41,495 nt of DNA, from positions 1 through 41,495 of IMG/VR virus record IMGVR_UViG_3300010885_079703. The stretch is one strand, 5' to 3'. This DNA comes from a virus. Under the pieces are notes generated by a model. The model was not told the origin of the DNA and searched no databases. It worked only from the letters and a program-made list of their open reading frames with translations. Made by a program: the position numbers and the translations under genes. Of the stretch, positions 1-41,495 are shown in pieces (positions within the stretch are counted from its first letter, which is position 1; each line of letters opens with the position of its first letter).

Positions 1-33
1 AACATCAGCGGGCTGAAAGGATAAAGTAACAAA

Positions 34-1500
34 ATGATTTTGTGTGACCCCTCAGCAGAAAGAGCCGTTTTGGCGGGAATCTGCAGTTTTGGTGAAGATG
101 CATATCTTGATACTGCCGATATTGTTCAACCATCAACTTTCACTATTGATAGCAACAGCATAATTTATACATGTTTAAAGACTATCTGTGAAAGAGATCA
201 TAAGCCCAGCATAGATATTCCATCTATTTTCTCGGTGGCTCAGGAGTTAAATTTTGGACATATTTTGTCTAAAAAGGAAGAGGCCCAGCATTTAAAGGCT
301 ATTCTAGATTTTCCTGTTAATCTGGAGAATGTTAGAAAGTTTGCGGCTAAAATTCGTAAGCTAGAAATAGCCAGACTTTTAAGGAAACAATTAGAGACAG
401 CTCAAGATAAAATTCTTGATATTAATGGTAGTGAACCAATAGCTTCAATTTTAGGAATAGCTGAAGATGCTATATTCAATTTCTCTTCATTACTAAGTGA
501 TACAGATAATCATCCCGTTTGTTTTGGCAAGGGTTTGGATGACTACCTAAAGCATCTTGAAGAACATAAGATTGATCAGGTTGGGGTGTCCACAGGCTTT
601 CCAATATATGATCAAGCAATTGGTGGGGGCTTGAGAAAGGGAACTGTAAATGTAATAGCTGCCAGACCCAAAACCGGTAAAACATTATTATCAGATAATA
701 TGGGTGAGTACATAGCTAATAAACTACATATTCCTGTTTTAAATATGGATACGGAAATGAATAAAGAAGATCATATCCATAGAATATTAGCAATGATGAC
801 GGAAACAGAAATCAATACCATAGAAACTGGTAAGTTTACTGAGTCTCCTGACAAGAGGACAAAAATACTACAAGCAGCAGATGCTTTAAAAGAGAGCAAG
901 TGGTTTCATAAGTCTATTGCAGGAAAACCATTTGAAGAGCAGTTGGCTGTTATGAGAAGATGGCTTTTAAAAGAGGTTGGCCTTAATGATGATGGCACAG
1001 CAAAAGAATGTGTCATATTCTATGACTATTTAAAACTTATGGATAGTGCTGGTATGAGTCAGGATTTAAAAGAGTATCAGGTACTCGGATTCATGATGAC
1101 CGCACTACATAACTTTGCTGTTAGGTATCAAATTCCAATCGTGGCATTTATACAGTTGAATAGAGACGGTATTACCAAAGAAAGCACCGACACGGCTAGT
1201 GGTTCAGATAGAATCATTTGGCTGTGTAGTAATTTCTCAATTTTTAAGCGTAAATCTGACGAAGAGATTGCAGAAGACGGACCAACAAACGGTAATAGAA
1301 AATTAGTACCCCTGATAAGTCGTCACGGTGGGGGGTTAGACGATAATGACTACATTAATTGTCATATGAAGGGGTGGTGTGCTAAAATATCAGAAGGACA
1401 AACTAGACTAGAATTACTTCACAATAACAAAAATGATAAAGACGGATTTATAGTAGATGACAACTCTAATGAACAAGAAACAGCAATTCCATTCGAATGA
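34..1500 (+). CDS. DnaB-like replicative DNA helicase
   Basis: 488 residues. This is a RecA-fold hexameric helicase that would unwind the phage replication fork. The Walker A loop is ARPKTGKT at residues 210-217 (K216, T217), and a Walker B-type strand, VIFYD, ends at D331. The later GSDRIIWLCSN segment fits the C-terminal part of the RecA core. An N-terminal helical region of about 170 residues matches the DnaB layout, and the length is normal for the family. An AAGGA element at 17-21 precedes the ATG. The 3' end overlaps the primase gene in another frame, so the two are probably translationally coupled. The C-terminus is acidic and ends AIPFE, which resembles the tip of SSB proteins. Confidence 0.9.
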   Translation: MILCDPSAERAVLAGICSFGEDAYLDTADIVQPSTFTIDSNSIIYTCLKTICERDHKPSIDIPSIFSVAQELNFGHILSKKEEAQHLKAILDFPVNLENVRKFAAKIRKLEIARLLRKQLETAQDKILDINGSEPIASILGIAEDAIFNFSSLLSDTDNHPVCFGKGLDDYLKHLEEHKIDQVGVSTGFPIYDQAIGGGLRKGTVNVIAARPKTGKTLLSDNMGEYIANKLHIPVLNMDTEMNKEDHIHRILAMMTETEINTIETGKFTESPDKRTKILQAADALKESKWFHKSIAGKPFEEQLAVMRRWLLKEVGLNDDGTAKECVIFYDYLKLMDSAGMSQDLKEYQVLGFMMTALHNFAVRYQIPIVAFIQLNRDGITKESTDTASGSDRIIWLCSNFSIFKRKSDEEIAEDGPTNGNRKLVPLISRHGGGLDDNDYINCHMKGWCAKISEGQTRLELLHNNKNDKDGFIVDDNSNEQETAIPFE

Positions 1501-2611
1501 TCAGGCAAAGCTAAAGATTGTTTGCGATGATCTTTGTGATCATATCGAAGAACTTTTGGAACACTTTGGTTTAGAATATGTTTACAGTGGTAAATTAATA
1601 TCGATGAGTTGCCCAATCCACGGGGGTGACAACAAATCTGCATTAAACTTATATCCACAAGGAGATGTATATAGGGGTAATTGGAAGTGTCGAACTCATG
1701 GTTGTGAAAAATATTTTAAGTCTTCTATCATAGGTCTTATAAGAGGCATCATCTCTAACCAAAAATACAATTGGATTAAAGATGGAGATAATAGCTGTTC
1801 TTTTCAAGAAGCAATGGCTTTCTGTCTACAGTTCCTAAATAAAGACCTATCGGATATCAAAATATCTAATGTTGACAGAAATAAAAAATCCTTTTCTAGC
1901 ACAATCAGATATATTAATCCAGAAGTTAGTAAAGAAACCACAGGAATAAGCCGCAAACAAATAAGAGCAAATCTAAGGATCCCTGCAGAATACTATATTA
2001 AAAGAGGATATTCTTCAGAAATCTTAGACAAGTACGATGTTGGCTTTTGTGATAAGCCCAACAAAGAAATGTCTAATAGAATTGTTGTGCCTATTTATGA
2101 TCATAAATATAAGCATATGGTAGGATGTTCTGGAAGAAGTATTTTTGAAAAATGTGCAGAATGCAAAGGTTTTCATGACTCTTCCGAATCCTGTCCGGAC
2201 GAAGAAAGAGCCAGATTCTTTTCTAAATGGAAACACAGTGCTTCCTTTCAGTCACAGAATCATCTATATAATATATGGTTTGCTAAAACACACATACTAG
2301 AAACATATACAGTTATTATTGTAGAAAGTCCAGGAAACGTATGGAGACTAGAAGAAGCAGGAATACACAATGCAGTAGCTATCTTTGGATCTTCACTGAG
2401 CGATAGACAAAAAATGATACTTGATGCCTCTGGGGCCATGACTATCATAACCATGATGGACAACGACGAAGCTGGCAAGAAAGCATCTGAATTAATCAGA
2501 CAAAAATGCTATAAAACCTATAATGTAAAAAACATAGAATTTCCAGCACAAGATGTGGCCGATTTATCTATAGATTACATTCAGAATAATATCCTTCCCC
2601 TAATAAAGTAA
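1457..2611 (+). CDS. DnaG-type DNA primase (CHC2 zinc finger plus TOPRIM)
   Basis: 384 residues; makes RNA primers for the helicase encoded just upstream. The N-terminal zinc-binding set is C52, H55, C78 and C83 (CPIH, then CRTHGC). The TOPRIM core has VESPG with E290 and a later MMDNDEAG with D335 and D337, the metal-binding acidic residues. A second CAEC-x-G-F-H...C cluster lies between the two domains. It is shorter than cellular DnaG (about 580 residues) and lacks an obvious C-terminal helicase-binding domain, as is usual for phage primases. The start is uncertain: ATG 1457 or in-frame ATG 1469, neither with a clear ribosome binding site. Either overlaps the helicase gene by 30-45 bases. 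Confidence 0.88.
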   Translation: MTTLMNKKQQFHSNDQAKLKIVCDDLCDHIEELLEHFGLEYVYSGKLISMSCPIHGGDNKSALNLYPQGDVYRGNWKCRTHGCEKYFKSSIIGLIRGIISNQKYNWIKDGDNSCSFQEAMAFCLQFLNKDLSDIKISNVDRNKKSFSSTIRYINPEVSKETTGISRKQIRANLRIPAEYYIKRGYSSEILDKYDVGFCDKPNKEMSNRIVVPIYDHKYKHMVGCSGRSIFEKCAECKGFHDSSESCPDEERARFFSKWKHSASFQSQNHLYNIWFAKTHILETYTVIIVESPGNVWRLEEAGIHNAVAIFGSSLSDRQKMILDASGAMTIITMMDNDEAGKKASELIRQKCYKTYNVKNIEFPAQDVADLSIDYIQNNILPLIK

Positions 2612-2615
2612 TACA

Positions 2616-3341
2616 ATGATTTTAGGAATATCTGGCAGAAAACAATCTGGAAAAAGCACAACAGGGAACTTTATTGTTTCTCTTTATCTATCTCGTCTTG
2701 GAGTATCAAAACAAGTCGATCTTGATATTGAAGGAAGAATTATTGTATCTGATTTGTTTGGGGATACTAATTATGGAGGACTATTAGATACATCGGTTAG
2801 AAAAAATGACTTTATGCTTAATAAACTATATGATGTACTAGATAGACATGTTAAAATCTATAGTTTTGCAGATCCTCTCAAACAAGATATTTGCATGAAT
2901 ATTTTAGGTTTAACATACGAACAATGTTATGGTTCTGATGAAGAGAAGAATAGGCTCACAGAATTAACTTGGCCAAATTCTACAGACAAGATGACATCAA
3001 GAGATATTATGCAGTATGTGGGGACAGACATTTTTCGTAAGATGAAGTCGGATGTTTGGGTATCTGCCACAATCAATAGGATAAGTAAGGAAAAACCGCA
3101 ACTTGCTCTTATTACAGACTGTAGATTTCCTAATGAAGTATCCAGTATCAAAGACGCTGGCGGCTATGTTATGAGGTTAACTCGTAATCCATTTCATTCT
3201 GATCATTTGAGTGAAATTATATTGGATGAACCCGGTTATGACTGGTCTAATTTTAATTACGTATGTCGCAATGACGATATGAGTATATATGATCAGTGTA
3301 CAGACATTCAAAAATTTTTACAGGAGACTCTACCATTATAG
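2616..3341 (+). CDS. Deoxynucleoside monophosphate kinase
   Basis: 241 residues. The N-terminal P-loop is GRKQSGKS at residues 7-14. Later segments (YSFADPLKQDICMNILG, a TSRDIMQYVGTDIFR helix, and LITDCRFPNEVSSIKDAGG) are characteristic of phage dNMP kinases of the T4 gp1 type, which phosphorylate dNMPs to feed replication. Such genes commonly sit in phage replication operons, as here between primase and nuclease. The long stretch after the P-loop (residues 30-75) is poorly conserved. The gene starts 4 bases after the primase stop with no strong Shine-Dalgarno, which fits translational coupling. It could in principle help supply modified nucleotides, but no nucleotide-modifying enzyme is seen in this window. 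Confidence 0.85.
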   Translation: MILGISGRKQSGKSTTGNFIVSLYLSRLGVSKQVDLDIEGRIIVSDLFGDTNYGGLLDTSVRKNDFMLNKLYDVLDRHVKIYSFADPLKQDICMNILGLTYEQCYGSDEEKNRLTELTWPNSTDKMTSRDIMQYVGTDIFRKMKSDVWVSATINRISKEKPQLALITDCRFPNEVSSIKDAGGYVMRLTRNPFHSDHLSEIILDEPGYDWSNFNYVCRNDDMSIYDQCTDIQKFLQETLPL

Positions 3342-4378
3342 TCACATACTTTAGGAGTAGCTCCTATAATACACACTCAATGTGCGAGCAACAATATTTT
3401 CTTGAATACGTTTTAGGCTATCGAGGTCCTTCTGGTCAAAAAGCTGATAAGGGGACCATCGTGCATAAGGTATTAGAAATTTTAGCAGTTATTAAAAAAG
3501 CCCAACAAGATAAATTATCGTCTATAGATGATGATGTTGTTGGTAAACTGGATGTTGATAAATATGATCTAGATACTATTACAGAAAAAGTATACAAGCA
3601 CTATTCCGAAGCAAGTCCTCACCATAAGTGGTCGCCAAAAGACTACAAAGACTGTCACGCCTGGGTGCATAAAGCTATTGAGTTTAATGGTGGTATGTTT
3701 GATCCAAGAAACAGACACATACTATGCCCCGAACAACATTTTGATATCGAAATCAAGAAACCTTGGTCGGCCTACTCTTATGATACTCCAGAAGGTAAGC
3801 TTGAAGGAAATCTTGGAATAAAGGGAACAATTGATCTCATTACTCTTGTTGATGACAATACAATAGAAATAGTTGACTGGAAAACAGGACGAAGATTAGA
3901 CTGGGCTACTGGTAAAGAAAAGACTTTAGAAAAGCTGCAGAGTGATCCACAACTAATGATATACCATTACGCTATTAGTCATTTGTATCCTCATATAAAT
4001 CATATCATTTTTTCTATCTACTTTATTAATGATGGTGGTCCATTTTCCATATGTTTTGATAAGTCTGATTTGTCCAAGACAGAAGAAATTTTACGTCAAA
4101 AATTTGAGATAGTGAAGAATACAAGAAAGCCTAGATTAAACAAAAGTTGGATGTGTACTAAATTATGTCATTTTGGAAAAACAACATTTGATAATACCCA
4201 CATAACCCCACAGATAGAGTATAGAGAAAACCAGACCTGTAACATGGGTTCTACTATGACAAAATGCGAACAAGTCAAACACGATATCGACTTGCACGGA
4301 ATGAATGTTGTGGTAGAACAGTACAAAAACCAGAATCACTCTTTTGGAAAATATAAAGCGCCAGGAAGCACAGAATGA
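3296..4378 (+). CDS. PD-(D/E)XK nuclease, RecB/Cas4-like
   Basis: Up to 360 residues counted from GTG 3296. The family hallmarks are a GTIVHKVLE helix, GTIDLI with D180, and EIVDWKTG with D194 and K196 forming the metal-binding D...D-x-K site. Cysteines near the N-terminus (SMCEQQYFLEY) and in the C-terminal third (WMCTKLC, then two more in QTCNMG and TKCEQ) suggest an iron-sulfur cluster like that of Cas4/AddB nucleases. Such enzymes process DNA ends during replication and recombination. The true start may be ATT 3335, which directly follows a strong Shine-Dalgarno and is close to where the recognisable domain begins. The stop overlaps the polymerase start as ATGA. Confidence 0.85.
   Translation: MYRHSKIFTGDSTIIVTYFRSSSYNTHSMCEQQYFLEYVLGYRGPSGQKADKGTIVHKVLEILAVIKKAQQDKLSSIDDDVVGKLDVDKYDLDTITEKVYKHYSEASPHHKWSPKDYKDCHAWVHKAIEFNGGMFDPRNRHILCPEQHFDIEIKKPWSAYSYDTPEGKLEGNLGIKGTIDLITLVDDNTIEIVDWKTGRRLDWATGKEKTLEKLQSDPQLMIYHYAISHLYPHINHIIFSIYFINDGGPFSICFDKSDLSKTEEILRQKFEIVKNTRKPRLNKSWMCTKLCHFGKTTFDNTHITPQIEYRENQTCNMGSTMTKCEQVKHDIDLHGMNVVVEQYKNQNHSFGKYKAPGSTE
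3322..3326 (+). promoter_or_regulatory. Shine-Dalgarno AGGAG for the downstream nuclease
   Basis: CAGGAG lies at the end of the dNMP kinase gene. No ATG, GTG or TTG follows at a usable distance in the nuclease frame. An in-frame ATT at 3335 is 8 bases downstream and an ATA at 3338 is 11. The only conventional in-frame start, GTG 3296, lies upstream of this site and has no ribosome binding site of its own. Confidence 0.5.
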
Positions 4379-6237
4379 AAAATTATGTCCCCCTTCATGC
4401 ACACTCTCACTATAGTTTATTGGATGGTCTAAGTAAGCCAGCTAAAATGGCCGACAGATGCTCTAAAATTGGAGTTAAGTCTTGTGCCATTACTGATCAT
4501 GGTACGATTTCTGGAAATGTTCAGTTTTTTCAATCAATGAAAGCTAAGGGTATCAAGCCTATTCTCGGCTGTGAATTATATATTAGCAATAGCGATTCAA
4601 CAATAAAGACAAAGGAAAATAACGATTTAAGTCATTTTTTGATTTTAGCCAAAAATAAAGATGGATGGCTACAACTAATTAATCTTATATCAGAAACTAA
4701 TAAACCAGAAAACTTTTATCATAAGCCGAGAATAAGTTTTGATAAATTACAAAAATACATCACTGGTAATTTTATAGGTTTTTCTGGTCATTTAGGATCG
4801 ACCATAGCAGATGCTATGCAAGCAGATCCAGATAATGCTATGAAGATAGGAACAGAACATGTTTCATACATGAAGAGTATCTTTGGTGACGACTATTTCT
4901 TAGAAGCCCAACTTATGGATCAGGAACAAACTCCTGAGCAAGTAGAACTAACTAGTATTATTAGAAGGCTTGGACAAACAACAAATACCAAAGTCATATG
5001 CACACCAGACGCTCACTACTGCGAAAAAGAGGACTCTGTTGATCAAAGAATATTGTTGTGCAATAATTTAAAAACAACACTAACAGACATAAACAAGAGA
5101 CTTCTTCATAACGAAAAAGTTCCAATGAGTTGTTTTTTCCAGTCGGATAAATTTCATATCTTATCCCCAGAAGAAATATCAGAGATCCACACTGAACAAG
5201 AAATAGAGAATACAAATTATGTAGATAGTTTATGTGAAGATTATGATATCCTTCACAAGCCTATGCTTCCTCCGTTTAAGTGTCCCAATAATGGAAACCC
5301 AGACGAATATCTTAGGGAGCTATGCAGACAGGGATGGAAGCAAAAAATAGCCAATAAAGTAGATAAAGAACAACAACAGCAATATGTTGACCGTATAAAA
5401 TACGAACTAGATATTTTACAGGGTGCTGACTTGTCCAGTTATTTCTTGATAGTCGGAGACATTGTTAATAAGGTACGAGCTGAGTCTTGGTTGCCTGGGC
5501 CCGGCAGAGGCTCTGCGGCAGGGTGTCTGGTCTCTTATTTAGTTGGTATAACGTCCATAGACCCCATCCGGTACAATTTAATTTTTGAAAGGTTCTATAA
5601 CTCTGGAAGAAATACGAAAGACAGAATTTCCATGCCAGATATTGATGTAGACGTTCCCATTAATAAGCGTGAATATATCATAGAATATATTAAGAATAAA
5701 TACGGCCATAATAAAGTATCTCAAATGATCACATTCAATACCATGAAAGGCAGGGGTGCTTTAAAAGAAGTATTAAGAGTATATGGAAATATATCTTTTG
5801 AAGAAATGAACCGTATTACAAAATTCATTCCAGATGAAGCAAAGATAGCAGACGAACTCCAAGAAATGAAGGAGGATACCGGCGAAGCATCAATCATAAG
5901 ATGGGCACTAGAAAATAATGTTGACAAACTCAAGGAATGGTGCTATATTGATGATGACAACAACCTCTCAGGCCCGCTTGCAAAAAGATTTGAGCAGGCC
6001 ATACGTTTAGAAGGAACAAAGTCTAATCAGTCCAAACATGCTGCCGGTGTAGTTATTAGTAGCGAAAATTTAGATTCTGTGTGTCCTATGGTTTATGATT
6101 CTAAAAATAAACATCTCATAGCCGGAATGGAAATGCAAGATCTAGAGTCTCTTGGAATAATTAAATTTGACATATTAGGTATTGCCATGTTGGATAAAAT
6201 TATGAACATATCTGAATCTTTAAAGTATGGAGAATAA
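4375..6237 (+). CDS. DNA polymerase III alpha (DnaE), N-terminal piece: PHP plus palm
   Basis: 620 residues; the first part of a replicative C-family DNA polymerase. The PHP domain starts at once (LHAHSHYSLLDG with H8 and H10) and keeps TDHG (D41, H42), E67, H139 and DAHY (D212, H214), so its metal site looks intact. The palm carries GPGRGSAAG (from G375) and PDIDVD with D422 and D424. The third catalytic aspartate is D599 in IKFDILG. All three catalytic aspartates are therefore in this piece. It stops about 20 residues later, just before the segment linking palm and fingers. The rest is encoded separately at 7098-8720. No intein blocks are visible. It starts inside the nuclease stop as ATGA, with AGGAAG upstream. 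Confidence 0.92.
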   Translation: MKNYVPLHAHSHYSLLDGLSKPAKMADRCSKIGVKSCAITDHGTISGNVQFFQSMKAKGIKPILGCELYISNSDSTIKTKENNDLSHFLILAKNKDGWLQLINLISETNKPENFYHKPRISFDKLQKYITGNFIGFSGHLGSTIADAMQADPDNAMKIGTEHVSYMKSIFGDDYFLEAQLMDQEQTPEQVELTSIIRRLGQTTNTKVICTPDAHYCEKEDSVDQRILLCNNLKTTLTDINKRLLHNEKVPMSCFFQSDKFHILSPEEISEIHTEQEIENTNYVDSLCEDYDILHKPMLPPFKCPNNGNPDEYLRELCRQGWKQKIANKVDKEQQQQYVDRIKYELDILQGADLSSYFLIVGDIVNKVRAESWLPGPGRGSAAGCLVSYLVGITSIDPIRYNLIFERFYNSGRNTKDRISMPDIDVDVPINKREYIIEYIKNKYGHNKVSQMITFNTMKGRGALKEVLRVYGNISFEEMNRITKFIPDEAKIADELQEMKEDTGEASIIRWALENNVDKLKEWCYIDDDNNLSGPLAKRFEQAIRLEGTKSNQSKHAAGVVISSENLDSVCPMVYDSKNKHLIAGMEMQDLESLGIIKFDILGIAMLDKIMNISESLKYGE

Positions 6238-6239
6238 CC

Positions 6240-6413
6240 ATGAATAAAACAATGAAAGATGTCGCAATAGGTGAGAGGTTTACTGTCGCTGGTGTCGAGT
6301 ACATTAAGACGAATGACGTAAGAATAAGCTGCTGCAAAGTTATTAACTGCGAAGTAGTAGGCGATCCAAATCAAAAAAACTTTTTCTCCCCGGATATTGA
6401 AGTAAATGGCTAA
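6240..6413 (+). CDS. Small conserved-looking phage protein between the polymerase pieces
   Basis: 57 residues, beginning MNKTMKDVAIGERFTVAGVE and ending SPDIEVNG. A good Shine-Dalgarno (GGAGA at 6229-6233) lies 6 bases upstream of the ATG. The gene begins 2 bases after the polymerase N-terminal piece and overlaps the exonuclease start by 8 bases, so it is very likely translated. It contains a CC pair and a third Cys (SCCKVINCEVV). The pattern, a short beta-rich protein with vGerF...GveYiK and a terminal acidic stretch, recalls small phage proteins of unknown role. I cannot assign a function. Its position suggests it belongs to the replisome block. Confidence 0.7.
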   Translation: MNKTMKDVAIGERFTVAGVEYIKTNDVRISCCKVINCEVVGDPNQKNFFSPDIEVNG

Positions 6414-7113
6414 TTTTCAAAAACTGTGCGTGTTCGATTTAGAAACCGATGGGGTTAATCCAGAGAAATGCAGTCCAGTACAAATAGCTGCTATCATGGT
6501 AGATCCTATAAAACTAGAAGTAATTAAGGATTCTGAGTTTAACATTAACTTAAAACCAGAACCACTACAAGACAATCCGAGTTATGACTATGGAGACAGT
6601 GACGTTTTAGACTTTCATGCTAAAGTTAGAAATAGCACCAAAGGACAAATACTCAAAGACTGGTCTTCGTATCAGCAACAAGATAATGGATGGAAAGCAT
6701 TCGTATCATACCTTGATATGTATCATACTAGATCAGAAAGAAAGTCTTGTTTCAGTGCCCCTATTGCTGCAGGATATAATATCAATAGGTTTGACTTAAA
6801 GATTACAGAAAGATTAAGTGTCAAATATAACAACCTTAATAAAGAGGGGAAGTCTTCCTTATTTTATCCGAGAGATGTTATTGATCTGATGAATATTATG
6901 TTTTACTGGTTTGAGGGAGGAAACGAACTCAAGAACTATACCCTTGATCATGTAAGAGACTATTTTGGATTAAGTAAGGAAGGGTCCCACGATGCTCTAA
7001 AAGACGTTAGAGACACAGCAGATCTATTAATTAGATTCATGAAGCTTCACAGGAATCTTTCTTCTAAGGTAAATTTTAAAGGATCTTTTGGTAAAACATG
7101 TCAGAATTCTTAA
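6406..7113 (+). CDS. DEDDh 3'-5' exonuclease (DnaQ-like, proofreading candidate)
   Basis: 235 residues. All exonuclease motifs are present: Exo I FDLETDG with D11 and E13, Exo II YNINRFD with D130, and Exo III HDALKD with H195 and D200. The spacing makes it DEDDh, as in DnaQ/epsilon. It lies between the two halves of a C-family polymerase and overlaps the second half by 16 bases, which strongly suggests it is the proofreading subunit of that polymerase. It is close in length to bacterial epsilon. No clear clamp-binding peptide is seen at its Lys/Gly-rich C-terminus. The start ATG overlaps the preceding 57-residue gene, and translation is probably coupled. Confidence 0.88.
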   Translation: MANFQKLCVFDLETDGVNPEKCSPVQIAAIMVDPIKLEVIKDSEFNINLKPEPLQDNPSYDYGDSDVLDFHAKVRNSTKGQILKDWSSYQQQDNGWKAFVSYLDMYHTRSERKSCFSAPIAAGYNINRFDLKITERLSVKYNNLNKEGKSSLFYPRDVIDLMNIMFYWFEGGNELKNYTLDHVRDYFGLSKEGSHDALKDVRDTADLLIRFMKLHRNLSSKVNFKGSFGKTCQNS

Positions 7114-8720
7114 CTTTTGAGTGTGGCTGCAGATTTCCAGTATCCACACTAGATAATGGTGGCAAGTCCATCAAATTTGATCCCAATATCGAATCCATGA
7201 ATCTGGACTGTTCAAAAACCTGGGATTTAATATCTAGTGGAAATACGAAGGGTTGTTTTCAGCTAGAGTCTAGACTAGGCCAAGCTATGGCCAAAAAACT
7301 AAAGCCTGAAAATATAGAGCAATTATCCGCCCTGATTAGTATTCTTAGGCCAGGATGTTTGGAAGCTATACGTGATGGAAAAAGCGTTTCTAACCATTAT
7401 ATAGATAAGAAGAATGGACAAGAAAGTGTTGACTATTTTCATTCCGGTCTTGAGACAGCGCTAAAGTCAACATATGGAGAGATGATCTATCAAGAACAAG
7501 CAATGGAAATAGCTCAAACCATAGCAGGTTTTGACCTTAAAGAAGCAGACATGCTGAGAAAAGCCATTGGAAAAAAGAAGCCAGAAGAGATGGCAAAAGT
7601 AAAGTCTAAATTCTTAGAAGGGTCCAAACAAACGAAAATTGTTTCTGAGGATCAAGCTGAAGAAATTTTCGGATGGATTGAGAAGAGTCAAAGATACTCA
7701 TTCAATAAATCCCATGCTGTATCATATGCTATTAATGGATACTTATCTGCTTATGCAAAGGCTCACTTTCCAAGAATATTTTTTGCTTCTTATTTAAGAT
7801 TTGCCAAGGACAAAATTGATCCTCAACAGGAAATCAAAGAGCTTATTAGAAATGCTAATGAGATGGACATAAATGTATATATTGCAGACTTTAGAAATCT
7901 TAATGAGTTTTTTCTGATAAAGGATAAAAACATATATTTTGGCTTAACTGATATTAAAGGGGTCGGTGCTTCTGTATTTAAGAAAATGGTAGAGCTTACA
8001 ACAAATATTGACGTTGGATCATTAACTTGGCCCCAAATGTGTGCATCAATATTAATGAATATTAATTCTACAGCATGTAAAGCTCTTATTAGTAGTGGAG
8101 CATTTGACTACTTTAAGAAGAGTAGAACATCCATGTTATTTGAATATGAGATATTATCAGGTCTAACAAAAAAAGAACTTGAGCAACTTATTTCAATGAG
8201 TAATAAAGACACATCAATAAAAGATGGATTAAATAGCTTATACGATAATGGCAATAAAATTAATAAAAATCGTAAGCAAAACATCCATCAGCTAATTAAT
8301 CTAATAAACAAACCCCCATATTCTTTGATAGATAAGATTGAATGGTTATCTGATAGCGAAAGTCAGTTACTTGGAGCCTCTATTACCTGTTCCAAGCTAG
8401 ACACATACGACATGAGTATGACCAACATGGACTGTAAAACATACAAGAATACTCTGTTAGATAAAAACATTGTTATGGCTGGAGAAGTTGTAAATATTAA
8501 TGTCGTTAAGACAAAAAAGGGAAAGAATCCTGGCCAAGAAATGGCTTTTATTACAATAGAAGATGGCGGTGGAATCTTGGATTCTGTCGTCCTATTTCCA
8601 GAAAAATGGGCTGAATATAAGCACCATTTATTTGAAAGGAACATTTTGATCTTTGTAGGAAATAAAACAAAAAACAAGGATGCTTTCGTCGTGGAAAAAT
8701 GTTTTATGCCAAAGTCTTGA
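7098..8720 (+). CDS. DNA polymerase III alpha (DnaE), C-terminal piece: fingers, HhH and OB
   Basis: 540 residues that continue the alpha subunit begun at 4375; together the pieces total 1160 residues, about the size of intact bacterial DnaE. Alignable motifs include GCFQLESR, ILRPGCLEAIRDG, IYQEQAMEIAQTIAGF, GKKKPEEMAK and SFNKSHAVSYAINGY (fingers), then a helix-hairpin-helix (LTDIKGVGASVFKKM) and a C-terminal OB fold (NIVMAGEVVNINVVKTKKGK onward). HQLINLI between HhH and OB is a candidate clamp-binding site. The first 28 residues or so, including FECGCRF, have no counterpart in cellular DnaE and may help the pieces assemble. The start overlaps the exonuclease gene. The stop codon overlaps the -35 box of the ssb promoter. 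Confidence 0.92.
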   Translation: MSEFLTFECGCRFPVSTLDNGGKSIKFDPNIESMNLDCSKTWDLISSGNTKGCFQLESRLGQAMAKKLKPENIEQLSALISILRPGCLEAIRDGKSVSNHYIDKKNGQESVDYFHSGLETALKSTYGEMIYQEQAMEIAQTIAGFDLKEADMLRKAIGKKKPEEMAKVKSKFLEGSKQTKIVSEDQAEEIFGWIEKSQRYSFNKSHAVSYAINGYLSAYAKAHFPRIFFASYLRFAKDKIDPQQEIKELIRNANEMDINVYIADFRNLNEFFLIKDKNIYFGLTDIKGVGASVFKKMVELTTNIDVGSLTWPQMCASILMNINSTACKALISSGAFDYFKKSRTSMLFEYEILSGLTKKELEQLISMSNKDTSIKDGLNSLYDNGNKINKNRKQNIHQLINLINKPPYSLIDKIEWLSDSESQLLGASITCSKLDTYDMSMTNMDCKTYKNTLLDKNIVMAGEVVNINVVKTKKGKNPGQEMAFITIEDGGGILDSVVLFPEKWAEYKHHLFERNILIFVGNKTKNKDAFVVEKCFMPKS

Positions 8721-8744
8721 CTTGTGTCGAGGACTTTGTATTAT
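8717..8744 (+). promoter_or_regulatory. Sigma70-type promoter for ssb
   Basis: The -35 box is TTGACT (8717-8722) and the -10 box is TATTAT (8739-8744), with a 16-base spacer. Each hexamer matches the consensus at five of six positions. The -35 box overlaps the TGA stop of the polymerase C-terminal piece. Transcription would begin near 8751 and produce a short leader before the SSB ribosome binding site. It is the clearest promoter in the window. Confidence 0.6.
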
Positions 8745-8775
8745 ACAGTGTTGTGTCGATTTACTTTTTGAAACC

Positions 8776-8780
8776 AGGAG
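8776..8780 (+). promoter_or_regulatory. Ribosome binding site of ssb
   Basis: AGGAG is 8 bases before ATG 8789. It favours that ATG over an in-frame TTG three bases earlier (8786), which would add one residue. Confidence 0.7.
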
Positions 8781-8788
8781 ACTGATTG

Positions 8789-9166
8789 ATGAATATTACT
8801 ATACTAAGGGGTAATTTGGCTCGTGATCCAGAATTGAGAGTAGTTAGTACCGGAGGTAAGCAAACTTCAGTAGTTAATTTTACTGTTGCGGTATCTAGGG
8901 AATATACCAAGGCCAACGGGGAAAAGGATAAGGTTGCATCTTTTATCAACTGCGAAGCATGGGATACTGGTGCTGAGATTATTGGATCTTCTTTTAAGAA
9001 GGGCGACCTAGTATTGGTCGAAGGCTCTTTAAGGAATGATTCATGGGAAAAGGATGGAGTAAAACACAGTAGTCTAAAGGTTAGGGTAAATAACTTTTCT
9101 AAGATTACAAAGCTAAGTAAGCCATCAAAGGCCACATCAGAGGAAACAGAAACGGTTAGCTTCTGA
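8789..9166 (+). CDS. ssb: Single-stranded DNA-binding protein
   Basis: 125 residues from ATG 8789. It has the classic bacterial SSB OB fold: ITILRGNLARDPELR, VVNFTVAVSREY, FINCEAWD, GDLVLVEGSLRNDSWEKDG and LKVRVNNF. The protein coats single-stranded DNA at the fork. The C-terminal tail is short and ends EETETVSF: acidic with a terminal Phe, a weaker version of the DDDIPF tip used to recruit partners. The gene has its own promoter and ribosome binding site upstream and a strong terminator hairpin downstream, so it is probably a separate, highly expressed unit rather than part of the replication operon. Confidence 0.93.
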   Translation: MNITILRGNLARDPELRVVSTGGKQTSVVNFTVAVSREYTKANGEKDKVASFINCEAWDTGAEIIGSSFKKGDLVLVEGSLRNDSWEKDGVKHSSLKVRVNNFSKITKLSKPSKATSEETETVSF

Positions 9167-9186
9167 GACCCTCGTATCAATTGTAG

Positions 9187-9217
9187 TCAAAGGGGGGCAT
9201 AACCTGCCCCCTTTTGA
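9187..9217 (+). terminator. Rho-independent-type terminator after ssb
   Basis: A 12-base-pair stem, TCAAAGGGGGGC with GCCCCCTTTTGA, has one G-T wobble and a 7-base loop (ATAACCT). The GC core is six pairs, and the T run is inside the stem rather than after it, so the signal is nearly symmetrical and could act on either strand. It separates ssb from the glycosyltransferase operon that starts at 9252. Confidence 0.75.
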
Positions 9218-9251
9218 TTATACTACACGAACTAATGGAAAGCATTGAAAA

Positions 9252-10925
9252 ATGGAAAAGCTAAAAGTTTTAATGTGTTCAGAAGCCAGTTTTCTTAGCT
9301 CTGGTTTCTCTATCTATGCTAAAGAAATCCTGTCAAGATTACACTCCACAGGAAAATATGATATTGCAGAATTTGCATCTTATGGATCGGTCAATGATCC
9401 CAAAGACACCCAAATAAAATGGAAGTATTATGCAAATGCTGTTTCAGATAAAGACCCAAGACATAAGGAATATACTTCCAGAACAGATAATCAGTTTGGC
9501 AGGTGGAGGTTTGAGAAGGTTCTGTTGGATTTTAAGCCAGATGTTGTAATAGATGTTAGAGACTATTGGATGAGTGCATATCAAGCACTATCTCCTCTGA
9601 GAAAACATTTCCATTGGATTTTGATGCCAACAGTTGACTCTGAACCACAACAAGAATCATGGCTAGACACATATTTGGGTGCTGATGCTATTTTTACTTA
9701 TTCTGATTGGGGTGCTCAGGTTTTAAAGAGACAAACATCTAATAAGGTAAACTACATTGACACCACAGCACCAGGAGTCGATCTCGAAACATTTAAGCCA
9801 CTAGAACAAGAGTATAAGTCCCAGATAAGAGAAATAATGGGAATAGATCAAAATGCAATAGTTATTGGTTCTGTAATGAGAAACCAAAAAAGAAAGCTAA
9901 TACCAGATCTGTTCTATTCTTTTAGAAAACTACTGGATCTTTGTGAAAATCAATATCCAGAGATTGGGAAAAATCTTTACTTTTATTTGCATACTAGTTA
10001 TCCAGATGCTGGGTGGGACATACCAAACCTTCTTAAAGAACACAGAATAGCCAATAAGGTTCTGTTCACCTACTTCTGTAAGAATTGTAATAATATATCT
10101 TCTAAGAGGTTTTGCGGAGCACAGTCAGTATGTAAAAAATGCGGAGAAAAATCTTGCGTTTTTCCTTCTGTGGTATCAGGAGTGTCTTCGGAACAACTGT
10201 CTTACATCTATAACTGTTTTGATATGTATGTGCAGTATGCTATTTGCGAAGGTGCTGGTATGCCACAAATAGAAGCTTCTGCCTGTGGAGTTCCTGTATT
10301 TACTGTGGAATATAGCGCAATGATGGACGTTATAGATAAATTAAAAGCAACAGGCATCAAAGTTAGTCAAAGATTCAAAGAGCTAGAGACAAAAGCTATT
10401 AGAGTATATCCGGATAACGATCATTTGGTTAAAGAGCTCATCAAATGGATCAATACCTCAAAAGATGTACAGAAAAAGAAAAAAGAAGAAACAAGAACCC
10501 TAACAGAGAAATATTATTGTTGGGATAATAGCGCTAAAAAATGGGAAGAGTATCTAGATAAGTTGGATTCATCAGGATATAGGTCAGACTGGAGTAAGCC
10601 ACCAACCATACTGCAAAACATACCAGAAGACATAAGTGAACAACAGATCAATAGTCAGTACTTTGATTTGCTAATGTATGTTTGCAATAACAATTTACAA
10701 GACCATAATATGGTATCTTCCATGTTATTCTTAGATGCTCTCAAAGACCTAGACTACGGATTTACACAGAGTGGAACACAGATATCCAGCTATAATCTGC
10801 CTGATATTCTCAATTTGATTAGAACATACATCAATAATCAAAATAACTCAGAAAAGGCTAGATCAGATAATCTAAAGTTTAATGATGACTTTATACAGTA
10901 CGCTCATATGAAGGGATCAACATGA
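9252..10925 (+). CDS. GT-B glycosyltransferase (GT4-like) with inserted zinc ribbon
   Basis: 557 residues. The N-terminal Rossmann-like half begins KVLMCSEASFLSSGFSIYAK, the glycine-rich acceptor loop position, and continues with VIDVRDYW and IFTYSDWG. The C-terminal half has IVIGSVMRNQKRK, YFYLHTSYPDAGWDI and the GT4 E-x7-E motif (E333 and E341 in EGAGMPQIEASACGVPVF), which binds the nucleotide-sugar phosphates. Between these, residues 276-302 carry six cysteines (C276, C279, C288, C294, C297, C302), a zinc-ribbon-like insertion that is unusual for GT4 enzymes. A C-terminal extension of about 120 residues is unassigned. It heads a coupled operon of similar genes. The substrate is unknown; phage glycosyltransferases can modify virion proteins, DNA or host glycans. 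Confidence 0.82.
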   Translation: MEKLKVLMCSEASFLSSGFSIYAKEILSRLHSTGKYDIAEFASYGSVNDPKDTQIKWKYYANAVSDKDPRHKEYTSRTDNQFGRWRFEKVLLDFKPDVVIDVRDYWMSAYQALSPLRKHFHWILMPTVDSEPQQESWLDTYLGADAIFTYSDWGAQVLKRQTSNKVNYIDTTAPGVDLETFKPLEQEYKSQIREIMGIDQNAIVIGSVMRNQKRKLIPDLFYSFRKLLDLCENQYPEIGKNLYFYLHTSYPDAGWDIPNLLKEHRIANKVLFTYFCKNCNNISSKRFCGAQSVCKKCGEKSCVFPSVVSGVSSEQLSYIYNCFDMYVQYAICEGAGMPQIEASACGVPVFTVEYSAMMDVIDKLKATGIKVSQRFKELETKAIRVYPDNDHLVKELIKWINTSKDVQKKKKEETRTLTEKYYCWDNSAKKWEEYLDKLDSSGYRSDWSKPPTILQNIPEDISEQQINSQYFDLLMYVCNNNLQDHNMVSSMLFLDALKDLDYGFTQSGTQISSYNLPDILNLIRTYINNQNNSEKARSDNLKFNDDFIQYAHMKGST

Positions 10926-11929
10926 ACATTTTGTACATAGGTCCTTATAGAGAAGATACAGAACAGGGATATATTTCTAGACAATATCTTGAAGATATAT
11001 TGGGGAACTATAATGTCACTTGTCGCCCAATATTCACTTCCAACAGCACTGTACAAAAAATCCAAGAAAATATAACAGATGCTGAAAAACGACTACAAAA
11101 TAATTACGACTGTTGTATACAGCATATGACACTAAATATGTTAACATACTCTGGATATTTTAAACATCTTGTGGCTATCCCGGTACTTCCTATCTCTAAT
11201 AAAATAAACAGCTTATCTAATATAGACACCCTAAATAGATTCAATAAGATCATTATTAATAACGATAAAGAAGAATCACTCCTAGTAAGATCAGGAATTA
11301 AAAGCGAAATAAAAAACATAGATTGTCCAGTAGATATAAAAATGGCTGAGACAATAGATAAAAAATTTAATTTCGGTCTGCACAACAACAATCATAAATT
11401 CTATTTCATTGGAAACTACAAAAAAGACATGGAAGCTATTCATAAGATTCTATTAGCTTTTTATGTGTCTTTTAGATGCGATATAACATATAGTTTGATT
11501 ATGTTGCTAGAGGGTGATCAACAAGACAAAGAGCATTTACAAAAAACTTCCACAGACATTAAAAGTCAATTAAACATTATCTCATATAGAAACCCACTTA
11601 ATGAACTCTATATATTTGAGCCAATGTCAGAATATGATAAACTAATACTCCATAATTCCTGTGACATATTTTTGAATCTTCAATACGGGGGATCAAAGAT
11701 CCAAAAACACTATGCTGAATTTTTTGGTAACTTTATCATAGATAATGAGAATACAGACACGGTCGATATTCCGTATGGGAATAATCCATCAGGATATGTG
11801 ACAGAAGATACTATCGAGTCAATCACGACCAATAGCATAATAAATAGAATGAGACATTGCGCTAAAGAAAAAAATATCAAAACCCCAAATCAAAAATCCT
11901 ACAATAAAACACTCTCTCAATTCATATGA
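10922..11929 (+). CDS. Degenerate GT-B glycosyltransferase-like protein
   Basis: 335 residues, joined to its upstream neighbour by an ATGA overlap. MNILYIGPYREDTEQGYISR resembles the first strand and loop of a GT-B fold. FYFIGNYKKDMEAIHKILLA resembles the start of the second domain, and ILHNSCDIFLNLQYGG resembles the donor-site region. The E-x7-E pair of GT4 is not present where expected (GSKIQKHYAEFFGN), so catalysis by the standard mechanism is doubtful. It may be a partner or regulatory subunit of the enzyme at 9252, or a divergent transferase. The family call rests on pattern only. Confidence 0.55.
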   Translation: MNILYIGPYREDTEQGYISRQYLEDILGNYNVTCRPIFTSNSTVQKIQENITDAEKRLQNNYDCCIQHMTLNMLTYSGYFKHLVAIPVLPISNKINSLSNIDTLNRFNKIIINNDKEESLLVRSGIKSEIKNIDCPVDIKMAETIDKKFNFGLHNNNHKFYFIGNYKKDMEAIHKILLAFYVSFRCDITYSLIMLLEGDQQDKEHLQKTSTDIKSQLNIISYRNPLNELYIFEPMSEYDKLILHNSCDIFLNLQYGGSKIQKHYAEFFGNFIIDNENTDTVDIPYGNNPSGYVTEDTIESITTNSIINRMRHCAKEKNIKTPNQKSYNKTLSQFI

Positions 11930-12798
11930 ACAAAGCAGTATCTAACATTATCGAAACGACTATCAGAAGCAGCACAAAGCAAACAATGAATGTGCTTTAC
12001 CATGAAGGTTCATCCTCAATCTTGCCCCCACTACTATCTCATAGCAAAAAGCTTAACTTTGTAAGAAGTTCAAATATCACTAATGAGACACTAGACATCG
12101 ATTATGCTGCTTATGTTTGTCATGATTATCTAAATATGGAAAACATATACAAACAGATTATTAATCCAATGCATATGAAAAGTTTAGTTTGTTTTAATGA
12201 TACCCCATATAAAATGCTGAAAAAAGAAGACTTATTCATACTACAAACTAATTTAGCAAAAAGTAAAAAATTAGCATTTTGTCCATATGTTTATGATATA
12301 TGGAAACCCTTTTTTCCAGATATGGTTTTCATGACCCCAGGAATTCCAGACTTTCAAATTTCTGAATTAGAGAATAGAAAATCAATAGTGGTAGTTTCTT
12401 GTTCTAATAAAAAACAAGCACGTTCTTTGCATTCTCAAATAATGGATGTTATGAAAGATGTTGGATTGTTAGTTGACTTTAATTATAATGCTGTTAGTTT
12501 GATGAACGTATTTAATGAATATAAGATGGCTATTGTTTTAGATAATTCTTTATCTTGTTTACTAGCTATGGCTGCAAATTGTGCTGTAATAAGTCCAATA
12601 CCTTTTTATGATCAAATCATAACGTATAATGATAGTAGCACACTTAATCAGGCTATAAATGCTGGGTTTGAAATGACAGAAAATAAAGAGACTGTAGCTT
12701 TAGGGAACAAAATAAGAGACAGTCATCAATACGACCCATTTGACAACAACCTTTATAACTTTATGCTAAATATAACAAGGGAGCCATTTTTACTATGA
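11926..12798 (+). CDS. Glycosyltransferase-like protein, divergent
   Basis: 290 residues, starting in the ATGA overlap with its neighbour. Alternating hydrophobic strands and loops (TMNVLYHEG, YAAYVCHDYLNMENIYKQ, SLVCFND, IVVVSCSNKKQ, MAIVLDNSLSCLLAMAANCAVISP) suggest a GT-B-type double Rossmann arrangement. SLSCLLAMAANCAVISPIPF sits where glycosyltransferases have the donor-binding segment (EAmAcGvPVI), but the key glutamate is missing. It is probably a diverged duplicate within the cassette. Function is not established. Confidence 0.45.
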   Translation: MNKAVSNIIETTIRSSTKQTMNVLYHEGSSSILPPLLSHSKKLNFVRSSNITNETLDIDYAAYVCHDYLNMENIYKQIINPMHMKSLVCFNDTPYKMLKKEDLFILQTNLAKSKKLAFCPYVYDIWKPFFPDMVFMTPGIPDFQISELENRKSIVVVSCSNKKQARSLHSQIMDVMKDVGLLVDFNYNAVSLMNVFNEYKMAIVLDNSLSCLLAMAANCAVISPIPFYDQIITYNDSSTLNQAINAGFEMTENKETVALGNKIRDSHQYDPFDNNLYNFMLNITREPFLL

Positions 12799-13214
12799 AC
12801 AGAAACATCAATATATCTGATAGTGTAGATTCTAAAAATTTAGATGGCTTTAACACAGTTAATATAGATAAGCTAGACGATGTTGTAAATCACTCTGCTG
12901 ATGTGATATACTATGGATCATTTAATAATGTCGGAGATCAGAATCTGATACCCACATTAGGTAATATGCTAGAAAAAATAAGGGTTGGAGGTACTTTGGT
13001 CGTTAAAATACTCAATGCAAGAGTACTTTCCAAACTATACTTTGAAAATAGCATCAGTTCTGCAGAATATCTACAATCAATAAAGCAAGCCAATACTCTG
13101 CTAACCCCAGAAGATATCAACAACAATATCGACCATAGTCAGTTCGTATTAGGAAAAATAGAATATCAAAATTACCACACTCTAGTATCTATTGTTAGGA
13201 AAGATATAGTATGA
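12795..13214 (+). CDS. Truncated SAM-methyltransferase-like protein
   Basis: 139 residues, overlapping the neighbours on both sides by ATGA. FNTVNIDKLDDVVNHSADVIYYGS, then LGNMLEKIRVGGTLVVKILN, match the back half of a class I methyltransferase (the segment usually reading aDeIya...l...RvLkpGG.lvi). The glycine-rich SAM-binding motif I that should come first is absent; the protein begins about where motif II would be. It may be a vestigial or regulatory methyltransferase, or may work together with another subunit. No catalytic claim can be made. Confidence 0.45.
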   Translation: MNRNINISDSVDSKNLDGFNTVNIDKLDDVVNHSADVIYYGSFNNVGDQNLIPTLGNMLEKIRVGGTLVVKILNARVLSKLYFENSISSAEYLQSIKQANTLLTPEDINNNIDHSQFVLGKIEYQNYHTLVSIVRKDIV

Positions 13215-13966
13215 GACAAAACACAAAATGCGAAACTTGTTTGTTTGCGGATACTCATGACAGCACCAAACCCTGCCAACACGGTATTCTAGATCATATT
13301 AAGGACATTAAAACTCTTGAGGTGGTTGATGATTATTATGTAATACAGGACTATTCTTGTAAGATGGGTTTTTCAAAGAAAGCTTTTGAATCAAATTCTG
13401 ACAAATATTCTTTAGATGCCATAAAACAAGAAATATTAAAAAATGCATGTATTAAATACTATTTAGTCATGGACATATCAGACTCTTCTGAATCAGAAAT
13501 AGAGAATATCTGTAAAAATATTAATGCTTTACAAATACCTCCAAAATATATTTCTTTCTTGATTAAGAGTGAAACGAATAAAAAAATGATTAAATATCTG
13601 AACCAGGGCAAAATTACCAATACCGAATGGAAAGCTCACGGATTTTTAGCAGAGATGGAGCATATTCAAGCTATTAATGTGGCCTTAGATACCAATCTTA
13701 AAAAGAACAATTCTCAACTATTATTATTCTATGATAAAAAAGACATAAACGATCTAGATAATGATATTAATGAGATTAATACAATCATAAATGTTGAACA
13801 AAGACCCTTTCACATACTGAGAAAAAATGAGACAAAAGAAGATAAAGTTGAAGGACTATTAATGTCGTTTGAAGGATATTCTTTCCTAAAGGGTAGGTAC
13901 TATGATATCATGGAAGAAATCAAAAATATGGAAGATATGATCATACTAAAATATGGAAAAAATTAA
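13211..13966 (+). CDS. Protein with N-terminal Cys cluster and glycosyltransferase-2-like C-terminal region
   Basis: 251 residues. The N-terminus holds four cysteines (KCETCLFAD, then PCQHGI and YSCKMGF), a likely zinc or iron-sulfur knuckle of about 55 residues. The remainder has a GT-A-like rhythm: YYLVMDISDSSESEIENICK, then IQAINVALDTNLKKNNSQLLLFYDKKD, then PFHILRK and LLMSFEGYSFLKG. The INVAL...LLLFYDKKD stretch resembles the segment preceding the DXD motif of family-2 glycosyltransferases, but a clear DXD is not seen. It is part of the coupled cassette. Function is not established. Confidence 0.45.
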   Translation: MRQNTKCETCLFADTHDSTKPCQHGILDHIKDIKTLEVVDDYYVIQDYSCKMGFSKKAFESNSDKYSLDAIKQEILKNACIKYYLVMDISDSSESEIENICKNINALQIPPKYISFLIKSETNKKMIKYLNQGKITNTEWKAHGFLAEMEHIQAINVALDTNLKKNNSQLLLFYDKKDINDLDNDINEINTIINVEQRPFHILRKNETKEDKVEGLLMSFEGYSFLKGRYYDIMEEIKNMEDMIILKYGKN

Positions 13967-14624
13967 TGCCATTATTGTTGCTAGTGAAATTACAAGGGGA
14001 ATGAAATCGATTGGACCGAAGTCCTTGCTAAAGATTAAAAAAACACTATCAATAGTAGAATACCAAATACTAGAGCTTAAAAAACATTATCCTGGAATAA
14101 ATGTAACGGTATCTATCGGATTTGAATCAGAAAAAATGATCAAGGTATTAGAAAAATATAAAGTCAATATACTCCATAATGAAGACTTTGTTTCTAGTAA
14201 TCAAGTCAAAGCGATATTAGACTATGTAAAAGAGTATGATGCAACTAATCTGCTAGTTATTCATAGTGGGGTTTTATTTAAACAAAAGTTCGGAATTCTA
14301 AATAATAGATCGCAATCTTGTTTATATATGCTGGACAAGCACAAGGCAAATTTTAATATAGGATGTAATGGATTATCAGAAATGTCGTATCTGTTTTTTG
14401 ATCTTCCAGAAAAATGGTCTGAGTGTGTTTTCTTTGATCAGCAGACTATCAGGAACATTATTGATCTGTCCAAAAAAAGAGAAATAAAACAACTATATAC
14501 TTTTGAACTAATTAATATGCTTATAGAAGTTGGTCAGCACTTTTCTCGAACAACCATAAAAAAGAACAACATTATGAAAGTATCAAACATTAAAGATTTA
14601 CCCAAAGCTAAGGTGTTCATATAA
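13953..14624 (+). CDS. Nucleotidyltransferase-like (GT-A fold) protein, altered active site
   Basis: 223 residues. The N-terminus, INAIIVASEITRGMKSIGPK followed by SLL, clearly resembles sugar-nucleotidyltransferases (AIILAAGxGtRM...PKaLl), and later segments (VTVSIGFESEKM, LHNEDFVSSNQVKAIL, NLLVIHSGVLF) follow the same fold. The glycine loop is disturbed. The position that normally holds the metal-binding aspartate (GD before the second half) reads HSG. The enzyme could have changed specificity or lost activity. A role in making an activated sugar for the neighbouring transferases is inferred from context. It overlaps its upstream neighbour by 14 bases. Confidence 0.55.
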   Translation: MEKINAIIVASEITRGMKSIGPKSLLKIKKTLSIVEYQILELKKHYPGINVTVSIGFESEKMIKVLEKYKVNILHNEDFVSSNQVKAILDYVKEYDATNLLVIHSGVLFKQKFGILNNRSQSCLYMLDKHKANFNIGCNGLSEMSYLFFDLPEKWSECVFFDQQTIRNIIDLSKKREIKQLYTFELINMLIEVGQHFSRTTIKKNNIMKVSNIKDLPKAKVFI

Positions 14625-15340
14625 TGAAATGTTTTATTGAAGCACAAGATTCAAAATTTATTAATAATACGATTATATCTTTGAGACAACAAAAAAATAC
14701 TGAAGTATTCTCATATCCATCCCACAAGAACCTCTATAAGATATATCATCAAACACAATTTGATACTGCTATTTTTATAGCATCTAGATTTACATCTGAA
14801 ATAGCTCAATTCGTAACTGAGTTCTATACCAAAGGAATTAAAATCTTTGTTTATCATGACGCTCTAATACCTAACATTATAGAAGACTACAAGGCAGCAT
14901 GTGTGAGTCTTGTTCATGAAAAAAGTCTAAATAATACCATTGTGATACCTCCTCTTATTAATGACTACATATACAAAAATAATGGATATGATAGACACAA
15001 AAGCATAGCTTGTTTTATAGACGATCAACAAGAATCTATTTCTAGCGACCTAGAACAGCATCTATATCCTAATGCCAAACTCCCCATTCGTATGTTTAAT
15101 AATTCGAAAATAGTTCATCCTCTGAACTTAGGACTATTAAATGAATATGACAAAGCAGACGTTCTTAATCGGTCAGAATATTTTCTTGATATTAATAATA
15201 CCTATACCGAAGAAGCTATTCGCTGTGGATGTAAGATTGTAAAATTAGATAATGTACAGAACTATAAAAAAGCTAAAAAGACTAAACCAAACAACAAACT
15301 ACTAACATACCAAAACTTTATTGAACAAAACCTATTATGA
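14624..15340 (+). CDS. Uncharacterised protein of the glycosyltransferase-like cassette
   Basis: 238 residues. The start shares one base with the preceding stop (TAATG). Short alpha/beta units are visible (MKCFIEAQDSKFINNTIISL, DTAIFIASRFTSEIAQFVTE, IKIFVYHDALIP, NTIVIPPLINDYI), compatible with the N-terminal half of a GT-B fold. LNRSEYFLDINNTYTEEAIRCG, followed by CKIVKLD, recalls the terminal region where such enzymes bind the donor (EAirCGc.vV). No conserved catalytic residue is evident. A Lys-rich patch lies near the C-terminus. Function is unknown. Confidence 0.4.
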   Translation: MKCFIEAQDSKFINNTIISLRQQKNTEVFSYPSHKNLYKIYHQTQFDTAIFIASRFTSEIAQFVTEFYTKGIKIFVYHDALIPNIIEDYKAACVSLVHEKSLNNTIVIPPLINDYIYKNNGYDRHKSIACFIDDQQESISSDLEQHLYPNAKLPIRMFNNSKIVHPLNLGLLNEYDKADVLNRSEYFLDINNTYTEEAIRCGCKIVKLDNVQNYKKAKKTKPNNKLLTYQNFIEQNLL

Positions 15341-15798
15341 ATAATACTAAAAAAGATTATGGATTTTTGCTGATTAAAATAGATCAGAGATACAAAGGGT
15401 TAATAAACTCAATTTCTGATATTGCTAATCATAGACCATATGATCAAACCTGCATATTTAATAGTAATCATATTGATTTGCCAGTAGACGATCTTCCTAT
15501 TTTACATCTTAATGAGATGAAATATTTTTTTGGTAATCTATTTGTTTTTGATATTGCTGGTTTAATTTTAAGTCAAGAATGTCCAAATATACACAATAGA
15601 TATTATTATGCAGTAGATGCTCCGTGGATCGACAATACCAAAGCTTTCTATAGAGAGTGGAAAAATCTTTTTGAACAAGATAATCTAGAAATAATTGCCC
15701 AGAATAAACATGTTGCAGATATATATGAGATATGTTGGAAAAAACCCATACTAGTAACAGAAGAGTTTTCATATGACACAATATCAAAAATCATTTAA
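15337..15798 (+). CDS. Hypothetical protein
   Basis: 153 residues, starting with an ATGA overlap and ending inside the next gene. It is rich in aromatic residues and acidic (RYYYAVDAPWIDNTKAFYRE, IAQNKHVADIYEICWKKPIL). The last part resembles a GT-B hinge sentence (residue x says the sugar-binding protein name, then a following strand), which suggests a short relic of the same family as its neighbours. No motif supports an enzymatic call. Confidence 0.35.
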   Translation: MNNTKKDYGFLLIKIDQRYKGLINSISDIANHRPYDQTCIFNSNHIDLPVDDLPILHLNEMKYFFGNLFVFDIAGLILSQECPNIHNRYYYAVDAPWIDNTKAFYREWKNLFEQDNLEIIAQNKHVADIYEICWKKPILVTEEFSYDTISKII

Positions 15799-16573
15799 TA
15801 AGTTGGATATCTCAGAACAAAAAACTGTCCTTTACGATATGTATATCAAGCAAAAGAAAAGTTTTGCCGATATTGCTTTAGAGTTAGATACATATCCTAA
15901 TAAGATTAGAAGAGCACTACAGTCTCTTGAAATACCCATTAGAGATAAGTCTGACGCTCAGAAGAATGCTTTAAAATCGGGAAAACACAAACATCCAACA
16001 AAGGGCCAAAATAGGTCTGAAGAAATTAAGAATAAGATAGGTATGGGCGTTATGAAGTCGTGGGATTCTCTCGATGAAGCTGCCCTGAATAAAAGAAAAC
16101 TAAAAGCAAAAGAGGCTTGGGAAAACTTAGACGAAGACGCTAAGCAAAATATGATTAAACTAGCAAATGATGCTGTTAGAGCAACATCAAAAACAGGATC
16201 TAAACTAGAAAAATTCATATTTAATAAATTGCTAGAGGACGGATACAAAGTTGATTTTCATAAAGAGCAAAGTCTACTAACTACCAAGTTGCAAATCGAC
16301 CTGTTTCTTCCTACCATGAATGTAGCTATCGAGATTGACGGACCATCTCACTTTCTTCCAGTATGGGGTGATGATGCTCTTCAAAGGAATATTAATTATG
16401 ATCAGAAGAAAGAAGGATTAATTTTAGGAAAAGGTTTGAAGCTAATCAGAATCAAACAAACCAAAGATTTTTCAAAGTCTAGATCAAATAATACATATGC
16501 TAATCTTAAGAATCTGCTAGAGAATATTTCAAATCAAACTAACCAAGAACGTAACTTTACAATAGAGGACTAA
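15773..16573 (+). CDS. HTH plus PD-(D/E)XK / RAP-DUF559-like endonuclease
   Basis: 266 residues. An N-terminal helix-turn-helix (KTVLYDMYIKQKKSFADIAL, then ELDTYPNKIRRALQSL) is followed by a NUMOD3-like basic linker (GKHKHPTKGQNRSEEIKNKI). The C-terminal domain has QIDLFLP with D176 and VAIEIDGPSHF with E187 and D189, then LKLIRIKQTKDF. This is the Vsr/DUF559/RAP version of the PD-(D/E)XK fold. The order HTH, NUMOD3, nuclease is typical of free-standing homing endonucleases in phages, though a role in DNA processing for the phage itself is also possible. It overlaps the preceding gene by 26 bases, and GAAGAG upstream may serve as ribosome binding site. Confidence 0.72.
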   Translation: MTQYQKSFNKLDISEQKTVLYDMYIKQKKSFADIALELDTYPNKIRRALQSLEIPIRDKSDAQKNALKSGKHKHPTKGQNRSEEIKNKIGMGVMKSWDSLDEAALNKRKLKAKEAWENLDEDAKQNMIKLANDAVRATSKTGSKLEKFIFNKLLEDGYKVDFHKEQSLLTTKLQIDLFLPTMNVAIEIDGPSHFLPVWGDDALQRNINYDQKKEGLILGKGLKLIRIKQTKDFSKSRSNNTYANLKNLLENISNQTNQERNFTIED

Positions 16574-16574
16574 A

Positions 16575-17300
16575 ATGGTCAAGAAGAAAGAGGAAGTAAT
16601 CGTGGAGAATGCTCAGGAAGTTGTAGAAAAGAAAACCGTCACACCTAATGATCTCGAATGGACGGATCATGTTCTTGCTTTATTAAGCGATGATGAAAAA
16701 ATTAGTGGTAATCCTACAACAGACGGATTAAGGCGCATATTCGAAATAGCTTTAAATTGTAGGGTAATTGCCTCTATGAGCGATGTGGTTCAAACTCCAG
16801 AACCAAATAATGAAAAAAGAGCCACCGTGGTTCACTCCATAACCTACATTTTAAATGGAGGCCCCAGGGACCAACCAGAATTAAATACAGTAACCATAAA
16901 CGGCGCTGCGGACGTTTTCTGGGGCAACTGCGACAAGATATATCGCAACTATCCGGTAGCCGTGGCAGAAACCAGAGCAGAAGGACGAGCTTTACGCAGA
17001 GCTTTGAAACTAAGGAAGGTAGTAGCTGCTGAAGAAATGGCAAAAGATATTGAAGATCATCCCGACCAAGATTCTGTATCAAAAATTAGTAATAATCAGA
17101 TTAATTTCATTGACGTAATGGCAAAAAGACTTAATATAAACGTAACCAAACTCCTTGAGGAGAACGAACTAGAATCCAAAAATATCTATGTTCTGTCTCA
17201 CGAAGATGCGGTTAAGGTCATCAGAATGTTGTCATCATATCAACAGAATATGAGCAATATTTCTGAAAATATTTTAGGCTATCATAACGAATGGAAATAA
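16575..17300 (+). CDS. Probable single-strand annealing recombination protein
   Basis: 241 residues. The central region (VVHSITYILNGGP, VTINGAADVFWGNC, then YPVAVAETRAEGRALRRALK and LRKVVAAEEMA) resembles phage annealing proteins, in which a conserved TRAEgRAlrraL helix follows a beta sheet. The C-terminus (ISNNQINFIDVMAKRLNINV, then a helix and LSHEDAVKVIRMLSSYQ) is the small helical domain often found at the end of Rad52-like and Sak-type phage proteins. These proteins pair complementary strands during replication-coupled recombination. A charged linker (residues 1-22, KKKEEVIVENAQ) starts the protein. It begins one base after the endonuclease stop and is followed by a zinc-ribbon gene. The family assignment is by pattern and is not certain. 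Confidence 0.5.
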   Translation: MVKKKEEVIVENAQEVVEKKTVTPNDLEWTDHVLALLSDDEKISGNPTTDGLRRIFEIALNCRVIASMSDVVQTPEPNNEKRATVVHSITYILNGGPRDQPELNTVTINGAADVFWGNCDKIYRNYPVAVAETRAEGRALRRALKLRKVVAAEEMAKDIEDHPDQDSVSKISNNQINFIDVMAKRLNINVTKLLEENELESKNIYVLSHEDAVKVIRMLSSYQQNMSNISENILGYHNEWK

Positions 17301-17303
17301 ACT

Positions 17304-17636
17304 ATGAAAGTTGTATATAAAGCGAATGATAAGTTACAGTTTGAGCTTGAGGGATCTGGACAAAAAGAAGTCTTTAAAGAATTGGCCATGATCCAAGAAA
17401 TATTCTCTGAAGAAAAGTGTGGAAGTTGTGGTTGTGCAAATATCAAATTCGTAGTAAGAAACGTTGACGCTAATGATTATTATGAATTAAGATGCACAGA
17501 TTCTAAGTGCGGGGCCACCCTTGCTTTTGGTCAACATAAAAAGGGTGGAACATTATTTCCCAAGAGAAAAGACGACGATAATAACTATCTGCCCAACAAG
17601 GGTTGGCATAAGTGGACAAAAGATAAGCCAGCTTAA
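17304..17636 (+). CDS. Zinc-ribbon protein
   Basis: 110 residues. A CGSCGC cluster and a later CTDSKCG pair frame a zinc ribbon, with YYELRC between and FGQHKKGGTLFPK after it. The arrangement is known from small phage proteins encoded next to annealing or single-strand-binding genes, and the gene follows the annealing-protein candidate after 3 bases. It probably binds DNA or a recombination partner; that is inference. Its TAA stop falls in the TTAA shared with the stop of the convergent gene. Confidence 0.6.
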   Translation: MKVVYKANDKLQFELEGSGQKEVFKELAMIQEIFSEEKCGSCGCANIKFVVRNVDANDYYELRCTDSKCGATLAFGQHKKGGTLFPKRKDDDNNYLPNKGWHKWTKDKPA

Positions 17637-17962
17637 TTGGAGATCTTTCCCCATTTGCCAATAGGACAAACCTGATCTTTGTGAGATAGCTTATTATTAT
17701 AGATTCTACCTCTATTTAATAAGCATCCACATTTCATGCACGAGCTGTTTTCTAAAAATTCACAAGACGAGCATATATTATATCTTTGCTCTATCTGTTC
17801 CTCTGAACATAGTTGTTCTGGATTATTACTCTTTTGTTTAGAGCAAAGGAAGATGGGCATATCTATTTGAACTTCTAGTGCTTCTATTTCTAATCCACAA
17901 TTAGCGCATTTAAAAAACTTATTATCTATTGTAACAAATTCACAAATATTATCTAGATTCAT
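17633..17962 (-). CDS. Small cysteine-rich (multi-zinc-knuckle) protein
   Basis: 109 residues with two or three metal-binding clusters: CANCGLE near the N-terminus, then YNICSSCEFLENSSCMKCGC and a terminal CPIGKW. The RyniC..C.....C.kCGC...........CP.gKW pattern occurs in small proteins of many phages and bacteria with unknown function. A strong AAGGAG lies upstream of the ATG, overlapping the end of the preceding Thr/Pro-rich gene. It is the last gene of the leftward block and ends tail-to-tail with the rightward operon, sharing a TTAA. Confidence 0.7.
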   Translation of the reverse strand: MNLDNICEFVTIDNKFFKCANCGLEIEALEVQIDMPIFLCSKQKSNNPEQLCSEEQIEQRYNICSSCEFLENSSCMKCGCLLNRGRIYNNKLSHKDQVCPIGKWGKISN

Positions 17963-17972
17963 ATTAATCTCC

Positions 17973-20135
17973 TTAGAATGGTGCTCCTGGAGTAGTTCCT
18001 GGGGAAGTTGATCCTGGCGTTTGTCCAGGCGTTGCTGGTGGTGCTCTTACTATAGTAGTGCTAGAATTACATGCTGCAGATGGCTCTATCCATAACAATA
18101 AGCCAGCAATAGGTCTAGGAACTTTCTTACAAACTCCAGGCTTAGCAGAAGACGATCCTGGACAAGCATCAGGACTAGGCATTGGAGAATCATCTCCTTC
18201 TTCTATCTTACATATAACTATTAAATCTCTAAGAGTTATAAAACCATCACACATAGTTCCTCCTCCTCCGCTTGCAACTGTTGGAGTTGGAGTGGGTGAG
18301 CTAGTTCTTGTATTTGTAGGCGTGGGCGATGGTGTTCTTGTGTTTGTTGGGGATGGTGGAGGAGTCTGGCTTGGTGTCTGGGTGGGTGGACCAGTAGGTG
18401 TTGGGGTTTGAGTTGGTGGTGGTGTTGAACTAGGGGTGGGCGTAACCGGTCCTGTTGGCGACGGCGTTGGAGTTACGGGGGCTGTCGGGGATGGTGTTGG
18501 AGTTGTTGTGTTTGTTGGTGAGTTGGTTGGAGTTACAGTATTAGTTGGTGAATTAGTTGGGGTTGGAGAAGGGGTTGCGGTGCCTGTTCTGGTAGGAGTT
18601 CGTGTTTGAGTGGAAGTACGGGTTTGTGTTTTTGTGGGAGTTTGTGTTCTGGTTGAGGTTTTTGTTGGAGTTTGAGTCCTGGTCATCGTCTTTGTAGGAG
18701 TATTACTTCTGGTGGGACTATGTGTTGGGGTTGTGGTTTTAGTCGGTGTTGGAGTTAAGGAAGAAGTGGTTGTTGGAGTTGGAGTAGATGGTCCCGTAGC
18801 TGTTACTGTTGGGGTTACGCTAGGCGTTATCGTAATAGACGCTGTTGGAGTTAGCGTTATTGATGAAGTAGGAGTTTGGCTAATACTGGAAGTAGGACTA
18901 TAGGTAGGAGTTAAGCTTGGTGGTGGTGTGGATGTTGGGGTATCTGTTAGAGTGGCAGTTGGAGACAAACTTATGGTTGGTGTGACGGACGGTGTTGGTG
19001 TTGGGGTTTTTGTTATTGTTGGAGTTGGCGTCGGAGTATCCGTAATGTGATAGTTTGAAGATTGTAGAAATTCAATAAGGGTATTAATAGGTAAATTTAA
19101 TGATATACTAATTTGATCTGCTGTGAAATTATTAGAAGAGTATAACCATAATATAGCATATTTTTGAGAATCGGTTAGAGATACTAAATTAGTAGATGAA
19201 GGAGTGATAGAAATTGTCGGGGTTTGCGTTGGAGTGTCTGTTACTGTTGGTGATGGGGTATGTGTTCGGGTGGATGTTTTTGTTGGAGTTCTAGAGGGAC
19301 TTTTTGTTGGAGTTTTAGTTGATGATGGCGTTTTAGTCGAAGTTTTTGTTGGGGTTGCTGTTTTCGTGCGTGTTGGAGTACGTGTTTGAGTTTTTGTCGG
19401 CGTTGAGGTGTGTGTGGGTGTTTTTGTATGAGTAGGAGTATGTGTTCTGGTAGGACTCTTGGTCGGCGTTCTAGTTGGTGTTCCTGTAGGACTTACTGGT
19501 GGTGTTCTGGTAGGAGTTGGTGTGGGAGAGTAAGTATTAGTAACAGACGGTGTTGGGGTTGGTGTCTCGGTAGGTGTTGGGGTTGGTGTGTCTGGTGGGG
19601 TTCTTGTTGGGGTGGGACTTTCTGATACAGTAGGAGAAGGGGTTTTAGTCTGAGTTCTTGTTTGGCTAGGTGTTTTAGTATGTGTTCTTGTTGGAGTTTT
19701 AGTAGGGGTATGAGAAGCTGTTGGTGATTTGGTAGGAGAATGGGTTTTTGTTGGAGTATGTGTAGGAGAATGTGTTTTTGTACAAGTCTTGGTAGGAGAA
19801 TGTGTTTTAGTCGGTGTTCTTGTGGGAGTGTGAGTTTTTGTTGGGGTTTTAGTTACTGTGTGAGAAGGTGTTGGTGTTGGGGTAGGAGTAGGGCTTGGAA
19901 GAGGGCTTTTAGTTGGTGTGGGTGTGACAGAAGCTGTTCTCGTTGCTGATGGGGATGGTTTTCCTCTGGCATTTCTTAAAATTTTAACTACTACATAACC
20001 CGGACTACCATCAGGCTGTATGTCTTGTTTTAAAAATCCATTACAAACAGGTACTAGCATTATCATTCCAACGGGCATCTCTTTTGTATCTACAATAATA
20101 GGATTATTAACTCTTCCATCTCCTTTTATCTTCAT
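17973..20135 (-). CDS. Thr/Pro-rich protein, downstream reading-frame segment
   Basis: 720 residues from ATG 20135, but the same frame is open further upstream and carries the Thr-Pro pattern to about 20582, where it continues the 202-residue segment encoded at 20477-21085. Order: a compact domain of about 50 residues (MKIKGDGRVNNP, VGMIMLVPVCNGFL, GYVVVKILRNARG), a Thr/Pro/Ser tract of about 250 residues in hexamers such as TPTKTH, a helix-turn-helix-like module (19050-19190), a second Thr/Pro tract of about 260 residues, then a C-terminal domain with several cysteines (MCDGFITLRDLIVICKIE, ACPGSS, VCKK, ACNSS) and a Pro/Gly tail. It is probably a virion or surface protein with mucin-like linkers. 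No enzymatic motif is visible. Confidence 0.6.
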   Translation of the reverse strand: MKIKGDGRVNNPIIVDTKEMPVGMIMLVPVCNGFLKQDIQPDGSPGYVVVKILRNARGKPSPSATRTASVTPTPTKSPLPSPTPTPTPTPSHTVTKTPTKTHTPTRTPTKTHSPTKTCTKTHSPTHTPTKTHSPTKSPTASHTPTKTPTRTHTKTPSQTRTQTKTPSPTVSESPTPTRTPPDTPTPTPTETPTPTPSVTNTYSPTPTPTRTPPVSPTGTPTRTPTKSPTRTHTPTHTKTPTHTSTPTKTQTRTPTRTKTATPTKTSTKTPSSTKTPTKSPSRTPTKTSTRTHTPSPTVTDTPTQTPTISITPSSTNLVSLTDSQKYAILWLYSSNNFTADQISISLNLPINTLIEFLQSSNYHITDTPTPTPTITKTPTPTPSVTPTISLSPTATLTDTPTSTPPPSLTPTYSPTSSISQTPTSSITLTPTASITITPSVTPTVTATGPSTPTPTTTSSLTPTPTKTTTPTHSPTRSNTPTKTMTRTQTPTKTSTRTQTPTKTQTRTSTQTRTPTRTGTATPSPTPTNSPTNTVTPTNSPTNTTTPTPSPTAPVTPTPSPTGPVTPTPSSTPPPTQTPTPTGPPTQTPSQTPPPSPTNTRTPSPTPTNTRTSSPTPTPTVASGGGGTMCDGFITLRDLIVICKIEEGDDSPMPSPDACPGSSSAKPGVCKKVPRPIAGLLLWIEPSAACNSSTTIVRAPPATPGQTPGSTSPGTTPGAPF
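19050..19190 (-). other. HTH-like module inside Thr/Pro-rich protein (second copy)
   Basis: It encodes LVSLTDSQKYAILWLYSSNN followed by FTADQISISLNLPINTLIEF. It aligns by eye with the N-terminal module at 20955-21085: both start LT..Q, have a hydrophobic helix ending near S, then (L/F)T..QI...L.(I/L). The second half resembles an HTH recognition unit. Thr-Pro tracts flank it on both sides. Confidence 0.55.
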
Positions 20136-20476
20136 TCTTTTTTTATTGCTACGAGTGCCAGATGGCGTTCTGGTAGGAGTTTTGGCGGGGGTACCTGATC
20201 TTGTGCAAGTTCTTGTTAAACTAACTGTTGGAGTTAGAGTTACTGTGGCGGTTTTGGTTGGGTTGGGAGTCTCTGCTGGTGTGCTAGATGGATTTGGAGT
20301 ATCTGTAGGACTAGGTGTGGGTGTGCAACTTTCTGTAATAGATGGTGTCGGTGTGCAGGTTTCTGTAATTGATGGAGTTGGTGTTACGGTTAAAGGTGGT
20401 CCACTTGGTGTTTGTGTTTGCGTAGAGGTTTGTGATAGCGAAGGAGTGGGGCTTTGTGTTTGTGTTATGGATGGGG

Positions 20477-21085
20477 TTACGGTAGCGGTACAGGTTTGAC
20501 TGGCTGTTTTTGTGGTCGTTCTGGTGGGGGTTTGTGTTTTTGTACTAGTTCTTGTGACCGTAACGGTTTTTGTTGGAGTTCTGTAGGAGTAGTTGTTGGA
20601 GTATTGGTTGGGGTTGTTGTTGGAGTTGTGGTTTGGGTAACTGTTGGAGTATTTGTAACTGTTGGTGTTGTGGTAGCGGTTGTAGTATTTGTAGGCGTTG
20701 AGCTCGTAGTATTTGTTACTGTTGGCGTAGGTGTGGGGGTTGTTGTTTCTGTTTTTGTTGGAGTTTGTGTTACACTTTGCGTAATCGTAGGGGTTGGAGT
20801 TTCTGTTGTACTGCAGGTTGGACTAATCGTAATAGTAGGAGTATTAGTCGGTGTAGCAGTAGCGGTGCTAGAGAGAGTTGGGGTCGGAGTATGAGACTCA
20901 GATACCGAAACAGAGGGGGTGTTTGTGGGAGGGTTTGCTACAGCAGGGAGATTACTCTCTAAATGCTGCTCTTCAGAAAGAGTAATATCTAAAGCATCCG
21001 CTATCTGTTGGGGCGTAAGCTGTTGTGATTTTAGATAAGAAACAGCATACAACAGTACTAGCTGTTCTTCAGTTAAATTACTCAT
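20477..21085 (-). CDS. Thr/Pro-rich protein, upstream reading-frame segment (frameshifted)
   Basis: 202 residues as read. The start overlaps the 2261-residue gene by ATGA. Residues 1-45 form a helix-turn-helix-like module (MSNLTEEQLVLLYAVSYLK, then LTPQQIADALDITLSEEQ). Residues 50-168 are a Thr-Pro tract. From about residue 169 the pattern breaks into an unrelated sequence (TELQQKPLRSQELVQKHK) and stops, while the -1 frame resumes the Thr-Pro pattern (RTPTKTVTVTRTSTKT) without a break and leads into the segment at 17973-20135. The last 34 residues are therefore almost certainly read out of frame. The intact protein would be about 1037 residues. Confidence 0.65.
   Translation of the reverse strand: MSNLTEEQLVLLYAVSYLKSQQLTPQQIADALDITLSEEQHLESNLPAVANPPTNTPSVSVSESHTPTPTLSSTATATPTNTPTITISPTCSTTETPTPTITQSVTQTPTKTETTTPTPTPTVTNTTSSTPTNTTTATTTPTVTNTPTVTQTTTPTTTPTNTPTTTPTELQQKPLRSQELVQKHKPPPERPQKQPVKPVPLP
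20576..20590 (-). other. Frameshift site in the Thr/Pro-rich gene
   Basis: On the + strand the text reads AGTTCTGTAGGAG. Inserting one T (AGTTCTTGTAGGAG) would give an unbroken Thr-Arg-Thr-Pro-Thr reading, like GTTCTTGTGGGAG elsewhere in the gene. The coding strand has ACAGA where ACAAGA is expected. No classical -1 slippery heptamer is positioned in the original frame here. The simplest readings are a true one-base deletion or a sequencing or assembly error in low-complexity DNA; programmed frameshifting is less likely. Confidence 0.7.
20955..21085 (-). other. HTH-like module at N-terminus of Thr/Pro-rich protein (first copy)
   Basis: It encodes SNLTEEQLVLLYAVSYLKSQ then QLTPQQIADALDITLSEEQ. 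The TPQQIADALDI core is a typical helix-turn-helix sentence. The second copy is at 19050-19190. Confidence 0.55.
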
Positions 21086-24000
21086 GGAGGTTCAATAATT
21101 GGTTTATTAAAATATTCATACGGTATCCAGTCCCACATCTCTTTTGTGTCACTAACATTGGTATTTCTATGTTCTGTACCATCAACACTACCAAAAAATG
21201 CTCTAAAAATCATTTCATTTTGTAGTTTGTAAAAGTCTGGCGGCTCTATTTGTTTACCATAGAATTCATGTCCATCTGGTTGTGGTTTGTCGTCATCAAA
21301 ACCATAACACTGCCATACACAAAAATTATTAGACATAGCTCCTCCCGCAGAAGGTGTTGTGCTTTTTCCTAGATTACCATTATAATCATAATTGTACAAA
21401 TCAAAGAGCAAATCAATAGTTTTTAACTTTCTTGGAATATTTTTAAACTTAATATATACAGTGTTATTACTATCCAAATTAAAACAATCTTTTACCTTAC
21501 AAGCAGACATTGCTCCTGTTGGTTTTTTAGGATATTCATAATATTCTTTTACTGTAACTAATGTGTCTCTTTTGTCAGCGCCATCTCCGCCAGCATCATC
21601 TCCGCAAGACATAAAAAATTTCTTTTCAAATACATAATACTCAGGAGTATTTGTTCCTGTATTACTGACCCATTCGGTTACAGAAGGATATTTTGCTTTT
21701 TCTGTTGTTTTTTGTGCGTCCGATATCGAATATTCTATCTTGATACCATCCTGTTTAATATTTTGATCTGTTCCATTATTTAAATCTTTATTTTTATTAT
21801 CTCCGCACACAGAATTGCATGCAGGATACTGATAGTATCCAATAATTGGAGAACATTCATATGTTACTTTACTCAAAACTTTGGCCGATACCTCTTGAGA
21901 AATAGAGCAATACTGTTCTTTATCTATATTAATCCAATAATAGTCGATTTCTCTAAAAGAAGCAGTAATTTTATCATTAGGAGCTAAAGCTATTAAAGTA
22001 TCATAATCTCCTTCATCAATACTTAATGCTACTAATAATTCTGCTTTAGTAGAAGATAATGTTTTAGTATTCATTAATATTTTTGCTTGAGCTACTTGTT
22101 CATCTGTTAAACTTTCACTTAGTGTTGGAACGAAAGAAATACTTTTAGTACTATGTGTTTCCCTGGAACCAGCATTAGCTAATATAGATCTTAGAGAATC
22201 CTTTTCTGTTGTATAGGCTTTAATTTCTTGTAGTTTTTCTTTTTTAGGACATTCGGAATTTATTCCGTCAACAGATTCACAAATTTGTGGATCGTCATCC
22301 ATATTGTCATAGATGGCTTTAGCTTGAGCTATTAAATCTATAAGTTTAGCGATTCGTAATGCAATTACGCCCATTTGTGAATTAGTTAATGAGTATGTAG
22401 AAATTTTAGTAGTAAAATCTCTATCTATAATTATCTCACCCGAGTCAGCTATATTTTTAAATTTATCTGATTTTAAGTCCATAAATAAAGGATTTTGATT
22501 ATTATGAGATACTAATAAGTTACTATTAACGGCAGCTGCAATTTTTTCTAGTTCATTTATACCAAGCAAGTCTTTTTGATTGTCTTTAAAGGGATTAATT
22601 AATGCTTCTGGTTTATGTAAACCAAAATCAAAAATAGAATAGGAATATCCATATAGTAAATCTTTTTCTGTATCTGACGCAGGATCAAATGTTATGTTTG
22701 ATCCATTAACCATGACAGTATTATATCTAAACTTATTAGAATTATTCCCATCAAGAATCTTATTCGTATCTTCTATGGAATTAAATTTTAGCTTTATATC
22801 TTCTAGTAGTTGTGGCTCTATTTCATTTGTACCATAACCTATTGATCCTTCTCCAAAAACTGCAGGATGTCTATCTATCTGAAAATTTAGAGCTTTTTCA
22901 TTGGGGGACTTATTCGTACTCCACTTCCCCACTTTAATATTGTCTTTTCTAGTTACGTGATCTTTATAGATTAAAATAGTGTTTACATCGCTATCTGGCT
23001 TTGCTATTTCTCCAATTTCTACATCGACAGTAGAAGATAGTGTTAGTACTGTTTTATATTCTCCGTTTATTAATAGTAGTGCTTTATCTAGTATAGTATT
23101 TGCTGCCGAAGATCCAGTGTTCATATATCTCATATCAATATTATCGTTTTTATCAAAATAATAATAAGCCCTAGCTCCATCCACGATAAATAATTGCCTT
23201 GCTCCAATATAAGCTTTAGTCAAAGTTGTATTTTTAATAGCTTTATTGTAAGAACAAAATTTAGCAGACTGAGTGTTTGGGGCTAAGGTCCAACTGCCAG
23301 AACTTACAGCATATATATCGTTTGTGGTAGAATTTTTAACATGCACCAAGTCACCATCTTGCAGGGTGAGACTTGTTCCTTTGGTTGTTGTAATAGATAA
23401 TCCCGAGAAGTTTGATGTATCTGTTACAGCAGCAATCTGAGATGTATCGATAATTTCTCTAATATTTGTTACTCTCTTAACTATAAATCTTCCAAGAACT
23501 AACTGTTTTTTAAGTTTAATATACTTGTACTTGTTTTGTTCTAGAATTGGACAATTAGAATATTTAAAGATTGGAACTTCCATCTGATACCATGTGGCCT
23601 TATCTGTGCTTGCTAAAATAATAGCTTTGTTAGCATAGCCGAAACCATCATATACTGGCTGAAAATAATTTCTTTCTTTTTCTTCTTGTTGTCTTTGAAA
23701 ACCAATGTCCAAAAACATATTTACAATAGGATCAGCTCGGCCTCCAGCTGCAAATACTGCATTTAACTGAGATATTGCGACCAATCCTCCAATAGCAGAA
23801 AAAAATGGAGTAAAATATAAAAAGGTTGTTGGATATTGAATTGTTTGATATGTCATTCCTCTAGATTGTTCATAGTCGTCAATAAATTTACAAGAATTTA
23901 TATTTGACAGATATGGGAACGGGGCGTTTAAATTAACTGGAGGAATCATATATTTTTTATCAGTTAAATCTGCAATAAAGCTGTATCCATCATATCCAGT

Positions 24001-27000
24001 AGCTGGATTATTATAGTTTATATATCCTAGTACGTCAGATGGTGTAAATTTTTTAACAGATTTTGTATGGATAATAATTTCCCAACTACAAATACTATTA
24101 GCTATATTATTAGAAGTTTCTTTATTTTCTATATTTGCTAGTCCAGATAGTTCGTTATTATTTTTTAAATTATCTTTAACAGTAACGGCATCGTGCTGAT
24201 CAACAACCTCAACATTTAGTGTGAATTTTGCCCCAGCAAGAGATATATTCCTAAATTTAGCAAAAGACGCTTCTAAAATACTCATATTATTACTGGCCAA
24301 TATATTGCGATACATGGCTATTTCTGTATCGTCATAACCAAAAGGAGATAATGTTGGTCTTGTTTTATCATTATTATGTATTACATATTGAGAAGGTAAT
24401 ACTCCGCTTGTGATTTTGTTATAATCTGTGGTTACATTATTTATGCCAACATCATCAGTAAAGCATATGTTAAAATTATATCCGTAATTATCAATATTGT
24501 CTCTATTTAGAAGATATAGTCTTTTACCACCACTGCTGGGATCTGCATTTAGACTAACTATACTATCATAATAAGCAGAGAATCCGCTTGGAGTATCAGA
24601 CGATACGTCGCTAGAAGACAGATAATTCTTGAATATTTTGTTTGTACCATCTGCAGTGCCTATATTATTATAAGTAACATCTAAATAGACAATTAGTTGT
24701 TTTGGATTAGGATAATTAATAAAATTTAACTTGACTTCTAAATCTTTAATAGTTAAAGAACTTAACTTGTTGCTGTTTATAAAAGAATATCTTATACTAG
24801 GAATAAAATCACAATCAAAACCAACTCTGCTTTCTGTATCTTGGGAAACTATAAAATCATCAGTTTCTTCTAGTATTGTCTGATTAGGATTACGATAACC
24901 GTAATTAACGCTCAATTGAGAAGAATCTGCTCCAACAGAAGAAGAATTTATTTCTATTCGACTCTTAAAATTGTTCTTATAGTTTGTACTTTCTCCAAAG
25001 TCTGATTTCAAATCTAAATAACCATGACCTTTAAATATATATGACTCATAATCATCTGTTTGGTATTTTTGTACAGAACTCTTGTTGAGATAGTTGGCAT
25101 AAGATGCTGAGTTATTAGGTATCCATCCCCTCCTTGTATGAAAGTACCCTTTGTTAAATGTTGTACATCCAGTTACTGAAATATCAACTAATCGACATCT
25201 TCTATTTGAAATTTCTCCACCCATATCATTTCTGTCTATTATTGGTGGCATATAAGCAGGGTCGGCACAAGCAAAGCCTGTTGGACAATCCCAAATGGTT
25301 CCTGCTGGGGTTGCATTATAGACCATAGGATTACCACCAACACTTATTGGATGATAGGGTATATCAACTCCTATATTTTTAATGACCTGCTGTGAGTATC
25401 CACCATAGCTGGGTATTTTAGGCGAAAATGCTGTAGAAGCCGGTGGAAGTTTAAACTCAACTACCTCTGAACTTCTATACCAGTCAGTATTATTGTCTGT
25501 TTTGTATTTGTAGAGTGGAACAGAGCCGTCTGTTCCTATTCTGTAGTATTTAGCTAATCCGTTTTCGTCTGTAATTCTATCTTCTCTTTCTCTAACTATT
25601 TTTTCTTCATAGCAACTTTTACAATTGGCAAAATTAGCCGTTCTGGTTATCCCATCCTTTGTCGTTGTAGTGTCTCTATCTCTTAAATGCTCTATAGATA
25701 AATGTGATAATTTTATTATGGTATTGTTGGGAGAAAAGTTGAATTTCAAGCTCGCATCAGAGTTATAGATATTAGCTAACATATCTCCATTAGAATCAAC
25801 CCTATAAAAATATTCTAGTCCAATTTTAGTATTAATACATCTCTTTTCTGTTGAAAAAGGGGTAGGATCAGCTACTTTGCAAATATGCATATCTGTATCC
25901 ATAAACCAAATTAATCCGCGTTTATTTATTCCTACTTGTCTAATGTTGGGACACATTGATTTGTATTCGTTGATTACCCGATTATCAACCGGGTAAGTGA
26001 GCGGACTTCCTCCATCTACATAAATATCTATTGTGTCTGATTTTTTTAAAGCAGACGACTCGGCATGTACACAGTCTATGGAAAATATTCCCGGTTTTTT
26101 TACGAATATGTCAGGACTATCTTGAGTGCTAGTTCTTAACCTGTTAAGAAAGGATCCCAGACCAGGAAATCTGTTATAATCAGAAAATCTTAAACAATCA
26201 TAGCCTTCAGATAAAAACCAAAAAGTGCTACTATCTACTGAAGATCCTATTTCTGGGATAGTATATTTCTTTTCCAGATCTGTACCCATAGAAATATTAG
26301 CATCATCTCCAAGATTAATTTTTATCTTATCTGGTTTTTTAAAAGCAATATCACATAAAGGCATTATGCCAGTCATCTCTATAGTAGTATCATCATCATT
26401 AACATAAAAAAACTTGCATTCAGAATTTGTTAAAGAATTATTAGTTTGTAATTTGATATTTCCTAGAGTCAAATCAAAATTATTAAAAATGGTTGTTGTT
26501 GTTGCTGTGGAGAATGAGATATGAGAAGAAATTCCAAAATTAAAATAAGCATGAGCACCATTGAATAGAGAAGATTTATATGAAAATTTACATGATGTTA
26601 TCGGACTCCCTATTCTAATATAAGGAGTATATTTCTTACTCAGTTTCAAAAATAGATCTGTTTTTGTTTTAATAATATTGTGTCCTGTGGTTTGTTGGTC
26701 AAAATCCACAGATATGTTTTTATAGCGATAAAAAATAGTATTGATAATATCAAGTAAGTCTGTTTTTTCGCTTGTTCCACTAGCCGCTTTTATATATTCA
26801 TTATATACTCTATCATACAGAGTTGCGTCTGTTAAGTAATCGATTGTGGTTCCATCAATTAAGGGAGAAGATGCTAAAAAATAGCAAAGCTTCTTGAGTT
26901 TAGCTGACTGTATTTTGTTTAAGCTAAAACCTGAAGATATTTTTTTTTCTCTAATTGTTAAAGCATTATATATTGATCTATATATATGATATAAGCTTGG

Positions 27001-27867
27001 AGACAAATAGCTTCTGGACAAGGTGCCTTTTTGATCTCTCTTGTATCTGTCCCTAAAGCCATTATAGTAAGAAAATACTTCACCACTACTAATCCATAAA
27101 GTATAATCTTTTAGATTAGAACTAATAGTGTTATATAGGCCGAAAATTTTAAAAACTCTTGAGTCTTCTAGGCTTTGTATCTTTGAAAACTCGAACCATT
27201 CACTATTATTATTTGATACTACTTCAGTCTTTTTGATGAGCTGTAATAAGGCGTTATTTTTTTTAATAACTATTTGATTAGCTGGGATAGTGTATGTTGT
27301 GCTATTTATTGTATATGATAATTGCTGTGTACAATAAATTTTACTACCATTTGGTATTTCTTTTAGCTTAAAGGTTGTTGAGGATGACGGATTTGTGTTT
27401 TTCTTATACCAAAAAAGAGGCCCATAAAATATTTCTGCTGGGGATAAATTACTATTAAGTTTCCAGTCAATATCTATTGAGGGTTTATTAACCGCTGGGG
27501 TTGTGTCTATTGTCCAATTTTGAAATACTGGATTGCTAAGAGATAACATTGATTCAATTCCATATACCGTATTATCTATAACATGACCCATCAATACTTC
27601 TTTGTTGCTCATGTAAGTATCGGTATCAAGAATAGCAGGTAGCCATATGTCATCGTTTGGAGAACTTGGTCTGTTGCTATTAATTATAGTTAACAGATCC
27701 GCAGACCTAATTGAACAAGTGGACGAAGGGTAAGAATCCAAAAATCTAAGATAAAGAGTAGAATCTGAGTCTATAGTAACATCTTCTACTATTTCGTATT
27801 TTTCTAAGTCGTCTATAAAAAATTTATTATAGATATTACATTCTTTTTTGTCTCTTTTTAGATACAT
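21082..27867 (-). CDS. Giant structural-type protein of unknown function (2261 residues)
   Basis: 2261 residues, Asn/Ser/Thr/Tyr-rich, with no transmembrane segment or signal peptide evident. Beta-rich stretches alternate with short helices; a helical coiled segment lies in the last third (TNSQMGVIALRIAKLIDLIA, then QAKAIYDN). Cys pairs occur, including CKSC at residues 749-752 and a group around WDCPTGFACADP. The C-terminus has short cysteine clusters (KVTYECSPIIGYYQYPACNS) and ends in an aromatic, acidic segment. I recognise no catalytic motif. Length, composition and place between a hub-like protein and a Thr/Pro-rich protein suggest a tail, fibre or baseplate-peripheral protein. An AAAGGA upstream serves the ATG. 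Only 19 bases separate it from the preceding gene. Confidence 0.75.
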   Translation of the reverse strand: MYLKRDKKECNIYNKFFIDDLEKYEIVEDVTIDSDSTLYLRFLDSYPSSTCSIRSADLLTIINSNRPSSPNDDIWLPAILDTDTYMSNKEVLMGHVIDNTVYGIESMLSLSNPVFQNWTIDTTPAVNKPSIDIDWKLNSNLSPAEIFYGPLFWYKKNTNPSSSTTFKLKEIPNGSKIYCTQQLSYTINSTTYTIPANQIVIKKNNALLQLIKKTEVVSNNNSEWFEFSKIQSLEDSRVFKIFGLYNTISSNLKDYTLWISSGEVFSYYNGFRDRYKRDQKGTLSRSYLSPSLYHIYRSIYNALTIREKKISSGFSLNKIQSAKLKKLCYFLASSPLIDGTTIDYLTDATLYDRVYNEYIKAASGTSEKTDLLDIINTIFYRYKNISVDFDQQTTGHNIIKTKTDLFLKLSKKYTPYIRIGSPITSCKFSYKSSLFNGAHAYFNFGISSHISFSTATTTTIFNNFDLTLGNIKLQTNNSLTNSECKFFYVNDDDTTIEMTGIMPLCDIAFKKPDKIKINLGDDANISMGTDLEKKYTIPEIGSSVDSSTFWFLSEGYDCLRFSDYNRFPGLGSFLNRLRTSTQDSPDIFVKKPGIFSIDCVHAESSALKKSDTIDIYVDGGSPLTYPVDNRVINEYKSMCPNIRQVGINKRGLIWFMDTDMHICKVADPTPFSTEKRCINTKIGLEYFYRVDSNGDMLANIYNSDASLKFNFSPNNTIIKLSHLSIEHLRDRDTTTTKDGITRTANFANCKSCYEEKIVREREDRITDENGLAKYYRIGTDGSVPLYKYKTDNNTDWYRSSEVVEFKLPPASTAFSPKIPSYGGYSQQVIKNIGVDIPYHPISVGGNPMVYNATPAGTIWDCPTGFACADPAYMPPIIDRNDMGGEISNRRCRLVDISVTGCTTFNKGYFHTRRGWIPNNSASYANYLNKSSVQKYQTDDYESYIFKGHGYLDLKSDFGESTNYKNNFKSRIEINSSSVGADSSQLSVNYGYRNPNQTILEETDDFIVSQDTESRVGFDCDFIPSIRYSFINSNKLSSLTIKDLEVKLNFINYPNPKQLIVYLDVTYNNIGTADGTNKIFKNYLSSSDVSSDTPSGFSAYYDSIVSLNADPSSGGKRLYLLNRDNIDNYGYNFNICFTDDVGINNVTTDYNKITSGVLPSQYVIHNNDKTRPTLSPFGYDDTEIAMYRNILASNNMSILEASFAKFRNISLAGAKFTLNVEVVDQHDAVTVKDNLKNNNELSGLANIENKETSNNIANSICSWEIIIHTKSVKKFTPSDVLGYINYNNPATGYDGYSFIADLTDKKYMIPPVNLNAPFPYLSNINSCKFIDDYEQSRGMTYQTIQYPTTFLYFTPFFSAIGGLVAISQLNAVFAAGGRADPIVNMFLDIGFQRQQEEKERNYFQPVYDGFGYANKAIILASTDKATWYQMEVPIFKYSNCPILEQNKYKYIKLKKQLVLGRFIVKRVTNIREIIDTSQIAAVTDTSNFSGLSITTTKGTSLTLQDGDLVHVKNSTTNDIYAVSSGSWTLAPNTQSAKFCSYNKAIKNTTLTKAYIGARQLFIVDGARAYYYFDKNDNIDMRYMNTGSSAANTILDKALLLINGEYKTVLTLSSTVDVEIGEIAKPDSDVNTILIYKDHVTRKDNIKVGKWSTNKSPNEKALNFQIDRHPAVFGEGSIGYGTNEIEPQLLEDIKLKFNSIEDTNKILDGNNSNKFRYNTVMVNGSNITFDPASDTEKDLLYGYSYSIFDFGLHKPEALINPFKDNQKDLLGINELEKIAAAVNSNLLVSHNNQNPLFMDLKSDKFKNIADSGEIIIDRDFTTKISTYSLTNSQMGVIALRIAKLIDLIAQAKAIYDNMDDDPQICESVDGINSECPKKEKLQEIKAYTTEKDSLRSILANAGSRETHSTKSISFVPTLSESLTDEQVAQAKILMNTKTLSSTKAELLVALSIDEGDYDTLIALAPNDKITASFREIDYYWINIDKEQYCSISQEVSAKVLSKVTYECSPIIGYYQYPACNSVCGDNKNKDLNNGTDQNIKQDGIKIEYSISDAQKTTEKAKYPSVTEWVSNTGTNTPEYYVFEKKFFMSCGDDAGGDGADKRDTLVTVKEYYEYPKKPTGAMSACKVKDCFNLDSNNTVYIKFKNIPRKLKTIDLLFDLYNYDYNGNLGKSTTPSAGGAMSNNFCVWQCYGFDDDKPQPDGHEFYGKQIEPPDFYKLQNEMIFRAFFGSVDGTEHRNTNVSDTKEMWDWIPYEYFNKPIIEPP

Positions 27868-27886
27868 AGAAACAATAATCCTTTAA

Positions 27887-30800
27887 TTATTTAACAGCTG
27901 ATAATATCCATTTCCCAGAAACGAATGTAAGTAATCCTTTTCCTCCATCAACACCAATATTGAAATCAAGAGGATTATCAAAAGATACTTCCATAGTTGG
28001 TGCATCTTCTCCTTTTTTCTTCCCTAGTACATATGACATGGTAATAACAGCTGAACCAGAAGAATTTAAAGTTCCCATCACTATGAAAGATGGTTTGCTA
28101 ACCGGCTCATAGAACCCACTCTCCGCATCGTATCTGCATAATAATTTGGCTCCTCTGGGAGCAGTATATCCTGCTCTATCTTTCACAAAAACAACTCTTC
28201 TGTAGCTATTATCTAGTGGCAATGTTGAATACTCTATATCATCTAAAAATCCACGAGATGGATATGTTTCATCCAAATCATTAGCTTTAATTAAGTCTTC
28301 TTCCAAGGTCACATAAACCATTTTATAGACAGGATCCTGATTTGCTGTCCATACTTTACGATTAGAGTCCCATCTTAAATCAATAGGCCCAACAGGCCAA
28401 AGTTCTGGATGTTCTCCCCAATTCAGATGAAACTCATTAAGTTTAACTTTTGATGACCAATATCCATTAACATATTTTTGTGTTTTACCAATAATAGATC
28501 CTTGGTATGTTGCGGGATCAAAACCTCCAGTAGAAGATAAGTCGTCTTTATATGTAACTTTATAAACATCACTATCATCGGTGATTGCTAACGAAACAAA
28601 ATCACTAGCGCGATAACCTGGGGTATCTTGCATAGCTAAATTTTTTGCTTTAACAAGTTTACTGCTATTATAAGAAAAAACCTCCCCAATAGCTAAATCT
28701 TTGTACTTAACAGTCTCAGTACCTACTGTTTCAGATAATGGGAATCTTTTGGGTCTTCCATAATTATCAATTTCGTATGGTTCGTCGGCAGCATTGGGAA
28801 CCGGATAGCCCTCTTTGTCATAACCCCAGCCGTGTACTACCAATGGTCCTCTAAAACCAACAAATCTTTGATTCATTTCAGCATTTAAGCTTGCATAGTT
28901 TGATGAGTCTATGCTTTTAATTTGTTTATTACCTTCTAAATCTCTGTAATAAAAATCAGGATTATAATTATTTACTAAAGTTTCATCATTATCTATTTTA
29001 TTATTTAGGGCAAGTTGAGATGGTTTAGCTGCTGAACGAGCAACTATAGAAATGCTATGTCTACCCCTGTCGATAAAGGATCGATCTTGACCATTAACTT
29101 TTAAGGCTACGTGAGCCTTGTCTGGATGTTCTCCAGTATAATTCTGTATATTAGGATTTCTAAACTCACTATACGGAACAATTATGGGCTGAAGACTTAC
29201 AAGATTGATTGGCGCTGATATCTCTCCTCTACTAGAAGATAGAACCATAGAGTTCATATTAGACAAAGCATTAGCATCAGATTTATCTGTTAAAATATAC
29301 GGTGGTAATACTTCAGAATAATTTTTAAACGTTGTTTTATTATTATAGAGTTTAGAATGTAGTTTATCCCCTAGTGGTGCACAACCATTACAAAGCACCG
29401 AATAGGTCCCGGTAGATTCTGTTACACTACCAGTCTTAAAGTATTTGTATGTAACATCTCTTTTTCTTTCCCCATTACAAATAGGACAGGTAGCAATTTC
29501 GTATTTTGAGAAAGGATAAGTATTTGAGCCGTCCGTAGGATAAAAAGAAACAGGAGAAAATATACCATCAAGACTCATTGCAGATTTTCTACCATAATCC
29601 TTTTGGAGAAAATCATGAATTTCTGTCAATTGGAAAATATTAGCACTAGTTTCTGTTCTGGATCTATGCTTCATAGAAGCTATTTGGTAAGAAGCATCAG
29701 TAAATAGATTATTTGCCAAATCTCCTGTTCCTAGATCATTACCTCCCGGCAATGAATATGTCGCAGTTTCTGATTCTGTCGGTGTTGTTTGGCTATTTCT
29801 TGGTTCTATGTATTTTGGAGTTCTTATTGGTTCTTTAAGAAATGGAAATGCTGAGGCGGTTATTATTTCGACGGGACTGTTGCCGTTGAGGAGAGTGGCG
29901 TTCGAGGTATCTTTGGCTCCTTTTCTATCTTGTTCTATTAATGTTAAATTATCAATAGTAGATTTATTTTCTAGTTGTTGAGATATTCTTGATATTTTTT
30001 TATCTCTTGCTAGATTCTCTTTAAAGATTTTTTTGAACTTATCATTAGATTCTTTATTAAATAGCGCTAATTTTCTTGTATAAGTTCTAAATGAATATGA
30101 AGATCTTATACCTCCACGACCAACATCTACATTAATATGAGTAATAATAGGACCAGCTAAAAATGGATCCTTATATTTTATTTTAATAACATTATATGTT
30201 AATGTAGAAGTATTATATTGATTAGAAATAGTGTTATTACTAAGATTTGTAAATTCTGGCAAATTAGAGGTAGAAGAGTAAGGTTGATTGATTCTTTTGG
30301 TCTCATTATATGTAAACGTTACAGTTGTTGGGGAATTTATAGGAGGAGTATTGTTTAAAGCCGCCGTATCAAATGATCCTCCTATATTAAATATTGGCAG
30401 ACCAGGCATGTCAACATTCGCTGTTTCTATTACTGACTGATAATTTATTTGGGTCTTAGTTTCTTTATATGCTGCCTTGTCCAAAAAGCTCATACTTCCA
30501 TAATTCCATGGTACAAATTCTTCCGGTTTGTATTCTATTTGTGTTGGTAGTATCCAATTATTAAGAGCGTTTGTAGCATCTATACTAACTGGTACATTAG
30601 AACAAGTTGTTGTTCCATTGCTATTATAGTTTAGCTGGGTATTATTTCCCGCAGGAAAGATATTGTCTGTAATAGTTTCTAGTGCAGGATAGTTAATCCA
30701 TGGCCCATAATTATATTGATGAGACTTAATGGGTATGGCAGCAAAGAAGGGATGCATAGCCTTGGACTTGATGGACGTATTTTGAGAATTAGTATTCGTT

Positions 30801-33800
30801 GCCAAAGCACTAACTATACCAGGACCGAAACCTGGAAATTGGGCATAAATATCAGATATTCTTTGTGTGAGAAGATGAATAATATTATTATCCCACTTAT
30901 TTGGATCATTTACCCTTAAATAGATAGCCAAATCCTCCATAGCTGCCGTAGCCATAACCGTACGATTTGGATCTTTCTGATATTGAATACTAGAAGAATT
31001 TAATTCTAATGCTCTGGGTGTTTGTACTAAAATTCTGGGTTCTGATAATTGTTCTGGATTAAGAAAAATAAATTTTTCTGAAAGTATTTCTGCCTTAATA
31101 TATAGTTTTTTCCTTAGTTGTCCAGTAGATTCACCGAAAGCATCTAGAGCTGAGGTATTTAGTGTTTTTACAACATAGCTATTAGAATCAGGAAGAGTGG
31201 AAATATCAACAGAAGGAAAAATAAAATCTAATGGATCACAAGCTTTGGCCTTGGCCATCTTTATCTCTTTCCATGTGCCAAAATTAAATACGGGATGTGC
31301 GCCATAGACTTCGAGAATTGATTTAGTTGCTACCTTTTGGCAAACTTTATATCTTGCCATATCATAGCTATCAGAAGCATTATATCCTAAAATAGTACCG
31401 ATTAATCCTCTATCGTCTGATAAGTTCAAACTATCTTGGCTACCAATAACAATAGTATCATCGATTATATTTCCCGGTTCTTCCCATGCTCCGTCTCTGG
31501 TTGGAGTATAATTATAGGTAATACTAGGTCCACCACCAAACACATAGGCTGTTCCACTTTGTGCTCCCGGAGCATTTAATGGTATGCTAAAAGAAGTGCT
31601 ATAATCTTCATCTTTACGAGCGCCCAAATAAGGAGCATATACCATATACTTTTTACCATAAAAGTTTTCACCTATTTTTGATATAAAAGCAGATAATATG
31701 GCAAAATCTTGCCTAACAGTTTCTTCTATTAATCCACCAGGACCGGATGGCCTACCATTACTTGCTGTGCCTGGTGCTCCAGCTGGATTAGCAGTATTTG
31801 GGACCATTGGATTCCAAGACCAATCACACTGGTCTAGGGCATCATTAGCAGCATTTGTGTCTCCCATAGCTAAAAATAACTCATATTTGTAAGAAAAATG
31901 AGCTTGATTCATCATCAAATATAGGTCTGTTTTATATTGTCTCGTGGTACTATATGCCAAAAAATTATCGGGGCCAGCCATAGCTGCTCTAATTTCTGAT
32001 TCAGTAACTAAAAAGAACCACTCTTTGGTATCTGTTGATGGTGTTGGTGTTGTGGGATTGCCATTTTTATCTTTTGTTTCTCTCCATGTCCAAATTTTAC
32101 CTTGTCTATCGGACAAAGAATAACCACCATATAATCCTCTTAGATTTAATCTAGTACTTGGTAACTCAGAAGCTCTAAAAAGAACACATATCTGTCCGGT
32201 CCATGTGTCATAAAATACTGGTCTTGCACGTCTAAAATCTCTAGTATTAAGGGTTTGTCTATCGGTATCTACAGTAAGACTATTATCCATAATATATCCA
32301 AAAAATGGACAAATAAGATCTTTCCATAGAGGTATATATCTTTGAAGTAGTGGTTTCTTATTTTTTCCATATTTAGTATCTCTTGTACTAGCACTGCCAT
32401 CCCTACTTCTAGCTTGTCCCCAATCACTACCCATATTATATTTAAATTCTTTGGCAGTATCATAGTTTCCGCCTTGAATATTTACTCCTCCATTACCTAT
32501 TTGATTTCCATCATTCCATGTGCTATCTCCGGTTCCAAAGTTGGCTCCTGTGATTGTTGTTTTAATATTTTCATCATCAGTAAATAATGAACTGATATCA
32601 GGATTTATTAAAGCAGATAGGGCGGGGTTTCTTTGGGAGGCCATAGCCGGGGTTCTAATCTTTCCGTAGCCAAAATTATTACCAGTAGCCCCAGTATTGG
32701 TAATGGTTCCTCCAGGGGGTGGATTATTAACAGTATATGTATATTGACCAAGCTTACCATAATGTATGAACTTACCATCCATCAAAATATAGTTACTTTG
32801 AGTATATGCTAACCGATATGATTTAACCTGATATAGTCTTTGTTGTGGTCCTCCAACGATCATTACTCGTGCTGGACTTTCATTTCTCTCTTTCCCTATA
32901 GCGCTAGAGGTTATTTGATAGCCGTTGCAATATAATTGATTGACGGTACTTTGAATCTGATTGACAATTGGTTGCTTGAGTCTAGAAATTGTTTTTAGTT
33001 TGATAACATTATAAATTCTACTACTATATACTACCGGCATTAATTCTAAACTATAATCATATCCACAAGCTTCAGTTACTAAGTTAATGAATTCTAATAT
33101 ACTAATTCTAATTCCAGGTATGCGGAATTCTCTAGGAGGTCTTGGTAGTTCCGATAAATCTAAAAGAAATTCACACTTATTTGATCCATCTTCATTATTG
33201 GTTTGTGGAGGAATAACTCCCCATGATGTAAAAGAAGTGCCTATTTGTGTGCCACTATAAGTTTGCATCGACTTGACGAGAATTCTACCAAATGGAGAAT
33301 AGGCTGTTTTTGGACCAAACTGATCATTTAAAGTATTAGCCCTATCTTTTAAGTTACTTCCACTAATTCTAGAAGTTAATACAGACAAAGCATCTATTAT
33401 GTCAACAGCACACATCCCGTCATCATTACAGTCTGCTCCTCCAAAATTTTCTGGTGCCGTTGACTCTAAAAATCCATAAACATTAAATACGTTGGGTATA
33501 TTTCCCTGACTAATAGTTCCACTGTATATCGGTCCGTTTCCGACATAATTACGAGGAGAACCATAACTTGAACTATCATTATATTTACTATAAACAGCTC
33601 CACCATACTTAGATATGATAACATAGCAGTCTTTTAAAACACTATGCATCCCATCTATCTGAACCCTATATTGTTTTCCTCCACTATTAAAATCTTCAGT
33701 CCAACTTTGTATTATACCTCCAAAAGTAAAATTGCCCATTTTAAAATATACTGGAGTCCCAATAATGTCATATCCTGTATTAGTAGGATCTTCAACATTG

Positions 33801-34252
33801 GAAGCTGTTCCATCTGAAGCTATTCTGTTGCTAACTCCTAAAAAACCAGGGTCTGGATTAATATAGTATTTAGACTTTATGGGAAATGTATCAGTGCCAG
33901 TAGAGTCCAAATTGTAGTATACTTTACCGGGAACCATTTTATCTTCAGACTGAATGACTGAATTATCTGCTCTTAATGTTCCAACATTACCCTCGTTCCA
34001 GGTCGATCCGTCTCTGTCAACATAACAAGAGTCTCCACTACATTCGTGGTAATGATTATCATTAAAGCTTAAAGAATTAAATTGAGCATTAGTCTTACAC
34101 GGAGAGCCTGCGTCATCTGATACCAGATTAACAGTTAACTGTGAGGACTGTCCACTCCATCCCATGGTACTATTAAAACTACTAACGCTAGCTCCTAAAA
34201 ATATTGTTTGTGCTATAATCTTAGGGTCTGTAATTTCAGAACATTTAGGCAT
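27887..34252 (-). CDS. Giant tail/baseplate hub-like protein (2121 residues)
   Basis: 2121 residues. Residues 164-218 (GTPVYFKMGNFTFGGIIQSW ... QYRVQIDGMHSVLKDCYVII) have the phage tail-hub (gp27/gpD-type) pattern, in which a barrel domain is followed by a Y.v.l.....L....v..skY sentence. Residues 376-400 (FRIPGIRISILEFINLVTEA then CGYDY) fit the following part of such hubs. A four-cysteine ribbon-like group lies at C1589, C1592 and C1621, C1624. A charged helical segment (FNKESNDKFKKIFKENLARD) lies mid-protein. The extreme length suggests a hub fused to further baseplate or receptor-contact domains. It follows the 637-residue gene after 2 bases. The hub call is by pattern and moderate in certainty. 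Confidence 0.6.
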   Translation of the reverse strand: MPKCSEITDPKIIAQTIFLGASVSSFNSTMGWSGQSSQLTVNLVSDDAGSPCKTNAQFNSLSFNDNHYHECSGDSCYVDRDGSTWNEGNVGTLRADNSVIQSEDKMVPGKVYYNLDSTGTDTFPIKSKYYINPDPGFLGVSNRIASDGTASNVEDPTNTGYDIIGTPVYFKMGNFTFGGIIQSWTEDFNSGGKQYRVQIDGMHSVLKDCYVIISKYGGAVYSKYNDSSSYGSPRNYVGNGPIYSGTISQGNIPNVFNVYGFLESTAPENFGGADCNDDGMCAVDIIDALSVLTSRISGSNLKDRANTLNDQFGPKTAYSPFGRILVKSMQTYSGTQIGTSFTSWGVIPPQTNNEDGSNKCEFLLDLSELPRPPREFRIPGIRISILEFINLVTEACGYDYSLELMPVVYSSRIYNVIKLKTISRLKQPIVNQIQSTVNQLYCNGYQITSSAIGKERNESPARVMIVGGPQQRLYQVKSYRLAYTQSNYILMDGKFIHYGKLGQYTYTVNNPPPGGTITNTGATGNNFGYGKIRTPAMASQRNPALSALINPDISSLFTDDENIKTTITGANFGTGDSTWNDGNQIGNGGVNIQGGNYDTAKEFKYNMGSDWGQARSRDGSASTRDTKYGKNKKPLLQRYIPLWKDLICPFFGYIMDNSLTVDTDRQTLNTRDFRRARPVFYDTWTGQICVLFRASELPSTRLNLRGLYGGYSLSDRQGKIWTWRETKDKNGNPTTPTPSTDTKEWFFLVTESEIRAAMAGPDNFLAYSTTRQYKTDLYLMMNQAHFSYKYELFLAMGDTNAANDALDQCDWSWNPMVPNTANPAGAPGTASNGRPSGPGGLIEETVRQDFAILSAFISKIGENFYGKKYMVYAPYLGARKDEDYSTSFSIPLNAPGAQSGTAYVFGGGPSITYNYTPTRDGAWEEPGNIIDDTIVIGSQDSLNLSDDRGLIGTILGYNASDSYDMARYKVCQKVATKSILEVYGAHPVFNFGTWKEIKMAKAKACDPLDFIFPSVDISTLPDSNSYVVKTLNTSALDAFGESTGQLRKKLYIKAEILSEKFIFLNPEQLSEPRILVQTPRALELNSSSIQYQKDPNRTVMATAAMEDLAIYLRVNDPNKWDNNIIHLLTQRISDIYAQFPGFGPGIVSALATNTNSQNTSIKSKAMHPFFAAIPIKSHQYNYGPWINYPALETITDNIFPAGNNTQLNYNSNGTTTCSNVPVSIDATNALNNWILPTQIEYKPEEFVPWNYGSMSFLDKAAYKETKTQINYQSVIETANVDMPGLPIFNIGGSFDTAALNNTPPINSPTTVTFTYNETKRINQPYSSTSNLPEFTNLSNNTISNQYNTSTLTYNVIKIKYKDPFLAGPIITHINVDVGRGGIRSSYSFRTYTRKLALFNKESNDKFKKIFKENLARDKKISRISQQLENKSTIDNLTLIEQDRKGAKDTSNATLLNGNSPVEIITASAFPFLKEPIRTPKYIEPRNSQTTPTESETATYSLPGGNDLGTGDLANNLFTDASYQIASMKHRSRTETSANIFQLTEIHDFLQKDYGRKSAMSLDGIFSPVSFYPTDGSNTYPFSKYEIATCPICNGERKRDVTYKYFKTGSVTESTGTYSVLCNGCAPLGDKLHSKLYNNKTTFKNYSEVLPPYILTDKSDANALSNMNSMVLSSSRGEISAPINLVSLQPIIVPYSEFRNPNIQNYTGEHPDKAHVALKVNGQDRSFIDRGRHSISIVARSAAKPSQLALNNKIDNDETLVNNYNPDFYYRDLEGNKQIKSIDSSNYASLNAEMNQRFVGFRGPLVVHGWGYDKEGYPVPNAADEPYEIDNYGRPKRFPLSETVGTETVKYKDLAIGEVFSYNSSKLVKAKNLAMQDTPGYRASDFVSLAITDDSDVYKVTYKDDLSSTGGFDPATYQGSIIGKTQKYVNGYWSSKVKLNEFHLNWGEHPELWPVGPIDLRWDSNRKVWTANQDPVYKMVYVTLEEDLIKANDLDETYPSRGFLDDIEYSTLPLDNSYRRVVFVKDRAGYTAPRGAKLLCRYDAESGFYEPVSKPSFIVMGTLNSSGSAVITMSYVLGKKKGEDAPTMEVSFDNPLDFNIGVDGGKGLLTFVSGKWILSAVK

Positions 34253-34254
34253 AA

Positions 34255-36168
34255 TTAATGATCCAAGAAGTACTTGTTGTTGTTACATTGCTGATATTTC
34301 CAACTAACATTTCTTGTATATCTTCCTTCTGTTGGGTTCCATGATTGAGTATCTCTATCTAAGTAAACTTGCCCAGTACCGGCACCTCGTGAAGCACTAC
34401 CGAAAACCGTAGCGTCTCTAACTCCGAAAGGCTTTAATCCTTCTACGATTCTTTGTATGTTTGCATATAAAGTGCTGCCCGTAAACATAGGACAAGCTGA
34501 GTTACTCATAAAGTATTGATCAAGTCCTGTTACTGGCATGGTAACAATCTCTATAGAAACATCTTTTGTACATGAAGTTTTTGCTCCTAGGGCTTGAAGA
34601 ACTGGCCCAAGTTTTCGCCCCAAAACAAATACTTCAGCAACAACATCCACAGGAGCATTATCTGTAACTGTAATATTTTCTGATATAACACCGCTCATTA
34701 AAGTATATTTGTTATTATACTCATATGAGTATGTGATTACGCCTCTTTTAGGATCGTGACCTTCTGTGGTAGCCCAAGGAATAACATTTAGCATCCTGTC
34801 TGAGTGGTATACTGGATTTGCTGTTGGATTATCTCTGTTATAAGTGTTGGCTATACTGGCTCCATTTGTTGCGTAGTGAGTACTATAGCCTGCAGACCGA
34901 TTGGTTACAGCACTAGCTCTGGCGTATAAGCTATTTTTCACTCCGCTGTGCCAAGCAATCAAAGCATTCTGATATCTATAAGTCTGCATAGAGGCTGTAA
35001 CATTAGCATCTACAGCATTAAGCGCTGTTGCTCCTGTCTTGTGGGCCGTTGTAGCTTCAGGAAGCTTTATTTGTCCTGTTGTGTCCGGAGTAAGACTAGA
35101 GTCTCCTTTAATTTTAGCATCAATAGCAATATCTAAACCTTTTATATTACCCTGTACTCTAACGGTTTTAACAAACTTCTCATCCGAACTAATATCAATA
35201 GTATAATCTTCTAGATGAGTAATTCCAGTAGGCATTGCTAGCCATGTGTCTGTAATCTCATAAGATCCTTCTGTCATGCTAAAGTTAGTGGAGCGTACAT
35301 GATTAAATAGCCACAAATTTCCTGCTGGTGTAGCATAAGATCCAATGTATGCTCCATCATTATTATTACTATTCCAAGGCTTATCTAGTCTTTGTTTAAC
35401 CCATTTTTGAGCCTCTCTATAGGCCATGAAATATCCCGAGCCAGCAATTGACTGAGAACTAGCACAAATACCGCTACCGATTTCTCCTCGCGCAGAAACC
35501 CTGTGGGATAGTCTAAATTGTGGAATATTTTTAACATAAATGGATGATGTTCCTGGAGAACTTCCTTTGCGTCCTGCTGATGGATCAGTATTACCTGTGT
35601 AGCTTAGTGAGATATCTTCCCAAAAATAATCTTCCATGGGTTCTATACTCCATGAATCTGAGCATGAAGTAATTAATCCGTCTTGATTATCAGCTTTTTC
35701 ATAATACTCTAAATCTACATTATATCCTAAACTTCTAGTCATATTATCAGGACTAGGTTCAGTACTAACTGACAAAGCTCTAACACCAGATACTCCCAAT
35801 ACTGTAGTAGAACCACACTTAATATTAAGATTACCAATAGGACAATTTTGAAACATCTCCTTAAGGGCTTTTTCATATCCCATTATTGTAGAAAACTGGC
35901 TAGTTGTGGCTCCTACATCATAAATTTTACCATTTAGATTAATCTTATTAGTAATACTAGTAAGAATACCAGCCTCTGTTCTATTGTAAGAATGAGACAG
36001 AGAGATGGTGGGGGTTGGGCCATTGGTAATAGTATGAATACCAGTCCCGTTATATTCGATAGTTACTCTGTCTGTAGTCTGAATAGACGAATAGTTGGGT
36101 TCACTTTGTTGTTTATTCTCGCTATCAATATTAAAGATAGCATTAATAAATGGTCCTGAATATGACAT
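34255..36168 (-). CDS. Probable tail/baseplate structural protein (637 residues)
   Basis: 637 residues with many beta strands and no enzymatic motif. The stretch YEKALKEMFQNCPIGNLNIK, then GVSGVRALSVSTEPSPDNMT and RSLGYNVDLEYYE, resembles proteins placed beside hub genes in tailed phages. The C-terminal part contains QVYLDRDTQSWNPTEGRYTR, suggesting a further beta domain. A good AAAGGAA precedes the ATG, and the stop is 2 bases before the hub-like gene, so the two are likely co-translated. The exact role (hub partner, wedge or tail tip) cannot be told from sequence alone. Confidence 0.55.
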   Translation of the reverse strand: MSYSGPFINAIFNIDSENKQQSEPNYSSIQTTDRVTIEYNGTGIHTITNGPTPTISLSHSYNRTEAGILTSITNKINLNGKIYDVGATTSQFSTIMGYEKALKEMFQNCPIGNLNIKCGSTTVLGVSGVRALSVSTEPSPDNMTRSLGYNVDLEYYEKADNQDGLITSCSDSWSIEPMEDYFWEDISLSYTGNTDPSAGRKGSSPGTSSIYVKNIPQFRLSHRVSARGEIGSGICASSQSIAGSGYFMAYREAQKWVKQRLDKPWNSNNNDGAYIGSYATPAGNLWLFNHVRSTNFSMTEGSYEITDTWLAMPTGITHLEDYTIDISSDEKFVKTVRVQGNIKGLDIAIDAKIKGDSSLTPDTTGQIKLPEATTAHKTGATALNAVDANVTASMQTYRYQNALIAWHSGVKNSLYARASAVTNRSAGYSTHYATNGASIANTYNRDNPTANPVYHSDRMLNVIPWATTEGHDPKRGVITYSYEYNNKYTLMSGVISENITVTDNAPVDVVAEVFVLGRKLGPVLQALGAKTSCTKDVSIEIVTMPVTGLDQYFMSNSACPMFTGSTLYANIQRIVEGLKPFGVRDATVFGSASRGAGTGQVYLDRDTQSWNPTEGRYTRNVSWKYQQCNNNKYFLDH

Positions 36169-36194
36169 TTGGTTCCTTTTTGGTATTTAAACCA

Positions 36195-38531
36195 CTAAGT
36201 CGTTTTCTTAATACCAAATCTTCCATTGTTAATATCCGCAAAAGACCAGCCACTACCAGTTACGGGATTAGTGATAAAATACTGATTTTTATACTGATAG
36301 TGATTATCTGTAACAGGGAAATTAATTCCTATTCCACTCATGCTAACAGGATTAGTTCCGGTACCCCAAACATTCATGAAAGAAGTATCTTTATTAGACT
36401 TTCTAACGCTGTTAGTAATTTTGATACCTCCAACAGCATAATTAGGATCACTGGGAATATCTCCCATATTTAGTGCTAGAATTGCACCACTAGTTTCAGT
36501 AAAGACATAGGAACGATCACCATTACTATCTCGGAGATTTTGTTCAATATCTGTAGTACTATTCCATGTAAGATTAAATGCCTGCCAACTATCATTACTA
36601 TTCAACACATTTCCACCGCTTGGGGAAATATTAAATACCTTGGTTGTTGGTCCAAGGAAGCAGTCTTGATCATTAACTCCTCCAATAACGTAAATATTAT
36701 CAATATATGTATCATACATATAATTTTGATTAATAGCTTGTCCAATATTATTTACATAATAGTATGTTATTGGGTCTGGGTTTTGTCCAGCTGGGTCTTT
36801 TGGTGTTCGTGATCCATAAAAAGATAATGAGTCAAAATACTTTGATACTAGTCCATTTGGATTGGTAGATAGCTTAGAAAAATTATTAACATTTCCAGTA
36901 AAAACAGCACCTGTACCCGACACAGCAACGGGTGAGACGGTGGGGGCTTCTGTAAAACCAGAACCCGATGGAGAAATTCGGAAATCTATTATCTTTCCGT
37001 CGTGAGGTGTTGTTAATTTAAAGAAATTATTGATGTTTCCAGCAAAAACAGCACCAGTTCCTGATACGGCGATTGGGGAAACCACAGGAGTAGTCGTAAA
37101 ACCAGAACCTGACGGAGAAATTCGGAAATCCATAATCTTACCATCATTAGCTGTTGTTAATTTAAAGAAATTATTGATGTTTCCAGTAAATGAAGCCCCA
37201 GTACCAGTAACAGCAACATCTGCTATAGCAATAGGAGCTGTGGTGAAACCCGATCCAGATGGAAGAATGCTCCAATTAGATATTGCTCCGTTCTCACCAG
37301 TAGCACTAACTGTTAATACAGCACCTGAACCAGCAACACTATCTGAAACATTAAAAGTATCATTAATATTATATCCGGTACCGGGACTATCTAATTGAAA
37401 AGAAGCCTCACTAACAGCATAACTTTCATAAACTTTGGTTACTTCTAATACCGCTCCAGCGCCGCCACTAGGATCCGTAACTGCAAATCTATTACCAACA
37501 AGATAACTCAAACCAGAATTAGAGACAGACAATGAGTTCTTGGTAATGGCATAGCTTTCGTATACTTTTGTTACGGTTAGTGTGGCCCCAGAACCACCAT
37601 TAGGATCTGTAACTGCAAATCTATTACCGACAATATAATTTAAACCAGAATTAGCAATAGATAATGAATTTTTTGTCACAGCATAACTATTCCAGGTATC
37701 TTTGATGTAGAGTTTCTTTTCTTCTGGTAGTCCTTCTACTCCAAGATTCATGCCATTAACTTTAATTTGTAAACTATATGGCCTATTGGCAGCAGTAGGA
37801 GCCGACTCCTCCATAGCACAAATTTCTACATATAATCCACCATACTTATAATCATAAGCATCTATCATTCTTTGAAAATTAGTACCCACAGCATTTGTAT
37901 TCTGCTCAAGATACCAAGGAGCACCCCACACATCAAAAGTAAATAGTTGAGTATCATTAGAGTGATAATTTCCATTGGTTTTTTGTCTAACTCGTATTCC
38001 AACCTTTTGTTCTGATGTTGGAACACTATTATAGCCAACAGTACCTAAATGAACAGCATCTAATTCCAGAATAGATAGTGCTTTATTGGTTAGATCTACG
38101 AACTTAGATGAGAAATTCGCCGTTGCTCCAGGAGCATCCTTAGCATCCGTTGTAATTTTATTAATGAAGAATCCAATTCCGAAAGCTGTACTAGTTGCAC
38201 TCTTGGTAGGATCTGTCCAAGTAATAGATCCTGGAAATCCTGGATTAGTTCCATCTGCGCCTTTGATCTTTAAATAATTTTGAGAACCACTCCAATGGCT
38301 ATTTAGTTTTGTAACAGCACCATAGGTATGTCCCATAAAATCAATACCATTATATTCTCCATAAAAATTTTTAACAGCCTCTTTTGTGGTACTGAATGAA
38401 GGAGAAACTCTTTCGTCTCGATATTTGCTTAATGACACCCCAGAACTAACATCCCAATATACAGGATCGATTTCTCCAATATGATCTGTACCCCATGGAC
38501 CGAATCCGTCGAAAAATATTGTAGATACCAT
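36195..38531 (-). CDS. Repeat-containing tail fibre/tip-like protein (778 residues)
   Basis: 778 residues. The N-terminal 280 residues look like a jelly-roll or lectin-type beta domain (IFFDGFGPWGTDHIGEIDPV, YWDVSSGVSL, then FGIGFFINKI and LEQNTNAVGTNFQRMIDAYD), with an aromatic, Gly-rich character. Residues 283-414 are three 44-residue repeats and residues 415-559 three 48-residue repeats of Gly-rich strand-turn units (SGSGFTTTPVVSPIAVSGTG), a layout seen in phage and marine-bacterial surface proteins. The C-terminal 220 residues are another beta-rich domain ending GRFGIKKTT. CAGGAG lies 11 bases upstream of the ATG. A receptor-contact or fibre role is inferred. Confidence 0.6.
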   Translation of the reverse strand: MVSTIFFDGFGPWGTDHIGEIDPVYWDVSSGVSLSKYRDERVSPSFSTTKEAVKNFYGEYNGIDFMGHTYGAVTKLNSHWSGSQNYLKIKGADGTNPGFPGSITWTDPTKSATSTAFGIGFFINKITTDAKDAPGATANFSSKFVDLTNKALSILELDAVHLGTVGYNSVPTSEQKVGIRVRQKTNGNYHSNDTQLFTFDVWGAPWYLEQNTNAVGTNFQRMIDAYDYKYGGLYVEICAMEESAPTAANRPYSLQIKVNGMNLGVEGLPEEKKLYIKDTWNSYAVTKNSLSIANSGLNYIVGNRFAVTDPNGGSGATLTVTKVYESYAITKNSLSVSNSGLSYLVGNRFAVTDPSGGAGAVLEVTKVYESYAVSEASFQLDSPGTGYNINDTFNVSDSVAGSGAVLTVSATGENGAISNWSILPSGSGFTTAPIAIADVAVTGTGASFTGNINNFFKLTTANDGKIMDFRISPSGSGFTTTPVVSPIAVSGTGAVFAGNINNFFKLTTPHDGKIIDFRISPSGSGFTEAPTVSPVAVSGTGAVFTGNVNNFSKLSTNPNGLVSKYFDSLSFYGSRTPKDPAGQNPDPITYYYVNNIGQAINQNYMYDTYIDNIYVIGGVNDQDCFLGPTTKVFNISPSGGNVLNSNDSWQAFNLTWNSTTDIEQNLRDSNGDRSYVFTETSGAILALNMGDIPSDPNYAVGGIKITNSVRKSNKDTSFMNVWGTGTNPVSMSGIGINFPVTDNHYQYKNQYFITNPVTGSGWSFADINNGRFGIKKTT
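36855..37289 (-). repeat. Three 48-residue protein repeats in the 778-residue protein
   Basis: Units begin at 37289 (49 residues), 37142 and 36998. Core sentence: GKI(M/I)DFRISPSGSGFT, then V(S/T)GTGAVF and GNINNFFKL. Nucleotide identity is high enough (for example ATTTAAAGAAATTATTGATG in two units) to indicate recent duplication. Confidence 0.85.
37290..37685 (-). repeat. Three 44-residue protein repeats in the 778-residue protein
   Basis: Units of 132 bases begin at 37685, 37553 and 37421. Unit 1 starts YAVTKNSLSIANSGLNYIVG, unit 2 YAITKNSLSVSNSGLSYLVG, unit 3 is diverged (YAVSEASFQLDSPGTGYNIN). Each ends with a GSGA/GAGA...V(T/S) strand. Units 1 and 2 are highly alike. Confidence 0.85.
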
Positions 38532-38619
38532 AGCTTTACAAGCTCCTGTCTGGGATGGCTAAAAATGGCCGTTATATTAATATAGTGTCCTCTATTATCA
38601 GAATACACCAATTTTGAGA

Positions 38620-41495
38620 TCAATAATTATTATCTTGAGCCAAATATCGTTCATCTTCTGTTGCTAAATTGTCATAAGATTGTGCTAAAATTAAGTTCCC
38701 TGCTGGTGTTAGATATGTTAAAATTTGAGTGTTCATTGAACTAGAAGCTAGTCTATTTGATATTCCAGAAGGAATACGAAATATGTATTGACCTAATTGT
38801 TCAACTTTTAGTATCTCTAGATCATTATAAGTTCTTAGTACTTCTGCAACAACCTGGGTTGTTCTAAGGGGTCTAATATTGTCAAAAATATAGATTATTT
38901 CCTGTGAAAGGCAGCTGTAATATAGTCCTTGGTCCTCGGTATTTCTGTTGGCGAAAATGTTTTGACTATAATAAGCTGAAGTGAAGGCTTGATTTATTGT
39001 TTGTTTAGCAGAGAGGGCTTCTTGGGTGTGTATTCCATAAATTATGTTACTATCTTCATTCTCTCTGTGGGCAATGATAGTATTATTATAATACGATTGG
39101 TCAAATATATCAACTATCTCTGATCGTGCGTACAATACTGAATTAGATGATAGGGTATCTAATAGGTAGTCTTTGGGCAGGGCGGAGTCTGTTTCTCTGT
39201 GATAAAATAGGTTTGTTGAAGTGTAGCAATTGAATAGAGTAAGAGGATCTAGCTGCCTCAAAGACATAACATTACCATATATATTGCCATCATTAACTAT
39301 ATTCTCTGGATTTTCTCTTATCTTTAAGTAGTCTGGTCTAATATATGCGTAATTTAATATCTCTTCTGGATGACTTCTTTCTTTAATATAGTCTGTTCGA
39401 ACATATCCATAGTTGACAATATTTTCAGGAATATCTCTACCATATAAAACGTTCTTATTATTATGACTAGAAATTAGTCCAGACTGTCTTATCTTAAGAG
39501 AGAGTAAGTCATTTGATAAAACAGAGTCTGATATTGTTTTATTTTCGGCTTCTCGAACAGATAATACTTCTGGATTAACTAGTGTGGCTCTAGTATAATC
39601 TGGTTTAAATAGTCTAATCGGTATAATTTCAGTAAATATAGTAGAACTATACATATCTGCAATAATAGTATCATAAGATAGTATGTCTTGAGATAGGTAG
39701 TTTTCCGACATGTCTTTAATAGACGTATCATAAGATAATACATCTTGAGATAGATGGTTTTCTGTAAATTGGATTGTATTGTCTATAAACAGGGTTTCTC
39801 TACTAAGCAAAGAATTGAGCAGTCTAGAATTTTTGTCTATGGATAAAATTTGTTCAGATAAGAAGCTGGAGTCTATGTTATTTGGTATTCTGCTAGTTGA
39901 CGGCGTTGGGGTAGTTGTGGGTGTTAAAGTGGGGGTAATCGATGGAGTAACTGATGCTGTTGGGCTTGTTGTTGGGGTAGTGGTTTGTGTAGTGGTAACT
40001 GTTGGTGTTTGTGTAGGTGTTTGGGTTCTAGTATTGGTTACTGTTGGAGTTGGAGTGTTTGTATTAGTGACTGTGGGGGTTGGTGTGTTTGAAGCACCAA
40101 AAGATTTAGTAGGTGTGGAAGTCCGAGTAGGAGTTAATGTTATGGTTGTCGTTGGAGTTGGAGAAGCTCCTCCTTTTGTTGGTGTTCTACTGGGTGTTCT
40201 GGTCTGAGTTCTTGTTGGGGTTAGTGTCCATGTTCTGGTTGGTTGTGGACTGGCTGCTGGTCCGGGACCAGGACTGCCAGGACCGCCGGGGCCGCCGGGG
40301 CCACCAGGACCGCCAGGGCCACCAGGACCGCCAGGGCCACCAGGACCGCCGGGGCCGCCGGGGCCGCCGGGGCCACCACCCAATTGGTTCCTACTAGGAT
40401 TAACTGTTGGACAAGCAAAAGTTGCAAAATCACTAATTCTAACTATACCTCTACCATTAGAATTATCTACAGTACGAACATAAAAACCGAATGTATCTCC
40501 AGGATAAACTCTGAGTTTTTCTACGTTACCCTGATGAGGTAGTGTTTCAATCGGAGACCCATCATCAAGCTCAAAATATTCATTGTTAATAAAATAGCCC
40601 ACAGAATCCCAAGACGCCCCGTCTTCTGTATAATATCTCCAAGAGAAATATATAAATGTATTTTCTGGAATAGTGATCTTGAGTTTGGTAAATCCTTCTG
40701 CTCCTTGGTTATCTGTTGAATTTCCACCATATAGGAAAACTTCCCAAGGTAAAGTAGAATCACCATATTTATCTACTGCTTTATAGTAACCGTCTGCACT
40801 TTCATTCTCAAGAATCCAATTAGTAGGATCTGTAGCAAGATCATAGTAGCACTGAAAATTACAGCAAGGTTTACTTGGAGTTACTGTGATAGTGGGTGTG
40901 ATTGATGGTGTCAGTGATATTGTTGGAGTAATACTGGACGTGAGTGTGGGCGATGCGGTAACTGTTGGGGTATTGGTAGGAGTTTCACTGACTGTTGAGG
41001 TAATAGTTGGTGTGTTACTGATCGTTGGGGTAATTGTAGGAGTTTCGCTAAGGGTTGGAGTTATGGTTGGTGTTGGCGTTTGTGTTCCAGCAGATGGGGT
41101 GATTGTAGGAGTTATAGTAGATGTTATTGTTATTGTTGGAGTGATTGTTGGCGTAGCAGAAGCCGTTAGTGTTGGTGTTGGTGTGGATGATGATGTTGGT
41201 GTGGGCGTTATTGTGCTAGTAGGAGTAACTGTTGGTGTTCTTGTTGGGGTTGGTGTGTTGTTCGCTCTTGCTGGAGGAGGAAGGGGATCCCAAGGCCAAT
41301 CAGAATCGTTCGATGGATTTCCTCCAGAAGTTGGTTTTTTAGGAGCTTGTGGTCCAGTATATTTTCCTGGGGGTGGCCCACCACCTCCACCACCTCCACC
41401 GCCACCGCCACCTCCGGGGCCAGGTCCGGGGCCAGGTCCGGGGCCAGGTCCGGGGCCAGGTCCGGGGCCAGGTCCGGGGCCAGGTCCGGGGCCAG
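38620..41495 (-). CDS. Large modular Thr/Pro- and Gly/Pro-rich repeat protein, 5' end outside window
   Basis: At least 957 residues; the frame is open with no stop from the window edge to 38620, so an internal GTG at 40602 is not the start. Order from the N-terminal side: a GPGP tract, a poly-Gly run, PPPGKYTGPQ, a Thr-Pro tract (41270-40870), then a domain of about 150 residues beginning CCNFQCYYDLATDPTNWILE with IYFSWRYYTEDGASWDSVGY and YPGDTFGFYVRTVDNSNGRG. This resembles secreted bacterial jelly-roll domains of the F.W.Y.T.D...D..GY type. Then come a GGP collagen-like tract, a second Thr-Pro tract, and 17 tandem repeats of about 20 residues to near the C-terminus. No transmembrane segment is obvious. 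Probably a long fibre or surface protein. Confidence 0.7.
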   Translation of the reverse strand, partial: GPGPGPGPGPGPGPGPGPGPGPGPGPGGGGGGGGGGGGGPPPGKYTGPQAPKKPTSGGNPSNDSDWPWDPLPPPARANNTPTPTRTPTVTPTSTITPTPTSSSTPTPTLTASATPTITPTITITSTITPTITPSAGTQTPTPTITPTLSETPTITPTISNTPTITSTVSETPTNTPTVTASPTLTSSITPTISLTPSITPTITVTPSKPCCNFQCYYDLATDPTNWILENESADGYYKAVDKYGDSTLPWEVFLYGGNSTDNQGAEGFTKLKITIPENTFIYFSWRYYTEDGASWDSVGYFINNEYFELDDGSPIETLPHQGNVEKLRVYPGDTFGFYVRTVDNSNGRGIVRISDFATFACPTVNPSRNQLGGGPGGPGGPGGPGGPGGPGGPGGPGGPGGPGGPGSPGPGPAASPQPTRTWTLTPTRTQTRTPSRTPTKGGASPTPTTTITLTPTRTSTPTKSFGASNTPTPTVTNTNTPTPTVTNTRTQTPTQTPTVTTTQTTTPTTSPTASVTPSITPTLTPTTTPTPSTSRIPNNIDSSFLSEQILSIDKNSRLLNSLLSRETLFIDNTIQFTENHLSQDVLSYDTSIKDMSENYLSQDILSYDTIIADMYSSTIFTEIIPIRLFKPDYTRATLVNPEVLSVREAENKTISDSVLSNDLLSLKIRQSGLISSHNNKNVLYGRDIPENIVNYGYVRTDYIKERSHPEEILNYAYIRPDYLKIRENPENIVNDGNIYGNVMSLRQLDPLTLFNCYTSTNLFYHRETDSALPKDYLLDTLSSNSVLYARSEIVDIFDQSYYNNTIIAHRENEDSNIIYGIHTQEALSAKQTINQAFTSAYYSQNIFANRNTEDQGLYYSCLSQEIIYIFDNIRPLRTTQVVAEVLRTYNDLEILKVEQLGQYIFRIPSGISNRLASSSMNTQILTYLTPAGNLILAQSYDNLATEDERYLAQDNNY
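38854..39864 (-). repeat. About 17 tandem protein repeats of 18-21 residues
   Basis: A periodic array of 337 residues. Example units: FLSEQILSIDKNSRLLNS, LSQDVLSYDTSIKDMSENY, LSQDILSYDTIIADMYSST, AYIRPDYLKIRENPENIVND, CYTSTNLFYHRETDSALPKD, YYSQNIFANRNTEDQGLYYS. The shared sentence is roughly (L/Y)-S/x-x-(D/E/N)-(I/V/L)-(L/I/F)-x-x-(R/D)-(E/x)...(I/L)-x-(N/D/S). DNA identity between units is low apart from two adjacent copies, so the array is old. I recognise no named family. Confidence 0.7.
39895..40245 (-). repeat. Thr-Pro low-complexity tract (C-terminal block of the large modular protein)
   Basis: Encodes runs such as TPTRTQTRTPSRTPTK and TPTVTNTNTPTPTVTN between the GGP tract and the 20-residue repeat array. 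A second block in the same gene lies at 40870-41270. Composition and + strand G/T bias match the tracts at 18265-20940, suggesting shared origin or repeated recombination between the genes. Confidence 0.85.
40275..40380 (-). repeat. Gly-Gly-Pro collagen-like tract
   Basis: About eleven 9-base units of the type CCGCCGGGG, CCACCAGGA and CCGCCAGGG, encoding GGP triplets. In the middle an 18-base pair of units is repeated three times. The block is extremely GC-rich in an AT-rich genome. Confidence 0.85.
40870..41270 (-). repeat. Thr-Pro low-complexity tract (N-terminal block of the large modular protein)
   Basis: Encodes TPTRTPTVTPTSTITPTPTS and similar runs rich in Ile and Ser (TPTITPTI, SETPT), placed between the PPPGKYTGPQ segment and the jelly-roll-like domain. 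Confidence 0.85.
41413..41495 (-). repeat. Tandem 12-base repeat encoding Gly-Pro-Gly-Pro
   Basis: Nearly seven identical copies of TCCGGGGCCAGG on the + strand (GPGP on the coding strand), running to the window edge. Perfect identity suggests recent expansion or an assembly limit, so the true number of copies is unknown. Confidence 0.85.

What the first reader, a model, noticed from the sequence alone, without database searches (positions are those of the whole stretch)
4375..8720. Replicative DnaE polymerase split into two genes, with its likely proofreading exonuclease encoded inside the split
The N-terminal piece ends just after the third catalytic aspartate (D599) and the C-terminal piece resumes before the CFQLES segment, so all catalysis lies in one piece and the fingers, HhH and OB parts in the other. 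The two total 1160 residues, a full alpha subunit. 860 bases with two other genes lie between them, so this is not a sequencing break. The cyanobacterial split DnaE is joined by an intein at a different place (before CFNKSHS); here no intein blocks are visible, so the pieces would have to work as a non-covalent holoenzyme.
Basis: partly seen in the sequence, partly recalled or inferred. Interest (0 to 1): 0.75.

Follow-up and report, generated by a model that had tools for sequence, protein, structure and literature searches.

The report
Two-piece DNA copying enzyme in phages
A large lineage of uncultured water-dwelling phages encodes its main DNA-copying enzyme as two separate proteins, cut between the catalytic half and the nucleotide-gripping half, with a probable proofreading enzyme encoded in the gap; the cut is old and conserved, so the halves very probably assemble into one working machine.

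Summary
The window (a 41.5-kb IMG/VR phage fragment) encodes a full C-family (DnaE-type Pol III alpha) polymerase as two proteins, 620 and 540 residues. Between them lie a 57-residue ORF and a DEDDh exonuclease. Neither junction carries an intein and no known intron lies in the gap. The split is an old, fixed character: in 171 sequence-distinct related loci it is always present, no fused copy was found, the halves are always in the same order, and the exonuclease lies between them in 170. Both halves are under strong purifying selection. In 12 long related records (152-244 kb) it is the only A-, B- or C-family polymerase detected. The C half usually gained a beta-hairpin extension with three cysteines, kept or lost as a unit and absent from unsplit relatives. 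Best reading: an obligate two-chain replicase whose active site closes when palm and fingers associate; assembly is inferred, not shown. These dnaE genes are repeatedly hit by split inteins and homing endonucleases, the likely cause of such fractures. An isolated phage (Rossellomorea phiT1) has the same break, apparently independently. Split phage polymerases are a known kind (T4-like gp43A/43B; a minimal split Pol III alpha in jumbo phages), so this is a new variant.

The parts
4375..6237 (+). DnaE-N: PHP domain plus palm and thumb with the three catalytic aspartates (D422, D424, D599); ends ...KFDILGIAMLDKIMNISESLKYGE
   Evidence: Pfam PHP and DNA_pol3_alpha; PHROG 405 DNA polymerase 3.5e-160; AF2 pLDDT 92.6; Foldseek best hits are all DnaE, TMq up to 0.77; D422, D424, D599 invariant in 51 sequences
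6240..6413 (+). 57-aa ORF inside the split (S), conserved SCC..N motif, function unknown; replaced by unrelated small ORFs in the sister groups
   Evidence: Conserved position and sequence, dN/dS about 0.11; no Pfam or PHROG match; other small ORFs in L180 and L354
6406..7113 (+). DEDDh 3'-5' exonuclease (X) inside the split, probable proofreading subunit; overlaps S by 8 nt
   Evidence: RNase_T, phrog_192 DNA polymerase exonuclease subunit; D11, E13, D130, H195, D200 invariant; present between N and C in 170 of 171 loci
7098..8720 (+). DnaE-C: fingers, HhH and OB region; no matched C-terminal tau-binding region; overlaps X by 16 nt
   Evidence: DNA_pol3_finger, HHH_6, weak OB; AF2 pLDDT 89.9; Foldseek best hits all DnaE
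7098..7217 (+). New N-terminal extension of DnaE-C with three invariant Cys (C9 and C11 in CGCxF, the third at C38); predicted beta-hairpin (strands 4-6, 12-17, 23-25)
   Evidence: three Cys present or absent together; model
8786..9166 (+). Single-strand DNA-binding protein directly downstream, same replication cluster
   Evidence: Pfam SSB 3.7e-25
34..4378 (+). Upstream replication genes: DnaB-type helicase (34-1500), Toprim primase (1457-2611), dNMP kinase (2616-3341), PD-(D/E)XK nuclease (3296-4378)

Best explanation
This is the replicative C-family DNA polymerase of a large lineage of aquatic phages, made as two chains: DnaE-N (PHP + palm + thumb, carrying the catalytic metals) and DnaE-C (fingers + HhH + OB). 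They are encoded in one cluster with an intervening DEDDh exonuclease. Shown: both halves, the exact breakpoint, its universal conservation in the clade, purifying selection, and absence of inteins at the junction or of known introns in the gap. Inferred: the chains fold separately, associate through the old palm-fingers interface into one active alpha-like enzyme, and recruit the exonuclease as an epsilon-like proofreader. The three-Cys hairpin that forms the new N-terminus of DnaE-C in most members probably binds a metal and caps or staples the broken linker. The split most likely arose when a homing endonuclease or similar mobile element broke the gene at a tolerant domain boundary; the element was then lost or replaced and other genes settled in the gap.
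For: 171 sequence-distinct loci, 0 fused, N-then-C order in all, X between in 170. Split clade monophyletic 100/100, with unsplit phage and bacterial DnaE outside. dN/dS about 0.03 for N and C and 0.025 for X. Each of 12 long records (152-244 kb) has one pol3_alpha and one finger domain, no PolA and no PolB. Both halves give confident models whose best fold matches are DnaE. Catalytic Asps invariant. The third Cys is present in 45 of 45 and the CGC pair in 44 of 45 CGC-type sequences (L429 has a shifted CxC), and all three are absent in 18 of 18 sister sequences and in all fused DnaE examined. HNH-endonuclease-like ORFs sit in the split in some members (L144, L152); split inteins with endonuclease ORFs and a LAGLIDADG-interrupted site lie elsewhere in the same genes. 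Precedent: split gp43A/43B of T4-like phage 25 co-purify and are active (PMC2988022).
Against: No experiment and no complex model: only single-chain predictions were possible. No direct evidence that X binds this polymerase; PHP metal ligands are also conserved in the window's clade, so proofreading could lie in PHP. No fourth metal ligand was found for the Cys hairpin, and a well-populated sister group has lost all three Cys while staying split, so the hairpin is not required. The initial cause of the break is not visible. Long records are not certified complete genomes, so another polymerase could be missed, and X- and Y-family polymerases were not searched.
Confidence: 0.85

Rival explanations
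1. The halves are joined after translation by an intein, or the RNA is spliced in trans or cis, so the final enzyme is one chain as in cyanobacterial DnaE.
For: Split inteins do join other positions of the same genes in relatives: GRG^SAAG in L036/L048/L068 and FNK^SHA in L095; L159 has a contiguous intein.
Against: No intein blocks at the ends of N or C in 86 and 77 distinct sequences; no Rfam intron in the window or in nine related or comparison loci; the gap encodes conserved proteins under purifying selection.
Confidence: 0.04
2. The split polymerase is an accessory or repair enzyme, as proposed for the minimal split Pol III alpha of group 2.2 jumbo phages, and another polymerase replicates the genome.
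For: A split Pol III alpha in PolB-carrying jumbo phages is published (PMC7824862). The records are not certified complete.
Against: No PolA or PolB in 12 records of 152-244 kb; the genes sit in a helicase-primase-polymerase-SSB cluster; the enzyme keeps PHP, HhH and OB domains.
Confidence: 0.08
3. Sequencing or assembly break, or a decaying pseudogene.
For: None beyond metagenomic origin.
Against: Same arrangement in 171 distinct loci from many samples, low dN/dS, intact catalytic residues.
Confidence: 0.01
4. The exonuclease in the gap is not the proofreader of this polymerase but a passenger (for example a recombination nuclease), and PHP does the proofreading.
For: PHP metal ligands are conserved in the window's clade. 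L429, the nearest outgroup with the same split, has an RNase HII-like and other ORFs but no DEDDh gene in the gap.
Against: X lies between N and C in 170 of 171 loci, its DEDDh residues are invariant and PHROG names the family DNA polymerase exonuclease subunit. In 11 of 18 sister sequences the PHP ligands are lost while X is kept, so X can replace PHP.
Confidence: 0.2

Closest known systems
gp43A/gp43B split family-B DNA polymerase of T4-like Aeromonas phages 25 and 44RR (PMC2988022)
   Same: Phage replicative polymerase made as two chains from neighbouring genes, linked to homing endonuclease insertion; the phage 25 proteins co-purify and are active
   Different: Different polymerase family (B, not C); different breakpoint; endonuclease or untranslated spacer in the gap, not a conserved exonuclease
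Minimal split Pol III alpha of group 2.2 jumbo phages (Iyer et al. 2021, PMC7824862)
   Same: C-family polymerase homologue encoded as two separate proteins in phages
   Different: Those are minimal (no other Pol III domains), encoded by distant genes, and accompany a PolB; here the full PHP-to-OB enzyme lies in adjacent genes and no PolB is found
Rossellomorea phage phiT1 gp20/gp19/gp18 (GenBank PV767480)
   Same: DnaE broken at the same palm-fingers linker, small ORF between the halves
   Different: Only about 32%/29% identical, no CGC hairpin, no exonuclease in the gap; grouping with the window's clade is rejected (AU p 0.013 and 0.0001), so probably an independent event
Cyanobacterial split DnaE (split intein)
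   Same: DnaE encoded in two genes
   Different: Joined by an intein near the FNKSH motif inside the fingers (site recalled from memory); here no intein and a different breakpoint
Fractured genes with split inteins and homing endonucleases (Dassa et al. 2009, known from memory; paper not held)
   Same: The same arrangement (N-extein-IntN, endonuclease ORF, IntC-C-extein) is seen inside this dnaE in L036, L048, L068 and L095
   Different: The palm-fingers split itself has no intein in any member
Canonical bacterial DnaE + epsilon, and PolC with internal exonuclease (PMC3919608)
   Same: Same domains and a DEDDh exonuclease partner
   Different: One alpha chain; exonuclease in a separate subunit, inserted in PHP (PolC) or fused N-terminally (some Bacteroidetes), not encoded between palm and fingers genes

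Membership tests
C-family (DnaE-type) DNA polymerase III alpha | Palm with three catalytic Asp and a fingers domain of the Pol III type | tested here: met
   Pfam, D422/D424/D599 invariant, folds match DnaE
C-family (DnaE-type) DNA polymerase III alpha | PHP domain with metal ligands | tested here: met
   PHP Pfam hit; His ligand columns 82-100% conserved in the window-type set, lost in 11 of 18 sister sequences
C-family (DnaE-type) DNA polymerase III alpha | Single polypeptide | tested here: not met
   Two or more ORFs in all 171 distinct loci
Cyanobacterial split-intein DnaE | Intein halves at the two junction ends | tested here: not met
   No intein sequence at N or C termini
Cyanobacterial split-intein DnaE | Break at the FNKSH motif in the fingers | tested here: not met
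   FNKSHA is intact at C-piece residue 202; the break is upstream of CFQLES
Fractured gene with split intein and homing endonuclease (Dassa type) | Split intein plus endonuclease ORF at the break | tested here: not met
   Not at the palm-fingers break; met elsewhere in the same genes in L036, L048, L068 and L095
Minimal split Pol III alpha of group 2.2 jumbo phages | Lacks other Pol III domains, distant genes, coexists with PolB | tested here: not met
   PHP, HhH and OB present, adjacent genes, no PolB in 12 long records
Split phage polymerase acting as a non-covalent two-chain enzyme (gp43A/B type) | Halves co-purify and polymerise together | not testable with these tools
DEDDh 3'-5' exonuclease (DnaQ/epsilon-like) | DxE, second Asp, H..D catalytic motifs | tested here: met
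   D11, E13, D130, H195, D200 invariant; RNase_T
DEDDh 3'-5' exonuclease (DnaQ/epsilon-like) | Binds and proofreads for this polymerase | not testable with these tools
   Only gene position supports it

The most novel reading that the evidence does not exclude
A lineage-wide, obligately two-chain C-family replicase in which the catalytic palm and the nucleotide-binding fingers are separate subunits, held together by a purpose-evolved three-cysteine metal hairpin at the broken linker and carrying its proofreading exonuclease as a co-encoded third core subunit: a natural multi-chain Pol III core unlike the bacterial one.
Probability: 0.4. Interest if true: 0.7.

Novelty: new variant of a known kind. 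Interest (0 to 1): 0.56.

Why it matters
Replicative Pol III alpha is normally one chain. An old, fixed break exactly between palm and fingers shows that these modules can evolve as separate subunits in a replicase, and gives natural fragments for testing how the active site closes. The clade also offers a graded series in one gene: intein-joined breaks, endonuclease-occupied breaks, and long-stabilised breaks with an acquired hairpin. That makes the path from mobile-element damage to a stable multi-subunit enzyme directly testable.

Tried and rejected
Artefact or decay: rejected by 171 conserved loci and low dN/dS. Intein joining at this break: no intein sequence at N or C ends. Intron joining: no Rfam hit in the window at gathering threshold, only chance-level hits in the gap, no intron in nine related or comparison loci. 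A shared origin with the identical break in phiT1: rejected by AU tests, with the caveat that the tree backbone has long branches and open forks. A fourth metal ligand co-varying with the three Cys in N, C or X: none found. Searching with phiT1's C half for more members gave only three distant loci; one, L429, proved informative, having the same break with a CxC...C start and an RNase HII-like ORF in the gap. No close relative in the phage isolates collection, best about 32-34% identity. Beta clamp in 12 long records: not found with DNA_pol3_beta_3; host clamp use is only a guess. Some family scans failed on wrong coordinates and were repeated.

Full report
What is there. The window is an entire IMG/VR virus record of 41,495 bases, a linear fragment. 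The finding's coordinates are exact. DnaE-N, 4375-6237, has PHP and DNA_pol3_alpha; DnaE-C, 7098-8720, has the fingers domain, HHH_6 and a weak OB match; between them lie a 57-aa ORF and a DEDDh exonuclease. Upstream are a DnaB-type helicase, Toprim primase, dNMP kinase and PD-(D/E)XK nuclease; downstream is SSB. The genes overlap or nearly touch (N stop 6237 / S start 6240; S and X overlap 8 nt; X and C overlap 16 nt), consistent with coupled translation (inference).

Where the break falls. Alignment to solved structures ends N at about Taq alpha 626 and starts C at E. coli alpha 585 / Taq 644, between the palm and the fingers. All three catalytic Asp (D422, D424, D599) are in N and invariant in 51 diverse sequences. 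The fingers motif LRKAIGKKK (E. coli LRRAMGKKK) is in C, so a working active site should need both chains (inference from known Pol III structure). Each half gives a confident single-chain model, pLDDT 92.6 and 89.9, and the best Foldseek hits of both are DnaE.

How general it is. Searches of IMG/VR with N, C, an alignment, and progressively more distant members plus one GTDB scan gave 171 sequence-distinct loci holding both halves: 0 fused, N before C in all, exonuclease between in 170. The one exception, L429, has a 110-aa ORF, an RNase HII-like ORF and a zinc-ribbon-like ORF in the gap (names from reading the sequence, not from a family search). The 57-aa ORF is not constant: sister groups have a different small ORF there. 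A tree of 47 taxa puts 29 split-clade rows together at 100/100 with unsplit phage and bacterial DnaE outside. Median dN/dS is 0.033 (N), 0.034 (C), 0.025 (X) and 0.11 (small ORF).

Is it the replicase? In 12 related records of 152-244 kb there is exactly one pol3_alpha and one fingers domain (one record's fingers domain is interrupted by an intein and appears as two stretches), and no PolA, PolB or DNA_pol3_beta_3. The records are not certified complete, so this is strong but not final; X- and Y-family polymerases were not searched.

The extension at the break. In the window's clade DnaE-C begins with a new segment, (F/Y)xCGCxF...C..TWdLI, with three invariant Cys, predicted as a small beta-hairpin. 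In 45 sequences of this type the third Cys is present in all and the CGC pair in all but L429, whose CxC aligns slightly shifted; in 18 of 18 sister-group sequences all three are absent; none of the fused DnaE examined has them. This all-or-none pattern suggests a metal site. No fourth ligand was found, and the sister group stays split without it, so the staple idea is plausible but not required. In 11 of those 18 sisters the PHP metal ligands are also lost while X is kept, which fits X as a proofreader.

Why the gene was broken. The same dnaE genes are repeatedly invaded. Split inteins lie at GRG^SAAG (L036, L048, L068, with an endonuclease-like ORF between) and at FNK^SHA (L095, LAGLIDADG); a contiguous intein lies at RPG^CLEA (L159); a non-intein second break before the catalytic PDID motif holds a LAGLIDADG ORF (L010 and relatives), making DnaE three chains; and HNH-endonuclease-like ORFs sit in the palm-fingers gap itself (L144, L152). 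No Rfam intron was found in the representatives scanned. Breaks at three recurrent places are also present in isolated phages: PHP|palm (CoolCookie, vB_BpsS-140), before PDID (Jayan, phiST) and palm|fingers (phiT1, 573 + 49 + 469 aa); KLEB27-3 breaks near CFQLES with an HNH gene between. AU tests reject grouping phiT1 with the window's clade (p 0.013 with L429 included, 0.0001 without), so the same boundary seems to have been broken at least twice, subject to long-branch caveats.

Comparison with what is known. A full-text library search found two relevant precedents. Iyer et al. 2021 (PMC7824862) describe a minimal Pol III alpha split into two distantly encoded proteins in PolB-carrying jumbo phages. 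A T4 review (PMC2988022) reports that the split gp43A/43B of phage 25 co-purify and are active, and that a split NrdA is fully functional. A survey of bacterial Pol III alpha (PMC3919608) mentions only intein-split cyanobacterial genes and frameshifted fragments. I found no description of this full-length, exonuclease-enclosing, lineage-fixed form, but the library lacks most subscription papers.

Verdict. Real, old and functional by every computed test. Assembly into one two-chain replicase is the best explanation (0.85) but unproven. It is a new variant of the known kind 'split phage replicative polymerase'.

Noticed in passing
L036, L048, L068 (N piece), L095 (C piece): Split inteins inside dnaE at GRG^SAAG and FNK^SHA with endonuclease-like ORFs between the intein halves; in these phages DnaE is made from three ORFs, two of them presumably joined by trans-splicing.
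   Followed up: partly
L010, L053, L055, L061, L067, L069, L070, L072, L177: A second break just before the catalytic PDIDVD motif, with a LAGLIDADG ORF in the gap and a conserved roughly 95-aa non-intein extension on the second fragment: a three-chain DnaE without inteins.
   Followed up: partly
L276, L279, L287, L294, L308, L315, L317, L328 and relatives: Sister-group DnaE-N (about 525 aa) has lost the PHP metal-binding histidines while the DEDDh exonuclease is kept.
   Followed up: partly
L430:2373-6557: A different arrangement: degenerate PHP-like ORF, then a DEDDh-like exonuclease, then a fused palm-fingers polymerase; the exonuclease sits between PHP and palm.
   Followed up: partly
window 15773-16573: Free-standing ORF with a Vsr-like/homing-endonuclease look; PHROG matches to HNH and homing endonucleases, no Pfam hit.
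   Followed up: partly
window 17973-20135, 20477-21085, 38620-40602 (- strand): Long Thr/Pro-rich repeat proteins (PTPTPT...) and a GGP collagen-like repeat, in the structural gene region.
   Followed up: no
window 9252-14624: Run of genes starting with a phage glycosyltransferase (phrog_2170) followed by uncharacterised ORFs.
   Followed up: no
L177-L180: Clade members occur as contigs binned with an alphaproteobacterial, a Chitinophagia and two Flavobacteriales MAGs: a weak hint at Bacteroidota hosts, possibly binning noise.
   Followed up: no
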